Below, piece after piece: positions 1 through 64,000 of a stretch of 64,000 nt of DNA. A program made the position numbers and the translations under genes. A model generated the notes under the pieces. It was not told where the DNA came from. It searched no databases and saw only the letters and a program-made list of their open reading frames with translations. This stretch comes from an uncultured Acetatifactor sp. (GTDB taxonomy: Bacteria > Bacillota > Clostridia > Lachnospirales > Lachnospiraceae): contig CANREV010000012.1 in assembly GCA_947629645.1 (NCBI GenBank), positions 1-64,000 on the forward strand. Direction: 5' to 3'. Position 1 is the stretch's first letter, and the number at the start of each line of letters is the position of its first letter.

Positions 1-94
1 TTTTACATCAGCCGCTTGAAATAAACTTTTTATACATTTTTCATTTTACCTATTGACATTTCTTAGCTGGACTTTTTATCTTCCTGATCCTGTG

Positions 95-1243
95 TTAAAA
101 TGCCTGCTCCAGATCCTCTATCAGATCCTGCACATTTTCAATCCCCACGGAAAGCCTCATCAGCGTATCGTCAATACCCAGTTTTTTCCTCAGTTCTTCC
201 GGCACTTCCGCATGAGTCTGTTTGTAAGGGTACGTCAACAGGCTTTCCACTCCGCCAAGGCTTTCCGCGAAACGGATCAGCTTTACATCTTTTAATAGCT
301 TCACCGCCGTGTCGGAGGAATCTACCCTGAAAGAGACCATTCCCCCATAACCGCTGCACTGACTGTCGGTAATAGCTTTGTCCGGCCTGTCAGGAAGCCC
401 GATATAATAGACTTCGGACACCTTGGGATGTTTTTGCAGCCAGAGCGCCAGCGCCAGTGCATTCTCCTGATGACGTTCCATCCGCAGAGCCAGCGTCTTG
501 ATTCCCCGAAGCACCAGAAAACTGTCCGTCGGGGAGAGGCAGGATCCCGTAGTCTTATAAATAAACCGCAGCTTTTCCGCCAGTTTTTCCTCTTTTACTA
601 CCGTAAAGCCCGCCAGCACATCATTGTGACCTCCCAGGTATTTCGTACCGCTGTGCACTACGATATCCGCCCCCAGCGAGAGAGGCTGCTGGAAATAGGG
701 AGACAAAAATGTATTATCCACGATCAGCAGACAGCCATGTTTCTTTGCAATCTCAGACGCTTTCCTGATATCCGTCACTTTCATGGTAGGATTGGAGGGA
801 GTCTCCAAAAAGACGGCTTTCGTCTCTGGCCGGATAGAAGCCTCCAGCTTGTTCAGATCAGAGGTATCCACGCTGTCTACCTGAAGGCCGAACCGCTTTC
901 CCAAATGTTCCCAGAGGCGTTCGCTCCCTCCGTAAACATCGTCCGTTGCCACAATGTGCGCCCCTGTGCCAAACAGTTCAAAGACTGCGGTGACAGCCGC
1001 CATGCCGGTGGAAAACGCCAGCGCATCCGTTCCCTTCTCCAATGCCGCCACCGTTTTCTGCAGCTCATCCCGGGTGGGATTATTCACTCTGGAATAGGCG
1101 TAACCTGTGCTCTCCCCCAATGCGGGATGAGCGTAGGTAGCCGAAAGGTACACCGGCATGCTGACCGCTCCATATCTGTCGTTTTTTTCTCCGCTCCCCT
1201 GAACACAGATCGTTTCCGGTCTGACCTCTTTCTCGTATGCCAT
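95..1243 (-). CDS. Cys/Met metabolism PLP-dependent enzyme (cystathionine gamma-synthase/lyase family)
   Basis: This is a 382-residue fold-type I PLP enzyme of the transsulfuration family, acting in the cytosol on homoserine esters or cystathionine in methionine/cysteine interconversion. The sequence shows the N-terminal SRVNNPTRDELQ segment, the STGMAA turn, the VDNTF aspartate that contacts the PLP ring, the PLP lysine in SGTKYLGGHNDV near residue 200, and the C-terminal LSVGIEN. GGAGG lies 8 nt before the ATG. It is the second gene of an operon, 36 nt behind the URO-D-like gene, and so under the same Met/Cys leader. Gamma-synthase, gamma-lyase and beta-lyase cannot be told apart by eye, so no symbol is given. 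Confidence 0.9.
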   Translation of the reverse strand: MAYEKEVRPETICVQGSGEKNDRYGAVSMPVYLSATYAHPALGESTGYAYSRVNNPTRDELQKTVAALEKGTDALAFSTGMAAVTAVFELFGTGAHIVATDDVYGGSERLWEHLGKRFGLQVDSVDTSDLNKLEASIRPETKAVFLETPSNPTMKVTDIRKASEIAKKHGCLLIVDNTFLSPYFQQPLSLGADIVVHSGTKYLGGHNDVLAGFTVVKEEKLAEKLRFIYKTTGSCLSPTDSFLVLRGIKTLALRMERHQENALALALWLQKHPKVSEVYYIGLPDRPDKAITDSQCSGYGGMVSFRVDSSDTAVKLLKDVKLIRFAESLGGVESLLTYPYKQTHAEVPEELRKKLGIDDTLMRLSVGIENVQDLIEDLEQAF

Positions 1244-1279
1244 TTGGATCTCCTCCTGTTCCTTATAAAAATATATTTG

Positions 1280-2281
1280 TTACAGCGCTGCCGCCTTATC
1301 TCTTACCCACTTAAGCCGCTGTACGTCTATGTCGGCCGGCACCGTGCAGTCCGCGCCGATAATAACGCCTTCTCTTCCCACTTCAGCCAGCAGTTTTTCC
1401 ACATACTCTTCCACTTCCTTTTTCGTTCCGCTATAGAGAACGCTGTCCTGCGTATTTCCGAAACCGCCGATGACCGCCTTATTGCCGAAATATTTCTTGC
1501 CTTCCGCCAATCCCAAGCCTTCCGCAAACACTGCCCAGTTCACAACTGACACGGGATACTCCTGATAAACGGAAAGGATATTTTTGTTTCCCTGATAACC
1601 GCAGATATGTAAAATATTGTCCGGTATCAATTTATTCGCCTCTTCCAGCACCCTGATCTCACTGGGTGAAATAAAAGCGGAATAAATCTGCGCCGGAATG
1701 CTTCTGTCAGGATTGTTGACACTCAGGTAAATACCGTCCGCCAGCCCCGGCTTCACCACTCTCCTGGTCAGTTCATTCAGACTTTCCGCGATGACATCCA
1801 ACGCATGGGCCACCGCCTCGCCGTCCTGCTCCAGATATGCTTTTACCTGCTGTACTCCCTGAGGTCTTCCCAGACCGCCCAGATTGCTGACAAGCTGGCT
1901 AAAAGGAGCAAACTCGTTAAAGTAGAGCAGGATATCTTCTCCGTAGATCTCTCTTACCCCTTTTACCAGTTCTTCGTTCCTTTCATAAAACGGATGGTCT
2001 GCGGGCAGCGGCTTTAACGCTTTTAAATCCTCCACTGACCGGATCTTTCCAAAGTCAAAAGGCAAAAAGAAAAATCCGTCCGTCATGATCTTTACAAAAT
2101 CAGGGTCAAAATCTTCTTTAAACTTCCTGTGTCCCTCCAGGTTCCGGGCAAGCAATTCCGGCTTCTGTAACGCTGCGTTGAAATCCTCCGCCTTTAAAAA
2201 GTGATGCCAGAATCCCACGGGAATCCGATCTGTCTTTTCATTGTGAAATGCCTTTAATACCAACTCTCTCTTTGTGCTCAT
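1280..2281 (-). CDS. URO-D family methyltransferase (MtaA/CmuA-like)
   Basis: A 333-residue protein of the uroporphyrinogen decarboxylase superfamily. Most members outside haem synthesis are cobalamin-linked methyltransferases that use zinc to activate a thiol. The likely zinc ligands are visible as HIC near residue 224 and the cysteine of GADCTVP near residue 313; true HemE enzymes lack this H-x-C ... C arrangement. It is the first structural gene behind the Met/Cys-rich leader ORF and lies directly upstream of a transsulfuration enzyme, so a role in methyl transfer to a thiol, perhaps in methionine metabolism, is inferred. The substrate is unknown. AAGGAGAT precedes the ATG. Confidence 0.85.
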   Translation of the reverse strand: MSTKRELVLKAFHNEKTDRIPVGFWHHFLKAEDFNAALQKPELLARNLEGHRKFKEDFDPDFVKIMTDGFFFLPFDFGKIRSVEDLKALKPLPADHPFYERNEELVKGVREIYGEDILLYFNEFAPFSQLVSNLGGLGRPQGVQQVKAYLEQDGEAVAHALDVIAESLNELTRRVVKPGLADGIYLSVNNPDRSIPAQIYSAFISPSEIRVLEEANKLIPDNILHICGYQGNKNILSVYQEYPVSVVNWAVFAEGLGLAEGKKYFGNKAVIGGFGNTQDSVLYSGTKKEVEEYVEKLLAEVGREGVIIGADCTVPADIDVQRLKWVRDKAAAL

Positions 2282-2347
2282 AATTTTCTGATCTCCTTTT
2301 CCTTATTCAATCTAAATTCAATCTAATCCATACACGTTACCGCAAAC

Positions 2348-2373
2348 AAAAAACAGGGCTCCTTTTGTCCCTG
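2348..2373 (-). terminator. candidate attenuator terminator before the methyltransferase operon
   Basis: On the minus strand CAGGG (2373-2369) can pair with CCCTG (2358-2354), followed at once by six T. It lies between the small Met/Cys-rich ORF and the methyltransferase start, so it would stop transcripts from the strong upstream promoter before the structural genes. A competing CTGC:GCAG pairing (2404-2401 with 2374-2371) just after the small ORF's stop could act as an antiterminator. Confidence 0.55.
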
Positions 2374-2408
2374 CTTCCCGGTATTTTCCGTATTTTACCC
2401 GCAGCGTT

Positions 2409-2546
2409 TCACTCCACCGCCGCCGATATCAAACAGCACATACACGCAGGTCTCCCTCTTCGATTTCTTTTCATGTTGGGACAACACATCTCTATACAAC
2501 ACATTTCTGCCATTCTTCTGTTGCCATTCATTCTGTCCGCCATCAT
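2409..2546 (-). CDS. small Met/Cys-rich ORF, candidate leader peptide
   Basis: A 45-codon ORF with an excellent ribosome binding site (AAGGAGG, 8 nt before an ATG-ATG start). Of its 45 residues, 8 are Met and 6 are Cys, with CC pairs at residues 21-22 and 37-38. It follows a near-perfect sigma-A promoter and precedes an intrinsic terminator and then a URO-D-like methyltransferase and a transsulfuration enzyme. That layout is what one expects of a leader peptide whose translation senses charged tRNA-Cys and/or tRNA-Met. I know of no described family for this peptide. It could instead be a small cysteine-rich protein or a chance ORF, but the ribosome binding site argues that it is translated. 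Confidence 0.6.
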   Translation of the reverse strand: MMADRMNGNRRMAEMCCIEMCCPNMKRNRRGRPACMCCLISAAVE

Positions 2547-2592
2547 GGGATGTACCTCCTTTTATTTCCTACTTTTCCAGTAGGTTTACTGT

Positions 2593-2621
2593 ATATTACC
2601 ACTGTTTTTTGATGCTGTCAA
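2593..2621 (-). promoter_or_regulatory. sigma-A promoter of the Met/Cys leader and methyltransferase operon
   Basis: On the minus strand TTGACA (2621-2616), a 17-nt spacer and TAATAT (2598-2593) form a near-consensus promoter. The transcript would begin near 2586, about 40 nt before the small leader ORF and about 305 nt before the methyltransferase start. Confidence 0.85.
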
Positions 2622-2836
2622 TACTTTTTTCAAATTTTTTGAAAGTTCCGTAACCGTTCAGCCATACGGCGCCGCGAAGCCAATATCGCGTCTCTCTTTT
2701 GTCCTTCTTGGGACGCGCGGTCGGACCTCGTGATCTTTAGCTGCATATTTATACACATATACGATCATTTTATTCATCATCCTGTATATTGTAATTGTTT
2801 TATACACTTAAGAAATAAATATATTCATAATAACCC

Positions 2837-2865
2837 TTGCATTTATATGCTAACTGTTGTATAGT
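2837..2865 (+). promoter_or_regulatory. argG promoter with overlapping ARG-box-like palindrome
   Basis: TTGCAT (2837-2842), a 17-nt spacer and TATAGT (2860-2865) form a likely promoter. The perfect palindrome GCATTTATATGC (2839-2850) overlaps the -35 element and resembles half-sites of ArgR/AhrC operators. A further TGCATATTTATACA-like element lies near 2742. Repression by ArgR when arginine is plentiful is inferred from this position and from the known regulation of arginine biosynthesis. Confidence 0.6.
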
Positions 2866-2919
2866 GTTTTCAAATCGAACTATCAAAATAATGATTCCAT
2901 TATAGGGAGGATAATCACC

Positions 2920-4143
2920 ATGAAAGAAAAAGTAGTTCTTGCCTACTCCGGCGGTCTGGACACCACCGCGATCATTCCTTGGTTAAAGGAGAATTTTGAT
3001 TATGAGGTCATCTGTGTCTGCGTTGACTGCGGACAGGCCGAAGAGCTCGACGGTCTGGAGGAAAGGGCAAAATCCTGCGGCGCTTCCAAACTTTACATTG
3101 AGAATGTGATCGATGAATTCTGCGATGAGTACATCGTTCCCTGCGTACAGGCAAACGCTATTTATGAGAACAAATATCTGCTGGGTACCTCCATGGCAAG
3201 GCCCCTGATCGCCAAAAAACTGGTTGAAATCGCAAGAAAAGAAGGTGCTACCGCCATCTGCCACGGCGCCACCGGCAAGGGTAACGACCAGATCCGTTTT
3301 GAGCTCGGCATTAAGGCTCTGGCTCCCGATATCAAGATCATCGCGGCATGGAGAAACGATAAGTGGACCATGGATTCCCGCGAGTCCGAGATCGCGTACT
3401 GCCAGGCGCACGGCATCCATCTTCCTTTCTCCGCTGATTCTTCCTACAGCCGCGACCGCAACATCTGGCACATCAGCCATGAGGGACTGGAGCTGGAAGA
3501 TCCCGCAAACGAGCCCAACTTTGAGCATCTTCTGGTGCTTGGCACCACGCCGGAAAAGGCTCCCGATGAGGGCGAGTATGTAACCATGACTTTTGAAAAG
3601 GGGATCCCCACCTCTGTAAACGGCAAAAAAATGAAAGTTTCCGATATCATCCACACCCTGAATGCGCTGGGCGGCAAGCACGGCATCGGCATCATCGATA
3701 TTGTGGAGAACCGCGTTGTGGGCATGAAATCCCGCGGCGTTTACGAGACACCCGGCGGCACGATCCTGATGGAGGCCCACCAGCAGCTCGAGGAACTGAT
3801 CCTCGACCGCGACACCTACGCCATGAAGAAGGAAATGGGCAGCCGTTTCGCAAGCCTTGTCTATGAGGGCAAGTGGTTTACCCCCCTGCGGCAGGCGGAG
3901 CAGGCGTTTATTGAGGAGACACAGCGCTACGTCACCGGCGAAGTGAAGTTTAAGCTTTACAAAGGCAACATCATCAAAGCCGGAACCACCTCGCCTTATT
4001 CTCTTTACAACGAGAGCATCGCTTCCTTTACCACCGGGGATCTGTACGATCATCACGATGCGGAAGGCTTCATCAATCTGTTTGGTCTCTCCTGCAAAGT
4101 CCGCGCCATGAAGATGCAGGAACAGGGCGAGAAATTATTTTAA
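2920..4143 (+). CDS. argG: argininosuccinate synthase
   Basis: ArgG joins citrulline and aspartate with ATP to give argininosuccinate, the penultimate step of arginine biosynthesis, in the cytosol. The 407-residue length matches the family. The N-terminal AYSGGLDTT is the ATP-pyrophosphatase P-loop, and [14 protein letters not shown] and [13 protein letters not shown] are conserved active-site segments. The start is the ATG at 2920, preceded by GGGAGG; an in-frame extension to 2857 has no ribosome binding site and adds residues absent from the family. It is transcribed alone or with the small membrane gene 17 nt downstream. argH is not in the window. Confidence 0.97.
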
Positions 4144-4160
4144 AAAGGAAACGATATTTC

Positions 4161-4427
4161 ATGATGACCCTGTTTATCATTTATATCATTGTGATCAATC
4201 TGATCGGATTTTTGATGATGGGCATAGATAAAAAAAGAGCCATCCGGGGTGCTTTTCGCATCTCGGAGGCTTCTTTATTTTTAACCGCCCTGCTGGGAGG
4301 CGCGCTTGGGTGCACTCTGGGCATGAACCACTTCCGCCACAAGACAAAACACTGGTACTTCAAATATGGGATGCCCTGCATTTTTCTTGCACAGATTTTA
4401 CTTCTGGTTCTTTTAATCAGGCTGTGA
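4161..4427 (+). CDS. DUF1294 family small membrane protein
   Basis: An 88-residue membrane protein with hydrophobic segments at about residues 3-20, 38-55 and 70-87. It shows the DUF1294 pattern: GIDKKRAI after the first segment, RISEASLFLTALLGGALGC in the middle, and FRHKTKH before the last. The function of DUF1294 is unknown. It begins 17 nt after argG, behind AAAGGAAA, so it may be co-transcribed. Either of two adjacent ATG codons (4161 or 4164) could be the start. Confidence 0.85.
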   Translation: MMTLFIIYIIVINLIGFLMMGIDKKRAIRGAFRISEASLFLTALLGGALGCTLGMNHFRHKTKHWYFKYGMPCIFLAQILLLVLLIRL

Positions 4428-4430
4428 CTA

Positions 4431-4439
4431 TGATATAAT
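4431..4439 (+). promoter_or_regulatory. extended -10 promoter candidate for the LytTR gene
   Basis: TGATATAAT (4431-4439) matches the extended -10 form TGnTATAAT, 60 nt before the LytTR start. No good -35 hexamer is visible (TTTTAA at 4411-4416). Confidence 0.45.
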
Positions 4440-4499
4440 GACCTTATTCGAGGCAGAAAACGGCCGAACTAAAAGTAAAATTATGAAGGGGTGATTTTC

Positions 4500-5216
4500 A
4501 TGCATATCGCTGTCTGTGATGATAATATTGCTGACCGCAGGCAACTGGAACGTCTGTTAAAGAGAGAATCTGATAAGCGGGCTCCAAAAAGCGGCAATCT
4601 CTATGCCGATTCTTTCGGCAATTCCAGCGCTTTACTTTCCAATCCCATGCAGTACGATATTTTTTTCATTGATATGTGTCATTCCGACTCTCAGGACGGC
4701 GCAAGACTGGCCGATGATCTGCTGGACAAAGGCGTCAAAATGCCGATCGTTTTATGTTGTTCCCAGATAGACTACAGACGCTTTTCTTTCCCAGACAATG
4801 TATTTTTCCTTGACAAACCCATCAAAGGGGAAGAACTGTCCGCCGTTTTAGATCACGCTTTAGAAATCAAAGCAAACAGCGTCCCGCTCATCGAACTGCG
4901 GGAAGAAGTGGACACTTACTATGTGACGGAACCGGATATCCTTTACGCAGAAACGGAAGGGCGAATGCTGAACGTTACCCTGAACAACGGGCGTATGGTC
5001 CATATCCTTTCAACTGCGGAGAACCTTTTTTCCCAATTGGAAGAAAGCTATCCCACCTTCCTTCTTTCCAACGAGCGGACTATCATCAACTGCAGATATA
5101 TCCGCGAAATCGGTTCTCGCAGAGTAAAGATGACAGACGGCGCCTCCTTTAAAGTCATGGGAAAATGTATGGAATACGCAAAACAAATTTATCAGGAGCT
5201 CAGGTCGTCACAATAA
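4500..5216 (+). CDS. LytTR family response regulator
   Basis: A 238-residue transcription regulator with an N-terminal receiver domain and a C-terminal LytTR DNA-binding domain. The acidic pair is in AVCDDN near residue 8, the probable phosphoacceptor aspartate is in FFIDMC near residue 57, and the conserved lysine is in LDKPIK near residue 104. The LytTR part begins about residue 130 and includes ILYAETEGR and LSNERTIINCRYI. No histidine kinase is adjacent, so it is an orphan here. The start at 4500 is chosen because AAGGGG lies 8 nt upstream; a GTG at 4491 would overlap that site. Its 3' end overlaps the convergent degV-like gene by 17 bases. Confidence 0.9.
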   Translation: MHIAVCDDNIADRRQLERLLKRESDKRAPKSGNLYADSFGNSSALLSNPMQYDIFFIDMCHSDSQDGARLADDLLDKGVKMPIVLCCSQIDYRRFSFPDNVFFLDKPIKGEELSAVLDHALEIKANSVPLIELREEVDTYYVTEPDILYAETEGRMLNVTLNNGRMVHILSTAENLFSQLEESYPTFLLSNERTIINCRYIREIGSRRVKMTDGASFKVMGKCMEYAKQIYQELRSSQ

Positions 5217-6036
5217 CCCCGCCGTCATTGGCATACATGCTGCTGACGCCCTTTGTATCCATAATGATACATTCCTTAAACTTCCTTTTAGATAAGATCA
5301 GTTCTTTTACAGTTTCGGCTCTGGACAGCGCGTTGCAGTGGGTAATGATCAGCCGTCTTTCTTCCTCCCGCCCTGCTTCAGACGCCGCAAGATCCGCCAT
5401 CTTGCTCAGTGCTTTCTTCATACCTATCGTCTGCGCTTTCTGGATAATTTCTCCTTTGTCAGAACCCATCACCGGCTTAATGTTCAAGGTGGAAGCCACC
5501 AATGCTTTCACACCGGACAATCTGCCGTTTTTCCGCAGCGTTTCCAGATTATCCAGCACAAAATAAGTCTTCACGCTGTCGCGGTAACTCTCGATCTGAT
5601 TTACGATCTCTTCAAAGGAAAGCCCCGCGCTTTCCAGCTCTGCCAGCTTATATGCGATCTGGGTCTCTCCGCCGCTGGCGGATTCGGAATCCACTACATG
5701 AATCTGCTTTTGACCATATTTCTCATGAAAAAGGTCCGTCCCCAGCCTGGCGCTGTTATAGCTCCCGCTTAAATGAGAGGATAATGTCACCGCATACACA
5801 TGGTCAACGTCCGCATGGTATGCTTCCATAAAACGTTCCGGCGACGGGCAGGAAGACTTCGGACATTTAGGATACTCAGCCACTTTGTCCAAAAACTCCC
5901 TCTGATTAAAGTTTTCATCATCCAGAACCTGATACTCCCCCACCTCAAGTCCCAAAGGAACCCGTTCAAAACGGGGATCATTTTTTAATTCTTCGGGGAG
6001 CTCACAACAACTGTCAACTACAATTTTATAACTCAT
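5200..6036 (-). CDS. DegV family fatty-acid-binding protein
   Basis: A 278-residue DegV protein. Members bind a single fatty acid, and in Firmicutes related FakB proteins present it to FakA for phosphorylation. The family pattern is complete: IVVDSCCELP at the N-terminus, SSCPSPERF, TLSSHLSGSYNSAR (fatty-acid carboxylate binding), VVDSESASGG, and the C-terminal GPIG-like segment. The start is the ATG at 6036, behind GGAGATTGAAGCGT; the longer reading to 6087 has no supporting site. It is monocistronic and overlaps the LytTR gene tail to tail by 17 bases. No fakA partner is visible. Confidence 0.9.
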   Translation of the reverse strand: MSYKIVVDSCCELPEELKNDPRFERVPLGLEVGEYQVLDDENFNQREFLDKVAEYPKCPKSSCPSPERFMEAYHADVDHVYAVTLSSHLSGSYNSARLGTDLFHEKYGQKQIHVVDSESASGGETQIAYKLAELESAGLSFEEIVNQIESYRDSVKTYFVLDNLETLRKNGRLSGVKALVASTLNIKPVMGSDKGEIIQKAQTIGMKKALSKMADLAASEAGREEERRLIITHCNALSRAETVKELILSKRKFKECIIMDTKGVSSMYANDGGVIVTT

Positions 6037-6087
6037 ACGCTTCAATCTCCATTCAAAGGCAGCTTGTGATAGTAAAAGCGCTGTCAC

Positions 6088-6137
6088 ATATGGTTTTCAT
6101 TACCATATATAATAGCATCTTGAACACATACTGTAAA
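6088..6137 (-). promoter_or_regulatory. DegV promoter with an inverted repeat at the start site
   Basis: On the minus strand TTTACA (6137-6132), a 17-nt spacer and TATTAT (6114-6109) form a likely sigma-A promoter. Directly downstream, at the expected transcription start, is the inverted repeat ATATGGT-N7-ACCATAT (6088-6108), which looks like an operator. The regulator is unknown. Confidence 0.6.
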
Positions 6138-6203
6138 GCATATTATTACCAAATTCACAGAATTTTTGTAACAGTTCGTAACAGTTAAAAATCCTTTATT
6201 GTC

Positions 6204-6233
6204 TTGACTTGCGCCCTTGGGAAATATTATACT
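6204..6233 (+). promoter_or_regulatory. promoter of the DUF5721-like gene
   Basis: TTGACT (6204-6209), an 18-nt spacer and TATACT (6228-6233) lie about 100 nt before the start at 6332. The region 6037-6331 otherwise holds only the divergent DegV promoter and no gene. Confidence 0.6.
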
Positions 6234-6331
6234 ATGGATGGTCGTCCCACCGTTTCTGCCTTAAGTCAAATATCCTGCGGAAATAAAGCGCATTGTACCA
6301 CAATCATCACTGGAAGGATACGGGGAATTTT

Positions 6332-6838
6332 ATGATTGCATTACAGATTACTTCTATGAAACAATTCATGAACCAGCTTCTGGCATCCGATGCGTTTGAC
6401 TCTTTTTTGCTGGAAGAAGCGATCATTCGCACTGCCAACACATTTACCATAGACGGACATATCAATCGTGACTTTTTCCGGGGCGAGGAGCCGGAGCCGC
6501 TATCTGTGTCCTGGGGATTCCGGCCCTGGAGCGAAATAAAAGGGCTGTGCTTTGACCTTATCAAAGGAAAGCGCACCCCTTTATCTTTTCAATTTGTTCT
6601 GCACCTTGCTCCCGAAAAAGCTTCGGCTCTTCTCACAAAAGGAAACAGCGATGTGGATCCTTCTCTTGTGAAGTCCCTGATCCTGAACATCCGCTATGAC
6701 GGGACAAAAGCCATGCTGACCACCGGCTCCGCTTACCATACCTTCCTGCTCTCTAAAGAACCGGACGCCATTTGGGACAAGGCTCTGATAAAATTTCTCA
6801 CGCAAAAGGAAATCGCGTTTGAATTCTTACAGGCTTAA
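6332..6838 (+). CDS. conserved protein resembling DUF5721
   Basis: A 168-residue soluble protein of unknown function. Its features are IALQITSMKQFMNQLL at the start, NTFTIDGHINRDFF near residue 38, and a hydrophobic core around FQFVLHLAP and SLILNIRYDG, typical of the DUF5721 family that I associate with Lachnospiraceae. No catalytic motif stands out. The ATG at 6332 is preceded by GGGGAATTTT. It has its own promoter, and its stop overlaps the convergent spoVAE stop by 4 bases through TTAA. Confidence 0.7.
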   Translation: MIALQITSMKQFMNQLLASDAFDSFLLEEAIIRTANTFTIDGHINRDFFRGEEPEPLSVSWGFRPWSEIKGLCFDLIKGKRTPLSFQFVLHLAPEKASALLTKGNSDVDPSLVKSLILNIRYDGTKAMLTTGSAYHTFLLSKEPDAIWDKALIKFLTQKEIAFEFLQA

Positions 6839-7194
6839 TGATTCATTTTGGACTTAAACACCAGACTGGCCAGATATCCAAAGATCAGAGCCGCTGAAGT
6901 TCCCACCGCACCGGCTTTGAACCCGCCTGCAAAGAGCCCTAACAGCCCCTGCTCTTTCACCGCCTCTTTCACGCCCTTCATCAACACATTTCCAAACCCT
7001 AACAGCGGAACGCTGGCGCCTGCGCCGGCATACTCCTGAAAAGGCTCGTACAGGCCAAACACACTGATCACAGCCCCCGATATCACAAGCAGCACCATGA
7101 TCCTGCCCGGCATCATCTTGGTCTTTTCCATCAGAATCTGCACAAGAGCGCAGATTAATCCGCCTACCCAGAACGCATTCACATAATCCATCAT
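6835..7194 (-). CDS. spoVAE: stage V sporulation protein AE
   Basis: SpoVAE is a small polytopic protein of the SpoVA complex, which moves Ca-dipicolinic acid into the forespore and releases it at germination. The 119-residue protein has hydrophobic segments near residues 7-22, 30-48, 60-75 and 85-112. It carries the family features GGLICALVQILMEKTKM, a GAGASVPLLGFGN turn and GLFAGGFKAGAVGTSAA. It belongs with spoVAD (8210) and spoVAB-AA-AC (61.5-63.2 kb), all on the same strand, but here it is separated from spoVAD by ridA and a small gene. AAAGGAG lies upstream of the ATG-ATG start with long spacing. Confidence 0.92.
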   Translation of the reverse strand: MMDYVNAFWVGGLICALVQILMEKTKMMPGRIMVLLVISGAVISVFGLYEPFQEYAGAGASVPLLGFGNVLMKGVKEAVKEQGLLGLFAGGFKAGAVGTSAALIFGYLASLVFKSKMNH

Positions 7195-7347
7195 TGCAAC
7201 CCACTACTCCTTTCGCCGTGATACGCGGCTTCCTATTCTGCAGATTTCACTCCGCCTTCCGCCAGTTCAACTTCCGGCTTTGGGAATAGTGTTTGCAGGG
7301 ATCGCGGAATTATACGTTTACCGCTATATGTTTGCGATTCCGAAACA

Positions 7348-7372
7348 GCGGTTCAGCCTCCCGCTGAACCGC
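7348..7372 (-). terminator. hairpin terminator downstream of ridA
   Basis: A perfect 10-bp stem, GCGGTTCAGC with GCTGAACCGC around a 5-nt loop, lies 12 nt past the RidA stop on the minus strand. The following T-run is short (TGTTTC), so termination may be partial and allow readthrough towards spoVAE. The region 7195-7383 has no gene. Confidence 0.6.
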
Positions 7373-7383
7373 TGCGTTTTCTC

Positions 7384-7758
7384 TTACAAAACGGCAATGA
7401 CCTCCACCTCGCAGAGAACATTTTTAGGCAGGGTCTTAACCGCTACGCAGCTTCTGGCAGGCTTTCCGGTAAAATACCCCGCATATACCTCGTTGAAGGC
7501 CGCGAAATCACCCATATCCGCCAAAAAGCAGCTGGTCTTTACCACATGGGCATAATCCGTGCCCGCCGCTTTCAGCAGTTCGCCTATATTTTTGCACACC
7601 TGATGCGCCTGCTCGGTAATATCGGTTCCCTTAATCTCACCTGTCGCGGGATCGATGGGGATCTGTCCTGATGCGAACAACATACTGTTTGCGATGATCC
7701 CCTGTGAATAAGGCCCGATAGCCGCGGGAGCCTTGTCTGTTGAAACGATCTGTAACAT
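7384..7758 (-). CDS. ridA: RidA family reactive-intermediate deaminase
   Basis: RidA hydrolyses reactive enamine/imine products of PLP-dependent dehydratases and so protects other enzymes. The 124-residue length is typical. IGPYSQGI, FASGQIPIDP, and a central arginine plus acidic residue around CVAVKTLPKNVLCEVEVIA are family hallmarks; the usual RxxV arginine is in PARSCVAV. The ATG at 7758 is chosen because GGAGG lies 8 nt before it; an ATG at 7773 overlaps that site. It sits between spoVAD and spoVAE on the same strand, an unusual place for this metabolic gene. Confidence 0.92.
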   Translation of the reverse strand: MLQIVSTDKAPAAIGPYSQGIIANSMLFASGQIPIDPATGEIKGTDITEQAHQVCKNIGELLKAAGTDYAHVVKTSCFLADMGDFAAFNEVYAGYFTGKPARSCVAVKTLPKNVLCEVEVIAVL

Positions 7759-7840
7759 AATCTTATCCTCCATAGTTTATTTTGTATTTTAATTTATTTT
7801 GTACTTTCTATTCCTTATCTTATTATTATCTTCCGGATTA

Positions 7841-8071
7841 CTATCGTCCGGATTCAACATCCGGTTCATCAAACTCTACTGTCACATAAAATCCTCTGGG
7901 CTTTTCCTCCACCGCCGCAACAATGCCCTCTCTGCTGACCAGACGACATCGGAAAGGGATGTTTGCGGACATGGCAAGCGCCGGATCGATCGTATAATAA
8001 TAATTGCTGGGAAGCAGCCCCTCCGTCACCGTAACTTTCTGTCCTGCCTTCAAAAGGTTGGGGCGTTCCAT
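7841..8071 (-). CDS. small conserved protein of unknown function
   Basis: A 76-residue soluble protein with no motif I recognise. It is rich in beta-type sequence (KVTVTEGLL, YYYTIDPALAMSANIPFRCRL), contains REGIVAAVEEK, and ends with an acidic stretch, FDEPDVESGR. The start at 8071 is chosen because GGAG lies 7 nt before that ATG; longer readings to 8170 lack such a site. It lies between spoVAD and ridA on the same strand. The alternating beta pattern would suit a small beta-barrel, but that is only an impression. Confidence 0.6.
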   Translation of the reverse strand: MERPNLLKAGQKVTVTEGLLPSNYYYTIDPALAMSANIPFRCRLVSREGIVAAVEEKPRGFYVTVEFDEPDVESGR

Positions 8072-8209
8072 TTTAAACTCCATTTTCCGCATATACGCAC
8101 TCTTTCCGATACCAATAGAAAATATCAACACAGAAATATGCAGATCGGTTAAATTCCTTTTAAGTATCACCGACCCGCATATCCAGAATATCTTAAAATA
8201 TTGGGAAAG

Positions 8210-9241
8210 TCAAGACTCCAGAATCAGCGCATGAGCAATTCCCGGAACGCTTTTCCCTTCGTTAAAGCTGGTTTTTGAAAGCAGCGCCCCTGTAGGCATG
8301 AACAAAACTTTTTTCCAGTTTTGTTCCTCCAGCTGTTTTAAAATGTAGGCTGACAATGTCACCGCACTGCATCCGCATCCGCTTCCCCCGGCGTGAGTAT
8401 CCTGAGTTTCCCCGTCAAAGATTTCAATTCCGCAGTCCATATGGCGGGAAGAGATATCGTATCCCTTATCTTTTAGCAGATCGATCAGAACGGTCTGACC
8501 CACTTTTCCCAGATCTCCTGTGATGATCTTATCGTAATCCGAAGGTTGACTTCCAAAGTCAATAAAATGCTGTTCCAAAGTTGACGCTGCCGCCGGCGCC
8601 ATACAGGCGCCCATATTCATGGAGTCTTTCAGGCCGTAATCTACGATCTTTCCGACCGTCATGCCTGTCACTTTTGCTCTTGCTCTCTCTCCATATGAAG
8701 CCAGTGCGTCTTCATTTCCCAATACAAACGCGCCGCTGCCGGTCACTGTCCATGTGGCCGACAAAGGCCGCTGGTTTCCGTATTCCAGCGGAAAACGAAA
8801 CTCCTTCTCCGCGCTGGCGAAATGGCTGGAGGTGACACAGACAACTCTCTCCGCAAATCCCCCCGCTATGGTAATGACTCCCATAGTCAATGATTCCCCA
8901 CAGGTAGAACATGCCCCATATACACCCAGTAGTGGTATCTGATATGTTGAAATACCAAATGATGTGGCTATGGATTGACCGAGTAAGTCACCCGCAAAGA
9001 TAAATTTCACATCCTCCGGTTTTACTTTCGCCTTTTCCAGCGCCAGTTGGACAGCCGTTTTTTGAAGGCTGCTTTCCGCTTCCTCCCAACTCTCACATCC
9101 AAACATATCATCGCTGCCTACCATATCGAACAACAACCCCAAAGGCCCCTGCCCTTCCTTCGTACCTACAATGCTTCCGCTGTTCAAAATATAAACAGGT
9201 TTCTCCGGTTTAACGCTTGCCTTTCCCAAATTCTGACTCAT
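8210..9241 (-). CDS. spoVAD: stage V sporulation protein AD
   Basis: SpoVAD is a thiolase-fold protein that binds dipicolinic acid and helps SpoVA load it into the forespore. The 343-residue sequence shows IVGTKEGQGPLG, GDLLGQSIATSFG, the GACSTCGESL segment in the position of the thiolase nucleophile, and HAGGSGCGCSAVTLSAY near the C-terminus. GGAGGATTTTTT precedes the ATG. Upstream, GAATA-N18-GATAATG is only a weak match to a sigma-G promoter. spoVAC, its usual upstream neighbour, is found about 52 kb away at 61525. Confidence 0.95.
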   Translation of the reverse strand: MSQNLGKASVKPEKPVYILNSGSIVGTKEGQGPLGLLFDMVGSDDMFGCESWEEAESSLQKTAVQLALEKAKVKPEDVKFIFAGDLLGQSIATSFGISTYQIPLLGVYGACSTCGESLTMGVITIAGGFAERVVCVTSSHFASAEKEFRFPLEYGNQRPLSATWTVTGSGAFVLGNEDALASYGERARAKVTGMTVGKIVDYGLKDSMNMGACMAPAAASTLEQHFIDFGSQPSDYDKIITGDLGKVGQTVLIDLLKDKGYDISSRHMDCGIEIFDGETQDTHAGGSGCGCSAVTLSAYILKQLEEQNWKKVLFMPTGALLSKTSFNEGKSVPGIAHALILES

Positions 9242-9358
9242 AAAAAATCCTCCAGACAAAGAATAATGTTTTTGTCATTATCCCCTGTCCGGAAGATTAT
9301 TATTCGGCTGCATGAAACCGTATACTCATGTTTTGACCGCTCCGACTGCTTTTCGTTG

Positions 9359-10510
9359 TTATTCTACTGTATAAACATAACTGCTGACCACATACAGAAC
9401 CTCGCCGTTATATTCCACTCTCGACCACCCGGCATCGGGACTGTATCCCGTCCGGTGAAGTACTTCGCCGTTGCTGATCTGGCAGCGGACAGTAGATTCT
9501 CCCTCGGAAGTGCTTGGCTCTGTTCTCAGATTAACATATTCCTTAGGCGTGACATTATCGCTCACATCTGTAAAAAGGATGATCCTTCCATCCAGGGTAT
9601 TGACTCTGTTTGGATCAGCCGTCTGAACGGGAGGCTGATATGTCAAATCCACGGTCAGATACTGCGACACTGCATAAACGGTCTGACCATTATATTCAAG
9701 CCTTGTCCATCCCGTGTCGGCATTGACTCCCGTGCGAGTCAGAACCTCGCCGTTTTGAGCCTGCGCTACAATATTGTCCGCATCTAACGTACTGGGTTCC
9801 GAACGCAGATTGACCACATCCTTAGGCGTAACGCTTTCCTCAATCGCAGTAAATGTCATATCCGAAGTACCGGAAACCGGTTCCTGCACCGGAAGCTGCG
9901 TCTCGTCTTTCGGAGAAGATGTGGGGGCATTGGATGCGCCTGAAGAAGGTGACGTTTGCGCATTGGCTGAAGGTACAGAGCCTGGCGAAGTCCCTGCTCC
10001 CAGAGAGGAAGCCTGGTTTGTCCCATCATCCGCGGCAGGCTCCGAAGCCGGATACGATGGATCTGTGCCACTCTCTGACAGCGCCGGATCATCCATCGCA
10101 GGATCCGTTCCTGACGGCTTTGAGGAATCCTGATCCGTATCCTGTATTGGCCGGGATTTTGAATCATCCGCGATGATAACACCCGAACTCTGCTCCGCGC
10201 CCGCCAGACTTTCACCTTCCGACTTGTCCAAATGGGTAAAATGCCACAAAACGGCACATATGACAGCCGCTAAAAAGACCAGTCCCACAAAAGCCGCCGC
10301 CATAACCCAGGGATTGGAAGATGCGTCCTCTTCTTCCGAATAATCTTCTGGCTCCAACTCTTCCCAGTCCCCGCTTTCCGGTTGTCCGCTGCCTTTTCCC
10401 TGACCGGAACCTCTTCGTGAAAAGTTTTTTCGATCATCCTGCTCCTCAAAGATCTTCTCCTCAAGCTTTTTTGCCAGTTCTTCTACATTTTCCTCTTTCT
10501 TTTCTTCCAT
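9359..10510 (-). CDS. membrane-anchored protein with two bacterial SH3 domains
   Basis: A 383-residue single-pass protein. The N-terminal 70 residues are highly charged and cytoplasmic; a membrane segment (VMAAAFVGLVFLAAVICAV) lies near residues 72-95; a long Ser/Pro/Thr/Asp-rich linker follows to about residue 220. Two SH3b repeats end the protein, each with a V(T)PK..VNLR(S/T)EPST start and a GW(T/S)R(L/V)EYNG core. SH3b domains usually bind peptidoglycan peptides, so a wall-contacting role outside the membrane is inferred. It follows trpS by 47 nt, behind GGAG, and is probably co-transcribed with it. There is no catalytic domain. Confidence 0.85.
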   Translation of the reverse strand: MEEKKEENVEELAKKLEEKIFEEQDDRKNFSRRGSGQGKGSGQPESGDWEELEPEDYSEEEDASSNPWVMAAAFVGLVFLAAVICAVLWHFTHLDKSEGESLAGAEQSSGVIIADDSKSRPIQDTDQDSSKPSGTDPAMDDPALSESGTDPSYPASEPAADDGTNQASSLGAGTSPGSVPSANAQTSPSSGASNAPTSSPKDETQLPVQEPVSGTSDMTFTAIEESVTPKDVVNLRSEPSTLDADNIVAQAQNGEVLTRTGVNADTGWTRLEYNGQTVYAVSQYLTVDLTYQPPVQTADPNRVNTLDGRIILFTDVSDNVTPKEYVNLRTEPSTSEGESTVRCQISNGEVLHRTGYSPDAGWSRVEYNGEVLYVVSSYVYTVE

Positions 10511-10557
10511 ATCGATCTCCAATCCGCATCTCTTTGCGCCATCTGAGCTTTCATCTG

Positions 10558-11649
10558 TCAGGCTTCATAGCCGTACTTTTCACTCTGTGACCGGATCAGC
10601 TCCTGATCTTCAAAATAATTGATCTTCATGGCGCTTTTCACCTCGGAAAGCGTCTGTGCCGCCACTTCTCTGGCAGCATCGCTTCCTTTCTTTAACACAT
10701 CGTAGATCGCGGGAATATCCTTTTCCAATTCCTTTCTCCGGTTGCGGATAGGCTCCAGGGTCTCCTGCATGATATTATTCAGGAACTTCTTCACCTTTAC
10801 ATCTCCCAGACCGCCGCGGACATAGTGCGCTTTCAGCTCATCCAGGTTTGGATACTCCGGCAGATACCGTTCAAAATGCTCCGGTCTGCAGAACGCATCC
10901 AGATAAGTAAACACAGTATTTCCCTCCAAATGTCCGGGATCGCTTACCTGCAAATGCTGAGGATCCGTATACATACTCATAATCTTTGCCCGTACTTCAT
11001 CTGCGCTGTCCGCCAGATAAATGCAGTTTCCGAGAGACTTACTCATCTTTGCCTTCCCGTCAATGCCCGGCAGTCTCATGCAAGCCTCATTTTCCGGCAA
11101 AAGCGCCTTGGGCTCCGCCAAAACAGGCGCATATACCGTATTAAATTTATGCACGATCTCTCTGGTCTGCTCAATCATAGGAAGCTGGTCATCGCCAACA
11201 GGCACGGTAGTCGCCTTAAAAGCCGTGATATCGGCCGCCTGACTAATAGGATAGGTAAAAAAGCCCACCGGTATACTGGCTTCAAAATTGCGCATCTGAA
11301 TCTCGCTCTTTACCGTAGGATTGCGCTGCAGTCTGGCAACAGTCACTAAATCCATGTAATAAAATGTGAGCTCGCAAAGCTCCGAAATTTGGGACTGAAT
11401 GAGCAGAGTGGACTTTGCGGGGTCCAGCCCGCAGGACATATAATCCAATGCCACTTCAATGATATTCTGCCGCACTTTGTCCGGATTTTCGATATTGTCC
11501 GTCAAAGCCTGTGCATCGGCGATCATGATAAACGTCTTTTTATATTCCCCTGAATCCTGTAATTCAACGCGTCTGCGCAGCGAGCCCACATAATGGCCCA
11601 CATGCAGTCTGCCAGTAGGCCTGTCTCCGGTTAAAATAATCTTATCCAT
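10558..11649 (-). CDS. trpS: tryptophan--tRNA ligase
   Basis: A class I aminoacyl-tRNA synthetase that charges tRNA-Trp. The 363-residue protein has the HIGH-type motif ([11 protein letters not shown] near residue 15) and the KMSKS loop (KMSKSLGN near residue 200). GGAGATAAAT precedes the ATG at 11649. The 98-nt upstream gap has no recognisable T-box, so the common tRNA-dependent control of such genes is not seen here. The downstream SH3 membrane protein is likely in the same transcript. Confidence 0.96.
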
Positions 11650-11747
11650 ATTTATCTCCATTCTGTTATTTTAATATCAGTTCCGCACATCTGTATCGTC
11701 ATGCTGCTTCCGGCCCCTTGCGGCAGGTCCGGACTGTTATCATTTTA

Positions 11748-12200
11748 TCACGCTTTCTTTCTCAGGCAAACCATTTTTTTGAAAAAAGCGCACACACGCA
11801 TGACGGGCATCCTCACCGGACGCAGAAACAGCCAGATACCCGCTGCAATTCGATATACCGGATTTTCCGTTGAATAGGTTTTACCCTTCCGCACAAAGCC
11901 AGTCAGAACGCCAATCAGCTGTGATTTTTCCAAAGGCCCCTCCACTTCATCCTGATTGTCACCCACCATATAAAACCCTTCCGGTCTGCGTTTACAGATC
12001 CGGTGCAATACCAGGATTCCCCCGCTCCTGCGGTACAAAACTACATCTCCCCGCTTCAGCTTCTCCACACAGACCGGCGCGATCACTGCCTGGTCCCTCT
12101 CCGGCACAAACATTGGATACATACTGTAGCCCTGTGGAGCGATCTGGATCGTTTTCCCTTCTGCTAACAGTTTTTCCACATCCGCCTTCTGTTTCTCCAT
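11748..12200 (-). CDS. ER-type (SipW-like) signal peptidase, S24/S26 family
   Basis: A 150-residue membrane-associated serine peptidase. Ser26 in GYSMYPMF is the expected nucleophile. The second signature is KRGDVVLY ... LVLHRI, where His66 replaces the lysine of prokaryotic-type signal peptidases; this is the ER/SipW type, which uses a Ser-His pair. GDNQDE (80-85) is the usual third box. Hydrophobicity is concentrated in the C-terminal third (residues 117-145) rather than at the N-terminus. It is divergent from the PqqD-HprK gene and close to two leader-bearing secreted-type proteins, so it is a candidate for trimming their leaders. AAGGATGACGGGAA precedes the ATG. Confidence 0.8.
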   Translation of the reverse strand: MEKQKADVEKLLAEGKTIQIAPQGYSMYPMFVPERDQAVIAPVCVEKLKRGDVVLYRRSGGILVLHRICKRRPEGFYMVGDNQDEVEGPLEKSQLIGVLTGFVRKGKTYSTENPVYRIAAGIWLFLRPVRMPVMRVCAFFKKMVCLRKKA

Positions 12201-12504
12201 TTCCCGTCATCCTTCCCAGCGTCTGACAACGCACATACTGCTATTGCCCGACACAGCTCTTCTCTTTTCTGGCTGAGTCTCCCGTTTCCAGTCGGCAAAC
12301 CCCGCAGTCGTAACATTTCATCCTTCGGCTAGACGGTTCCCCGCGGCCTTCTATCGTCCAACCTATTGTAGCATTTCCCTTGAAAGAATGCTATAATAAG
12401 ATAGCAAAGAATCTCAGGTCAGGTCTGATCCGGAAGTCATATGGCTAAACTGGCACGGAAGGAAATAAAAAGAAGGATCCACGGGGAGGCGGGAAACAGG
12501 GAAA
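12201..12504. other. divergent intergenic region before the PqqD-HprK gene
   Basis: This region holds a TATAAT element (12392-12397) on the plus strand, overlapped by a perfect inverted repeat TAGCATT-N11-AATGCTA (12369-12393). No consensus -35 stands at 17 nt, which would suit a regulated promoter. I see no other gene or RNA in it. Confidence 0.5.
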
Positions 12505-13797
12505 ATGCAAAGGCACAAAGAATTCGGACTGTTTGAAATCGCGGGCGTACCCTATCTGCTGCCCTTCGGACAACAGATCGCTGACCACAAAAGAGGCGTC
12601 CGTATCAACGATACCGGCAGATACATCTGGCAATTGCTGGGAGAAAACCTTACCATGGATGAGCTTTCCACACGCTTTCTCGCTCATTATGAGGCTTCCG
12701 GCCCGGAAATTCCTCAGCTTAAAGATGATCTGAAACAATTTCTTGAATTGCTTGACAGCTACGGCCTGCTGCAAAAAACGGTTTGTCCCGAATCGGACAG
12801 TTCTGAAAACCATCTGTCGAAAGCTGAATTACAACTCTTGTCAAAACTGCCGGATGACCGCGGCACACTATCAAAAAGCGATGCCGCTCCAGTCCGCTTT
12901 GGCGATTTTGACCACACTGATGAACCTATACAGCGATACCTTACCATCGGTGGGATGACACTGCTGCTTATCGGTCCCAAAGAAGCCTTTGCAGAGGAAT
13001 TGGAAGCCTTTGAAACTGCTTCCCCCTCCTCTGTGGATCAGACTGTCACAGTAATCAGCCATGCCCCCACCATGCAGCCCACAGGCAGACTTTTGATACA
13101 AAACGCAGAGTTATCCGTGATTCAGGGAGAATCCCACTATCTTTTTCTGTTTCCTGCTGCAGGCGAACTCTATGGGGCACAGCTTTCCCTGGACGGAAAA
13201 AAAGCCGTTTACTATTGTAAACCGCCCTACACCGAAGCGCTGCGTCAGGATCTGTTCCATGCGATCCGTCTTTCCTTTCTCTATCTTGCCCAGCTAAACG
13301 ACATGATAATCCTGCATTCCGCCTCCCTGCTCTATCGGGACAAAGCATGGCTGTTTTCCGGTCATTCCGGCGCGGGGAAGTCTACGCACACTCATCTCTG
13401 GAAAGAAGCGTTTGACGTTCCCCTGATCAACGGCGATCTCAATCTTCTATCGATGAGAGGGGACCGCCCCGTAGTCCACGGCCTTCCCTGGTGTGGTACT
13501 TCGGGAATTTCAGATACCCGTACCTATCCTTTGGGCGGTATCTTTCTAATAAAGAAATCATCTCAAAATCAGGCCGTCACCCTTTCTCAGGATCAGGCGC
13601 AGCTTCTGGTAACCCAGCGCCTGATTTCACCAAACTGGACGGAAGCTATGGTGGCAGAAAATCTCCGGCTTACCGCTAAAATGGCGCCCCACATTCTGAT
13701 CAACAGATTATACTGCACGAAAGACCCAGAGGCTGCCAATACGGCCAGACAGGCGATTGATGATTATTTAGATACGCAAAATGGCGAGAGACTTTAA
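12505..13797 (+). CDS. PqqD-like / HPr-kinase-like fusion protein
   Basis: A 430-residue cytosolic protein. Residues 1-90 form a PqqD-like domain (winged helix) with RINDTGRYIWQLLGE, MDELSTRF and LKQFLELLDSYGLL; PqqD domains bind leader peptides of ribosomally made, modified peptides. The C-terminal half resembles HPr kinase/phosphorylase, with the P-loop GHSGAGKST near residues 286-294 and INGDLNLL after it. Proteins of this kind occur with PF14907 nucleotidyltransferases (one lies at 22723) and with leader-bearing substrates. I infer that it recognises the shared leader of the two proteins at 15680-16695 and may phosphorylate or otherwise act on them. Its stop overlaps the convergent ABC gene by 4 bases. 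Confidence 0.82.
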   Translation: MQRHKEFGLFEIAGVPYLLPFGQQIADHKRGVRINDTGRYIWQLLGENLTMDELSTRFLAHYEASGPEIPQLKDDLKQFLELLDSYGLLQKTVCPESDSSENHLSKAELQLLSKLPDDRGTLSKSDAAPVRFGDFDHTDEPIQRYLTIGGMTLLLIGPKEAFAEELEAFETASPSSVDQTVTVISHAPTMQPTGRLLIQNAELSVIQGESHYLFLFPAAGELYGAQLSLDGKKAVYYCKPPYTEALRQDLFHAIRLSFLYLAQLNDMIILHSASLLYRDKAWLFSGHSGAGKSTHTHLWKEAFDVPLINGDLNLLSMRGDRPVVHGLPWCGTSGISDTRTYPLGGIFLIKKSSQNQAVTLSQDQAQLLVTQRLISPNWTEAMVAENLRLTAKMAPHILINRLYCTKDPEAANTARQAIDDYLDTQNGERL

Positions 13798-15590
13798 AAG
13801 CCTCTCACCATCTCATCTATCTCATCCCTGTTTAAAAGTACGCACTTTTTGTCCCTGATTGCGTATACCCTTGTGCAGGCTTCCAGAACCGTTGGACGGT
13901 GGGTGGTGACCACACAGGTTCTGGGATAGCTGTCCCGCATAATATTTTTCAGCACTCTCCGCTCCGTTGCCACATCCAGCGCCGAAGTCGCCTCATCCAG
14001 CAATAAGATCGGCGAATTTCGCAAAAGCGCCCTTGCAATGGAAAGACGCTGAGCCTGTCCCTCCGAAAATCCGCCGCCGCGCTCTTTGATCTGGCTGTCA
14101 ATTCCCTCCGGAAGCTTCTCCACAAAATCCCATGCGCAGGCCAGCTTCAGCGCCTCCACAATCTCCTCATCGGTGGCGTCCGGTTTTACATTTCGCATAT
14201 TTTCCGCGATGGTTCCCGAAAACATAGTATTCCCCTGAGGCACATAGGAAAACAGTTTTCTGGTGGCAGGCGTCAGAGGGATTTTTTCCATTGAATTCCC
14301 ACCCCGGCCGTCTTCCTCTTTTTTTGGTCCGCCACAGAGCACAGCCTCCCCGCCCTGGGACTGCATCAAAGACAGCATCACCCGGATCATGGTAGTCTTT
14401 CCCTCTCCGGAGGGGCCCACCAAAGCTATGATCTCATGAGGATAGACTTCCAGCGAGGCTTTGGCGAACACCTGGTTTCCATTCTGATAAGCATACTCCA
14501 TGTCACGGATCTCCATACCGATCCCCTGACTGCGGTATTTCTCCCAAAAGGCTGTCACTTCTTCCCCATGGCTGTAATCTTCTCTGGGCATTTCCACAAT
14601 ATCCATCAGACGTCCCGCGGAAGTGGTCAGACCAATGGCAGAAGGCACCAGGGAAGTGAGGTTATGCAGCGTCCCCGTCAGCGTGCCGGACAGCCCCAGA
14701 AACATCGTCATGGTACCGTAACTGATAGACCCGCTCCACACTCGGTATATGCCCCAGCCGTAAGCGGCATAGGAGACCAGCATTCCCACCACAGATAACA
14801 ATATAGACGTTCCCATGGACATTTTCTGGAAACTCAGCCGCATAGCGATAAATTCTTTCTGAAACCCTTTCAGCTTCTCCACATAAAACTGAATCAGATC
14901 AAAAGCTTTGATCGTCTGGATATTGGAAAAGGTTTCCTGATTAAATCCTGACATTTTTGCACCCATTGCGGCGCTTTTTTTGTTATTATTTACCATGCGG
15001 TTCATCAGGGTCTTTGACAAAAGCAGACTCACCGGCATTCCAAGAAAAGCAAACACCGCAAAAGTCCAGTCATAATAGATTACCATTGCAAAAGCGGTAA
15101 CAAAGCGGAACGTAAAAACCGCTAAATTAGGCAAAAAATTCAATACTCCGCCGGATATATTAGAAGCGTCCGATCCCCATCTGGTCAACAGATCACCTGT
15201 GTGATAATTGGTAAGGGATTCCCAATCCGTCACCAAAATCTTCTCAAATATATCCGATTTGATCTCCGCATCCACCTTCATACTGATATAGCTGGAGGCG
15301 TAATCTGATAGCTTATATAATAAAGTATTGCCAATTCCCAATCCGATCATAATGCAAAATGTCCGGATTACCATGCCCGTCTGATGTCCTGTGATAATAT
15401 CGACCAAGTCTCTGGAAACCAGACTGGATCCCAAGGATACTACAGAAGTAAACATTCCCAAAAGAGTATACAATATCATGATCAACCAGTACCTTCTCAC
15501 ATACTGGTAAATCCATTTTGTCTGTATCCACATTTCCTGAACGCGGCCTGCTTTAATCCTTCCAATGATAAAAAGCAATTTTTCTTTCAT
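13794..15590 (-). CDS. ABC exporter (membrane and ATPase domains fused)
   Basis: A 598-residue half-transporter that would work as a homodimer in the membrane. Six membrane segments lie between about residues 30 and 310; the ATPase domain starts near 350. It has Walker A GPSGEGKTT near 390, a non-standard signature FSEGQAQRLS near 507 in place of LSGGQ, and Walker B ILLLDEATSALD near 527. There is no N-terminal C39 peptidase domain, so any leader cleavage must be done by another enzyme. It lies downstream of the two leader-bearing proteins, separated by a terminator, and is probably their exporter. GGGAGACCTT precedes the ATG at 15590. Confidence 0.9.
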   Translation of the reverse strand: MKEKLLFIIGRIKAGRVQEMWIQTKWIYQYVRRYWLIMILYTLLGMFTSVVSLGSSLVSRDLVDIITGHQTGMVIRTFCIMIGLGIGNTLLYKLSDYASSYISMKVDAEIKSDIFEKILVTDWESLTNYHTGDLLTRWGSDASNISGGVLNFLPNLAVFTFRFVTAFAMVIYYDWTFAVFAFLGMPVSLLLSKTLMNRMVNNNKKSAAMGAKMSGFNQETFSNIQTIKAFDLIQFYVEKLKGFQKEFIAMRLSFQKMSMGTSILLSVVGMLVSYAAYGWGIYRVWSGSISYGTMTMFLGLSGTLTGTLHNLTSLVPSAIGLTTSAGRLMDIVEMPREDYSHGEEVTAFWEKYRSQGIGMEIRDMEYAYQNGNQVFAKASLEVYPHEIIALVGPSGEGKTTMIRVMLSLMQSQGGEAVLCGGPKKEEDGRGGNSMEKIPLTPATRKLFSYVPQGNTMFSGTIAENMRNVKPDATDEEIVEALKLACAWDFVEKLPEGIDSQIKERGGGFSEGQAQRLSIARALLRNSPILLLDEATSALDVATERRVLKNIMRDSYPRTCVVTTHRPTVLEACTRVYAIRDKKCVLLNRDEIDEMVRGF

Positions 15591-15613
15591 AAGGTCTCCC
15601 TTTTCCCTTATGT

Positions 15614-15647
15614 AAAAACAGCACCGCCTGCATAGCAAGCGATGCTG
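15614..15647 (-). terminator. terminator between the leader-bearing gene pair and the ABC exporter
   Basis: On the minus strand CAGCATCGC (15647-15639) pairs with GCGGTGCTG (15627-15619), nine pairs including one G-U, followed by TTTTT. It lies 33 nt past the second small gene and 24 nt before the ABC start. It should keep exporter levels well below those of the two small proteins, with readthrough supplying the exporter. Confidence 0.8.
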
Positions 15648-15679
15648 CCAAACATCTGTCGTCTGTTTGTTAATCGTGA

Positions 15680-16129
15680 TCAATCAAATCCGCCCTGAAC
15701 ATTGACCGCATGGGTACAGGTAATGCCACTGCTTATAACATCAATCGTCTTATAATTATTCGACCAGATTTTTAACAGTGTGTTAAAGTTATCTCCAGAA
15801 TAATAAGCGTTTGCATGGCTCTCACGCGTCAGCGTTACAGTACTCCCACTTACAGACGCCGTAAATCCCTCAAATTCTGCGGATGTTACTGTGTCAGAAA
15901 ATACAACCGTAACAACAGTCTTCGTGGAAATGTGGGTAACATTCTGACTATGCGTTGCCGCTACACGGAAAGTGCAATAACCGCCTGCATCCGACTGATC
16001 CTTTGTAACGCTCACTGTCCAGCAATCAGATGATGTCTCTCCGTCAGCGGTAGTAGCACCGCTTGCCGCATACACGCCCTCAGCCAACTCCTCGTTTGCA
16101 AGAACGATAGGCTTTACATAACTTTTCAT
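15680..16129 (-). CDS. leader-bearing small secreted-type protein (beta-sandwich-like), paralogue 2
   Basis: A 149-residue protein whose first 24 residues match those of the neighbouring gene at about 17 positions: K, Y, KP and VL, then NEEL, EG, Y and ASG. This segment is not hydrophobic, so it is not a Sec signal; it resembles the leader of an exported, processed peptide. The rest is Ser/Thr/Val-rich alternating beta sequence with three cysteines (in DCWTV, YCTFRV and ITCTH), a VSGSTVTLT stretch and a LLKIWSNN segment, giving the look of a carbohydrate-binding-module-type sandwich. GAGGATGAGGAT precedes the ATG. It shares the promoter at 16761 and ends before a terminator. Function unknown. 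Confidence 0.75.
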   Translation of the reverse strand: MKSYVKPIVLANEELAEGVYAASGATTADGETSSDCWTVSVTKDQSDAGGYCTFRVAATHSQNVTHISTKTVVTVVFSDTVTSAEFEGFTASVSGSTVTLTRESHANAYYSGDNFNTLLKIWSNNYKTIDVISSGITCTHAVNVQGGFD

Positions 16130-16293
16130 ATCCTCATCCTCATTTCTACACTGTTTTGTTTGTTCACCGGAGCCTGTGAACACAGTGTAACCACAAACTC
16201 CATCTATCTCATTAGCAAGTTACTTATGCCTGACTTGGAAGCTTATCTAAAACAACGCGCATGCGCATTATTTTCATCAGATTACGCAATACA

Positions 16294-16695
16294 TCATCTT
16301 ACTTCAACAAAATCACTATCATATGAAACAACAAGCTGAATCTCAATGGCGCTTCCTGCCGCAATCGTTCCGCCTTCCCCCGGCGTGATCGTAATCGTAT
16401 CTCCGCTCAAAGAAGCGCTGGCCTGATAACTATTATAAATCTGTGCATTGGTTGCATGTCCGGAAGCTACCGAAAGGTTAACCTTCCAATCCGTCATATT
16501 CTCGCTTCCGCTGTTAGCCACTGTCACAGTATATGAATTTACCTTATAATACTCGTGACCCTCCGAATCCAATCTCACGCCGGATACCGATACGCCGGTA
16601 CCTGCTGCTCCGCCGCTATTATCACCGCTGGCTGTATAAATACCCTCTGTCAATTCTTCATTTACCAACACCATTGGCTTTATGTAATCTTTCAA
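16294..16695 (-). CDS. leader-bearing small secreted-type protein (CBM2-like), paralogue 1
   Basis: A 133-residue protein starting with TTG behind a strong GGGAGGAGG site 10 nt upstream. Residues 1-24 are the same leader-like segment as in the next gene, ending EGIYTASG. After a Gly-rich joint, residues 34-133 resemble a CBM2-type beta-sandwich: NSYTVTVANSGSENMTDWKV with the conserved tryptophan, SLSGDTITITPGEGG and AAGSAIEIQLVVS. The ASG at the end of the leader fits the small-residue -3/-1 rule of signal peptidases. It is the first gene after a consensus promoter, so it should be made in large amounts. Its fold is inferred by eye only, and its role is unknown. Confidence 0.78.
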   Translation of the reverse strand: MKDYIKPMVLVNEELTEGIYTASGDNSGGAAGTGVSVSGVRLDSEGHEYYKVNSYTVTVANSGSENMTDWKVNLSVASGHATNAQIYNSYQASASLSGDTITITPGEGGTIAAGSAIEIQLVVSYDSDFVEVR

Positions 16696-16760
16696 AGTAT
16701 AAATACCTCCTCCCTAATCAAAACCCCATAAAATTTTCTTAGTAATCTACGATTATTTTC

Positions 16761-16790
16761 ATTATAAGTCCAGAGGTCAAAATATGTCAA
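16761..16790 (-). promoter_or_regulatory. consensus promoter of the leader-bearing gene pair
   Basis: On the minus strand TTGACA (16790-16785), an 18-nt spacer and TATAAT (16766-16761) are both perfect hexamers, about 65 nt before the TTG start at 16695. It is among the strongest-looking promoters in the window. Confidence 0.88.
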
Positions 16791-16820
16791 CCGATTTTTC
16801 ACTATATTCTCAACAAAAGT

Positions 16821-17223
16821 AACTGCGCAGCTAAATATGAAAATCCACCCTCCAGGGCATGCATTGTGTCACGGCTGGTATAAAAATGTCCAAAATGGCA
16901 GTTTTAAAAATTTCAGGATTCCTCCGCTTAAAAGATTGTGATTGTGCGGCCGATTTGGCCTGATATTTGTTACAGATGTTAAAGATATTGTGTATTACAG
17001 AAACGATGTACTATAGAAACGGTGTGCTAAAAACCGTGTATCATAGAGACTGCACATTATAAAGGCTGCACATTATGGAAACTTCATAAATATAAAAACT
17101 CCATGGAAAAAATAATACTTGGCAGTCCGGCTTACAGCCCCACTGTTTCGCTCATATACGCAGCGGCGAAAAAATTTGCTTCGGATTGTTTCGTATAGCC
17201 CCGTTTCGCGTATGCTGCAAAAA
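16821..17223. repeat. intergenic repeat copy 1 and 3' flank of nuclease gene 1
   Basis: The stretch from about 16821 to 16985 is one copy of a roughly 150-base repeat (core: CCACCCTCCAGGG, GTCCAAAATGGCA, GGCCGATTTGGCC, TTGTTACAGAT). The next 150 bases or so, containing AACGATGT, ACTGCACATTATAAAGGC and CCATGGAAAAAATAATACTTGG, recur at about 19821-19975. Neither part codes for protein in any convincing frame. This marks the left edge of the tandem array of nuclease genes. Confidence 0.8.
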
Positions 17224-18099
17224 TTACAGATCCGTTACAGATTCAAATTCAGAAATACTTTTTACCTGAGCGGCCATTTTCAGCAGTTGTCCCAGCGCGG
17301 CGGTATCCTGCACGGAACGGATACGTTTCCTGAGGTCTGCGGGGACTTCTCCATACAGCGACAGCAGTTCAAAAATCATCTCCTGTGCACCCTCTATCCT
17401 GCCCTGCGTCCTACCTTCAACCAGACCTTCCGCGCGTTCATCCTTCAGCATTTCCTCAAGCAGCATATACCTTTCCCCCATTTCCCTGTCAGACTTAATC
17501 CGCCGGATGGAACACTGGAGACGCCTGACATAATCGTCTCCGAAATTTCCCGTGCTTTCCGTCTCCCCAGCGGAAAGAAATTTTAAAAACCTTACCAAGG
17601 ATTCCGGTACTTCCTCCCCGTTCTTTCCCTTCGTGCTTAAAAAGACCGTGTGGCTTCCGTCCTCGTAGCGGAAAGAACCGTCCTCCGCAAAGACATGCTT
17701 TACCGTGTAGCGGTATTTCCCCAGAAGGAAAGGATCGAAGTCGCACAGGAACACCACATAGCTGTCCGGCAGTTCCCCGTAGGGAACACCTGACAAAAGC
17801 AGGTCCATGTCCATCTGGCTGTGGTAGTAGCGGCACCGCCTTTCCAACGGTTGGCCCGCGACCTGCATCTCCACATTGAAGCGAGTGCCATTCCCGTCCC
17901 TAGCGAACACGTCAAGGCGTATGCCTTTGTACTGCGGGTGGTACACGATGCTTTTCTCCGTATCCACCTCCACATGGTCCACGGCCATGCCGAGGGTTAA
18001 TTCCAGCAGTTGTTTACAGTTCTCCGGCTCCGACATTACCGCCGCGAAAAGAAAGTTGTCTTTTAACGTCAGCTCCCGGAGCGTTCTTCTTTCTGTCAT
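17224..18099 (-). CDS. PD-(D/E)XK nuclease family protein ('transposase' type), copy 1
   Basis: A 291-residue protein of the PDDEXK_2/Rpn-like group, often annotated as a putative transposase or recombination-promoting nuclease. The nuclease core is visible: LKDNFLFAAVM at the N-terminus, then the catalytic aspartate in GIRLDVFARD near residue 63 and E-x-Q in FNVEMQV near residue 76. The C-terminus has a short EG-rich stretch, GLVEGRTQGRIEGAQEM (about 227-243). AGGAGGAAAC precedes the ATG. Two near-identical copies follow at 18677 and 20056, each with the same promoter; no terminal inverted repeats or second transposition gene are seen. Confidence 0.88.
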   Translation of the reverse strand: MTERRTLRELTLKDNFLFAAVMSEPENCKQLLELTLGMAVDHVEVDTEKSIVYHPQYKGIRLDVFARDGNGTRFNVEMQVAGQPLERRCRYYHSQMDMDLLLSGVPYGELPDSYVVFLCDFDPFLLGKYRYTVKHVFAEDGSFRYEDGSHTVFLSTKGKNGEEVPESLVRFLKFLSAGETESTGNFGDDYVRRLQCSIRRIKSDREMGERYMLLEEMLKDERAEGLVEGRTQGRIEGAQEMIFELLSLYGEVPADLRKRIRSVQDTAALGQLLKMAAQVKSISEFESVTDL

Positions 18100-18131
18100 G
18101 TTTCCTCCTGTTCCAGAGGAATCCCAAATTC

Positions 18132-18186
18132 AGGGTAGCACGATTATGACGGTATGTCAACTATTTCTGCACAGTTTAAGGTGCAG
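18132..18186 (-). promoter_or_regulatory. promoter and hairpin of nuclease copy 1
   Basis: On the minus strand TTGACA (18160-18155), 17 nt, and TACCCT (18137-18132) form the promoter. Just upstream is the inverted repeat CTGCAC-N8-GTGCAG (18167-18186). The same arrangement precedes all three copies. Confidence 0.65.
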
Positions 18187-18198
18187 TCAGAACAATTC

Positions 18199-18676
18199 AG
18201 TAACTGCGCAGCCCAATATGAAAATCCACCCTCCAGGGTACGCATTGTGTCACGATGGTAAAAAAATGTCCAAAATGGCAGTTTTTTAATTTTAGGATTC
18301 CTCTGTATAAAAGATTGATTGTGTGGCCGATTTGGCCTGATATTTGTTACAGATGTTAAAGTATGTCAACTGTTTCTGCACAGTTTAAGGTACGGCCATA
18401 ACAATTCAGTAACTGTGCAATCAAATATTAATATCCAACCTCCAGGGCATGCATTTTGTCACGGCTGGTGTAAAATGTCCAAAATGGCAGTTTTTTAATT
18501 TCAGGATTCCTCTGTTTAAAAGATTGATTGTGTGACCGATTTGGCCTGATATTTGTTACAGATATTATGTATCATAGATATTACATGACAGCCCGGCTTT
18601 CCACCAGACCATTACGTTGATACATGCAAAACAAAAATCCGTTATGAATACATGCGTTTCGCATAAGTTGTAGAAA
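18199..18676. repeat. intergenic repeat copies 2 and 3 with a gene-less promoter remnant
   Basis: Two copies of the intergenic repeat lie here (about 18199-18361 and 18406-18566). Between them, at about 18362-18395, is the -35/hairpin segment (TATGTCAACTGTTTCTGCAC) that elsewhere sits directly upstream of a nuclease gene, but no gene follows it. The simplest reading is that a fourth nuclease copy was lost by recombination between repeats. No ORF of interest lies in this stretch. Confidence 0.75.
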
Positions 18677-19564
18677 TTACAGATCCGTTACAGATTCAAA
18701 TTCAGAAATACTTTTTACCTGGGCGGCCATTTTCAGCAGTTGCCCCAGCGCGGCGGTATCCTCCACGGAACGGATACGCTTCCTAAGGTCTGCGGGAACT
18801 TCCCCATACAGTGACAGCAGTTCAAAGATCATCTCCTGTGCACCTTCTATTCTGCCCTGCGCATGTCCCTGCGTCCTGCCCTCTTCCCAGCCTTCCGCAC
18901 GTTCATCCTTCAGCATTTCCTCAAACAGCATATACCTTTCCCCCATTTCCCTGTCAGACTTGATCCGCCGGATAGTCAGCTGGAGATGCCTGACATAATC
19001 ATCCCCGAATTCCCCTCGGCTTTCCGTCTCCCCAGCGGAAAGGAATCTTAAAAACCTTACCAGGGATTCCGGCACTTCCTCCCCGTTCCTTCCCTTCATG
19101 CTTAAAAATACTGTATGGCTCCCGTCCTCGTAGTGAAAAGAACCGTCCTCTGCAAAGACATGCTTTACCGTGTAGCGGTACTTCCCCAGCAGAAAGGGAT
19201 CGAAGTCGCACAGGAACACCACATAGCTGTCCGGCAGTTCCCCGTAAGGGACGCCTGACAGAAGCAGATCCATGTCCATCTGGCTGTGGTAGTAGCGGCA
19301 CCGCCTTTCCAGCGGTCGGCCCGCGACCTGCATCTCCACATTAAAGCGGGTGCCTTTTTCATCCCTGGCGAACACGTCAAGGCGTATGCCTTTGTACTGC
19401 GGGTGGTACACGATGCTTTTCTCCGTGTCCACCTCCACATGGTCAACGGCAACGCCGAGGGCCAGTTCCAGCAGCTGTTTACAGTTCTCCGGCTCCGACA
19501 TCACCGCCGCGAAAAGAAAGTTGTCTTTTAACGTCAGTTTTTGGAGCGTTTTTCTTTCTGTCAT
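18677..19564 (-). CDS. PD-(D/E)XK nuclease family protein, copy 2
   Basis: A 295-residue paralogue of the copies at 17224 and 20056, nearly identical over its length. The same core motifs are present: GIRLDVFARDEKG near residue 63 and FNVEMQV near 76. It differs mainly in the C-terminal EG-rich stretch, GWEEGRTQGHAQGRIEGAQE, which is four residues longer than in copy 1. The small replacements (DEKG for DGNG, RGEF for TGNF) show some divergence since duplication. The gene has its own copy of the promoter. No partner gene lies between the copies. Confidence 0.88.
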   Translation of the reverse strand: MTERKTLQKLTLKDNFLFAAVMSEPENCKQLLELALGVAVDHVEVDTEKSIVYHPQYKGIRLDVFARDEKGTRFNVEMQVAGRPLERRCRYYHSQMDMDLLLSGVPYGELPDSYVVFLCDFDPFLLGKYRYTVKHVFAEDGSFHYEDGSHTVFLSMKGRNGEEVPESLVRFLRFLSAGETESRGEFGDDYVRHLQLTIRRIKSDREMGERYMLFEEMLKDERAEGWEEGRTQGHAQGRIEGAQEMIFELLSLYGEVPADLRKRIRSVEDTAALGQLLKMAAQVKSISEFESVTDL

Positions 19565-19596
19565 GTTTCCTCCCGTCCCAGAGGAATCCCAAGTTC

Positions 19597-19625
19597 AGGG
19601 TAGCACGATTGTGACGATATGTCAA
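19597..19625 (-). promoter_or_regulatory. promoter of nuclease copy 2
   Basis: On the minus strand TTGACA-type -35 (19625-19620, reading TTGACA), 17 nt, and TACCCT (19602-19597). The upstream hairpin is imperfect here (CTGCAC at 19632-19637 faces GTGTGG). Confidence 0.6.
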
Positions 19626-19662
19626 CCATTTCTGCACAGTTTAAGGTGTGGCCATAACAATT

Positions 19663-20055
19663 CATTAACTGTGCATCCAAATATTAAAATTCACCCTCCA
19701 GGGCATGCATTGTGTCACGGCTGGTGTAAAATGTCCAAAATGGCATTTTTTAATTTCAGGATTCCTCTGTATAAAAGATTGATTGTGTGGCCGATTTGGC
19801 CTGATATTTGTTACAGATGTTAAAGATATTGTGTATTACAGAAACGATGTGCTATAGAAACGGTGTGCTATAAAAACCGCGTATCATAGAGACTGCACAT
19901 TATAAAGGCTGCACATTATGGAAACTTCATAAATATAAAAACTCCATGGAAAAAATAATACTTGGCAGCCCAGCTAACGGCCCGACTGTTACGCCGTGCA
20001 CGCAGCGGCAAAAAAATTTGTTTCGTATAGCCCTGTTTCATGTATGCTGCAAAAA
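19663..20055. repeat. intergenic repeat copy 4 with its extended flank
   Basis: About 19663-19821 is another copy of the intergenic repeat. About 19822-20050 is the extended flank also found at 16986-17220, so the whole [repeat + flank + gene 3' end] block was duplicated as a unit of about 2.8 kb or shuffled between units. No gene is seen. Confidence 0.75.
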
Positions 20056-21003
20056 TTACAGTTCCGTTAATGATTCAAATTCAGAAATACTTTTTACCTG
20101 GGCGGCCATTTTCAGCAGTTGCCCCAGCGCGGCGGTATCCTCCACGCAACGGATACGCTTCCCGAGGTCTGCGGGGACTTCCCCGTACAGTGACAGCAGT
20201 TCAAAGATCATTTCCTGTGCGCCTTCTATCCTGCCCTGCGTCCTGCCTTCAACCAGACCTTCCGCTTTACCCTCAACCAGTCCTTTCGCCTTGCCTTCTG
20301 CCAGACCCGATGTTCTGCCTTCTTCCCAGCCTTCCGCGCGTTCATCCTTCAGCATTTCCTCAAACAGCATATACCTTTCCCCCATTTCCCTGTCAGATTT
20401 GATCCGCCGGATGGAACACTGGAGACGCCTGACATAATCGTCTCCGAAATTTCCCGTGCTTTCCGTCTCCCCAGCGGAAAGAAATTTTAAAAACCTTACC
20501 AAGGATTCCGGTACTTCCTCCCCGTTCTTTCCCTTCGTGCTTAAAAAGACCGTGTGGCTTCCGTCCTCGTAGCGGAAAGAACCGTCCTCCGCAAAGACAT
20601 GCTTTACCGTGTAGCGGTATTTCCCCAGAAGGAAAGGATCGAAGTCGCACAGGAACACCACATAGCTGTCCGGCAGTTCCCCGTAGGGAACACCTGACAG
20701 AAGCAGGTCCATGTCCATCTGGCTGTGGTAGTAGCGGCACCGCCTTTCCAGCGGTCGGTCCGCAACCTGCATCTCCACATTGAAGCGAGTGCCATTCCCG
20801 TCCCTGGCGAACACGTCAAGGCGTATGCCTTTGTACTGCGGGTGGTACACGATACTTTTCTCCGTGTCCACTTCCACATGGTCAACGGCAACGCCGAGGG
20901 CCAGTTCCAGCAGCTGTTTACAGTTCTCCGGCTCCGACATCACCGCCGCGAAAAGAAAGTTGTCTTTTAACGTCAGTTTTTGGAGCGTTTTTCTTTCTGT
21001 CAT
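20056..21003 (-). CDS. PD-(D/E)XK nuclease family protein, copy 3 with expanded EG repeat
   Basis: A 315-residue paralogue of the two genes before it. The nuclease core is intact (GIRLDVFARDGNG, FNVEMQV). It is 20-24 residues longer than its paralogues because the EG-rich stretch after residue 225 is expanded: it runs GWEEGRTSGLAEGKAKG and then LVEGKAEG and LVEGRTQG, i.e. extra units of the form G(L/W)xEG(K/R)xx. Such in-frame unit gain is what slippage or unequal crossing-over gives. The middle of the gene matches copy 1 best, and its N-terminus matches copy 2, which suggests gene conversion. Confidence 0.88.
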   Translation of the reverse strand: MTERKTLQKLTLKDNFLFAAVMSEPENCKQLLELALGVAVDHVEVDTEKSIVYHPQYKGIRLDVFARDGNGTRFNVEMQVADRPLERRCRYYHSQMDMDLLLSGVPYGELPDSYVVFLCDFDPFLLGKYRYTVKHVFAEDGSFRYEDGSHTVFLSTKGKNGEEVPESLVRFLKFLSAGETESTGNFGDDYVRRLQCSIRRIKSDREMGERYMLFEEMLKDERAEGWEEGRTSGLAEGKAKGLVEGKAEGLVEGRTQGRIEGAQEMIFELLSLYGEVPADLGKRIRCVEDTAALGQLLKMAAQVKSISEFESLTEL

Positions 21004-21035
21004 GTTTCCTCCCGTCCCAGAGGAATCCCAAGTTC

Positions 21036-21090
21036 AGGGTATCACGATTGTGACGGTATGTCAACCATTTCTGCACAGTTTAAGGTGCAG
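21036..21090 (-). promoter_or_regulatory. promoter and hairpin of nuclease copy 3
   Basis: On the minus strand TTGACA (21064-21059), 17 nt, and TACCCT (21041-21036), with the perfect inverted repeat CTGCAC-N8-GTGCAG (21071-21090) just upstream. Confidence 0.65.
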
Positions 21091-21102
21091 CCAGAACAAT
21101 TC

Positions 21103-21641
21103 AGTAACTATGCAGCCAAATATTAAAATCCACCCTCCAGGGTATACATTTGTGTCGCAGTTGGTATAAATGTCCAAAATGCTTACCAACAACAGAGTAA
21201 GGGCACATAATGACATGGATTTTGACGGGGTTTTGACGGGGTTTTGGCATGGGTTTTGATGTGGTTTTTTGATATGGTTTTTGATGTGGTTTTTTGATAT
21301 GGTTTTTGGTGTGGTTTTGACTGAATGATTTTCGCCCTGCATTCGGAAATACTATCTGACGCGGCAAATTACACATCCAAACACTGCAGATGTTATTCCG
21401 CGGACTTTCTGGCGCAAAGGACGTGAAACTGCCTGACAGAGCCAAAGAACACCTGGAAGCTGCCCTGACCCTGCGACCTTCTGAAACCTGTCAATCCGGA
21501 CAAGAAGAAAAAGAAAAGACATGCATTGTGTTTTCCTCTGTTTTAGCTATAATAAAATGTAACAGAGGTTTCCAGAGCCTGTAAGAAAGACTTTTCACAA
21601 GAGAATACGCTGATCGCAATATCAAAGAGGAACGGACAATC
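21103..21641. repeat. truncated repeat copy 5, T/G-rich array and gene-free stretch
   Basis: About 21103-21180 is the first half of the intergenic repeat, cut off after GTCCAAAATG. It is followed at about 21217-21318 by a T/G-rich array built on a unit of about 25 bases (TTTTGATGTGG plus TTTTTTGATATGG, about two and a half units) and two GTTTTGACGGG units. The remainder to 21641 holds only a candidate promoter (TTGTGT 21526-21531, 16 nt, TATAAT 21548-21553) for the acyltransferase gene. Confidence 0.6.
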
Positions 21642-22712
21642 ATGATGTTTCAAACGAAAAATACGCACAAAGAAACGGCACCGCAAAAAGAATCAGGACG
21701 CATTGTATGGCTGGACGATTTAAAAGGGTTTTTAATCTTGTTTGTGTTGCTGAGCCACAGTTATCCTCCTATTGCTTACCGGCGTTTTTTTACTCCTTTT
21801 TTCCTGACTATGTTTTTCTTCGTTTCGGGATACACGTTCTCGGTCAAAGACCGTTTTCCCTTATTTTTCGTTAAGAAATGCAAACGGCTTGTTCTGCCGC
21901 TCTTTCTCCTCGGCGGAATCCGGATGTCTGTCAGCTTTATTTTATATGACAGGGGAAAGGGCATGTCTCTGTTTCTTGAGCGCCTGAAAGGATTGCTTCT
22001 TCAGCGGAGCGGTCATTACGATGAAATGTGGTTCATTTCCTGCCTGTTCGTCTCCTGCATGATCTTTTACGGAATTCTTACGGCAGCTTCCAAAATCAGC
22101 AGTCAGAGCAAAATGCCCGTCCTGCAAAATGCGCTTATCCTCCTGTTTTCTTTTTGCTGCCTGTTAGCAGGATTCTTTGTGATCTATGGCTTAAAAGTAA
22201 AACTGCCCTGGGAAACGGAACTTGCCCTTATCATGACTATGTATACCGCCACAGGCTATCTGTACCGACAATATGAGAAAGCTTTCGATACCCATCGCAA
22301 GACGTTCATTCTGCTTCTGTCCGTTGTGTTCTACACATTCTGCGTCCCCATGCTGGGAGATGATATCGATATCCACATGGAAAAGTTTGCGTCCCCGGTC
22401 CTCTTTCTTTTCCTCTCCTTTTTGATCACCTTTCCCGTTCTGTATCTTTGCAAAGCATTGAGCAGGACGATGCTTAACAGGCCTCTCTCCTTCCTTGGAC
22501 AGAACACGCTCTTCTATTTTGCGTTCGGGGGCTTTATCAGAATTTTATTTTATGCGGCAGCGGACCGCATGGGCTTATCCAATGAATTCCTTCTTTCCGC
22601 AATGTGCGCTCTTGTTACCGCCGCATTGCTTGCCCTCCCCGCGCACCTTGTCCATGAGCGCCTTCCCTGGCTGATCGGACTGTCCGGGCGGAAACATAAC
22701 TCATCCCCGTAA
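21642..22712 (+). CDS. acyltransferase 3 family membrane protein
   Basis: A 356-residue integral membrane acyltransferase of the OafA/YrhL/fucose-O-acetylase type, which adds acetyl or similar groups to surface sugars. VWLDDLKGFLILFVLLSHS near residue 23 carries the conserved histidine, and FFFVSGYTFS near 60 is the second hallmark. About ten hydrophobic segments follow, and FLGQNTLFYFAFGG near 285 is typical. It precedes, on the opposite strand, the polysaccharide genes of this region and probably decorates their product. AGAGGAAC lies 11 nt before the ATG-ATG start. Confidence 0.85.
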   Translation: MMFQTKNTHKETAPQKESGRIVWLDDLKGFLILFVLLSHSYPPIAYRRFFTPFFLTMFFFVSGYTFSVKDRFPLFFVKKCKRLVLPLFLLGGIRMSVSFILYDRGKGMSLFLERLKGLLLQRSGHYDEMWFISCLFVSCMIFYGILTAASKISSQSKMPVLQNALILLFSFCCLLAGFFVIYGLKVKLPWETELALIMTMYTATGYLYRQYEKAFDTHRKTFILLLSVVFYTFCVPMLGDDIDIHMEKFASPVLFLFLSFLITFPVLYLCKALSRTMLNRPLSFLGQNTLFYFAFGGFIRILFYAAADRMGLSNEFLLSAMCALVTAALLALPAHLVHERLPWLIGLSGRKHNSSP

Positions 22713-22722
22713 AAAGCCTCCG

Positions 22723-23934
22723 TTACCCGTCCTCATTCTCCAGATCCATCCGCCGCAGCAGTCTGCTGCGCTCTCCCGCATTGCGCAGAATATCTTTTAC
22801 TTTTCCACGGTGCAGTTTCCGGTTGTTGCACAAAAACACTGCCAGCGTAATGACCCAGAGGGCGGGCCAGAGAATGACGTAAGGCGATGTTTTGGGATGA
22901 TTCATTTTCATCTGGTAATGAAATTCTTTTAAATACGCTCCCAGACTGTTTCTTTTTACAATCACCATCCGGTCTTTATCCGCTTCTCCAAATTCTTCCG
23001 CCGTGAAAATATCACACAGAAAATCCGCCGCGAATTTTTTGTCATATCCGTTTCCAAAAGGCAGATCACTCCGCAGGCCTAAAAAATCCTTGCAGACGAC
23101 CGTAACCGCCTCCGCGAAGTTCCAGACATGACAATCCTGCGCCAGTCTCATAAACTCCGGCAGGATTTTAAGCGCAGTCTCCCGATTCCAAAACACTACC
23201 CAGTCGCAGAGAAGCTTCAGTCCGAATCCGGCCCGCAAAAAATGCTGCAGCATATGAAGCAGCAGTTGCAGCGCCTGATAGGCTTCCGGCAAAAGAGGCA
23301 TATCGATCCCCATACATTTCCGATATTCCTTCCTCTCAAAGCAATCGGAAAGCAGTCTCTCCATCCCCTCGTTGATACGCTCATCCTGAAAGGGTTCCGC
23401 CAGCATGGTGTGAAGTTCCACATCGATGCCGTCCCTGGACCTGCAGGCAAGATGATGGTTGGCGTGCTGGTTCTTTTTGACGAAAAACTGATTTTTCTCC
23501 AAAACCTGTACCGCCGTTTCCATTTTTTCCCTCTGGATCAAAAGATCCACATCCCCCGACTTTCTGGCTTCCGGCACAGGATAAAGCTCCGCCACGCCGC
23601 AGCCTTTGAGCACCAGCACGGGAATACCCGCCTGTTCCAGCGTCCTGACCAGATATCGGGTCAAAAAAAACAAACGGTAACTCTGTTTCACAGTGACTCT
23701 GGAAACAGATTCCACCAGTTCCAACCGGTCAGCCCTCAGAGGCTCCCCCTCCCACTTTTCGCACAACTCTTCATACAGCAGCGGAATCACCTTATGCTGC
23801 TTTGCCATATCTATCACTTTCCCCAGATCTGCCTCTCGGGAAAGTTCTCTTGAAATCCGGAAACGTCTCCCCGTCAAAGCCTGTCCCAAAAGTCCGCACA
23901 ACAGCCTCTGCTCCCTGCTTATCCTCTCGCTCAT
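22723..23934 (-). CDS. nucleotidyltransferase family protein (PF14907-like)
   Basis: A 403-residue protein of the uncharacterised NTP_transf_5 family. The nucleotidyltransferase signature is seen as VLVLKGCGVAELYP near residue 115 and KSGDVDLLIQ near residue 130, with an LHTML segment later that may give the third acidic/His position. The second half is helical. Members are often found beside PqqD/HprK-like proteins and leader-bearing substrates, and such a protein lies at 12505. It is translationally coupled to the upstream glycosyltransferase (ATGA overlap), with AAGGAGATATC before the ATG. The substrate is unknown; an adenylylating or other nucleotide-transfer role is only inferred. Confidence 0.8.
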   Translation of the reverse strand: MSERISREQRLLCGLLGQALTGRRFRISRELSREADLGKVIDMAKQHKVIPLLYEELCEKWEGEPLRADRLELVESVSRVTVKQSYRLFFLTRYLVRTLEQAGIPVLVLKGCGVAELYPVPEARKSGDVDLLIQREKMETAVQVLEKNQFFVKKNQHANHHLACRSRDGIDVELHTMLAEPFQDERINEGMERLLSDCFERKEYRKCMGIDMPLLPEAYQALQLLLHMLQHFLRAGFGLKLLCDWVVFWNRETALKILPEFMRLAQDCHVWNFAEAVTVVCKDFLGLRSDLPFGNGYDKKFAADFLCDIFTAEEFGEADKDRMVIVKRNSLGAYLKEFHYQMKMNHPKTSPYVILWPALWVITLAVFLCNNRKLHRGKVKDILRNAGERSRLLRRMDLENEDG

Positions 23935-25016
23935 GATATCTCCTTCTTATTGCGGGAATCCGTCATCCGTCCGTCCACACGCAGCGCCCTGAGCAATGCA
24001 ATACCCGCTACAAAAAGAGCATAGGCCCGCACATGAAATAAAAACGCGCCGCCCCGGATCATCAATTTCCACGAAGGCACGGAAATCTCACGGATATACT
24101 TCCCCTTGGCAAGATCGGCCATAGCTTCCCTGACCAGCGCGTTTTCCCCGTATTTGCGCATCACGCGGATCCCTTCGCGGATTCCGTGCTTCTGAAACTG
24201 CAGCTCCTGCTTCACCAGGAAAAAACTTCCCAAAAACAGATGCAGCGAAGTCCAGTCTCCGTAATCTCCCTGAATCTTCCGCTCGCGCAGAAAATCATTA
24301 AAATCGGCCGCGATGGAGATCCATACGGGCATCAGGTTTTCTTTGTACCGGAAAGTCACCGATTCCTCATTGACACGGTAGAGGTAAACGCTCTCCTCAA
24401 TAAAAGCGTACTTCGGCTGATAGACATAACAATCCATATTGTGGGCTTTATCCTGGGTAAAAGGATAAGCGCGGCACCTGAGATTATGGGCGTCCAGGAA
24501 TTCCCTTCTGTAAAGCTGCCCCCAGTTATGCGCCAGATGTCCGTACATATAAAAACCCTTAAAACGAAAATCCACCGTCTTTGTGTACTCTCCTCCGTGA
24601 AGATGATGCCTGTTGATCTGCCGGAAGCCGGAATCATTGAATCTGCGGTAACATCCCACCGTAATATCCGCCTGCTTTTGTTGTGCCTCTTCCACCAACA
24701 TCCGGATGGCGCCCGGTCCGTCCAGACAGTCATCGGAATCAATAAAGAACAGATATTTTCCCGTTGCCGCGTCCATACCCGTATTACGGGACAATCCCAG
24801 CCCTTTATTCTCCTGATGAATCACTTTGACATTTTCATAACGCGATGCATAATCATCGCAGAGCGCGGGACAATTGTCCGGCGACCCGTCATCGATCAGC
24901 AGGATTTCCAGCGCGGGATAATCCTGCTTCAGGATACTCTGCACACATTCGTCCAGATACTTTTCCGTCTTGTATACCGGAACGATAATACTGACCAAAA
25001 CTTCCTTCTGTTCCAT
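23931..25016 (-). CDS. glycosyltransferase family 2
   Basis: A 361-residue GT-A-fold glycosyltransferase. The N-terminal domain shows VSIIVPVYKTEKYLDECV, LLIDDGSPDNC, NTGMDAATG and the DxD-type FFIDSDDCLDG near residue 92. The C-terminal third contains a hydrophobic stretch near 325-345 that could attach it to the membrane. It probably transfers a sugar to a surface polysaccharide or glycan. It is the first gene of a two-gene unit with the nucleotidyltransferase gene. Confidence 0.9.
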   Translation of the reverse strand: MEQKEVLVSIIVPVYKTEKYLDECVQSILKQDYPALEILLIDDGSPDNCPALCDDYASRYENVKVIHQENKGLGLSRNTGMDAATGKYLFFIDSDDCLDGPGAIRMLVEEAQQKQADITVGCYRRFNDSGFRQINRHHLHGGEYTKTVDFRFKGFYMYGHLAHNWGQLYRREFLDAHNLRCRAYPFTQDKAHNMDCYVYQPKYAFIEESVYLYRVNEESVTFRYKENLMPVWISIAADFNDFLRERKIQGDYGDWTSLHLFLGSFFLVKQELQFQKHGIREGIRVMRKYGENALVREAMADLAKGKYIREISVPSWKLMIRGGAFLFHVRAYALFVAGIALLRALRVDGRMTDSRNKKEIS

Positions 25017-25088
25017 TGTAATCTTTTATCCTCTCTTAACACATTGATCCGGCCAGCCGCCAAAAGGGCGGGCTTTGAAGTTTTCTCC

Positions 25089-25118
25089 TTGACAGTTTTT
25101 CATACCTTTGCGTATGAT
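25089..25118 (+). promoter_or_regulatory. promoter of the gene at 25170
   Basis: TTGACA (25089-25094), an 18-nt spacer and TATGAT (25113-25118) lie about 50 nt upstream of the start. Confidence 0.7.
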
Positions 25119-25169
25119 AAGAGTGCACAGGACAACCGCGCCTTAACATACAGAAAGTCAGGAGAAACG

Positions 25170-26105
25170 ATGGAGCATATCAAACAGCCGCCGAATATTA
25201 TCATTGTTTTTGAAAAACCAGATTTATATTTCTTTCCCCATTACAGCGATATCGTATTCGCTCCTTTCGGCGTTCCCCAGCCTGGGTTTCGCTATCTAGT
25301 CTATAAGATCCTGTATCTGTTTCATCTTCCCTGCCGCAGTCTGTTCTGGGGATCATGGAAACAGCATATCAAAACTGCCGGAAAGGTCATCCTTTTCGAT
25401 TACGGTTACCAGCGGGGCATGGAACGTTACATCCGCCGCGTCAATCCGGACTGTGACGTCTGCCTCTTTTTCTGGAACCGGGTCAGCCGCTACAATCGGC
25501 GCCATCTGCGCTTTTCGGACAGGGAACGCATTTACTCCACTGCCCCCGATGACTGCAGCCGGTATAGCTTACGATATAACCATATCTTTTACCCGAAGGA
25601 ATTCTTTACCCCCTGGCGCCCTTTCCCGCAGGACCGCCTGTTCTTTTTAGGCGCCGACAAAGGACGCGCCCCCTATATCGCTTCCCTGAAACCGGTTCTG
25701 GAACAGAGCGGGTTAGTCTGCGATATCCGTATTGTATCGGACATGACTTCCCCTGAGTACCGCAGACAATTTCAGGATATTCTAACTTCCCACAGAATGG
25801 ATTACCAGGAGTATCTGCAGGAACTGACCAAGTGCAATGTTCTTCTGGACATCAGCCAGAAGGGGCAAAGCGCCCTGACCATGCGGGTCATGGAAGCTAT
25901 CTATCTCTCCAAAAAACTGATCACAGGAAATCAGAATGTCACTGACTATGATTTTTATGATCCTGACAATATTTATGTACTGCCCAAAAGCGGGCTTCCC
26001 AGCCCGGACGAGATCCGTACCTTTCTGGAAAAACCGTTTCGCCCCTATCCGGAAACCGTCCTGGAACAGTACAGTTTTGAAAACTGGATCGGAGGATTTG
26101 ATTAA
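25170..26105 (+). CDS. putative glycosyltransferase-like protein
   Basis: A 311-residue protein that I recognise only loosely. Its second half resembles the nucleotide-sugar-binding half of GT-B enzymes: LFFLGADKGR near residue 152, a VCDIRIVSD strand, YLQELTKCNVLLDISQKGQ near 222, and MRVMEAIYLSKKLIT near 245, ending with a YDPDNIYVL segment. Related proteins occur in capsule and exopolysaccharide clusters. The start at 25170 has AGGAG 5 nt upstream and a good promoter; the much longer in-frame reading upstream is antisense to the GT2 gene and is rejected. Confidence 0.7.
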   Translation: MEHIKQPPNIIIVFEKPDLYFFPHYSDIVFAPFGVPQPGFRYLVYKILYLFHLPCRSLFWGSWKQHIKTAGKVILFDYGYQRGMERYIRRVNPDCDVCLFFWNRVSRYNRRHLRFSDRERIYSTAPDDCSRYSLRYNHIFYPKEFFTPWRPFPQDRLFFLGADKGRAPYIASLKPVLEQSGLVCDIRIVSDMTSPEYRRQFQDILTSHRMDYQEYLQELTKCNVLLDISQKGQSALTMRVMEAIYLSKKLITGNQNVTDYDFYDPDNIYVLPKSGLPSPDEIRTFLEKPFRPYPETVLEQYSFENWIGGFD

Positions 26106-26145
26106 CCTTCGGTCTGCCGAACATCCATGGCGCACATTACAAACT

Positions 26146-27075
26146 TTATAAAAGACATAGTAACGTCAAAGCCTTTAAGGGGATCCCGAGGTACGGATTG
26201 GACAGCGCCATCTTCCAATGGGACCGGATCTCTTTATGAAGCTGTCCGCGCAGTTCCTCCGCCCGGCTCTGCCCTTTCAGTTTTCTCAGATTGACATAAC
26301 ACCAAAGCATAGTCTTGCAATATTTAAACTCGGCGGCGCGGGTCAATGTGGGCGCTTTTTCCCTGATAAATTCCAGATTGTCTCTGCTGTTATAAAAGCA
26401 GTCCACCATTTTGACCGAAAACGCAGAAGTCGTAATGCTGTTTGCCCTTTTACGATAAAAATAAGTCTCGCAATCTAAAAAGGCAATTTTCTTCATGCGC
26501 TCATAGGCATAAAGGATGAAGCACTCGTCATCATTAATCCTTCCCAAAGGAAAACGTAATTTCTCCAAAACTTCCCTTCTGCAGAGACGGTTCCAGGCAG
26601 CAGAGCCTGTCAGAAGCACATGTTCCATCGCTTCAGACGCGGTTTCCACTCTCTCTTTCTGCAATTTCCCATGTTGGACTGTCTTTTGTCCGTTCTCCTC
26701 TTCCAGTATAACAGCGCAGGCTCCTACGCAGCAGTCCGCCTGATACTTCCGCAATCCTTCATACAGCTTTTCCAATGCGTCCTGCGCCAGCCAGTCATCG
26801 CTGTCCGCGAAGAACAGATATTCTCCCGAAGCCAGATCCATACCGGCGTTCCTGGCCACGGCCTGTCCCGCGTTTTTCTCCTGATGGATCACTCTGACCC
26901 TTGCGTCTTTCGCGGCATACATGTCGCAGATCCCGCCGCAGTTATCAGGGGACGCATCGTCCACCAGAATGATCTCCAGATTCCGATAAGTCTGCGTAAT
27001 GATGCTCTCCAGGCAATCCTCCAGATATTTCTCCACTTTATAAACAGGAATAATAACACTGATCGTTTCGCGCAT
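26146..27075 (-). CDS. glycosyltransferase family 2
   Basis: A 309-residue GT-A glycosyltransferase with ISVIIPVYKVEKYLEDCLE at the start, ILVDDASPDNC near residue 37, ARNAGMDLASG near 77 and the DxD-type FFADSDDWL near 93. It has no clear membrane segment except a hydrophobic tail near 290-309. It follows the flippase gene (54 nt gap) in the order GT4, flippase, GT2 and would add a residue to the repeat unit before export. GGAG precedes the ATG by 9 nt. Confidence 0.9.
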   Translation of the reverse strand: MRETISVIIPVYKVEKYLEDCLESIITQTYRNLEIILVDDASPDNCGGICDMYAAKDARVRVIHQEKNAGQAVARNAGMDLASGEYLFFADSDDWLAQDALEKLYEGLRKYQADCCVGACAVILEEENGQKTVQHGKLQKERVETASEAMEHVLLTGSAAWNRLCRREVLEKLRFPLGRINDDECFILYAYERMKKIAFLDCETYFYRKRANSITTSAFSVKMVDCFYNSRDNLEFIREKAPTLTRAAEFKYCKTMLWCYVNLRKLKGQSRAEELRGQLHKEIRSHWKMALSNPYLGIPLKALTLLCLL

Positions 27076-27129
27076 ATACGACTACTCCTTTTACTCTTTT
27101 ACTTTAACGCCATCCGCAGCAGATATTTT

Positions 27130-28671
27130 CTACCCTTCCAGACCCTGATTTTGTGGCTCCCGATGCAGGATCTGTCGCGCCATGGCGCACATATTTTTCA
27201 GTTTCCAGCTGCGGCAATACAACAAAAGATCTGCCCCCAACGTCAGAACCACGCTCAAAACGCCGATCAGGAGAAAACTTCCCAGGCCTTTCTTGTAAAC
27301 GCCGATGGTCAGCCGGTAAAGCAATATAGCCTCAAGCGCCGTGACAAAACCGTACTGTGCCAGATCCGCCAGATAAGGAAACGGGGACCGTTTTACGTAT
27401 TCCCGGAAAAAGACTTTCATGCGGCAGCCGATCTGTACCAGATAGGCTGCGGTAGTTCCCGCGGAAATACCCACTACACCGAATTTTTTTACCAGCGACA
27501 AGGACACCGCCAGATTAACCACAGCCGTAGCCACAGCCACATTCCTCTCCTTGTGAAACAGTCCCGTAACCCCCATTACGATCTCTAACGGCAGCCCCAT
27601 CGCCGTGACGAAAAACTGTATTACAATAGCCGCTACAACACTTTGCTCCATCAGATAGCCCCCGTTCAGCCACAGGTCCCTGATAAAAGGTGTAATCAGG
27701 CAGAAAATGCATACGCAGGAAACGGATACCACTTCAAAAAACAGGAATGTGATCTGGCGCAGCGCGCGCACGTCTTTCTCCTTATCGTCCTCCAGAAACA
27801 TATGCCCCAGCGTAGGCTTCAGCGCACCGGAAAGCGCAAGCACCACATTCAGCACAGACTGCGTCACCAAGATATAATTCGCGTACAGTCCCGCCGTCAC
27901 CGTATTGATCATTCCCGAAATGATAATATTATCCGTGGACAACAAAAGCTTTGAGAACAAACGCATGACAAAGATATTTTTGATATTATCGATCACCTTT
28001 CCCACAATCGTCTGTTCCAGGGGTTCCTTCCTGTGCTGTACCAAAAAAGGATATTTTCGGTTGACGTAAGAGGAAATCCACAGATTGCAGGCCGCTTCCA
28101 CCGCAATATTGATTCCTAATGCCAGCGTATAATTTCTGGTGCACTGAAGAATCAGAATCGTTGAGGAATAATTCAGCACATTCATGATCAATGTGACAAT
28201 ACTGACCAGATACTCCCTCTGGTCTGCGATCAGAATCGAACGCTTATAGGACAAAAGATAGGACAACGATGTCCTCACCAGCCACAAAAAGAACACCAGC
28301 CGGATATACCCCAAAGAAAATGTGACCTCTTTCAGGATCAGATGGATAAAGGGCATCACGGACACGCCCAATCCGAAGATCACCAGCGCAAACACGATAT
28401 ACGCTTTCCGGTACAGATTCATCAATCCCGCAATCTGTCGTTTATCCTGCGCTGAAATGGCCGCATAAAGATTATAAACCACCGCAGTTGAAATTCCAAG
28501 CTCTGAGACGGACAGAATGGCTATGACGTTGGAGATCACTCCATTCATACCCACCAACTCCGCTCCCATCAGCAGATTCATGGTTCTCTGGCAGAAAAAT
28601 CCCACCAGGATCAGCACCACCTGACCCAGCACACCAAAAAAACTGTTTTTAAACGCACTCTTTAAACGCAT
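27130..28671 (-). CDS. polysaccharide flippase (Wzx/MATE-like, MVF superfamily)
   Basis: A 513-residue membrane protein with 12-14 hydrophobic segments, of the oligosaccharide flippase family. It should move an undecaprenyl-linked repeat unit across the membrane. FGVLGQVVLILVGFFCQRTMNLLMGAELVG at the N-terminus has the usual basic-residue entry, and LSELGISTAVVYNLYA-type text follows. Its start lies within the end of the upstream GT4 gene (10-base overlap), so translation is coupled. A polymerase (Wzy) is not obvious nearby. This is a separate export route from the Pel-type one at 34.8 kb. Confidence 0.9.
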   Translation of the reverse strand: MRLKSAFKNSFFGVLGQVVLILVGFFCQRTMNLLMGAELVGMNGVISNVIAILSVSELGISTAVVYNLYAAISAQDKRQIAGLMNLYRKAYIVFALVIFGLGVSVMPFIHLILKEVTFSLGYIRLVFFLWLVRTSLSYLLSYKRSILIADQREYLVSIVTLIMNVLNYSSTILILQCTRNYTLALGINIAVEAACNLWISSYVNRKYPFLVQHRKEPLEQTIVGKVIDNIKNIFVMRLFSKLLLSTDNIIISGMINTVTAGLYANYILVTQSVLNVVLALSGALKPTLGHMFLEDDKEKDVRALRQITFLFFEVVSVSCVCIFCLITPFIRDLWLNGGYLMEQSVVAAIVIQFFVTAMGLPLEIVMGVTGLFHKERNVAVATAVVNLAVSLSLVKKFGVVGISAGTTAAYLVQIGCRMKVFFREYVKRSPFPYLADLAQYGFVTALEAILLYRLTIGVYKKGLGSFLLIGVLSVVLTLGADLLLYCRSWKLKNMCAMARQILHREPQNQGLEG

Positions 28672-29747
28672 AAACTGTCAATAACCTCATTCCAACTATT
28701 CAGAATTGTCTGCAAATCAAATTTCTCCAAATCCAAAGAAGCATTTTGGGAAAACTGTTTTCTGAGCGGTTCCTCTTTTGCCAGTTTTACGATTTTCTCC
28801 GCCATTTCCCCGCAGTCGAACGGTTTTATCAAATAGCCGTTTACGCCATCTCTGATGATTTCACCCGGACCGGTGCTGATATCGAAACTGACGCAGGGCA
28901 GACCGTGGCTTTTAGCTTCCAGCTGACACATAGGCAAACCTTCCCAGCGCGAGGTAAGGACATGTATCCGCGCCATTTCGTAATATTCCCACAGGTCACT
29001 GACATTTCCCAGTAACACCAATCTGTCCTGAAGGCCATGTTCCAGGATATAGGTTTCAAGCCACTCTCTTTCTTCCCCGTCTCCCGCTACCAGCCACTTC
29101 CATTCAGGAAGTTCCGTCAACACTCTTTTTGCCGTATCGGCAAGATAATCGACACCTTTTCTCTCTATCAGTCTACCCACCCAAAATATATAATTTCCCT
29201 TGGGGACATTTTTTTCACGCTTCTCACAAACTGCCGGATTATAGATGGTCTTTATGGCTCTGCTTCGGTGCTGATATCTCTCATAACAACTTTGATTTTC
29301 CCTGTTGAGCGTGACACAATAATCCGCCCGGCTGGCTCCTATTTTCAAGATGATCCTGCGGTAAAGGCTTTTCTGTTCATAATAGTAACTGAAATGTCCC
29401 CATGAGATCACTTTCGTTCTGCTTCCCCCGCGAACGGGAAGGGAGAGGATGTCCAGTACAATATCGATATCCACCAGCACATCAATCTTTTGTTCTTTCA
29501 AAAAACGTTTCAGCTTTGGCAGCACTTTTAAATACCCTGCCCCGGGCTGTATCCATTTTTCTCCCAGGTGGTATCGTTTAATCCTGGGATCAATGGCAAA
29601 AAAAGGATCCTTTTTTTGTTCTACCAGACTCAAAATCAGTATTTCGTATTTCCCCTGCGCCGCCAACCCATTGGCGATCATAACGGCAACGCTCTCCGTT
29701 CCGCCCTCCCTGGTGATATCGCCGGAGAAAAAACATATCTTCTTCAT
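28662..29747 (-). CDS. glycosyltransferase family 4
   Basis: A 361-residue GT-B glycosyltransferase. GGTESVAVMIANGLAAQG at the N-terminus is the usual glycine-rich acceptor loop; FWVGRLIERKGVDYL near residue 190 begins the donor domain; and the EX7E-type EGLPMCQLEAKSHGLP near 270 binds the donor sugar nucleotide. It is the first gene of the GT4-flippase-GT2 unit. AAGG lies 13 nt before the ATG. Confidence 0.92.
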   Translation of the reverse strand: MKKICFFSGDITREGGTESVAVMIANGLAAQGKYEILILSLVEQKKDPFFAIDPRIKRYHLGEKWIQPGAGYLKVLPKLKRFLKEQKIDVLVDIDIVLDILSLPVRGGSRTKVISWGHFSYYYEQKSLYRRIILKIGASRADYCVTLNRENQSCYERYQHRSRAIKTIYNPAVCEKREKNVPKGNYIFWVGRLIERKGVDYLADTAKRVLTELPEWKWLVAGDGEEREWLETYILEHGLQDRLVLLGNVSDLWEYYEMARIHVLTSRWEGLPMCQLEAKSHGLPCVSFDISTGPGEIIRDGVNGYLIKPFDCGEMAEKIVKLAKEEPLRKQFSQNASLDLEKFDLQTILNSWNEVIDSLCV

Positions 29748-29797
29748 ATGGCGTTCCGCCTTTCTATTTTATTGTGGCATTTTTCCAACCCTGATGA

Positions 29798-29803
29798 TAT
29801 AAT
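29798..29803 (+). promoter_or_regulatory. extended -10 promoter of the DUF4832 gene
   Basis: TGATATAAT, an extended -10 element, ends at 29803, 35 nt before the start. No consensus -35 is visible. Confidence 0.5.
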
Positions 29804-29837
29804 CATGACAACGGCTGTATTGTCGAAAGGAGCTCTT

Positions 29838-31226
29838 ATGAACAAAGCGATTGCTGCCGCCGTCCTGATCTTCTCGTTTCTGGCGGAAAATATTCAATAT
29901 ATCAATGAATATCCGTTTACCTACACCCCTGTGCTGTATCTTGAAAGCACAGCTTATCTGGACAATCCCTATATTGGATTTTACCATATTTACGGATATA
30001 TTTTAAAGGATGAGATTGCTTACGCATCACCAAAGGACGTCCCCTTTGTGCCAGATCCCGAAACCACTCAGACAAAAGAACGGCTGGTGCAGATACAGAT
30101 CAACCTCTGCCGTTTTCAGGAACAGTCTCTTACGGAAACCGCCCTGTCCCAGCTGGATACCATCTTATCCGCATGGTCCGAAACGAATTACAGCCTGCTG
30201 CTGCGTTTCCTCTACGATTGGGACGGCAATGCGCCTAAAACAGAACCGAACGACATCTCTGTAATCCTGCAGCACATGGAACAGCTGGCGCCCGTGTATA
30301 ACAAATACGCCGATCACATTTTTATGATTCACGGGCTCTTCACCGGCAACCACGGCGAAATGCACCATACTCACTTTGACAGTCCGGAAGATCTGAAGCT
30401 GCTTGCCTCAAAACTGGCGGAAACTGCGGATCCTTCCATCTATCTGTCCGTCCGCACCCCCTACCAATGGCGTACCATCACGGGAGCGGACAATTACGAA
30501 GAACTCTCCGCCATGCCGGACAGCCCTTATTTAAACCGATTGGGGCTTTTTAACGATGGCATGTTCGGCACGGAAGCTGACACCGGCACCTATTCCCGTC
30601 CGCGGGCGGAAGAAATCGCATATCAGGACGCCCTCTGCCAGACGGTTCCCAACGGCGGCGAGGCCGTGATCGACAACCCTTACAACGATCTGGATAACGC
30701 TGTGGCAGATATGAAACTGATGCACGTCTCCTACTTAAACAGCGTTCATGATCCTTCCGTCATAAACAAATGGAAAAACACCATATACACCGGTCAGGAT
30801 GTTTTTAACGGCGTCACAGGATTCGAGTATGTCCGAAATCACCTTGGCTACCGTTATGTGCTTCGTTCCTCGTCCATCGTCCGAGACTATATCAACGGAC
30901 AGGTCAAACTGCGCGTTGCCATTGAAAATGTTGGTTTTTCCAAAAGTTACCGTCCTTTTTCGTTCTGCCTGACCTTGCGAAACACCCGGACGCAGGAAAC
31001 TTTTTCCATCCCTCTGAAAGAGGATTCCACATGCCTTGTCAGCGGGGAAACCGCCTCGTTGGAAGTTCCTCTCGCAATGGAAAACTATCCGGCCGGAACT
31101 TACGAGCTGTATTGGCAGACTCTGGACGAAACCTTTGGCGAACCTATCCGTTACGGAAATAATCTGACTCTGACGGACCTTGGTTATCTGCTGGGCAGCT
31201 TACGGATCAAAACTTCCCAGGAATAG
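29838..31226 (+). CDS. DUF4832 family secreted/surface protein, paralogue A
   Basis: A 462-residue protein with an N-terminal hydrophobic segment (residues 3-17) that could be a short signal or anchor. The body resembles a TIM-barrel glycosidase-like fold of the DUF4874/DUF4832 type: LVQIQINLCRF, LLLRFLYDWDG, HIFMIHGLFTGNHGEMHHTHF with the characteristic G-x-x-G-E-M-H, and GLFNDGMFG. The last 110 residues form a beta-sandwich. Such proteins occur with polysaccharide genes and may cleave or bind the polymer; no activity is established. AAAGGAG lies 7 nt before the ATG. It meets its paralogue tail to tail with a 27-base overlap. Confidence 0.78.
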   Translation: MNKAIAAAVLIFSFLAENIQYINEYPFTYTPVLYLESTAYLDNPYIGFYHIYGYILKDEIAYASPKDVPFVPDPETTQTKERLVQIQINLCRFQEQSLTETALSQLDTILSAWSETNYSLLLRFLYDWDGNAPKTEPNDISVILQHMEQLAPVYNKYADHIFMIHGLFTGNHGEMHHTHFDSPEDLKLLASKLAETADPSIYLSVRTPYQWRTITGADNYEELSAMPDSPYLNRLGLFNDGMFGTEADTGTYSRPRAEEIAYQDALCQTVPNGGEAVIDNPYNDLDNAVADMKLMHVSYLNSVHDPSVINKWKNTIYTGQDVFNGVTGFEYVRNHLGYRYVLRSSSIVRDYINGQVKLRVAIENVGFSKSYRPFSFCLTLRNTRTQETFSIPLKEDSTCLVSGETASLEVPLAMENYPAGTYELYWQTLDETFGEPIRYGNNLTLTDLGYLLGSLRIKTSQE

Positions 31227-32462
31227 CCGCTCCTTTGCTCCCTCATTGGCGAACCGGACCGTTTTAAGATCTCTGACACGCTTAAGCCCCGCGTAAAGAC
31301 GCACGCCGCTTTGTATCCCTTTCTCCTCCAGAGGGATATGAAGCATCAGGCTTTTTCCTGCTTCCAGCCGCCCCAGATCACAGTTTAGGGGAATTTCCCG
31401 CTCCCTGTCATCTTCTTCTATAAAAAGCAGGAACAGGATCTCCTCCGCAAAACAGGCAAATCCCCGATTGGCAATCTTTGCGCTCAGACAGATTTTCTTT
31501 CCCTTTCTCTCACAAGAAACCTTTTCCACCACAAACCGATAGCCCATATGAGCTTCGATATAATCATATAAACTGACATCTGGACGGTATAACGTATCTT
31601 TCCATTCCTGAAGCCTGCTCTGCTCGTGCACGCAGTTAAGATAGCTGACATGAAGTCTGCAAAGACGCTCCACAGTCTCCGAAGGCGTGATGCCTTCCTC
31701 GCCGTTTAACGCTTCTCCGCCAAAAGGCACTTTCCCCGCCAATTCTTCCATAAACGCCATTTCTTCGTCCGGAAGCCAGGATTTGCGCCATCCGGCGTCT
31801 TTTCTATTCTGCGTGCCGAAAGTCCCTAAGTGCGTTGGCGAGGCGAAAATAGCATCGTCAAAACAGCCTATCAGATTTTCTTCCACGCTTCCCTCCGGCT
31901 GCGTGATCCGGTACTGCACCGGCTTTCTCACCGCGAAACGGATCTTTCTCTGCGTCTGGGTCAGAAACGTCTCTGTAAGCTGCTGCAGATATTTTTCCGA
32001 CAGGAATTTGGAGGTGTGCATCTCCCCCCAGCTTCCTACCAGTTGTCCCTGAAAGACGAGAATATGGCTGCTGTGGCGTATCAGGACAGGCGCAAGCTGT
32101 TCGATGTGCCGAAGTACCTGAGAAAAAAGCGAAGGTTCCCGCTCCATCCCTTTCCCTTCCGTGTCGTAGGCGATCCTCAGAATGATATCCTTTCCGCCAT
32201 CGGCAAAAGACTGCAGGATCTCATCTATCAAGACCAAGGATTCTTCCCCCATATCACTCTCTCTGCAGGAACCGATATCGATCAGCACCAGCGCCAGCGC
32301 TTCCTCCGGATACAAAACGGGCGGAAGGCTGCAGCCGCTTAGATCTCCCAAAACATATGTATAAATGCGATACCATCCTCTTCCGCAATTCACCACATTT
32401 CCCGCAATCTCACGAAGCTCATTTTTGTGAAAGCAGTATTTCTTCTTAGAAAAAAATGTCAT
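31200..32462 (-). CDS. DUF4832 family protein, paralogue B
   Basis: A 420-residue relative of the gene at 29838. Matching blocks are DIILRIAYDTEGKG, ILVFQGQLVGSWGEMHTSKF (the G-x-x-x-x-W-G-E-M-H core), CFDDAIFASPTHLGTFG, and RLHVSYLNCVHEQS. Unlike paralogue A it has no N-terminal hydrophobic segment, so it may act in the cytosol or be exported in another way. Its start overlaps the upstream GT2 gene by 17 bases, which places it as the last gene of the long operon that begins with the Pel-type genes. Function unknown. Confidence 0.75.
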   Translation of the reverse strand: MTFFSKKKYCFHKNELREIAGNVVNCGRGWYRIYTYVLGDLSGCSLPPVLYPEEALALVLIDIGSCRESDMGEESLVLIDEILQSFADGGKDIILRIAYDTEGKGMEREPSLFSQVLRHIEQLAPVLIRHSSHILVFQGQLVGSWGEMHTSKFLSEKYLQQLTETFLTQTQRKIRFAVRKPVQYRITQPEGSVEENLIGCFDDAIFASPTHLGTFGTQNRKDAGWRKSWLPDEEMAFMEELAGKVPFGGEALNGEEGITPSETVERLCRLHVSYLNCVHEQSRLQEWKDTLYRPDVSLYDYIEAHMGYRFVVEKVSCERKGKKICLSAKIANRGFACFAEEILFLLFIEEDDREREIPLNCDLGRLEAGKSLMLHIPLEEKGIQSGVRLYAGLKRVRDLKTVRFANEGAKERLFLGSFDP

Positions 32463-33237
32463 CCTCTGCCTCTCCCATTCCGATATGCAGCACCTTGATC
32501 CGATACAGCACCGCCAATATGGAAAATATCATACGGAACATATAGACGAAGGGTTTAAGGCCGGAATGCATGCTGACCCCATAACCCCTGTTGTGCATTA
32601 TCGCCGGTATTTCCACCACCCGATACCCCAAAAGCAGCATCTGGATCAACATATTGGCATCGGGATATTTATTGTCAAAATTTCCAAACCTGGAATAGTA
32701 CAGCGCCGCCCGGCAGCTTAACCCCTGGAGCCCTGTAGTAGGATCCTGTATTTTGCGTCCGGTGGCAGCTTTGATACAGAAGCGGAACAAAGCGTAAGCA
32801 GCCTTTTTGGAGGACGATACGGCAAAATCCCCGCTTCCTTCCATGAAACGGGAACCCAGCACAATATCAGGGCATCGGCCATCCTCCCCGGGCGTCTTAA
32901 GCTTATCATAGATGAAGGGAATATTGCAGACATCATGTTGTCCGTCCGCATCCATCTGGATGATATACTTATATTTTCTCCGGATCGCATATTTATACCC
33001 CAGCTGGATCGCGCTGCCATATCCCAGATTAAACACATTGGTCACCAGCGTATAACCGTGTTTCTTTACGATCCAGTTGGTGGAGTCCGAAGACGCGTCA
33101 TTCATCACCAGTACATCCGCGATCTTGGCGATCTCCGGCGATGAGAGTTTTCTCAGGACGCTTTCGATATTTCGTTCTTCATTGTATGCCGGTATAATGA
33201 TCAGCAAGTCCTTCTGTTGTCCGTATTTCACATCCAT
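32446..33237 (-). CDS. glycosyltransferase family 2 (dolichyl-phosphate-mannose-synthase type)
   Basis: A 263-residue GT2 enzyme of the DPM1/UppP-sugar-synthase type, which loads a sugar onto a polyprenyl phosphate at the inner membrane face. It shows IIIPAYNEERNIESVL, VMNDASSDST, NLGYGSAIQLGYKYA and QMDADGQHD, the catalytic DxD, near residue 96. The C-terminal 40 residues are hydrophobic. The sugar it loads could be used by the GT-C-like protein at 39629, which would need a lipid-linked donor. A DUF2304 protein, a frequent partner of such enzymes, lies two genes upstream. Confidence 0.9.
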   Translation of the reverse strand: MDVKYGQQKDLLIIIPAYNEERNIESVLRKLSSPEIAKIADVLVMNDASSDSTNWIVKKHGYTLVTNVFNLGYGSAIQLGYKYAIRRKYKYIIQMDADGQHDVCNIPFIYDKLKTPGEDGRCPDIVLGSRFMEGSGDFAVSSSKKAAYALFRFCIKAATGRKIQDPTTGLQGLSCRAALYYSRFGNFDNKYPDANMLIQMLLLGYRVVEIPAIMHNRGYGVSMHSGLKPFVYMFRMIFSILAVLYRIKVLHIGMGEAEDDIFF

Positions 33238-33246
33238 CTCTCCCTT

Positions 33247-34455
33247 TTAGTTGCTGTCCAGCAATCCCGTTAAAAGCCTGATATCTTCCTCATACGCAAT
33301 CTTTTTACAGGCGGCCGCCCGACCCAGTCGCTCCCGCAGCTTCCCGTCCTGCAAAAGCTTTACAATAGCTTCCTTTACATCCCCAGGCGACAATTTGCAA
33401 AGGAGGCCGTCCTCGCCATGAATGATCTGTTCCCTGTTGCCGGTGCAATCCGATGCCACAATGGCGCAGCCGATGACCTGCGCTTCCTGAACGGCAATGC
33501 TTTTCCCCTCAAATCCGGTGGCATGGACGTACAAATCCGTCTGTTTATAATAGGGGAAAGGATTCTCCACAGCCCCCATCAGAATAAAATCCTCTTCCAG
33601 ACCCCATTCTTCAATCTTTTTTTCCAAAGCGCGGCGTTCCTCTCCTTCTCCCAGCACATACCATCTCGCCCTGCAGCCGCTCTCTTTCAAAAGTTTCATA
33701 GCTTCAATGGCAACGGGATAGGCCTTCTGTTTCGTAAGCCTGCCTACCGTCAGAATGCGAAATCCCTGATAACCATCCTGAAATCCTCCTTCCAGGGACG
33801 CTTTTTCAAGAATCTCACTGCGGTTTATCATATTGTGGAATATCTGCGTTCTGGGAGCGCATTCAGGGTACACTTCCAGAAACTTTTCCCGAATCTCCTC
33901 CGCAATGGGAAACAGCGCGTCAAATTTCAGATAACAGTCTTTGTCAAGTTTTCTTGTATAACCCGCCTGACTGTAATCTATATGGATAAAAGCCGCTTTC
34001 TTCTTCGCTTTCACATGATCCGCCACATAATATGCAGCGCCGCCTTCTATAAATGCTACCGCCAGATCATATTGTGCCTCTATCCTCAGCCCGCCGTCCG
34101 AAAGCACCCTCCAAAGCAGCTTGTCAATCTGCACTCTGCGCCGCAGCAGCATCGACTTTAAATTTCCGCACAGATAGGGAAATAACCGCAGCAGAGATGC
34201 CCGATGAAACAGCGCTTTCGCCACCGTTTCCGCCATATGCACACGTCCTCTGGCGGAGTGCACGGAGCAGCTGTTAAATCGCTTGTTCAGCAGGCGGACC
34301 GTCTTAGGTAATTTCGATACCAGCTCCCCCTGTCCCATCAGCACATACAAATCGATATCGCAAAAATCCTGCAGCTTTTTTAGCAGCTCTATCAGCGCTG
34401 TCTCCGCTCCCGCCAGCCCCAAGGTATTCATTACAACAAGAACACGTTTATTCAT
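33247..34455 (-). CDS. glycosyltransferase family 4
   Basis: A 402-residue GT-B glycosyltransferase. LGLAGAETALIELLKKL at the N-terminus is the acceptor-side loop, ILTVGRLTKQKAYPVAIEAM near residue 245 opens the donor domain, and EGKSIAVQEAQ near 320 is the EX7E-type motif. The start at 34455 is chosen because AAGGAGG lies 9 nt upstream; the longer reading to 34503 has no such site. It overlaps the end of the DUF2304 gene by 8 bases, so the two are coupled. Confidence 0.9.
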   Translation of the reverse strand: MNKRVLVVMNTLGLAGAETALIELLKKLQDFCDIDLYVLMGQGELVSKLPKTVRLLNKRFNSCSVHSARGRVHMAETVAKALFHRASLLRLFPYLCGNLKSMLLRRRVQIDKLLWRVLSDGGLRIEAQYDLAVAFIEGGAAYYVADHVKAKKKAAFIHIDYSQAGYTRKLDKDCYLKFDALFPIAEEIREKFLEVYPECAPRTQIFHNMINRSEILEKASLEGGFQDGYQGFRILTVGRLTKQKAYPVAIEAMKLLKESGCRARWYVLGEGEERRALEKKIEEWGLEEDFILMGAVENPFPYYKQTDLYVHATGFEGKSIAVQEAQVIGCAIVASDCTGNREQIIHGEDGLLCKLSPGDVKEAIVKLLQDGKLRERLGRAAACKKIAYEEDIRLLTGLLDSN

Positions 34456-34837
34456 GGGCGTCCGCCTCCTTGTGGGAGGCAAGTTCCTGAAGAATGCTTT
34501 CATTCTCCTGATTCAGCAAGGAAACGTGCATCGCAAGCTCCTGATTTTTCATGATAAGAATGGAAATTGCCAGACTGAACCCAAACAGACTAAGCACCAG
34601 CACCCCTCCTAAGAAGATGATTACACCAAATACTACGGCAGGCTTTTGCCCCGCGTTCAGCAGGACAATACCGGCAACCAGCAGGCAAAGCGCGGCAACA
34701 CCCCAGATCATGCCGAAATTCTCCGTCATCTTATGTCTCGCATAAGCAAGAAAGCTCCATATCATAAGCAGTATACTCAGCACGATCATCACAATACCCG
34801 CTATTTTCGCTATTTCCATCATTTTCATTGCCCCCAT
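34448..34837 (-). CDS. DUF2304-like small membrane protein
   Basis: A 129-residue membrane protein with three hydrophobic segments (about residues 7-25, 41-60 and 66-93) and a charged C-terminal tail of about 35 residues that could form a coiled coil. This matches DUF2304 proteins, which are encoded next to GT2 enzymes in polysaccharide clusters; their role may be to anchor or regulate the GT2 partner. Several in-frame ATGs crowd the start; 34837 is chosen because AGGAACAG lies just before it, but 34828 is also possible. Confidence 0.65.
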   Translation of the reverse strand: MGAMKMMEIAKIAGIVMIVLSILLMIWSFLAYARHKMTENFGMIWGVAALCLLVAGIVLLNAGQKPAVVFGVIIFLGGVLVLSLFGFSLAISILIMKNQELAMHVSLLNQENESILQELASHKEADAHE

Positions 34838-34855
34838 TCTGTTCCTGCCCAACGT

Positions 34856-36304
34856 TCAGGCATGCCGCGTTTTATCATACACTTTTGCCTCGGGCCGCTT
34901 TCCCTTCTCAACAGGGAACAGCGTCCCTTTGCAGAAAATGTGCACGTCCAAATGCTTCTCCACCCAGCGCAGCCTCGCGTAAGCCACCGCCAGTCCCGTA
35001 AAACTGCCCGCTACCAGTCCCAGACCATACCAAAGTTCCGTCAGGTTTCTGGATGCCAGGCTTCCCAGAAAAGTAACCAGACAAAAGGATACAGATGTCA
35101 GTATTGCCCCGGTCAGATCATTGAAATAATAGAGAAAAATAATCTCCGCATACATCACAAACAAGATAAAATATCCGGCCGCAAGACAGGGATAAATCCG
35201 CAGCGTCATCCCGGCAAAACCAAGTCTTGGCAGGAAAACCAACATGACCAGGTACACAATCACGGATATGATAAACTGAATCCGCACCAGATTCAAAAGC
35301 TCACCGGAAAGCTGACGGAACATTCTGTCTTTTGTGTTCTGAATATCCTGCCAGCGTCCGCCCGTTACAGCCTCTGAATACATCTTATACCGCTCGTGGA
35401 AATGCATCTCCACTCTGGAAATAAAAATCACAGTAGCGGAAATATTGGTAAACATCGCCAGACAGGTAGCCATATCATACACCGGCGCCATCACGAAAGA
35501 ATCCGCTACGACCATCTTAAGCCGCGTATCCCAGAACACAAAATTGTGAACATAAAGCCCAAGCGTATATCCGAAATTTACCACCACCAGCTGCCAGTAT
35601 CTCTTAAAATAGGCAAATACTTTTTTGTATCGGTTGCTGTTCTTTTTAAAGTACCGGCGGATAGTGGACATCTCCAGAACCGCCGTCAACAGAAATCCGA
35701 TGCTGAGCGCGAACAGCATACTGTAGGATAACCCTGCGTTAAACACCTTCACCAGCACAAACGCCACCACAAAAGCCAGGACCATGCCTCCGAAAAAATA
35801 TAAGGATATCTTGGAATAATCCTTGCAGACGGACAGATACAGCATAGAGTAAAACACCAGCACCAGCGCGATATACCCGCAGAAACCGGTAAAAACATAA
35901 TGCAGCGCCACTTCCCCCACAAAATATTCCCACACGCAGAAAGGAATTCCTAAAAGACAACTCAACGCTATGTTCAGGAACAGCCCTGTATAATAGCAGG
36001 GCATGATGTCTTCGTATGCCTCATCGTAAATGACATCGGACAGATAGCGCGACAGAACCGCGTTGAAAGGGGATGCGGTCAGCAGACCGAAAATGAAGAT
36101 ATACAGCACCGTTGCGGAAAATAAATTTCTCTGGGCATACCCCAGTTTATCATATCCCAGCACAATGCTCATCAGCATAATATTTCCAATTACAACGAAC
36201 ATAGGGGCCACTGTGACCATCATACTGTAGCCAAAGCCCACCAGATTCATTGCAATGCTTCCTTTTCCGTAGATCTTGTTCAGCCTTACGCCTATTCCTG
36301 CCAT
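34856..36304 (-). CDS. pelG: Pel exopolysaccharide transporter PelG
   Basis: PelG is a 12-segment membrane protein of the flippase superfamily that works with PelD, PelE and PelF to export Pel polysaccharide. The 482-residue sequence matches its usual length. Features are AGIGVRLNKIYGKGS at the start, ATVLYIFIFGLLTASPFNAVLSRYLSD near residue 65-90, and LYVHNFVFWDTR near 255. It lies directly downstream of PelF (20 nt gap) as in other Pel operons. The C-terminal tail is short and charged. Confidence 0.92.
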   Translation of the reverse strand: MAGIGVRLNKIYGKGSIAMNLVGFGYSMMVTVAPMFVVIGNIMLMSIVLGYDKLGYAQRNLFSATVLYIFIFGLLTASPFNAVLSRYLSDVIYDEAYEDIMPCYYTGLFLNIALSCLLGIPFCVWEYFVGEVALHYVFTGFCGYIALVLVFYSMLYLSVCKDYSKISLYFFGGMVLAFVVAFVLVKVFNAGLSYSMLFALSIGFLLTAVLEMSTIRRYFKKNSNRYKKVFAYFKRYWQLVVVNFGYTLGLYVHNFVFWDTRLKMVVADSFVMAPVYDMATCLAMFTNISATVIFISRVEMHFHERYKMYSEAVTGGRWQDIQNTKDRMFRQLSGELLNLVRIQFIISVIVYLVMLVFLPRLGFAGMTLRIYPCLAAGYFILFVMYAEIIFLYYFNDLTGAILTSVSFCLVTFLGSLASRNLTELWYGLGLVAGSFTGLAVAYARLRWVEKHLDVHIFCKGTLFPVEKGKRPEAKVYDKTRHA

Positions 36305-36323
36305 GATTTTTCTCCCCTGTCAG

Positions 36324-37745
36324 TTACATCCAGTCCGCTATATCGCGGTAAATCTTCTGATAAGCCGCCTTCATATCTTCTATCTTATAGCGCGACATCA
36401 TACGTTTATAACCGTTCTCTCCCATTTCCACGCGCTTTTCCTTACTGTACGCCAGTTCCAGGATCGCCGCCGTAATCTCCTCCACATTCATCACATGGGT
36501 CAGTATCCCGGCATCGCCGAAAGAATCACCCTCGCCATAAATCAGCCCCCGGCAATTTCCGACATCCGTTGCGATAGCCGGTTTATGCGCCGCATATCCC
36601 TCCAGAATGGTCAATGGCTGGCCCTCGCTGACGCTGGTCAGTATGGTCATATCCATCTGCCAAAGATATTCCGGCACATTGACCCTTCCGGTGAACACCA
36701 CATCCTTTACCTCCAGCGTCTGAACCAGTTCCATACATTCTTCCGCATATTCCGGATCCTCGTCCGTGGGTCCCATGATCCAGAGTTTTAACGCCGGCAC
36801 TTTCTCTTTGGCAAAAGCAAAAGCCCTGATCAGCGTCTTCACGTCCTTGATAGGCGTAACACGAAGCACCGCTCCCACATGGATCATGTCTTCCTCCAAA
36901 GTCCGCTTCATATCTTCCGTCACCACGAACCTGGAAGCATCGATCCCATTAGGCGTGACCATGGTGATCTCCCTGGGACAGCCCAATTCGATCTGCAGTT
37001 CCCGCGCATGTTCGTAAAGACTGGTCACAAGCTCCGCCTCGCTGTAAGCAAGCTTTGACATTTTTTTAAACTGTTCGATCCAGATATTCTTATAGATGCC
37101 TTCTACCCACTTTGCGCGGATCAGCTCTTCCTCCCGCTCTCTGGTATAAATACCATGCTCTGAGATCACCAGGCTGCAATGATACTTGTTTCTTGCCATA
37201 CAACCCAATATCCCCGCGTATCCGGTCGCTACACAATGATAGAGATCCGCCTTGGGCACATCCATCCTCATAGTCAGAAACAGCGGCAGATAGATAGAGC
37301 GCATGGTCCACAGGAAATCCGAAAACACAACCTCCGGATACCGCAGCTGGTAGCATTCCCGCACTGCCCTGAAAAAATCCGGTCCCATCAAAAGCTTATT
37401 CAGCGAAAACTTCTTTTTGGAAAACAGCTCAAACAGCGGTTTCCACTTTACATTCTGATTGAGCAGCAGACTTTTTAAAGCCTCATATTCCTCTTTGTTC
37501 AGCCGCTTCTGCCTCTTTCCGTCCCCTTCCCTGACCCAGTCGCTGTCTTCCAGATACAGTTCGTACACCTGCGTCAGATTATCCGGCAGTTCATAGGCAA
37601 ACTTTCCGCGAAAAGAGCGATTCGCCACAATCGTCAGCAGGATAAATTCATGTTCGGGAAATGACTTTATGATACTGTGTATCCAACTGGATACTCCGCC
37701 TACCACGTAGGGGTAGCAGCCTTCTGCAACCATACATATCTTCAT
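36324..37745 (-). CDS. pelF: Pel polysaccharide glycosyltransferase PelF
   Basis: PelF is the cytosolic GT4 enzyme that polymerises Pel, a partly acetylated GalNAc/GlcNAc polymer, from UDP-sugars. The 473-residue protein shows the PelF N-terminus CMVAEGCYPYVVGGVSSW, EHGIYTREREEE near residue 197, VTPNGID near 270, and EGQPLTILEGYAAHKP, the EX7E-type motif, near 380. The start at 37745 has AGG 9 nt upstream; a longer reading to 37778 has poor spacing. It sits between the DUF2194/PelA-like gene and pelG, the order known for Gram-positive Pel operons. Confidence 0.93.
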   Translation of the reverse strand: MKICMVAEGCYPYVVGGVSSWIHSIIKSFPEHEFILLTIVANRSFRGKFAYELPDNLTQVYELYLEDSDWVREGDGKRQKRLNKEEYEALKSLLLNQNVKWKPLFELFSKKKFSLNKLLMGPDFFRAVRECYQLRYPEVVFSDFLWTMRSIYLPLFLTMRMDVPKADLYHCVATGYAGILGCMARNKYHCSLVISEHGIYTREREEELIRAKWVEGIYKNIWIEQFKKMSKLAYSEAELVTSLYEHARELQIELGCPREITMVTPNGIDASRFVVTEDMKRTLEEDMIHVGAVLRVTPIKDVKTLIRAFAFAKEKVPALKLWIMGPTDEDPEYAEECMELVQTLEVKDVVFTGRVNVPEYLWQMDMTILTSVSEGQPLTILEGYAAHKPAIATDVGNCRGLIYGEGDSFGDAGILTHVMNVEEITAAILELAYSKEKRVEMGENGYKRMMSRYKIEDMKAAYQKIYRDIADWM

Positions 37746-37801
37746 CTTGTTATTCCTACTTCCGTTCATTTCAGGCATCCTCTTTCTGAATGCCGTCTCT
37801 C

Positions 37802-39616
37802 CTATTGATAAAAATCCAGCGGCGCGTTTGTCACGTCAATCACAATTTCTTTTTCCACAGCCTCCAGCAGATAGAATCCGCCTCCCAGATCTTCCAGCGT
37901 GCCTCCCTGTATATTTGCGGGTTCTCCCGCATTGATCTTGACCAAAAACCAGACAGATCCCTCAAAATCATTCGTATACAGAAAAATCCGATCCCCCTTC
38001 CGCTCCATTCTGTAGTCCAGCGCCAGAAACCTTCTGATGCGGGCATCGCTCTCGGAGAGTGTGGTCTGGGAAAAGGCGTCAAAATCCTGCCAATAGGTAC
38101 AAAGATTCTGGGATATCTCACTGGAAAGAATCTGCCAGTAATCATCCTCGCTCTCAGGGTAGGACACCGCTTTCATATCCAATACGATATTGGAATAAGC
38201 CAGTCCTGTTTCATAGCCCATAATGGCCAGATTGGCTCCATAAGTATGTTCTCTGCCGATAGCTGTTGCGCGCTGCAATGTCACATCCCGGTCCAGATAA
38301 TCGACCACCGGCTGTTCATTGTCCTGCGCCGTGGCAATGGTGCGAAGCTTGGGGAAATACTTTTCCCACGGGGTTGCCATCACTTCCTCCAGATCCTGCG
38401 TATAGAGGGAAAGGATGGCGTACTGATCCGCCCCCTCCACATAAAACGGGGCGTCTCTGAGCATCTTGGTTTTCAACGGCGTCCTTGAGACTCTTCCCAT
38501 GGAAGCTCCGATTTCGCCGTGCTCTTCCTTCACAAGCGCCATGTATCGGGGAAACAGCGAATTGTCCGGCTCATTTTCATCATCATAATCCAGCTGGGGC
38601 GCCGCCATAAACGTCATATGCGCGCCCGTCCTCTGCGTGATGGAGATCAAAGACGGCCATATCACGCTCTCGTACAATGCCGGCTGTGCAGCGCTGTAAA
38701 GCGCTGTAAGTTCCTCGGTATTATCCTCCGCAAATCCGGAGAAATCCGCCACCGTTGTGCACTGCGCATTGACCACAGGGTAAATCTCACAGGTATCCGC
38801 TTCCGCCATCATGGCGCTCAAAAATCCGATGCCGTACATATTTGTGAGATAATTGGCGTTCACGCAGAAGACTCTGGCATCTCCCACGCTTTTACGCCAC
38901 AGAACGGCAGGCATATTTTCATTCTTATATTCATCTTCATCCAACATTCCCATGATATAGGTCTTCGTGCCGCTGTCCAGCACATACCAGTGGATGACCA
39001 TTTCCAGATCCTGCAGTCCGGCGTCATCCACATCCGTCTCATAGATACGCTCTCCGCCTACCAGAAATCCTTTAAACAGATGCACGCCTTCCACCAGGAT
39101 TTCCCGGTTTCTCACACTCCTGATCCCAAGAAATTCGCATAGATCGGGGCTGCTTGTCATGACAGTGATATGGGGCATTCTGGCCATGATCAGGTGGACG
39201 CCCCTGTCTGTAAGTTCCCGCATGACCGGCAGGTCGTTGGCCACATCCAGGTACTTTCCATCGATGATCACCACCTCCGGCAGATTCTCTTCAGGAATCT
39301 CATAAGCAGCCAGAGATTCACACTCTTTCAAACCTCGTTTTGTGTAGGTGCACCAGACCCTGACAACATTCCGCACATCCTCAGAAAATTCGGTGCCCAC
39401 AAAAAGAGCGTACCTTCTGGGTATGGAAAATCCATCGTCCGATGCCGTCTCCAGACGAAACCTGCTCTCGCTGTCCAGTCCTGTGTAGGTAGTGTCCTCA
39501 AACGCATTGACATCATACTCATTCAGCGACTCTTTGATCACTCCCGTAAACATAAACATGAACGTCAGGATCAGTATCATAAGCGTTATAGTAATAAAAT
39601 TCCTGCGTGATACCAT
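37802..39616 (-). CDS. DUF2194 protein, PelA-like component of the Pel operon
   Basis: A 604-residue protein with one N-terminal membrane segment (residues 8-27) and a large extracytoplasmic part. It resembles DUF2194 proteins, found where Gram-positive Pel operons carry the PelA deacetylase-type component. The first half has a Rossmann-like pattern (VVIIDGKYLD, VHLIMARMPHI), and the second half includes HMTFMAAPQLDYDDENEPDN, with acidic residues where a deacetylase would bind metal, and GREHTYGANLAIMGYETG. The C-terminal 90 residues look like a beta domain. A clear polysaccharide-deacetylase H-x3-H motif is not evident, so the activity is unproven. Confidence 0.72.
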   Translation of the reverse strand: MVSRRNFITITLMILILTFMFMFTGVIKESLNEYDVNAFEDTTYTGLDSESRFRLETASDDGFSIPRRYALFVGTEFSEDVRNVVRVWCTYTKRGLKECESLAAYEIPEENLPEVVIIDGKYLDVANDLPVMRELTDRGVHLIMARMPHITVMTSSPDLCEFLGIRSVRNREILVEGVHLFKGFLVGGERIYETDVDDAGLQDLEMVIHWYVLDSGTKTYIMGMLDEDEYKNENMPAVLWRKSVGDARVFCVNANYLTNMYGIGFLSAMMAEADTCEIYPVVNAQCTTVADFSGFAEDNTEELTALYSAAQPALYESVIWPSLISITQRTGAHMTFMAAPQLDYDDENEPDNSLFPRYMALVKEEHGEIGASMGRVSRTPLKTKMLRDAPFYVEGADQYAILSLYTQDLEEVMATPWEKYFPKLRTIATAQDNEQPVVDYLDRDVTLQRATAIGREHTYGANLAIMGYETGLAYSNIVLDMKAVSYPESEDDYWQILSSEISQNLCTYWQDFDAFSQTTLSESDARIRRFLALDYRMERKGDRIFLYTNDFEGSVWFLVKINAGEPANIQGGTLEDLGGGFYLLEAVEKEIVIDVTNAPLDFYQ

Positions 39617-39628
39617 TTTATCCTCTCC

Positions 39629-41950
39629 CTATTCTGCGGTGCCGTTAAAGCCATAATTGATAGACAGATCAAACAACCGGTAGGTGTTCTGCGTCAGTTC
39701 ATAGCAGATAAAACGATCCGTCTCATAGTACACCCTCATCTCGTTAGGGTACAGCGCCTGGAATGCCCGGGCCCAGTAATACATCTTTGACATGACCACA
39801 TAACGGTTCGCCCCTTTATAGATTCCTAAACCCGATCCCCAGGGCAGCTCCTTTCTGGCGCCTTCCACCGACACCCTGCTGCCGCTGCCCTCATATGTCT
39901 CCGTATAATCTATGGGCACTTTCTCTATAAAGAAATAGACTTTAGGCGTTGGAATCGTGAAATAATCTTTCACCGATTCCCCTTCCATCTGACGCAGCAA
40001 CGTGATGATCTCATAATGATAGCCGTCATTCTCCACCATTCGCAGCTCGTCATTGGCGGTACAGACCGTAAACTGAAAACGGGGATTCTCCCGCAGTATA
40101 TTGGTCAGACAAGTGATAGCTTCATTGCATTCCAGCCCCGGAAGATTCAGCGGCTCTTTGTAGATCCGTCCCAGCGCCAGCACTATTATCATCAGGCTGA
40201 CTCCTCCAAAGGAAAGCATATTGGAAAGAGACTGTGTGGAAAACCAACCGGACAGCAAACTGACCCAGGCATCCACGGAAAGCGCCACCGCAGCCGACAA
40301 AATATAGGCGAGATAAATACTGCATCGGCTATGATCCATCAAAGCAGGGATCCCCAGCCATTCGGCCATCATGACAGCGTACAAAAACAGGATGCAGAAG
40401 GTTACAGACAGCAATATGCTTCCATATTGCCTGGTCTTTCTGGCAAAGAGAAAAACAATTCCCAACACGCCGGAAAAAGCCGTAAAGATTATGACCACAC
40501 CCACCGTATCCAAAGAGACGCGATTCAGTATATATGTGGCGATCGTACTCTGCAGTCCTTGTAAAAACCGGAACGTCTTTTCCTTCTTTTCTATGATCCA
40601 CGCTTTCAGACGAACCGAAAACGGGATCTTTGGCTCCGGCGGCTGAACCTGCTCTTCTGGTACGAAAGATTGGCCGGAACCTCCCAGCGCTTCCATACCC
40701 GCCTGGCCGGAACTTCCGGCAGACTGCTGATTCGAAGCGGCGCTGTCCGAACTGTGGGAAGAGTTTGAGATAATACCCATTCCCCACCGCAGCGACCCCT
40801 CCAACGGAGTTCCCGTTGCCACAGCGATGGCCATAGGCAATACCGCAAGCACAACGCTGAGGATACCGGCCAGCATGATCCTGCCAAAATATTCCCTGCG
40901 GAATATCAATCCCAGAAAGCCCAATGCAACGCCTACGCAAAAAAGTCCCGCGATCATAGTGTTATAAAAATGCGCCGCCAGAGTGGCGCTGAAACTAAGC
41001 GCAAAAAACAGCAGGTACCGGGTGCTGTGGATTCTGAATCCTTTCAGCTTTCCCTCTCGTTTTCTGTCCTCAAAAAAAGCATACAGAAAATAAATGGACG
41101 GCAGAATAAAGATCATGCCAAACTCCTGCGGCAGCGAACTGGAAAATCTGGAATAAGTATCCTTGTTCCAGATGTTAGCAAAAAGATACATGCCCATAGC
41201 GATATAAGGTGAATATTTCGCTCTGCAGCAGGCTTTTAAAAATGCCAGAAGCACCATGTGCACCATCAGCGTCTGAACCAGGCTGAATACGCGCATCAGC
41301 ACAAAAGTATAGAACCCAAACATTTTGTGGAGATAATACAAGGTACAATGAAAACCGTGAGGATATACGCCGGCCACAAAAATATCATTGCGGTTCAACG
41401 CGTTGATCCAGTAGGTATGAACCGGCATATCGGAGGCGATATACCCCATATTCCAGATCAGATTACACCCATAAACCCAAAAAACTCCTCCAATGCATGT
41501 AAGTGTCAACACCCATTCAAAAAAATTCTTTCTGATACTGCGAAACAGACGCAGAAACCCGGTCCTGATCCATTTTCCACAAAAACGCACTGTCTTGCTG
41601 AGCAGCAGCCTGCCTCCCATGGTTCCTTTGAGGAATCTGTTTACCGCGCCGGCCGCCTCCAATACCCCGTCTTTGATCCCCACATTATGTACTCTCGCCA
41701 TAGCCCAGATCACCGGAAGCACAGTCCCCAGGAATAAAGTAAAGCGGTTGGAAATATGGAGTAATTCCAACACAAGTACCAGATTGAACAGATAGACATT
41801 TCCGATGACCAGATAGATCATAAAGCGGACGCAGAATCTTTCTTCGCTGACTTTCCTGTAAAACACAAAGGCCGGCAAAAGCACTGTCATACCGAGATAC
41901 GCCGCGAGGACGCCTATAAATTGTAAGACGGTCAACGTCTGCATTGACAT
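39629..41950 (-). CDS. large polytopic membrane protein, GT-C-like
   Basis: A 773-residue membrane protein with about 14 hydrophobic segments and a soluble tail from about residue 615. The first outer loop holds NMGYIASDMPVHTYWINAL, an acidic residue in the place where GT-C glycosyltransferases have their catalytic aspartate, followed by YPHGFHCTLYYLHKM. A Ser/Gly/Gln-rich insert lies near 390-430. GT-C enzymes use polyprenyl-phosphate sugars, which the GT2 at 32446 could supply. Such a gene is not part of the basic Pel set, so it may add a side-chain sugar to the polymer. GAAGGAG precedes the ATG. Confidence 0.65.
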   Translation of the reverse strand: MSMQTLTVLQFIGVLAAYLGMTVLLPAFVFYRKVSEERFCVRFMIYLVIGNVYLFNLVLVLELLHISNRFTLFLGTVLPVIWAMARVHNVGIKDGVLEAAGAVNRFLKGTMGGRLLLSKTVRFCGKWIRTGFLRLFRSIRKNFFEWVLTLTCIGGVFWVYGCNLIWNMGYIASDMPVHTYWINALNRNDIFVAGVYPHGFHCTLYYLHKMFGFYTFVLMRVFSLVQTLMVHMVLLAFLKACCRAKYSPYIAMGMYLFANIWNKDTYSRFSSSLPQEFGMIFILPSIYFLYAFFEDRKREGKLKGFRIHSTRYLLFFALSFSATLAAHFYNTMIAGLFCVGVALGFLGLIFRREYFGRIMLAGILSVVLAVLPMAIAVATGTPLEGSLRWGMGIISNSSHSSDSAASNQQSAGSSGQAGMEALGGSGQSFVPEEQVQPPEPKIPFSVRLKAWIIEKKEKTFRFLQGLQSTIATYILNRVSLDTVGVVIIFTAFSGVLGIVFLFARKTRQYGSILLSVTFCILFLYAVMMAEWLGIPALMDHSRCSIYLAYILSAAVALSVDAWVSLLSGWFSTQSLSNMLSFGGVSLMIIVLALGRIYKEPLNLPGLECNEAITCLTNILRENPRFQFTVCTANDELRMVENDGYHYEIITLLRQMEGESVKDYFTIPTPKVYFFIEKVPIDYTETYEGSGSRVSVEGARKELPWGSGLGIYKGANRYVVMSKMYYWARAFQALYPNEMRVYYETDRFICYELTQNTYRLFDLSINYGFNGTAE

Positions 41951-41983
41951 TGCTTATCTCCTTCGTTAACAGCAGACGGCCAA

Positions 41984-43030
41984 TCAGCCGAATACTCTGA
42001 TCAGATCCAACGTATCTCTGTCAATGACAATGTCGGAACTCTTCAGCCTGTCCATGACTGCAAAGAACTTTTCCCTGTTCTGAATACTGAAATACAGCTT
42101 TAACTGAAGCGTGTACGAAGTCAGCTCCTCCGGATACATCTCCATACAGCGCTCGCACCACGTCTCCATGCGTTCAAATTCTTCAAGGCGCAGCAGACGG
42201 ATGGCAATCCACTCTATATATTCGCAGTTGAGACGATAACGATGCTCTTCACTCTTATAAAGCCATGTGCAGGCCTCCTCCATCATGTCTACATAGGTCC
42301 TTTGCTCCATGTCCGGAAACACTTCCTGACTGAGCACGCCGTTCATATATTCTATCATGGCGCAGGCATATTCCGGCGCCTTTTCGTCCCCTTTGTGAAG
42401 CGCATTGTAAAATTCCTGCGATTTCTGCCTGAAATCGTTCAACGCGTCTCTCAACACGGAAGCGGCGTAGTGAGAAGTTTCCGTATCTTCACTGTTTAAG
42501 GCGAGAGAGATGGTGGCAAGAGATTTTTGCACGTCTCCTTTCACCACATCCATGACCAGCGAGCGCAGGCTTTCCTTGTCCGCCACCGCCAGTGCCTCCT
42601 CGATAGGCACCCGGTTTCGCTCGCTCTCCTCGTCCGCCTTTCTGCGGGTGACCACTTTTTCCTTCCCGAAGATCACGTCAGTCAGATCCGCCTTCGTGCG
42701 GAAAAACAGAACATACATCAACTGGGTTGACACAAAAAACAGGACTCCCACCACAGGACAGAGAAACATGACCAAAGCCTTAAACAGATAACCTGTCCTG
42801 CTTGGTATCTGGTCTTTCAACAAAACTTCTTCCTTCTCCCGGTCTTCCCGCTCCTGATTATCATCCTCCTTTTCATCCTCAGCCTTTGACAGCAGTTCAT
42901 CTTCCGGCTCTTCAGAGACCGGTTCCCCGGTCTTTGCCGTCTGTATGACACATCCCCAGATAAAATAGGCGACAGAAATCAATGTGTTGATGATCAGAAT
43001 CAGGATAAATACTTTTTCAGCAGTCGTCAT
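41984..43030 (-). CDS. pelE: PelE-like membrane protein with TPR-type region
   Basis: A 348-residue protein. A membrane segment at residues 5-28 is followed by a very acidic/basic stretch (about 35-75, rich in E, D and K), a second membrane region at about 82-112, then a cytosolic helical region to the end with TPR-like pairs (HYAASVLRDALNDF, YIEWIAIRLLRLEEFERM, TSYTLQLKLYFSIQN). In known Pel systems PelE has this layout and links PelD to PelF/PelG. Its start overlaps the end of the pelD-type gene (ATGA), and GGAGG lies upstream. The assignment rests on layout and position. Confidence 0.75.
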   Translation of the reverse strand: MTTAEKVFILILIINTLISVAYFIWGCVIQTAKTGEPVSEEPEDELLSKAEDEKEDDNQEREDREKEEVLLKDQIPSRTGYLFKALVMFLCPVVGVLFFVSTQLMYVLFFRTKADLTDVIFGKEKVVTRRKADEESERNRVPIEEALAVADKESLRSLVMDVVKGDVQKSLATISLALNSEDTETSHYAASVLRDALNDFRQKSQEFYNALHKGDEKAPEYACAMIEYMNGVLSQEVFPDMEQRTYVDMMEEACTWLYKSEEHRYRLNCEYIEWIAIRLLRLEEFERMETWCERCMEMYPEELTSYTLQLKLYFSIQNREKFFAVMDRLKSSDIVIDRDTLDLIRVFG

Positions 43031-45297
43031 ACCGCCAAAGCCTCCTCAACCTGACAGCCCATACCGGCATCCTGAAATCTCTGCTGCACAAAGCCGGCTC
43101 CCGCCACATCCGTGTTGGCGAGAAGCACATGCAGATTGCCTTTGGAATCCTGCCCCAGATAGTCGGTCTGTCTCACCAGCCTGCCAAGCCGTTCATTGAC
43201 TTCCTGCCGGGACAACTGCGCCGTATCCAGATTCAGAAGCGCACAAGTCGTAAGATTCCGGCTTCTTGCGCGCATAAACGCGGACACCAGCTCTTCAAAG
43301 GCTTCCGGCTCCAAAATATGAGTACCTTCAATATAGCGCTGCTGCTCCAGCGCGGCCATATAGCGGTTTGCCCTCAACACCGCATCCTGAATCAGATAAC
43401 CCGTGATAGCAAGCATGTCCGCCTGTCCCAGCGTCATACGCTCCCAGGGGATATCCCAGACCATCAGAATCATCTGCAGTTCATCTCCCTCGTAGATGGC
43501 GCTGGCCATCAGGGGATACTCCTGAGCCATATTTTTATTGATATACACACGATGCTGCGATATGGCCTCATACATTTCAGTCATTTCCGTATAATTCACA
43601 GAATTTCCAAGGCTTCTGGCTTTGGCGGAAGTGGCGGAAAACAATCTGGCGTAAGAACGGTTTGCCACGGAATAGATGGCAACGTCTTTGCTGCGCATAA
43701 TCTGGGAAAGGACATCCGCCGCATAGAACAATACTTCCACCGGCTGGTAGCTGCCCAATTTGGAAGTGATTTCGTATATTTTCCCCATACTGTCATTCTG
43801 GTTGAGCAGATGGTCCGAAAGCACGTCCTTCACCCGCACGTTGCTGCCGTTGATATCCGAAAGATCCGCAAGCTGCTTTAACAAAAACTGTATCTCCCCC
43901 GCGTGTTCCTCCCGGATCGACCGAAGCTGGTCCCGCATATACCCTACCACCAGACCAAGGATCAATAACTGCGCCATCCAGACGTATGTATTGTAGTCCA
44001 GCATAACATCAAAACCGCTTCGCTGATACATCTGGCGGAAACAATAGCCCGCTATGGCCAGAAGACAGGAAAAAATCGCCTGCTGCTGCCCGTACACAAT
44101 AGCAAAAAGCAGGATATAGAGAAGATAAAAGTCAAGATTTTTAAAATAAGCGCTGTCAGTGGTACGGTTGTTCAGCATGAAAAAAGGGATAAATAAGATC
44201 ATATTCTCCACAAAGGGAACCAATGCCTTCACCACTTCCAGAAAGCCCCTCTTCATCCTGCCCGCAAGGCTCTCCTCCACATCCGAACGTTTGGAAAAAC
44301 GGGACGCGTTCTTCTGCAGATAATCCACCAGTTTAGGCACCGCTTTTTCCGGAGGATTGAACGAGCGGAGACGGAACTCTTCCATGAAGGTAAAACCGGA
44401 CAGCACAACGCTGTTTTTGCCTTTTTGAGTCTGATCCGCGATGGCTACGCTGCTCTCCCCTGAGCGGTTCTTAAATTTCTGCTGTATCAATTCCGCAATC
44501 TCCGTCTGGGACACCGGTTTACTGCCGGAAACCTGATAGACAGACTGCCTGCAGCTTTGCGCCGCCACCACCTGGTAGATATATTCCACGGCGTCAGGGA
44601 CATAGACGGGTGAAAACTGCTTTTCCATATCCACAGTGAACCGCTCATGATTGATCGTCTCCACCGCCGGCTCGGCTTCTTCCACATAGATGCTCTTGTC
44701 GCCGTCTATGGTCACCTCTCCCGTGTCGATGGCTTCCATACACATCTGAGCGCAGACATTCTGAACCTCCTCCCAACGGGTGGGAATCCCATACAGATGG
44801 TCTATACGCAGCACGATAATGTCCCCTTTTACCATACGGCTGTAATCCAGGCACATTTTCTCACCCATGGCAATGGCCTGTGCCTTGGGATTTTGTTCCG
44901 TCTGATTCACAATCTCCAAAGCTTTATTGACGCTGATGCCATCAAACACCTCGTCCGATGACAGATAAATAAACTTACCCTTCTGCTGGGCCGCAAAAGC
45001 CATCAGCATATTCAGAATCGCCGAAGAGTACGATACGGAAGTATTCTGAACATTGTCCCATTTAAAATTCCAGTCGTAAGCGCCGAAAAAAATGGTAACA
45101 TCCGGTTTCACACTGTTAAAGATCTCTCTGATACAGACATTGTTATAGTCAAATCGATAGGTTTCAAACACCCTGCGATAGCTGGGGATTTCTTTGCCTT
45201 CCTCCGTGAGCAGAAAGATCCTGCACTTTTCCTTGTCCAGTTTATCCACCATTTTCTGCATCAGGTTACTTGTGCTTCCGATCAGTAAAACATCCAT
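43027..45297 (-). CDS. pelD: SDR-PelD fusion, c-di-GMP receptor of the Pel operon
   Basis: A 756-residue protein. Residues 1-300 resemble an RmlD-type short-chain dehydrogenase/epimerase (YLSSDEVFDG near 95), but the catalytic Y-x3-K is not evident and the glycine-rich loop is altered, so it may not be an enzyme. Residues 355-460 hold about four membrane segments, then come a GAF-like domain (about 500-640) and a degenerate GGDEF domain. The last contains RQTD (about 709-712), which fits the RxxD I-site by which PelD binds c-di-GMP to switch on Pel synthesis. The start could be this ATG at 45297 or a GTG at 45318. Confidence 0.82.
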   Translation of the reverse strand: MDVLLIGSTSNLMQKMVDKLDKEKCRIFLLTEEGKEIPSYRRVFETYRFDYNNVCIREIFNSVKPDVTIFFGAYDWNFKWDNVQNTSVSYSSAILNMLMAFAAQQKGKFIYLSSDEVFDGISVNKALEIVNQTEQNPKAQAIAMGEKMCLDYSRMVKGDIIVLRIDHLYGIPTRWEEVQNVCAQMCMEAIDTGEVTIDGDKSIYVEEAEPAVETINHERFTVDMEKQFSPVYVPDAVEYIYQVVAAQSCRQSVYQVSGSKPVSQTEIAELIQQKFKNRSGESSVAIADQTQKGKNSVVLSGFTFMEEFRLRSFNPPEKAVPKLVDYLQKNASRFSKRSDVEESLAGRMKRGFLEVVKALVPFVENMILFIPFFMLNNRTTDSAYFKNLDFYLLYILLFAIVYGQQQAIFSCLLAIAGYCFRQMYQRSGFDVMLDYNTYVWMAQLLILGLVVGYMRDQLRSIREEHAGEIQFLLKQLADLSDINGSNVRVKDVLSDHLLNQNDSMGKIYEITSKLGSYQPVEVLFYAADVLSQIMRSKDVAIYSVANRSYARLFSATSAKARSLGNSVNYTEMTEMYEAISQHRVYINKNMAQEYPLMASAIYEGDELQMILMVWDIPWERMTLGQADMLAITGYLIQDAVLRANRYMAALEQQRYIEGTHILEPEAFEELVSAFMRARSRNLTTCALLNLDTAQLSRQEVNERLGRLVRQTDYLGQDSKGNLHVLLANTDVAGAGFVQQRFQDAGMGCQVEEALAV

Positions 45298-45314
45298 AGT
45301 TTCTCTTGCTCCCG

Positions 45315-45584
45315 TCACTCTTTAAAAACGATTCCCTGTTTCTTAAGCTGCTGCAAAAACTGTCTGACATCCGTCTCGGCCTCCGGGACAAGGACGCCAA
45401 ATTCCGAACTGAGTTTTTCCGCCACCTCGCGCACTGATCCCAGGCGGGCATACAGATCCCAGATCAAAGCGCCGCTTTCATTGAGCATGACACAGCCCCG
45501 CCCTTCGATACCGCTTTGCTCCATATCTAACAGCCAGTATACCCCTGCCGCTTTTCTGATCTGATAACGCTCATTACCGCCCAT
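45315..45584 (-). CDS. PqqD-like small protein at the head of the Pel operon
   Basis: An 89-residue protein with the PqqD pattern: RYQIRKAAGVYWLLDM, CVMLNESGALIWDLYA (the N-x-x-G-x-x-I/W-x-L core near residue 37), VREVAEKLSSEFGV and DVRQFLQQLKKQGIV. PqqD domains are peptide-binding chaperones for leader peptides. It ends 18 nt before the PelD-type ATG, or overlaps if a GTG is used, so it is the first gene of the Pel-type operon. No radical SAM enzyme or precursor peptide is adjacent. GGAG lies 7 nt before the ATG. Its closest functional parallel in the window is the PqqD domain of the gene at 12505. Confidence 0.75.
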   Translation of the reverse strand: MGGNERYQIRKAAGVYWLLDMEQSGIEGRGCVMLNESGALIWDLYARLGSVREVAEKLSSEFGVLVPEAETDVRQFLQQLKKQGIVFKE

Positions 45585-45726
45585 ATCCCGCTCCAAATTA
45601 TACTCATGTCTATTTTATCACAATATAGGGATTTAGGAAACTAAAAAAATGAAATTATCTGAAAAATTATCAAAAAAAAAAAAAAGTCTGATAATTTAAA
45701 TCATTTTAGGGGGAATGTAATCAATC

Positions 45727-45769
45727 CGCCCGCGGAATCCCTCTTTTGACATCACGGGACCCGCGGGCG
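45727..45769 (-). terminator. long GC hairpin downstream of the Ca2+ ATPase
   Basis: CGCCCGCGG (45727-45735) pairs with CCGCGGGCG (45761-45769), and TCCC with GGGA extends the stem inside. It lies 11 nt past the ATPase stop. The downstream T content is low on the minus strand, so it may also work as an RNA-stabilising 3' end. A run of 14 A/T bases near 45672 lies in the loop of a second weak hairpin (GATAATTT with AAATTATC). Confidence 0.55.
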
Positions 45770-45779
45770 TTATCTTAAA

Positions 45780-48494
45780 TTATGATCCTTTTTTTGCGCC
45801 GGGCTTCCAGGCAAGAAGCGCCATCAGCTCATGAGCAAATAGCGGGGCGGCCGCAAGAACGGTGAGCCGCATCCATTCACCGCCGGAAAGGTGGGATGTG
45901 CCAAAAGCCTGAATCAGAAACGGGATTTCCGTCACTGCAAACTGCAGGAAAAATCCTGATACCAGGGCCGTTATCATCAGTTTATTCTCCAAATGGTTCA
46001 TGCGAAAAACAGATCTGCCCGTATCCCGCATACCTACAGCATGAAACAGCTGTGAAATTCCAAGCACTGTAAAAGCGTAAGTCTGCGCTTTTGAAAGCAC
46101 CGCCTGATTCTTAAGCATACTGCCGATTCCTTCCAGAGAAACCGAAAGCCCTTTCAGATTCAACAGCGCGCAGGGCAATAGCAAAAACGCTCCCAGACTG
46201 ATGGCGGCGATCAGGATGCCGTAAAAACAGGTGCAGGCAAGCCCCCCTCGCGCAAACATGCTTTCGTTGGATTTTCTGGGCTTCTGCCGCATCAGGCTTC
46301 TGCCATCGTTTTTATCGATCCCCAGCGCCAGCGCCGGAAGAGAGTCTGTGATCAGGTTAATCCACAAAATATGGCTGGATTTCAACGGGGACGCTAACCC
46401 TAGAAGCACCGCCAGAAACATGGTGATGATCTCTCCCAGATTGGACGACAGCAAAAAGATCACCGACTTGCGGATATTCTCATAGACGCCCCTGCCTTCT
46501 TCAATGGCTTTTCGTATCGTGGCAAAATTATCGTCCGCAAGCACCATATCCGCCGCCTGTCTGGCCACATCGGTGCCATTCATCCCCATAGCGATACCGA
46601 TATCCGCCTTTTTCAAAGACGGAGCATCGTTGACCCCGTCCCCCGTCATGGCAACGATTTCGCCACGCTTCTGAAATCCCTCCACAATCCGGACTTTCTG
46701 AACCGGTGAAACTCTGGCGAACACACGAACATTTTCCAATCGTTCCACAAGCACGCCCTCCGGCAGTCCCGAAAGTTCCTCCCCAGTGATGCACTGTCTC
46801 CTGTTCTCTGCGATGCCAAGCTGTTTTCCGATGGCATAAGCCGTGTCCACATGATCTCCCGTGATCATCACCGTGGTGACGCCCGCTTCCCTGAAATCCG
46901 CCACAGCGCCTGCCGCTTCCGGTCTGGCGGGATCGCGCATACCAACGATCCCCAGAAACACCAGGTCTTCCTCAAGTGGCCTTGCCGTATTTTCCCGCAT
47001 AGCCACCGCCAGCGTGCGCAGCGCATCTTTGGACATTTCCCTCACCGATTCCCGAAGCTGCCGGAGATGATTTTCCCCCAGCCGAATGATTCCTCCCGGC
47101 GTCCAGATCTTTGTGCATCGCTTCCAAACCTCGTCCGGCGCTCCTTTGGTAAAGCTTATGGTCTGCCCGTTATACTGCTGCGCCGCTCGAAGTTCCGACA
47201 CTGAAGGAGCGCCTATCCGGTGCAGCGTAGTCATCATTTTTCTGTCGGAATCGAAAGCCAGCTCTCCGATACGCGGCATTCGTCCCTCCATATCGGTTTT
47301 TTCCAGTCCTGCTTTCGATGCCAGATCCAGAAGGGCAAGCTCCGTAGGATCTCCCATCTTTCCGCCTGGTTCCAGAGACGCGTCATTGCAGAGCGCAAGT
47401 CCCTGAAAAAACAGAGGACATTCCGCATAAGAGACCTTGAATGCATCCCTGACTTTTCCGCCCAGCATGACTTTTTCCACAGTCATACGATTCTGAGTCA
47501 GCGTCCCTGTCTTGTCGGAGCATACCACGCTGACAGCCCCCAGAGTTTCCACGGAGGGAAGCCTTCTCACAATAGTATTTACCCTGACCATCTTAGTCAC
47601 GCTGAGAGCAAGGCATATAGTCACCACCGCAGGCAGCCCCTCCGGCACTGCCGCAACTGCCAGGGAAATCGCGGTAATCAGCATCTCCCCCACATCCCGC
47701 CGCTGCAGCACAGCCAGCCCGAAAAGCGCGGCGCACAAAAGAAGAGACAGGATACTCAGGACTTTTCCAAGTTCTCCCAGGCGCTTTTGCAACGGCGTCA
47801 TTTCTTCTTTTGTGTTTGTAATCATCTCAGCGATCTGTCCAAGCTGCGTCTGCATACCGATAGCGGTCACAAGCCCTTCGCCTCTGCCATAGGTGACAAT
47901 GGTGGACATGTACGCCATATTCCGCCGGTCTCCCAGGGGAAGTTGTCTGCCTTTCACCCCCACAAAGGACGCATCTTTTTCGATGGGTACAGATTCTCCC
48001 GTGAGCGCCGATTCCTCAATTTTAAGATTCACGGCATCTGTCAGTCTTAAGTCCGCCGGAACCTGACAGCCTGTCTCCAGGCAGACCAGATCGCCTTTTA
48101 CAAGTTCCGCGGCAGGTATCTCTCTGCGTTTTCCTTCCCGGATCACGACAGCCTTCGGGCTTGTCAGCTTCTTTAAGGACTCTAACGCTTTCTTTGCCTT
48201 ACCTTCCTGAATCAGGCCGACCAGGGCATTCATAAACACCACCACGGCAATAATGACCGCATCACTCACCTCATGCAGCATTACGGAAACGATGGCGGCC
48301 GCTATCAGTACAAAGATCAGCGGATCGTTGAGCTGCCCCAAAAAAGATTCGATGAGCGTCTTTTCCCGCGCTTCTTTCATCTCATTTCTGCCGTCTCTTC
48401 TGAGTCTGTCAAAAGCCTCAGTTTCCGTCAGTCCGTACTTTAAATGACTTTCCAGCTGTTGTGCGGTTTCCTGTACGCTGCATTGCTCAAACAA
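45780..48494 (-). CDS. calcium-translocating P-type ATPase (SERCA/PMR1-like)
   Basis: A 904-residue P-type ATPase that exports Ca2+ (or Mn2+) from the cytosol. It shows the TGES loop (LTGESVPIEKD near residue 162), the PEGLP segment in membrane helix 4, phosphorylated DKTGTLT near 327, TGD and GDGVNDAPSLKKADIG in the P-domain, and NLGEII plus NLITDSLPALALGID in the later helices, which supply Ca2+ ligands. The start is a TTG with GGGAGG 8 nt upstream. That ribosome binding site lies in the 3' arm of the terminator of the peptide-transport operon, so the ATPase is either made by readthrough or from an internal promoter. Confidence 0.93.
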   Translation of the reverse strand: MFEQCSVQETAQQLESHLKYGLTETEAFDRLRRDGRNEMKEAREKTLIESFLGQLNDPLIFVLIAAAIVSVMLHEVSDAVIIAVVVFMNALVGLIQEGKAKKALESLKKLTSPKAVVIREGKRREIPAAELVKGDLVCLETGCQVPADLRLTDAVNLKIEESALTGESVPIEKDASFVGVKGRQLPLGDRRNMAYMSTIVTYGRGEGLVTAIGMQTQLGQIAEMITNTKEEMTPLQKRLGELGKVLSILSLLLCAALFGLAVLQRRDVGEMLITAISLAVAAVPEGLPAVVTICLALSVTKMVRVNTIVRRLPSVETLGAVSVVCSDKTGTLTQNRMTVEKVMLGGKVRDAFKVSYAECPLFFQGLALCNDASLEPGGKMGDPTELALLDLASKAGLEKTDMEGRMPRIGELAFDSDRKMMTTLHRIGAPSVSELRAAQQYNGQTISFTKGAPDEVWKRCTKIWTPGGIIRLGENHLRQLRESVREMSKDALRTLAVAMRENTARPLEEDLVFLGIVGMRDPARPEAAGAVADFREAGVTTVMITGDHVDTAYAIGKQLGIAENRRQCITGEELSGLPEGVLVERLENVRVFARVSPVQKVRIVEGFQKRGEIVAMTGDGVNDAPSLKKADIGIAMGMNGTDVARQAADMVLADDNFATIRKAIEEGRGVYENIRKSVIFLLSSNLGEIITMFLAVLLGLASPLKSSHILWINLITDSLPALALGIDKNDGRSLMRQKPRKSNESMFARGGLACTCFYGILIAAISLGAFLLLPCALLNLKGLSVSLEGIGSMLKNQAVLSKAQTYAFTVLGISQLFHAVGMRDTGRSVFRMNHLENKLMITALVSGFFLQFAVTEIPFLIQAFGTSHLSGGEWMRLTVLAAAPLFAHELMALLAWKPGAKKGS

Positions 48495-48546
48495 AAAAAA
48501 TCCCTCCCAAAGCTTGTTTGCTTATGCATTCTATGCTTTTGGGAGG
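48493..48546 (-). terminator. terminator whose 3' arm contains the ATPase ribosome binding site
   Basis: On the minus strand CCTCCCAAAAGC (48546-48535) pairs with GCTTTGGGAGG (48513-48503) with one bulge, and a GA then eight T follow. It ends the peptide-transport operon. The GGGAGG of the descending arm is also the ribosome binding site of the Ca2+ ATPase start (TTG at 48494). Confidence 0.8.
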
Positions 48547-48565
48547 AAAGTTAGTACAAGTTTTG

Positions 48566-50134
48566 CTATGAATTTCCAAGCAGCAGTTTCGTATACTCTT
48601 CTTTCGGGTGGGCAAAGATCTCTTCCGTCTCGCCGATCTCAATAATCCTGCCGTCTTTCATGACCATGATCCTGTCGCACATCTGATATACCACATTGAT
48701 ATCGTGGGAGATAAACAAATAGGACAATTTCATCTCCCGCTGCAGTTTCCGCATCAGTTCCATGATCTGCGCCTGAATCGTCACATCCAGCGCGGAGACA
48801 GGTTCGTCCGCCACGATCAGGGCCGGATGGGTGATAAGCGCCTGACCGATGCTGACACGCTGTCTCTGTCCGCCGGAAAGCTGAGAGGGTTTTCTATGAA
48901 AAAATTTGTCGCTCATCCCCACTTTGCGGAGCATATCGCAGGCAGCTTCCTCCATCTCGCCCCTGGTCATGGACCAGGAAGGATCCAGCGCCGCCCTGGC
49001 CCTGAGGGGCTCCATCAACAGCCAGCCGATCGTCTTTGAGGGATTCAAACTGCCGTAGGGATCCTGAAAGATCATCTGGGGATATTTTGTGGCGTGGATG
49101 ATCTTTCCGTCCACCTCCCGGTTCATACCTAAGATTGCCCTGGAAAGAGAAGTCTTTCCACAGCCGCTCTCTCCGACCAGCCCCAGACTTTCCCCCTCGT
49201 ACAATACAAAATCAGCTCCCGCAACCACACACTGTCGTTTTTTCCGGGCAAAGAGACTATTGTTCCCGTCTTTGTAAAACACGGAAAGATCTTTCACTTT
49301 AAGAATAGGCGTTTTGTCCTTCGTCCCTTCGCCCGATGCGATAGTACCTTTACGCTTCATGCGGGAGGGTACCGCTTCGATCAGTCTTTTGGTATAAGCC
49401 TCTGCAGGATGCTCAAAGATGCTCTCAGTCTCTCCCGATTCCACCACTTCTCCGTCTTTCATAACAGCGATACGGCTGCATAATTTTCTGGCAAGATTCA
49501 GGTCATGGGTAATAAACAGCATGGCATTATTCTGCTTTTGGTTGATCTCGCGAAGCAGCCCGATAATCTGATTCTGGATCGTCACATCAAGAGCCGTGGT
49601 AGGCTCATCCGCCACAATCAGCCTGGGATGCAATATGACCGCCATGGCAATCATCACCCTCTGGCGCATACCTCCGGAAAGCTGATGGGGATAGCTTGCA
49701 TACACTTTTTCTGCGTTTTGAAGTCCCACGGAACGAAAAGCTTCCAACACACATTCTCTGCGCTCTCCTGGTGTCATCTTTGTGTGCAGCCGAAGCGTTT
49801 CTTCCACCTGTCCGCCCACCCGTTTCGTGGGATTTAAGGAGGTCATAGGCTCCTGAAAAACCATGGACATCCCGGCTCCCTGATACGTCCGGTACAGCGC
49901 CTTGTCACAAGGCTTTCCCGCTTCCCGAAGCGTCACATCGTCAAAAAGCACTCTTCCCGATGTGATCCGGGCCGAATCCGATACCAGACCCATGAGAGTC
50001 AGGGCCGTCACTGATTTTCCCGAGCCGGACTCACCCACCACACCCAGTATTTCACCATCCGCCAGATCCAGGCTCACATGCTTTACGGCTTCCGTATCGC
50101 CGAAGGACACGGAGAGATCTTCTATCCTAATCAA
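48566..50134 (-). CDS. peptide ABC transporter ATP-binding protein (OppD-OppF fusion)
   Basis: A 522-residue protein with two complete ABC ATPase domains in one chain, like GsiA or the DppD-DppF fusions of peptide and nickel importers. Domain 1 (about 1-255) has GESGSGKSV and [11 protein letters not shown]; domain 2 (about 275-522) has GESGCGKTS and [21 protein letters not shown]-type basic text lies between them. It energises the import of oligopeptides bound by the lipoprotein at 51976. The start is a TTG with GGAGG 7 nt upstream, and the gene overlaps the upstream permease gene by 8 bases. Confidence 0.93.
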
Positions 50135-50942
50135 CCTTCTGCCTCCTTATCCCTTCGCCAAAAAGGGCAAATCCCAGCACTACCCACACGATGGCAAGCC
50201 CCGGCGCCAGAGCGTACCAGGGAGCCGTCTGCAAATACCCCTGCGCGTCCGAAAGCATTTTGCCCAGACTGGCATCCGGAGGCTGCACGCCGATACCCAG
50301 ATAACTCATGCCGGACTCCGCCAGAATGGCATTGTTAAATCCGATCATCACGGAAACCCAGAACACGGAAAAAATATTGGGCAGGATATGCACGAAAAGA
50401 ATCCTCATCCTGCCAGCTCCCATCAGTCTCGCGCGCATGATATAGTCCGCGTCCCGAAGACGTATGAACTCGCTGCGTACGATACGGATATAGCTGGGTA
50501 TGAACACGATTCCAAGAGACAGTATCACATTCTGCCTGCCGCTGCCCAAAATGCTGATAATCACCAGTGTCAGCAGAATACTCGGGAATCCGTTGACCGC
50601 ATCGGTCACACGCATCACGATCTCATCCAGCAGGCCTCCGAAATAACCGGTCAACGCCCCCAGAAGGATCCCAAAAGTACCTGAAAACAAGACCACAAGA
50701 CTGCTGATGACCACCGTGGTTCCCATCCCTTCCATCACGCGGGAAAAAATATCCCGCCCGAAATTATCCGTTCCGAAAAGATGACGCAGGGAGGGCGCGT
50801 CAAACTTCTCCGCCGCTGACATGGCCGTGGTGCTGTAGGGCGTCCAAAAGATCCCCACAATCCCCAAAAGCAGGGCAAAGCCTGTCATAAACAGACCCGC
50901 AGTCAGATACTTATTCCATTTTCTTTTTTTTTGTGTTTTCAT
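50127..50942 (-). CDS. peptide ABC transporter permease, OppC/DppC type
   Basis: A 271-residue membrane protein with six hydrophobic segments. FGTDNFGRDIFSRVMEG near residue 55 is the OppC hallmark, and the EAA-type loop RLMGAGRMRILFVHILPNI near 165 contacts the ATPase. It forms the channel with the OppB-type protein encoded 10 nt upstream. AGGATAACCAT precedes the ATG. Confidence 0.94.
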   Translation of the reverse strand: MKTQKKRKWNKYLTAGLFMTGFALLLGIVGIFWTPYSTTAMSAAEKFDAPSLRHLFGTDNFGRDIFSRVMEGMGTTVVISSLVVLFSGTFGILLGALTGYFGGLLDEIVMRVTDAVNGFPSILLTLVIISILGSGRQNVILSLGIVFIPSYIRIVRSEFIRLRDADYIMRARLMGAGRMRILFVHILPNIFSVFWVSVMIGFNNAILAESGMSYLGIGVQPPDASLGKMLSDAQGYLQTAPWYALAPGLAIVWVVLGFALFGEGIRRQKVD

Positions 50943-50951
50943 ATGGTTATC

Positions 50952-51911
50952 CTACTTTTCGCTGATTCTGGGATCAATCACCCGATAGAGAATATCTATC
51001 AGGAAATAAACAAAAATCACCACAAAAGTAATATATAAGATCAGAATCTCCACCACCGGAAAATCCCGGGTAGAAATGGAACTGATCAGCAGCCTCCCGA
51101 TTCCGGGCAGCCCGAAAACCTGTTCCACCACGATACTGCCGGCCACGATCTCGGCAATGATCATTCCCAAAAAGGTGATAACCGGCATCATGGCGTTGCG
51201 CAGCACATGGCCATATGCCACTCTCCTCTCAGTGCATCCTTTGCTGTAAGCGGTGCGGACGTAATCCGACTTCAGTTCCGTCAGCATGGAGTTTCTCAAA
51301 AATCTGGCAGTCATTGCAATCTTGGGAATGGCGATGGACAACGCCGGGAACAACAGGTACTGAAAAAATCCCGCAGGGTCTTTCTGATAACTCACATATC
51401 CTCCGGGCGCAAATGCTTTCAGCAGTATGCCAAAAAGGTATGTAACTAAAATACCCAGAAAAAAAGAGGGCACAGCCATGGCTGTCTGTGTTATCACTCC
51501 CAGCGCCGCGTCCAGAAAACGGCTTTTGCTTCTGGCCCAGAATACGCCCAACGGTATGGATACCGCCACAATCAACACCATGGATAAGACCGCAAGCCAC
51601 AGCGTCACAGGCAGCTTGTCGCCGATCAGTTCCGATACCGGCATCCTTTCATTCATTCCTTTGGAAAAGCGATAACTTTCGCCCAGGTCCCCTCGAAGCA
51701 AATCCGTTATCCAGTCCGCATACCGCTGCAGAGGCGGTTTGTTCAGTCCCAGTTCTTCCCGAAGCTGTTCTTCCCTCTCGGGAGTCGCTTCCGTACCCAG
51801 TATAGACGCCACCACATCGCCCGGTATGATCTGGAAAGCAAGGAAGGCAGCCACTGATACAAAGAACAATGTCATAATGAGAGTAATTAGTTTTTTTATA
51901 AAATATTTCAT
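50952..51911 (-). CDS. peptide ABC transporter permease, OppB/DppB type
   Basis: A 319-residue membrane protein with six hydrophobic segments. FQIIPGDVVASILG near residue 26 and the EAA-type loop AYSKGCTERRVAYGHVLRNAM near 225 are typical of the OppB family, as is the C-terminal VIDPRISE. It is the first permease gene of the operon SBP-OppB-OppC-ATPase. GGAAGGAGG lies upstream of the ATG. Confidence 0.94.
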   Translation of the reverse strand: MKYFIKKLITLIMTLFFVSVAAFLAFQIIPGDVVASILGTEATPEREEQLREELGLNKPPLQRYADWITDLLRGDLGESYRFSKGMNERMPVSELIGDKLPVTLWLAVLSMVLIVAVSIPLGVFWARSKSRFLDAALGVITQTAMAVPSFFLGILVTYLFGILLKAFAPGGYVSYQKDPAGFFQYLLFPALSIAIPKIAMTARFLRNSMLTELKSDYVRTAYSKGCTERRVAYGHVLRNAMMPVITFLGMIIAEIVAGSIVVEQVFGLPGIGRLLISSISTRDFPVVEILILYITFVVIFVYFLIDILYRVIDPRISEK

Positions 51912-51975
51912 GCGGCTGCCACCTCCTTCCCAATATGCGATCTGCCTGTGCAGAACGCATTTTTTGTTTTCTACA

Positions 51976-53514
51976 TTACTCCACCCAGTAGACCGTACTC
52001 ATATCCTGAACATAAACAGGGTAAAACTTATAACCCATAAGTTTCTTATTGAGCGCCGTCATATTGGCAGGCACCTGCAGGAACGCGCTTCCCGCCTCCT
52101 CACAGAGGATCTGCTGAAGCTGTGCGTAATATCCCTTCTTTTCCTCAGGATCCTGCGCAGCCTGCGCTTTTAAGTAAATCTCATCATAGTCCGCGTTCAC
52201 AAAATTGATAAAGTTCTTTGACGAATCCGTCTGGAACCTGTTCAGCAGATATCCCGGAGTGGAATCACAGGTGATGCCGCTGATGGTGGCCTGATACTGT
52301 CTACCGTTGTAGACTTCATCCAGCCATGTGCTCCATTCCACCGCCTTGATGGTGGCGTTGATCCCCACCGCTTTCAGCTGTTCCACCACTACCTCTCCGG
52401 TCTGCATATGGAACTCGTAGTTGGAAGGGATCGCGATCTCCAGGTCAAAACCATCGGCGTAACCCGCATCCGCCAGCAGTTCTTTGGCTTTTTCCACATT
52501 GGCGGTGGTACCATAGGTATCGTTTAAGTCCACATAGTTATCCTTCAGGGTGGGAAGCATCGCGGAGCTGATCAGCGTACCGTTTCCGCCGCCTACAAAC
52601 TCGTTGATCATCTCTTTGTCAAGAGCATAGCAGATCGCCTGTCTCACGCGCACATCGTCAAGAGGCGCCACCGTGTTGTTCAAAAACAGCGCCTGGACCA
52701 CATCCGAGGGAGACGCTTCCACGTTAAAGGTGTCCTGAAGCTCCGCGGCCTGGGAATCCGTCAGGTACGCATAGATATCGATCGTGCCGCCCTGAAGCTC
52801 CAGCAGCGCGGAATCGGCGCTGTTGACGATCTTAAAATTGACCTCGTCCAGATAGGGCAGACCTGACTGCCAGTAATCCGGATTCTTTGCCACCACGATA
52901 CCTTCCTGCGGTTTGTAGGAGACAAAAGAAAACGGTCCCGTGCCGATGGGATCCGCCTCCATATCCTCCCCGCTTCCCGCGGGAATGATAGCCGCTACAA
53001 AGCTGTATATCAGCTCTGTATTAGGACTTTCCACCGTCACCTGAACCGTTTTATCATCCAGTATGTCTACAGCCTGAATCGTTTTCAGTGTGGAAATGAG
53101 GGGAGTGCCATCCAAAAGTCCCGATACTCTTTCCAAAGAGTACTTGACATCCTCACATGTCACAACATTGCCATTGTGAAACTTTACATTATCTCTCAGG
53201 GTAAAGGTGTATACCAGTCCGTCATCCGAGATTGTATAGTCACTGGCCACTGCATTGATCAGGTTGCCGTTTTCATCCAGCTTTACCAAGCCTTCAAAAA
53301 TGTTAAACAAGATTTCTTTCGTTCCTGCCGCCGTTGCTTTATGAGGGTCAAGACTGTCAATATCCTGTTGTATGCCTACAACAACGGAGCCTCCGTAAAC
53401 GGGCTCCGCAGAGGAATTATCCCCCGAAGACTCTCCTGTGCCGTCTGTGCCGCATCCGCTCAGTACAGCCATCGTCAGAAGTGTCGTCAAAAGTAAACAA
53501 AAAAGTTTTTTCAT
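51976..53514 (-). CDS. peptide ABC transporter substrate-binding lipoprotein (OppA/DppA type)
   Basis: A 512-residue family 5 solute-binding protein anchored outside the membrane. The signal is MKKLFCLLLTTLLT followed by lipobox LSGC, with Cys22 as the lipidated residue. QQDIDSLDPHKATAAGT, FTLRDNVKFHNGNVVT and VRQAICYALDKEMI are hallmarks of the family. It binds oligopeptides or related ligands and passes them to the permeases. The start at 53514 has GAGGAG upstream; a longer reading to 53550 would bury the signal peptide. Confidence 0.94.
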   Translation of the reverse strand: MKKLFCLLLTTLLTMAVLSGCGTDGTGESSGDNSSAEPVYGGSVVVGIQQDIDSLDPHKATAAGTKEILFNIFEGLVKLDENGNLINAVASDYTISDDGLVYTFTLRDNVKFHNGNVVTCEDVKYSLERVSGLLDGTPLISTLKTIQAVDILDDKTVQVTVESPNTELIYSFVAAIIPAGSGEDMEADPIGTGPFSFVSYKPQEGIVVAKNPDYWQSGLPYLDEVNFKIVNSADSALLELQGGTIDIYAYLTDSQAAELQDTFNVEASPSDVVQALFLNNTVAPLDDVRVRQAICYALDKEMINEFVGGGNGTLISSAMLPTLKDNYVDLNDTYGTTANVEKAKELLADAGYADGFDLEIAIPSNYEFHMQTGEVVVEQLKAVGINATIKAVEWSTWLDEVYNGRQYQATISGITCDSTPGYLLNRFQTDSSKNFINFVNADYDEIYLKAQAAQDPEEKKGYYAQLQQILCEEAGSAFLQVPANMTALNKKLMGYKFYPVYVQDMSTVYWVE

Positions 53515-53568
53515 CGCACGCTTCTCCTCTTCGATCAATAAACCTCTCACTATTCAATTGTCTCCACC

Positions 53569-53596
53569 ATTGTACCACAGAATACTTTTATTGCAA
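53569..53596 (-). promoter_or_regulatory. promoter of the peptide-transport operon
   Basis: On the minus strand TTGCAA (53596-53591), a 16-nt spacer and TACAAT (53574-53569) lie about 55 nt before the SBP start. Confidence 0.6.
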
Positions 53597-53632
53597 GCAG
53601 AATTTATATTTTTCTCACGGGATAAAAATAAA

Positions 53633-53678
53633 GATGCCGGGCGCTTTTGTGAGAAAACTCACGCAATCGCCCGGCATC
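53633..53678 (-). terminator. terminator of the chemoreceptor gene
   Basis: On the minus strand GATGCCGGGCG and its complement form an 11-bp stem, with an inner GTGAG/CTCAC stem, followed by TTTATTTTTAT. It lies 25 nt past the chemoreceptor stop. Confidence 0.88.
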
Positions 53679-53702
53679 CTGTTTCCCGACCGTAAAACTT
53701 AC

Positions 53703-55460
53703 TTATATTTTAAAGAACGCCATATCTTCGTTTAATCCGTTTGCGATCTGACGAAGCTTGGTAGCCTCCTGCGCCATCATATTGATCGTTGCGTTCAATT
53801 CCTGCATGGAAGCGGTGGTCTCCTGGGCGGACGCCGCATTCTCCTCGGAAATGGCGGACAAATTCGAGATCACATCGATCACCTGCGTTCTGGAGCTGTC
53901 GGCGGTATCCGCACCCACACGGATCTCATCCGTTCCCTGTCTGGAAACACTGATGCCGTTGCTCACATCATTGAACTTCACCTTCGTGTCGTCTAACTTA
54001 TCCTGCTGCTCTTTCATCAGGATCTCCGCATTCTTCATTTCATCGACAGTCTTCTGAGCCTCGCTCTGCAGCGTGGTGATAATATTCTGAATCTCTACGG
54101 CGGCATCGTTGGACTGCACAGACAACTTCTGGATCTCGGTAGCAACCACCGCGAAACCTCTGCCCGCCTCGCCGGCTCTGGCCGCCTCAATGGAAGCGTT
54201 CAGGGAAAGCAGACTGGTCTGGGAAGCAATGGATGTGATCAGTTCCGTTGCCTCGCTGATCTTATGAACCGCATCGTTGGTCAGCTGAATCTGCTGGGCA
54301 ATGCTGTTTAACGCAGCCACCGTCTTATCATTGGATTCGCTGAGCTGATGCATGGTCTGCATAGACGCATTGCCGGACTCACTCATGGAGTTCGCTATGC
54401 TGGTCAGCTTACCTACGCTGGAGACAATATGCTCGATCTGATTGCCCATTTCCACGATCTGTCCGGAAGCGCTTTCAATTTCCTCCGCCTGGGATACGGC
54501 GCCTCTGGATATCTCGTCCACCGCGCGGCTGATCTCATCCGTGGCATCGCTGCACTGGGTAGCCATTGCGTCCATAGACTCGCCGCCTTTATTCACGTTG
54601 TTTGCGGATTCCAGCAGATGGCTCACGACCTCACGCAGCTTTGTGATCAGGCCGTTCACGGCATCTCCCATAGCTCCCAGCTCGTCTTTGCGCTTCAGGA
54701 CGGAAGGATCTACCACTACATTCAGTTCGCCCTGCGCCAAAAGCGCCAGCGCGTCATTGGTCTTGATCAGGCACTTTGCGAGAGTATTGGCAAGAAAGAA
54801 GCCAATCACGCCCACCAGCACCAGCATCAGCACAGTAAGCAGCACAAGGTAAATCACTTTGGTATTCACAAAATGATCCACATCGGTGCGGGGCATTCCC
54901 GCAAACACAACACCGATAATGGAACCATCGGGATTTTCCAGCGGTACATAACATGCCGCGTAATCCTCACCGTTAATGACGATATCCGTGGTAGTGTAAG
55001 TTTCGCCCTTCTGCACAGTCTCCCACACCGCATCGGAAACATCGGTGCCTACGATACGGTTGCCGGAACTGTCAAGCAGCGTGGTCAGCACGCGGGTCTT
55101 TCCCCAGCATACGGTAACCGCATTGGCAGACCCTTTCACATAATTGTCCAGCATATCCATCTGCTCCGTCAGATTGACATCGCCCTTGTAAAAGGTATCG
55201 TTTTCAAAGCGGTAATCGCCTTCCATGTTGCTGTAGCCTGCCTTGGTGGCGCCCGCTAAAGACTGAAGGCCCTGCAGCACTTCGTCCTCCATACCGCTGA
55301 TCATGTTGGAGCGCGCATACAGCGCAAGGACAACGGCAACCACCAGAGCCGGCAGCACAGCCTGCGCGATCAATTGGATCTTAATGCCAGACTTTTTCTT
55401 AGCTGAAGCTGTACTCTGAGCAGGAGCTGCAGCTGTCATCATTGTTTCTTGTGTTTCCAT
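53703..55460 (-). CDS. methyl-accepting chemotaxis protein
   Basis: A 585-residue membrane chemoreceptor. The first 24 residues are Ala/Thr/Lys-rich; a membrane segment lies near 28-48; an extracellular cache-type sensor spans about 50-190 ([36 protein letters not shown]-like text); a second membrane segment lies near 196-218; then HAMP and a long coiled coil. The signalling tip [21 protein letters not shown] near residue 435 is conserved. The cache domain resembles single-cache receptors for small organic ligands. No flagellar or che genes are in the window. AGGAGG lies 11 nt before the ATG; folD is 27 nt upstream. Confidence 0.94.
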
Positions 55461-55487
55461 TTTGTCATTTCCCTCCTGAGTATTATT

Positions 55488-56339
55488 TTATAATGTTCTC
55501 GACTTTTCAATACTTTCCACACAGTTATTCATCAGCATCGCGATCGTCATAGGCCCCACTCCCCCCGGAACAGGGGTGATAGCCGATACATGAGACGCGA
55601 CAGACTCAAAATCAACATCGCCGCAAAGCTTATGATCCTCATTTCTGTGAATCCCCACGTCAATGACAACGGCGCCCTCTTTGACGTAGTCCGCATCGAT
55701 AAACTTTGGCTTTCCCACTGCCACTATAAGGATATCGGCGCGCCTTGTGATCTCCTTTAAGTTTCTGGTGCGGGAATGGCAGACGGTAACCGTAGCGTTC
55801 TCCCGAAGCAGCAGCATAGCCATCGGCTTGCCAACGATATTGCTTCTGCCTAACACAACGCATTCCTTCCCCTCGATCTCAATGCCGGAACGCTTCAACA
55901 GCTGAATCACTCCCGCAGGGGTGCAGGAGACAAACCCCGGTCTGCCAATACTTAAATTTCCCACGTTCATGGGGTGAAACCCATCCACATCCTTCGAGGG
56001 ATCGATCGTCAGAAGGATCTTTTCCTCATTGATCTGCCTGGGCAGCGGAAGCTGCACCAGAATGCCGTTTACATCCTCTCTGGCATTCAGTTCTCTCACC
56101 AGTTTTAACAGTTCTTCCTCTGTAGTCTCCTCCGGCAGCCTGTAAGCCAGCGACCGGATGCCTATGTATGCGCATGCTTTTTCCTTGTTGTTGACATAGA
56201 CGCTGGAGGCGGCATCACTGCCTACCTGTATCACTGCCATGCAGATTTCGATTCCCTGTTGCCTGAGGCTTTCCACTTTCTCCTTCAGTTCCGCTTTGAT
56301 TTCTTGGGAAATGGCTTTCCCATCAATCAGCTGATACAT
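55488..56339 (-). CDS. folD: bifunctional methylene-THF dehydrogenase / methenyl-THF cyclohydrolase
   Basis: FolD interconverts methylene-, methenyl- and formyl-tetrahydrofolate with NADP. The 283-residue sequence has the catalytic lysine region YVNNKEKACAYIGI near residue 50, ILVQLPLPRQI near 95, DVDGFHPMNVG near 120, VVLGRSNIVGKPMAMLLL near 160 and the C-terminal TPVPGGVGPMT. GAGGAGG lies 7 nt before the ATG. The chemoreceptor gene follows closely and may be co-transcribed. Confidence 0.97.
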   Translation of the reverse strand: MYQLIDGKAISQEIKAELKEKVESLRQQGIEICMAVIQVGSDAASSVYVNNKEKACAYIGIRSLAYRLPEETTEEELLKLVRELNAREDVNGILVQLPLPRQINEEKILLTIDPSKDVDGFHPMNVGNLSIGRPGFVSCTPAGVIQLLKRSGIEIEGKECVVLGRSNIVGKPMAMLLLRENATVTVCHSRTRNLKEITRRADILIVAVGKPKFIDADYVKEGAVVIDVGIHRNEDHKLCGDVDFESVASHVSAITPVPGGVGPMTIAMLMNNCVESIEKSRTL

Positions 56340-56377
56340 GAGACAACCTCCTCAACATGATATTTCGCCTTTATTAT

Positions 56378-56406
56378 ATATTAACTGAATATTCAGGCCA
56401 TTGCAA
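56378..56406 (-). promoter_or_regulatory. folD promoter
   Basis: On the minus strand TTGCAA (56406-56401), a 17-nt spacer and TAATAT (56383-56378) lie about 40 nt before the folD start, just past the protease gene. Confidence 0.7.
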
Positions 56407-56414
56407 GCAAAAGT

Positions 56415-57932
56415 TTAATACACAAACACTTTTCTGCCCGTAATTTCCTCATAACATTCCAGTATCGCATCCAACGGCACTGACCAGTACCTTGTGGGGT
56501 CCGTAGAATATGCGTAAGCCATGGAAATCAGATTGCCCCTGCCGTCCAAAATAGCGGATCCCGAGTCTCCGTGTTCTAACGCGACTGTCATCTCCGTATG
56601 ATCCTGCCTGTCTTCCCATTCAAAATCCTGTTTAACCTTGACCAGGCTGCCGGTGGTTACATGGAGAAGTCCTCCTTCCCGGTCCACCCGCTCCAGTCCA
56701 AGGTCCACCGCCTGCTCGTCCAGCCCCATCCAGTAAGTCTTATCGATATGCACCGTCATCAGCTGTTCCTGAAGATGCGCGGGTATGTCTTCCCTTTTTA
56801 CAACAACCACTCCTACATCATATCGATTGCTGCTTCCCAAAAGCTCTCCGGCGACTTTCGTACCATCATAAAAGAACACGTCCCAGTTATCATACTTATC
56901 TGTCACATGGCGGTTACTGCAGATATACACAGTGTCTTCCGTAATCTCCATGACATAGCCGGACCCCGCGCTGTATCCGTTTGGCTTCTCGTGGTAAAGC
57001 TGCACCAGCGCAGGACGCATGTAAGATAACGCCTCCTCCAGATTGTCCTCCTCCATGGCTCCCGCATCGTAAAGATTGGGCGCCCCCAGAATGGTGCTGT
57101 CTCTGCGGCTGATCTGCCTGCTGCCAATCATATTCTGGATCTCCTCGGGGGATGCCACCGTGACTAAGGCCTGCTCTTTCGTCACCAGGCCATATCCGTC
57201 GGCGACACAGTACGTCAGCTCATAGACGCCTTCTCTGTCCAGGCTGACCTGGGAATCATCCACTGTGATATTTCCCGTCAGATCCCCGTCCACATCGTCC
57301 TTTGCCGTAACATTTGCCAGATAATCCGGCCGGCTGTCCGGTATCATATAAAAGTCCCTGACTCCTTCCAGATCAGGCGGCATATCCGCCACGGCTTCCA
57401 CGTCAGTCCGGGTCCGATTCCCCGAAGAATCTTCCGCCCAGACCTCCATCGTGTACTCTCCCGGCTGGTCAAAGGTTAAAAAGCTGTATCTTTGACCATC
57501 CTGCACGAAATAAGTCTCTACATCCTCATCCGCATCGCTGATTGCCGACACCACATCTTCCGGTCCGACCTGTACTCCCACCGCCAGATATAGACGGCCT
57601 TCTTTTGGCTGTATCCGGGGAGCCGTAGTGTCCTGTATCAGGATGGAATATGTAAAAGTCCTGCCGCCGTGACGCAGCACGGCCTCATAGGAGCCGGGCC
57701 GCTTTCCGTCAACCTCCGACAGATCCAGGCGCGCCAGACTTAAGGACCACCGGGTGCCCGTGATGTAATCGCAAGGGTCGCTGCTGACAGGTTCGCCCAG
57801 CTCATAAGCCGCCTCGCTGAACGCAGGCTCCACACGATATATCTTCCAATAAAAGAGGAACGCCGCCGTAAAAAAAGCCGCGCTAAGCAGAACAACGGCC
57901 GCTGTCAACTTCTTTTGTCTTTTTGTGTTCAT
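56415..57932 (-). CDS. membrane-anchored trypsin-like serine protease with Ig-like domains
   Basis: A 505-residue protein with a membrane segment at residues 10-30, so that the rest is outside the cell. About residues 40-265 form beta-rich domains, including DUF5011-type Ig-like repeats (DVDGDLTGNITVDDSQV, REGVYELTYCVADGYG). The C-terminal third is a trypsin-fold protease: the catalytic histidine in SNRHV near 342, aspartate in YDVGVVVV near 372 and serine in GDSGSA near 456 are all present, so it should be active. The start at 57932 has AGGG 6 nt upstream; a reading to 57962 has no such site. The substrate is unknown. Confidence 0.85.
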   Translation of the reverse strand: MNTKRQKKLTAAVVLLSAAFFTAAFLFYWKIYRVEPAFSEAAYELGEPVSSDPCDYITGTRWSLSLARLDLSEVDGKRPGSYEAVLRHGGRTFTYSILIQDTTAPRIQPKEGRLYLAVGVQVGPEDVVSAISDADEDVETYFVQDGQRYSFLTFDQPGEYTMEVWAEDSSGNRTRTDVEAVADMPPDLEGVRDFYMIPDSRPDYLANVTAKDDVDGDLTGNITVDDSQVSLDREGVYELTYCVADGYGLVTKEQALVTVASPEEIQNMIGSRQISRRDSTILGAPNLYDAGAMEEDNLEEALSYMRPALVQLYHEKPNGYSAGSGYVMEITEDTVYICSNRHVTDKYDNWDVFFYDGTKVAGELLGSSNRYDVGVVVVKREDIPAHLQEQLMTVHIDKTYWMGLDEQAVDLGLERVDREGGLLHVTTGSLVKVKQDFEWEDRQDHTEMTVALEHGDSGSAILDGRGNLISMAYAYSTDPTRYWSVPLDAILECYEEITGRKVFVY

Positions 57933-58021
57933 CTTGTCCCTGATCGCCGATCCTTCATCCATTCAAACAACATCTGCTGCCGTCCGCAGCTGCCATCACC
58001 GCAAAACATTGGAAAGATTTT

Positions 58022-59671
58022 TCATCCGACACAGCCCTGCTGCGTGTTTCCGATGGTAATCAGTCTTCCCTGCTGCAGCTTTTCATGAATCCTGTGGGAA
58101 ATAGAAATCACCGTCCTGCCTTCCGATGCTTTTCTGAGCACCTCCAGGACTCTTGCCTCTGTCACACTGTCCAGATTGGCTGTGATCTCATCCAACAGCA
58201 TGATCTTAGGTTTTGCCACCACAGCCCTGGCGATGGATAATAACTGCAGCTCCCCCTGGGAAAAATCCGCCCGCTCCATAGGCGTATCATACCCCTGGGG
58301 CAGCGTGAGGATCTTTTCATGCAGTCCCACCATTTTAGCGGTTTCTTCTACAGTCTGCCTGTCAAAAACAGGATCGAAAAGAGTGATCTGGTCTTCCACC
58401 GTCCCCATGCATGGATGGAACTGCTGTTCCACATACCCCAGAAAATACCGGCGTTTTTCTCCCGATATCCTGTCGGCGTCCACGCCTCCTATGGTAACTT
58501 TTCCCTCCTTGGGCTCATACAATCCTAAAAGCAGGCGAAATACGGTGCTCTTACCGGCGCCCGTCCTTCCCACCAGAGTCACATTCTCTCCCTCTTTTAC
58601 CGTAAAACTCAGATGATCCAGCACCTGATGGTCGTCATCGTAAGCAAAACTCACCCCCTCAAACCGCACGTCTGTACCCTGAGGCTCCCGAGGCTCATAA
58701 AGGGGCGCCTCCTCTTCCTCCAGAAACTCATCGATCCTCTTGATGCCGGCGATGGCGGTCTGGATATTCTGGATCTCCATGCCAATGCTCTCAATGGGGT
58801 TAAATACTTTCCCAACGTAGGCAATGATCGCCACGGCGCTTCCCACGGTAATGCCGAACAATTTCTGCATCTCGCTTCCCATGGAGGAGCAGACCATCAT
58901 CACGGCAATCACGCAGGAGCTTAAACTCACCACGATAGGAGAGTAGATAGCGTTATAAAAATTGGTTGTTTCCAAAGCGCGATAGCTTTCTTCAATGTAA
59001 ACATCATACTTTTCTTCCATATATTTCTGGATGGTAAGCGTACGGATGCTGCGCATATTTCTAATAGTCTCCGGCACATGGTTATTCACCTTGCCAATCG
59101 CCGCCCTGTTGGCCATCTGGGCCTTCAACATACGTTTCTGGATATAGCGCGTCATGAGAAACAGGCAGGGCATGATCACAAGAAGCATCAGCCCAAGTCC
59201 CAGGCTCTTAAAAAAGATCACCGCCAGAATTCCCACGATCCGGCAGGCGTTGGCAAACATTCCCACAATACCGTTTGAAAACAGCGTATCCACCGCATCC
59301 ACATCATTGACAAACCGAGAAGTGATCTTACCGGGTTCCACGCTGGTAAAATATCCCGCCCGCAGCCTGGTAAGTTTTTCACACATCTCGCTGCGCACGC
59401 TGTGAGTCAGCTTCTGCCCCATCAGCGTCAGCATGACGTTCTGTAAAGACTCCAGTATATTCGACACGGCCAGCATGCCCAGATAAGCGAAAGCAATACT
59501 CAGAGCCGCCATCTCCTGCCCTGTCAGACGGTCCACTACCTTCTCTAAGATCAGCGGGGGAAGCAGCGTCATGATGACCGATGCCACAATCACAAAAAGC
59601 GTCAGCGCCACAGTCCGGCGGGATTTCTTTATCAGTTTCCAAAGGATCTTAATCATACTGTTATCTTTCAA
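58022..59671 (-). CDS. ABC exporter subunit B (active ATPase site)
   Basis: A 549-residue half-transporter with six membrane segments to about residue 295 and a C-terminal ATPase. Walker A is GRTGAGKST near 365, and Walker B IMLLDEITANLD near 487 keeps the catalytic glutamate. Its signature, FSQGELQLLS, departs from LSGGQ. It overlaps the upstream partner by 11 bases if it begins at the TTG at 59671, chosen because GGGAGG lies 8 nt before it; an ATG at 59656 lacks a site. With the partner it forms a heterodimeric exporter of the LmrCD/BmrCD kind, probably for drugs or lipids. Confidence 0.88.
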   Translation of the reverse strand: MKDNSMIKILWKLIKKSRRTVALTLFVIVASVIMTLLPPLILEKVVDRLTGQEMAALSIAFAYLGMLAVSNILESLQNVMLTLMGQKLTHSVRSEMCEKLTRLRAGYFTSVEPGKITSRFVNDVDAVDTLFSNGIVGMFANACRIVGILAVIFFKSLGLGLMLLVIMPCLFLMTRYIQKRMLKAQMANRAAIGKVNNHVPETIRNMRSIRTLTIQKYMEEKYDVYIEESYRALETTNFYNAIYSPIVVSLSSCVIAVMMVCSSMGSEMQKLFGITVGSAVAIIAYVGKVFNPIESIGMEIQNIQTAIAGIKRIDEFLEEEEAPLYEPREPQGTDVRFEGVSFAYDDDHQVLDHLSFTVKEGENVTLVGRTGAGKSTVFRLLLGLYEPKEGKVTIGGVDADRISGEKRRYFLGYVEQQFHPCMGTVEDQITLFDPVFDRQTVEETAKMVGLHEKILTLPQGYDTPMERADFSQGELQLLSIARAVVAKPKIMLLDEITANLDSVTEARVLEVLRKASEGRTVISISHRIHEKLQQGRLITIGNTQQGCVG

Positions 59672-61424
59672 CTGCCGCACCTCCCGCCTGCTGCGTCTCA
59701 TAGAGGGACGCATATTCCGCATTCTCTTTCAGTAACTGGCTGTGGGTGCCGAAAATTCCCGTTCCGTCATGGAGGTACAACACGCCGTCCGTTTCCGGAA
59801 ACAGCGCCAGCCTGTGGGAAAACAACAACACGATACGGTCCTTTGCCAGCCGTTTCAGCTCTGCGAAGATCTCCCGCTCCGTTTTCTGGTCCACCGCGGA
59901 AAAAGGATCGTCCAAAATCATAATATTCCTGCTATGACAGAGAGTCCGCGCCAGAGAAATCCTTGCCTGCTGGCCGCCGGAAAGCTGCTGGCCGCCGCTT
60001 CCCACATAAGTTTCCTCCCCCTCGGGCATGAGGCCTACTTCCTCGTCCATATGTACCATTTTCAAAAGCGGCGCCGTATCCGCAGTCTCCCCGAGAAGGA
60101 TATTTTCCCGCACACTGTCACTCATCAATTCCGGCTCATGGCCCATATAGGCGATCAGTCCGCTCTTCTCCACATCGTCCATCCATCTCAGTTCCCTGCC
60201 GTCCAACTGTAAAGTCCCCTCGTAGGAAGCATCGCCGATGAACGCCTTGGCCAAAGCCGTCTTTCCGCAGGCAACCGCCCCTGTCACGCCAATGACCTGA
60301 CCTTTGAAAGCTTCAAAGGAGATTCCCCACAGAACAGGCTCGCTCCTGGGATAATACACCGTCACGTCCCTCGCCACGATCTGATCCACAACAGCGTTCT
60401 TATCCGGCCTGGGAAGTTCCACATACTCGCGAAACAACGGTTTGATCCGTCTCCATGACACCAGCGCTCTCTGCATTTGATTGAACATTCTGGCTGACAT
60501 AGAGACTTTCTGGGCAAATTTGGTAAAACAGGATACATAAGTGGTAAACACGCCGATATCCCATACCGTCCATCCCCTGCCCAGCACGTTCTTTCCGCCG
60601 AACCAGATGATGAACAGGATGCCGCTCATGGCGATGGTGTTATAGACGGGTCCCGTAGCGTTTCCCCACAAATTTGATACAACGGCGTCCTTTTCATATT
60701 CCGTCAGGATCTTTTCATAAGATTCGTCCCGATCCTGCTCCCTTCCGTAAACACGATAGGTAATCGCATTGTTGACACGGTCCATAGTCTCCTGATTCAG
60801 CCTGCCCGCCGTCTGCTTAAATTTTTCATTGATTTTCGTAACAGGACCTTTCAGACTCAGAGCAATGGCGTACGCCGCAGGGATAAAAAGACAGGAAAGC
60901 AGTGTCAGCTTCCAGTCATAGACAAAGAGCATTGCCAGATAGGAGCTCAATAGTACACCTGTGTCAAAAATTTCCGTAGTCACCTGCTGCATTCCCGTGG
61001 CGCTGGCATCCACATCCGCCACCGCCTTGGTCATCATGGCGCCGGTGCTCTCCCGCTCCACCTCATCGCGGCTCATATGTACGATACCGTTATAGAGCAT
61101 GTGGCGCATGTTGCGGCTTAAATCGTTCCGCAGCCTAGCCCCCGAAAATCTTTTCAATGTACGCATGACCTGCACGAAGAAAATAACTGATAAATACACA
61201 CCCGCAAGCCTCAGCATATCCATGCTTGTAGCCTGTCCCTGTATACAATCATAGAGGCACTGTGCCAGACGCCCCTCAAAATACGGGCCGGCGATCATAC
61301 CTCCGTTAAAACCTGTGCCGCCGATGGCGATCAGCAGCAACACCTTTTTTTCAGGTTTAAAATAGGACAGCGCCCTGTCGGGATGTCCTATTTTTCTGAT
61401 CCCTGATTTTTTCTTTTTGAACAT
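59661..61424 (-). CDS. ABC exporter subunit A (degenerate ATPase site)
   Basis: A 587-residue half-transporter with six membrane segments between about residues 25 and 320. Its ATPase domain has a canonical signature LSGGQQARIS near 480 but a Walker B of IMILDDPFSAVD near 498, in which the catalytic glutamate is replaced by aspartate; the Walker A is GAVACGKTA. This is the usual pattern of heterodimeric exporters: one proper site is formed by the partner's Walker B and this subunit's LSGGQ. AGAGGAAG precedes the ATG. It is upstream of subunit B in the same operon. Confidence 0.9.
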   Translation of the reverse strand: MFKKKKSGIRKIGHPDRALSYFKPEKKVLLLIAIGGTGFNGGMIAGPYFEGRLAQCLYDCIQGQATSMDMLRLAGVYLSVIFFVQVMRTLKRFSGARLRNDLSRNMRHMLYNGIVHMSRDEVERESTGAMMTKAVADVDASATGMQQVTTEIFDTGVLLSSYLAMLFVYDWKLTLLSCLFIPAAYAIALSLKGPVTKINEKFKQTAGRLNQETMDRVNNAITYRVYGREQDRDESYEKILTEYEKDAVVSNLWGNATGPVYNTIAMSGILFIIWFGGKNVLGRGWTVWDIGVFTTYVSCFTKFAQKVSMSARMFNQMQRALVSWRRIKPLFREYVELPRPDKNAVVDQIVARDVTVYYPRSEPVLWGISFEAFKGQVIGVTGAVACGKTALAKAFIGDASYEGTLQLDGRELRWMDDVEKSGLIAYMGHEPELMSDSVRENILLGETADTAPLLKMVHMDEEVGLMPEGEETYVGSGGQQLSGGQQARISLARTLCHSRNIMILDDPFSAVDQKTEREIFAELKRLAKDRIVLLFSHRLALFPETDGVLYLHDGTGIFGTHSQLLKENAEYASLYETQQAGGAAVER

Positions 61425-61501
61425 TGATCCGCTTCCTCTTTTCCGGAACCGTTTTCACTCTTTCACTCTTCTCACACAGTATTATTATGCACCCGCATCG
61501 T

Positions 61502-61525
61502 AAAAATTGCAACTAAAACTGTTGC
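61502..61525 (-). terminator. weak terminator overlapping the spoVAC stop codon
   Basis: On the minus strand GCAAC (61525-61521) and GTTGC (61513-61509) pair around a 7-nt loop and are followed by AATTTTT. The stem is only 5 bp, so termination would be partial. Confidence 0.4.
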
Positions 61526-62010
61526 TACACTTTCACCCAGCCAAGCATCATGCAGATGTAGTAACCAAGCCCCAGAAGCCAGCTGGCGAAGATTCCGTAG
61601 AGAATCACCGGTCCCGCGATGGTGAAAATCTTGCAGCCAATGCCGAATACCTGGCCTTCCGGCTTATACTCGATGGCAGGAGCCGCCACCCCGTTGGCGA
61701 ATCCGGTGATGGGCACCAGCGCTCCCGCGCCGCCCCATTTTACAATCTTAGGATACAGATCAAACCCCGTCAGCAGGACGGAAGCAAGCACCAGTATCAG
61801 AGAGCACCAGCTGCCCGCGGTCTGCTTGTCCAGGCCCAGGCTGGCTGCGTAGTTTAAAATCAGCTGACCGATACAGCAGATAATGCCGCCTGTGACGAAT
61901 GCCTTAACCATCTGAAGCCCCAGATTATGGGTGGGCGTCACTTCCTTCACATATTTCTCATATTCTTTTTGTTGTTCCTGTTTTTCCTGTTTTGTCTCTT
62001 CCATATTCAC
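61525..62010 (-). CDS. spoVAC: stage V sporulation protein AC
   Basis: SpoVAC is a membrane protein of the SpoVA channel, thought to be mechanosensitive and to pass Ca-dipicolinic acid. The 161-residue protein has a Lys/Glu/Gln-rich N-terminal tail, TPTHNLGLQMVKAFVTGGIICCIGQ near residue 27, GSWCSLILVLASVLLTGFDLYPKIVKWGGAGALVPITGFANG through the middle, and a hydrophobic C-terminus. Start may be the GTG at 62010 (AAGG 7 nt upstream) or the ATG at 62004. Its normal downstream neighbour, spoVAD, is not next to it but at 8210. Confidence 0.93.
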   Translation of the reverse strand: MNMEETKQEKQEQQKEYEKYVKEVTPTHNLGLQMVKAFVTGGIICCIGQLILNYAASLGLDKQTAGSWCSLILVLASVLLTGFDLYPKIVKWGGAGALVPITGFANGVAAPAIEYKPEGQVFGIGCKIFTIAGPVILYGIFASWLLGLGYYICMMLGWVKV

Positions 62011-62091
62011 ACCAAGCCTTTCTCCCCCTCAGTATATGCATCTTGCCGGATTTCATGCAAAAAGCGCTTTATATTGGATTTTCGCGGTTTC

Positions 62092-62718
62092 CTAGCTTTC
62101 CTCTTCTTTTCCTTCCCTGCCCGCCTGCGCGATGAGCGTTTTATCCACGTCTTCCTCGTAGTTGCGCATGGCCACCTCAATGGGCGTGGGGTCCCTGGTA
62201 AGTTTTCTACCACCTACATGGTTGAAAAATACAATGATTCCGGCCGCCAGCCCCAGCGAGTAGGACACCTCCAGCGTATTTAAACCCTGAGGCTCTCTGT
62301 TCATAACGATCCTGTAAAATTCCGTGAATACATCGTTGATACCCACATCGTTGTGGTAAGCCATAATGGTGAAAGCGGTGCCGAAAAAGCTCACAAGGCA
62401 GACCAGCGCCGCCTTGAGCCACTGTCCGATCCCTTTATGTTTATCCACACTGACCCACTCCACCAGCACATCCGGTTCCCCGATAACCTGTACCGAGATA
62501 TTCGGACAGGCTTTCTCCATTTCTTCCACCAGTTTCAGCGTACTGATGACGCATCTTTTGCTTTCCTGTTTTCCAAAATGATGCACTTTCAGCGCCTTCA
62601 GTTTCGCTGCGGTCATATCGTCCGCACACCGTAAGGCTCCCAGATCGGAGAGAAAGACATCTTCCGACTGTACTTCCACGTTTCTGTCACATTTCAAATA
62701 AACCGTCACATCCGACAT
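62092..62718 (-). CDS. spoVAA: stage V sporulation protein AA
   Basis: A 208-residue membrane protein of the SpoVA complex. The N-terminal half is soluble (DVTVYLKCDRNVEVQSEDVFL and ISTLKLVEEMEKACPNI); two membrane segments lie near residues 103-122 and 150-168; and the family pattern IMAYHNDVGINDVFTEFYRIVM and YSLGLAAGIIVFFNHVGG is clear. PTPIEVAMRNYEEDVDK ends it. It lies 48 nt downstream of spoVAB, the reverse of the order in Bacillus subtilis. Confidence 0.93.
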   Translation of the reverse strand: MSDVTVYLKCDRNVEVQSEDVFLSDLGALRCADDMTAAKLKALKVHHFGKQESKRCVISTLKLVEEMEKACPNISVQVIGEPDVLVEWVSVDKHKGIGQWLKAALVCLVSFFGTAFTIMAYHNDVGINDVFTEFYRIVMNREPQGLNTLEVSYSLGLAAGIIVFFNHVGGRKLTRDPTPIEVAMRNYEEDVDKTLIAQAGREGKEEES

Positions 62719-62766
62719 TTCAATTCCTCTCTTTCCGCCATGCTGCCTGCGGCAAACCGCCGCTTT

Positions 62767-63246
62767 TTAAGTAGCCGTCCTGTGAAACTCTGTCAGGAAA
62801 TAGAACAGGGAACCGCAAAGTTTTCCCGCCGCCATACTAAGCACGGCAAGACCGATCCCGTGACGGAAACAGATGCGCCTTGTCATAATGGGGATGCTGT
62901 CCAGCATTTCCGCGATGGCAAGAGCAAGGCAGCCGATAAACATGCCCGCAAAAAGGCCGTATACCGCCTGCCAAAACACACCGATGCCAAGAAGCAGTTT
63001 CATCTTCTCAGGAAACCTCCCCTGCCACCATGCGCCAAACTGACAATACCGCTCAAAAATACTGAGAGCGCATCCTGTCAGGGTGCCGAAGATGACCATC
63101 TCTTCATATAAAACTACCTTTTTTGCGGTATGCGTCTCCCCCGCGAAACGCGGCACCAGTCCTACCGCAACCAGCACCGTAAACACTCCGGCGGAGGACA
63201 GCATACCGTAGCTTGCTCCCGCAAAAATCAAAAACAGCGTCTTCAT
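62767..63246 (-). CDS. spoVAB: stage V sporulation protein AB
   Basis: A 159-residue membrane protein of the SpoVA complex with about five hydrophobic segments. GVFTVLVAVGLVPRFAGETHT near residue 20, GMFIGCLALAIAEMLDSIPIMTRR near 100 and AGKLCGSLFYF near 142 match SpoVAB. It is the first gene after a sigma-G-type promoter at 63277-63306. GAAGGAACGGAC precedes the ATG. Confidence 0.9.
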   Translation of the reverse strand: MKTLFLIFAGASYGMLSSAGVFTVLVAVGLVPRFAGETHTAKKVVLYEEMVIFGTLTGCALSIFERYCQFGAWWQGRFPEKMKLLLGIGVFWQAVYGLFAGMFIGCLALAIAEMLDSIPIMTRRICFRHGIGLAVLSMAAGKLCGSLFYFLTEFHRTAT

Positions 63247-63276
63247 GTCCGTTCCTTCTTCCTGTTTTTTGCAGCA

Positions 63277-63306
63277 TAGTATGCGTAAACAGGAAAGAAA
63301 TTATAC
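63277..63306 (-). promoter_or_regulatory. sigma-G (or sigma-F) type promoter of the spoVAB-AA-AC operon
   Basis: On the minus strand GTATA (63306-63302), an 18-nt spacer and CATACTA (63283-63277) match the forespore sigma-G consensus (GnATR, 17-18 nt, CATnnTA). This position suits the late forespore expression of spoVA genes. Confidence 0.7.
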
Positions 63307-63377
63307 CATGAATGGCCATTCGGCCGCTTTTCGTTGTAAATGTAAGCTATGAGTCAGCGGCAAAACTCATAAAAGAC

Positions 63378-64000
63378 TCATAAAAGTCCGAAAGGAATAT
63401 CCGCGTTTTCATAAATATTGGCCGCATTTCCGGTACACACCAGCTTAATCTCATTGTCGCCGTCCGCCAGAGCGTCCCTGACGTCAAAGCAATGTTTTCC
63501 CCAGAAGCTGACATCCACAAACTGACCGTTGCAGTAACATTCCACCATCTCCTGCGCTTTGACGAAAAATCCCGGAATACTGCCTGTCTCGGAAGCGCTG
63601 CAGTGATATGTATAGACAGCCTCATTGTCTTTCTTTTCCTGCAAATCAAAACGACCGGTCCAGTCAACATACTGTTCCCGCACTTGGGCAGGCATGGATT
63701 CTCTCATTTCTATCTTGTCCGCCTCTTCATCCGGAAGGATCAAAACAGTCTCGCTGGGATCAAGGCACAGCTCAAACGCATTCTTTCCAAGGCGGTAAGC
63801 CTCCCCTTTCCAGAGATCAAAAAGGACAACATCCTTGTCAGAATCCACTGACACCTTCGTCCTGACAGGCTTGTCGCCTTCATTGCCTAACAGATACATG
63901 GCGGTCCGGCCTTTATAAAGGGTATTTAACCTGACAGTGCTGCACCGACCCGCTAACGTCAGTCCGCTCCTTAGCTCTGCCTGAGCCGTTAATTCTTCCG
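63378..64000 (-). CDS. C-terminal part of a probable glycoside hydrolase (5' end outside the window)
   Basis: The reading frame is open from the window edge to the stop at 63378, with no stop codon from 64000 on, so about 207 C-terminal residues are seen. It shows LNTLYKGRTAMYLLGNEGDKP, VVLFDLWKGEAYRL, and then a beta-sandwich end with GSIPGFFVKAQEMVECYCNGQFVDV, FWGKHCFDVRDAL and NEIKLVCTGNAANIYE. This is the pattern of the terminal galactose-binding-type domain of large glycoside hydrolases such as GH2/GH106 relatives. The catalytic part is not visible, so the class is uncertain. Confidence 0.6.
   Translation of the reverse strand, partial: EELTAQAELRSGLTLAGRCSTVRLNTLYKGRTAMYLLGNEGDKPVRTKVSVDSDKDVVLFDLWKGEAYRLGKNAFELCLDPSETVLILPDEEADKIEMRESMPAQVREQYVDWTGRFDLQEKKDNEAVYTYHCSASETGSIPGFFVKAQEMVECYCNGQFVDVSFWGKHCFDVRDALADGDNEIKLVCTGNAANIYENADIPFGLL

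Follow-up and report, generated by a model that had tools for sequence, protein, structure and literature searches.

Genes of the locus

Five genes lie together in the window, that is, in the whole 64,000-nucleotide stretch of DNA analysed here: an S26 peptidase, a fusion of a PqqD domain and a kinase, an ABC exporter, and two adjacent genes for small proteins with a common N-terminal leader, called precursors 1 and 2 below (Table 1). Because the ATG of the ABC gene is at 15590, the gene was assigned to 13794-15590, with 598 residues.

Table 1. Features of the cassette and its surroundings in the window
Feature	Position	Strand	Description
S26 leader peptidase	11748..12200	-	150 aa; catalytic S26, H66, D81
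PqqD (RRE)-HprK/PEPCK-like P-loop kinase fusion	12505..13797	+	430 aa
MsbA-like ABC exporter	13794..15590	-	598 aa; ATG at 15590
Precursor 2	15680..16129	-	149 aa; leader and CBM2-like beta-sandwich
Leader of precursor 2	16058..16129	-	MKSYVKPIVLANEELAEGVYAASG; predicted cut between A22 and S23, by analogy with LPP
Precursor 1	16294..16695	-	133 aa; TTG start behind GGGAGGAGG; leader and CBM_2 domain
Leader of precursor 1	16624..16695	-	(M)KDYIKPMVLVNEELTEGIYTASG
NTP_transf_5 nucleotidyltransferase	22723..23934	-	6 kb from the cassette
Exopolysaccharide genes (PelG, DUF3492 glycosyltransferase, DUF2194, DUF4832, others)	31200..45318	-	context
Second, discrete PqqD protein	45315..45596	-	head of the exopolysaccharide block

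The PqqD domain (RRE) of the fusion, at about residues 1-95, passes its Pfam cut-off with 37.4 bits against 23.4. The kinase part, at about residues 146-425 and with the motif GHSGAGKSTH, matches HprK_rel_A (TIGR04352) weakly, missing the curated score of 200 with 15.4 bits. Among 45 aligned proteins including that of the window, 17 match HprK_rel_A, 10 HprK_rel_B and 18 ScmC at E <= 0.01, and it is from such weak profile matches that a likeness to HprK is suggested. In this sense the fusion of PqqD with an HPr-kinase-like domain, described by a sequence-only reading of this DNA, was recovered. The same reading saw an ABC exporter lacking a C39 peptidase domain, and the Pfam scan agrees, with ABC_membrane and ABC_tran listed and no C39 domain. 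The peptidase had been called a SipW-type Ser-His enzyme. Its S26 character stands, with S26, H66 and D81 invariant in nine aligned sequences, while the SipW label is loose, since the SipW model (NF046067) gave 12.5 bits against a curated score of 190. The best family is TIGR02228, at 33.6 bits below its cut-off of 51.85. The peptidase has no clear membrane anchor, the best 19-residue hydropathy being 1.24 near the C-terminus. In a PDB profile search, the S26 alignment hit a ribosome-biogenesis protein four times, with E about 0.09; these matches were taken as chance.

Precursors and their leader

How alike are the two precursors? Over residues 1-24 they share 17 of 24 identities, and the shared N-terminus is non-hydrophobic, as had been proposed: among 85 leader-bearing ORFs, the best 12-residue Kyte-Doolittle mean within residues 1-40 has a median of 0.78 and a maximum of 1.72. 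A Sec-type signal, which the sequence-only reading held would speak against its proposal, is absent from these 85 ORFs by hydropathy alone. The leader consists of a YxxPxV[LIV] half and an end of the form EG[VI][YF]xASG. Ser23 is found in 75 of 76 aligned leader rows, and since the bodies fall into groups with no detectable likeness to one another (E 1e-3), it is the sole Ser common to the precursors. A lipobox was considered for those precursors where ASG is followed by Cys; it was dropped, as a hydrophobic stretch is missing and the distance to the Cys varies. A PDB profile search with the leader alignment gave zero matches.

Behind the leader the two bodies diverge, with weak pairwise BLAST matches only; the best is 29% over 51 aa, with E 8e-4 for this single comparison. 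The body of precursor 1 matches Pfam CBM_2 (PF00553) with 27.3 bits, above the gathering cut-off of 24, and PF00553 matches at E 0.01 in six of nine aligned members. For the body of precursor 2 the Pfam scan gave no match, the PF00553 gathering score being missed; AlphaFold2 models it as a beta-sandwich, with CBM2 domains as the top PDB matches at modest scores, and it is CBM2-like by this predicted fold. A PDB profile search with the precursor alignment found one weak match. The cargo domains measure roughly 90-130 aa. Note that Cys36 is present in 47 of 47 aligned precursors and Cys138 in 42 of 47, a conservation that suggests a disulfide.

At other loci, bodies unlike one another follow this leader, a Cys-rich type among them. 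When the 85 bodies are clustered by single linkage at E 1e-3, groups of 69, 11, 3, 1 and 1 result; thus a single cargo family is ruled out, and the leader is common to dissimilar bodies. Might the products then be diversified, bacteriocin-like exported effectors, their variety arising from competition in the gut? Diverse and Cys-rich bodies and a patchy distribution would agree with that, but most bodies (69 of 85, joined by chaining) fall in one CBM2-like group and polysaccharide genes lie close to many related loci, and we consider such effectors quite unlikely.

Co-occurrence and linkage of the parts

It had been proposed to search genomes for the leader pattern and see if hits co-occur with the fusion and the peptidase, and they do. 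Among 101 genomes of the genus, leader, fusion and cassette-type S26 peptidase are all present in 42, none is present in 54, and part of them in 5. Counted singly, the leader occurs in 45 genomes, a fusion that covers both PqqD and kinase in 45 (47 matches minus G055 and G104, whose matches fall in the kinase part; contig ends truncate the fusions of G012 and G109), and the S26 peptidase in 44 (46 matches minus the same G055 and G104, at 89 and 118 bits). G048 and G099 have the fusion without the peptidase. In a family sample of 200 genomes, 13 have the leader, 13 the fusion (E <= 1e-100) and 12 both; G138 and G164 carry full-length but distant fusions (E about 1e-59) without a leader match. 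Fisher tests of leader against fusion gave 1.4e-23 for the genus and 2.8e-17 for the family, values from which shared ancestry is not fully removed. These counts indicate that the association of the parts is not due to chance. The sequence-only reading was to be refuted by leaders found apart from such neighbours. Taken literally, such cases exist: five precursor genes have no cassette gene in the sequence covered around them, four of them near a contig end; however, the genome of each has the fusion at another place, and these genes may work as RiPP precursors acting in trans do.

The nearest S26 gene lies a median of 124 bp from the fusion (57 loci), and the ABC gene a median of 19 bp (61 loci), its orientation relative to the fusion not being conserved (31 same, 30 opposite). 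Related loci were sampled as the best 79 of at least 578 confirmed relatives and picked by kinase patterns, so their counts form no unbiased sample. Cargo, ABC and S26 genes are not together in 31 of these best 79, or in 13 of the 45 among them that are flanked by 5 kb or more on each side. Carriers among the related loci include Anaerobutyricum hallii DSM 3353, Fusicatenibacter saccharivorans, Blautia luti and Coprococcus catus, and with the cassette in named gut species it is open to testing. Could the CBM-like domain and the PqqD-kinase instead form an intracellular sugar sensor, with no export at all? This would suit the missing Sec signal and a peptidase without a clear membrane segment, but the close ABC gene and the suggested Cys36-Cys138 disulfide argue the other way, and we regard a cytosolic regulator as very improbable.

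What else accompanies the cassette? NTP_transf_5 was found in only 41 of the 79 loci (best 79 of at least 578), often beside precursor genes; some relatives have it joined to a flippase-like or glycosyltransferase domain in one protein. It is likely a cassette partner. A Pel-specific link was also considered. As PelG or PelF was detected by tblastn in only 6 of the 79 loci (again the best 79 of at least 578), the cassette is tied more broadly to exopolysaccharide loci. PelG is part of the block in the window.

Probable leader recognition and processing

Of the systems described so far, the LPP RiPP family, published in May 2026 (Popov et al. 2026, PMC13381572), comes closest. In the part of that article available to us, LPP loci comprise an RRE, an HprK-like kinase, a SipW-like S26 leader peptidase, an NTP transferase and an MsbA-like exporter, and lie in capsule/EPS loci; the precursors are 35-200 aa long, several per locus, with one leader and varied C-termini. 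The leader motif is YxxPxVLxHQxIxFETxxS and the cut motif Px9Fx[T/A]; a core Ser is polyphosphorylated and the leader is cut after T-1. N33, D70 and F74 of LppB contact the leader Tyr and Pro, and the catalytic residues of LppS are S29/H68/D93 (PMC13381572).

N35, D75 and F79 of the fusion align with these LppB contact residues; among 45 aligned fusion proteins D75 is invariant, and N35 and F79 are conserved in at least 90%. Leader distance tracks RRE distance when kinase distance is removed (partial r 0.30, p 0.0005, 56 loci), while leader against kinase given RRE yields a partial r of 0.03 (p 0.35, 56 loci), in Mantel tests that do not fully remove shared ancestry. Leaders are 69% identical within a locus versus 56% between loci (p 0.0005); bodies are 21% identical. 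Since the leader covaries with the PqqD domain and the kinase adds nothing beyond, these sequence comparisons support recognition of the leader by the PqqD domain. Co-occurrence, covariation of leader and RRE, and the conservation of contact and catalytic residues lend good support to the RiPP logic seen in the sequence-only reading (leader, varied cargo, leader-binder, peptidase, exporter and kinase).

Where would the leader be cut? A cut after ASG had been proposed from a -3/-1 rule. By the LPP motif Px9Fx[T/A], a cut before the conserved Ser (YxA/SG), which would keep Ser23 in the product, is more likely, two registers being possible. One may also ask if the cargo is modified at all, as the leader might direct secretion while the kinase is regulatory, sensing energy or sugar. 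Folded cargo, an ABC exporter and a conserved Y/P leader motif fit such a scheme, but because the RRE is fused to the kinase, it is the kinase that receives the leader, and the characterised LPP and lasso HprK-like kinases phosphorylate the peptide, in the available parts of PMC13381572 and PMC9266682. Unmodified cargo is unlikely in our view.

Proposed mechanism

Our main reading, with a probability of roughly 0.7, is that the five genes make up an LPP-like cassette of RiPP type, in which small folded proteins are matured and exported by way of RRE-guided phosphorylation and trimming. From the computed parts, linkage, conserved residues and leader-RRE covariation, and the predicted fold of precursor 2, we infer phosphorylation and its site, cleavage site, export, glycosylation and role as follows. 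The leader motif KxYxKPxVL would dock in the PqqD domain (RRE) of the fusion, and the docked precursor would be placed before the attached HprK-like kinase. The kinase would phosphorylate a Ser, most likely Ser23 of [YF]xASG. The S26 peptidase would cut the RRE-presented leader, most likely between A22 and S23, and the MsbA-like ABC protein would export the CBM2-type domain. The phosphate is probably extended by NTP_transf_5 with a sugar or nucleotide, as reported for PsmN of pseudomycoidin (PMC9266682, available part), and the product is likely to act together with the exopolysaccharide of the neighbouring genes.

The best reading of the products is small matrix-type proteins tied to exopolysaccharide. 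A possible but doubtful extension is an assembly line for glycosyl-phosphorylated proteins, in which the RRE-kinase would phosphorylate a Ser that becomes the N-terminus of the CBM2-like domain, NTP_transf_5 would build on it, and the exported domain would be phosphodiester-joined to the neighbouring exopolysaccharide, or prime or cap it. If true, gut Lachnospiraceae would make a matrix unit in which protein and polysaccharide are covalently joined.

RiPP machinery is usually viewed as handling small, mostly unstructured cores. Here a Lachnospiraceae gene set appears to handle folded sugar-binding-type proteins like small peptide natural products, and we found no Lachnospiraceae cassette of such kind among the titles and abstract openings listed from an open-access library. 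If this branch holds, the logic of leader, RRE, peptidase and exporter extends to whole folded domains, offering Gram-positive gut bacteria a way to export surface or matrix proteins without Sec, and a programmable leader for export of folded cargo. It also sharpens the question why HprK/NTP-transferase RiPPs occupy polysaccharide loci.

Comparison with known systems

SodX is an S26 peptidase that strips a non-Sec leader from a folded protein, and the cassette peptidase would resemble it in this. The difference is that our peptidase scores 20 bits against a cut-off of 63.25 with TIGR02754, the model of this nickel-SOD maturation protease; the SodX system is not known to have an RRE, kinase or exporter. 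C39-type ABC exporters carry out leader-dependent export of small polypeptides with double-glycine leaders, whereas here there is no C39 domain and the serine peptidase is separate. In lasso peptides of the paeninodin/pseudomycoidin type, an HprK-like kinase acts on Ser and an NTP transferase adds hexose to the phosphate; the likeness extends to a YxxP/WxxP leader and an RRE, discrete there (PMC9266682, available part). They differ in that the cargo here is not a lasso core; a search of the whole genome at E 0.001 found nothing for the transglutaminase-like B2-type protease family (PF13471), and no cyclase of the asparagine-synthetase-like kind is among the cassette genes scanned with Pfam.

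The LPP family shares the YxxP leader, HprK-like kinase, MsbA-like exporter, NTP transferase (6 kb away here), EPS context and an S26 peptidase with Ser, His and Asp (S26/H66/D81 here) near the RRE gene. The claim of a new system is thus narrowed, since RiPPs with the same functions are already published (PMC13381572, available part), while three features do differ: the RRE is discrete in LPP and here the N-terminal domain of the kinase protein; Px9FxT is replaced by Px12[YF]xASG, about three residues longer and without the FET half; and the cargo is a folded domain. Could it be a plain LPP family of Lachnospiraceae, with longer precursors and an incidental folded body? Shared functions, leader half and capsule/EPS context favour this, as do LPP precursors reaching 35-200 aa (PMC13381572). 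The leader end and the fused RRE count against it, and so do the profiles of the present family, which score radical-SAM-type above LPP-type proteins: 111-142 against 19-22 bits for S26, 174 against 43 for the kinase and 47-53 against 26 for the RRE. In the kinase tree the fused kinases form one clade (99/98), and the LPP-type kinases group with a lasso kinase beyond a 93/86 branch, though the tree has only two LPP-type rows, both on long branches. A plain LPP family is a minor possibility. In L173 and L174, whose LPP labels are a motif match plus adjacency, kinase and S26 are far from ours, so LPP biochemistry is carried over to the cassette by analogy.

Nearest by profile score in kinase, S26 and RRE are unnamed clusters of PqqD, radical SAM and HprK-like kinase (L171-L176, L113). 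These have YxKP-type precursors, as here, with an ABC gene in six of seven and an S26 gene in four of seven; they differ in an added radical SAM enzyme, a discrete RRE and precursors of 49-61 aa.

Distribution of the cassette

How widespread is this gene set? In 101 genomes of the genus, leader profile A4 found matches in 45 (E <= 0.01; the G080 match is weak, over 9 columns), the PqqD-kinase fusion was found in 45 and the cassette-type S26 peptidase (at least 170 bits) in 44. Leader, fusion and S26 occur together in 42 genomes and none of the three in 54, among them G055 and G104, whose kinase and S26 matches are weaker and of another type; the co-occurrence that the sequence-only reading proposed to look for is seen. 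In the other five genomes the set is partial: G001 has leader and S26 without fusion (the leader-bearing contig is 9,355 bases), G080 a leader match alone, G012 fusion and S26 at a contig end, G048 leader and fusion without S26, and G099 the fusion and a divergent leader (visible in its locus L153), with no S26 match in the genome at 1e-10. In a family sample of 200 genomes, the leader is present in 13 (E <= 0.001), the fusion in 13 (E <= 1e-100) and both in 12, the exceptions being G261 (leader without fusion) and G211 (fusion without leader); G138 and G164 carry further full-length fusions (E ~1e-59) without a leader match. Among 299 phylum-wide genomes, the full fusion (E <= 1e-15) is in the window's own genome (3.15 Mb) only, and six others match the kinase part only. 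Nine of 40 chosen relatives, own genome not counted, have the fusion, the G012 copy being interrupted by the contig end. The cassette is real, common in the genus and patchy across the family.

A scan of genome contigs by kinase patterns confirmed at least 578 relatives, of which the best 79 loci were retained; counts over these loci are more biased than those from the genome samples above. Among these 79, a leader-bearing ORF is found in 61, an ABC gene in 63, S26 in 60, the nucleotidyltransferase NTP_transf_5 in 41, and cargo, ABC and S26 together in 48; for the 45 of them with at least 5 kb on either side, the numbers are 37, 38, 36, 27 and 32. The expectation that leaders keep cassette neighbours does not hold at every locus: five leader genes (G005:C64, G061:C55, G111:C48, G073:C17 and G049:C24, of which G111:C48 is known solely as a leader-profile match) have no cassette gene within the visible 8.5-15 kb, but each lies in a genome that carries the fusion. 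Only G061:C55 sits well inside its contig. A part missing from a locus may sit elsewhere in the genome: S26, absent from the G008 locus (L029, L085), is present on another contig of G008.

Coordinates of cassette genes and other features (L, related loci)
Feature	Position	Strand	Remark
Precursor 1	16294-16695	-	
Precursor 2	15680-16129	-	
ABC exporter	13794-15590	-	
PqqD-kinase fusion	12505-13797		opposite orientation to precursors and ABC gene
S26 peptidase	11748-12200	-	beyond fusion gene
Three near-alike PD-(D/E)XK transposase-family genes	17224-18099, 18677-19564, 20056-21003		tandem, between cassette and NTP_transf_5; PF12784 assigned by Pfam to the first only
Discrete PqqD protein	45315-45596		heads exopolysaccharide block
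Divergent precursor	L029:8086-8574 (= L085)		leader end AEGIYMASG; no adjoining S26
Divergent precursor	L153:8783-9292 (= L099)		leader end AEGMYAGSG; no adjoining S26
Histidine kinase	L082:6960-7772		leader-like tail
Radical-SAM clusters	L171:8314-10896, L172:2195-9517, L173:4843-9647, L174:4437-9219, L175:5902-10726, L176:4880-9368, L113:8079-12667		

Proposed leader recognition and predicted cleavage

The common N-terminus noticed earlier in the two precursors stands, with 17 of 24 residues identical and little likeness beyond. The leader pattern is met by 76 of 86 leader ORFs (L029 and L085 are a single gene). Columns 16-20 are fixed by the pattern itself; in the free columns of the 76, Tyr4 is kept in 70, Pro7 in 72, Ala22 in 70, Ser23 in 75 and Gly24 in 75, and column 21 is variable, with Ala, Thr, Met and Leu. 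Over 56 loci, leader distance correlates with distances of the RRE domain (r 0.49), kinase (0.41) and ABC protein (0.38). The RRE accounts for leader distance even with the kinase allowed for (partial r 0.30, p 0.0005), and the kinase does not once the RRE is allowed for (0.03, p 0.35), though partial Mantel tests may overstate such effects. Within a locus, leaders are more alike than between loci (identity 0.69 vs 0.56, p 0.0005; 23 pairs, drawn from 21 of the 59 loci), although same-locus bodies average 21% identity.

PDB matches of the fusion profile include lasso and LPP (linear polyphosphorylated peptide) RREs: TbiB1 (E 9e-5), LppB (9x8z, 0.0095) and 9x90 (0.026). In the LPP paper (PMC13381572), LppB N33, D70 and F74 grip the leader Pro and Tyr, the leader motif is Px9Fx[T/A], LppA is cut after T-1, and the Ser at position 3 past the cut is phosphorylated. 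With LppB numbering matched through an offset of 18, the aligned fusion residues are N35, D75 and F79, D75 being invariant across 45 sequences. The cut is predicted at A22|S23, because the cassette's Px12[YF]xA fits the same leader end with three extra residues. The LPP Ser lies one residue nearer to Tyr than Ser23 does, so either register leaves Ser23 in the product.

The L082 histidine kinase starts with a tail like MEKKRYxKPQxISREEL, resembling the leader's RRE-binding motif; similar kinases occur in L089, L062, L026, L073, L116, L125, L027, L087 and L092. The [YF]xxP is retained in 10 of 10 distinct loci (BLAST matches down to 42% identity). In L030, L026 and L027, the kinase adjoins a stand-alone PqqD protein as well as a response regulator, immediately upstream of the precursor gene. 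Possibly a sensor kinase docks on a PqqD protein.

Proposed product and relation to known systems

Exopolysaccharide genes, with PelG at 494 bits, neighbour the window's cassette; DUF3492 is a domain linked to PelF. In L030 and L062, NTP_transf_5 is fused to a glycosyltransferase, and in L023 to a Polysacc_synt-like region (22.3 bits, below the cut-off of 28.2). The LPP work has HprK-like LppK phosphorylating a core Ser and LppS cleaving the RRE-bound leader (PMC13381572), and the pseudomycoidin work has PsmN putting hexose on phospho-Ser, directly or aided by the host (PMC9266682). From these precedents, fusions and neighbours, the product would be an exported, matrix-associated, phosphorylated, perhaps glycosyl-phosphorylated domain.

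The seven radical-SAM clusters (radical SAM verified by Pfam in L113 only) combine it with PqqD and an HprK-like kinase, with an ABC gene in 6/7 and S26 in 4/7; several hold YxKP-type precursors of 49-61 aa. A keyword search of an open-access paper library found no paper on such clusters. In L173 (G411) and L174 (G325), a precursor of LPP type by motif match (YVKPMII...IQFETLVS) adjoins the set, and L173 additionally has a precursor resembling those of lasso peptides, plus a cyclase-like gene, as read from the sequences.

Is the cassette then an LPP system? Its S26 profile gives 142 (L174), 119 (L172) and 111 (L113) bits against the radical-SAM type and 22 and 19 against the LPP type; its kinase profile gives 174, 43 and 15 bits for the radical-SAM, LPP and lasso types, and its RRE profile, in the same order, 53 and 47 bits, then 26, then 15. 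All 15 fused kinases fall in one clade (99/98) of a tree whose remaining topology is limited by long branches. The cassette seems to work like LPP, but on these scores and this clade it is probably better regarded as a branch of its own, with the RRE fused and the cargo folded. It is a new variant of the kind described in 2026, and the folded cargo is the point likely to surprise specialists.
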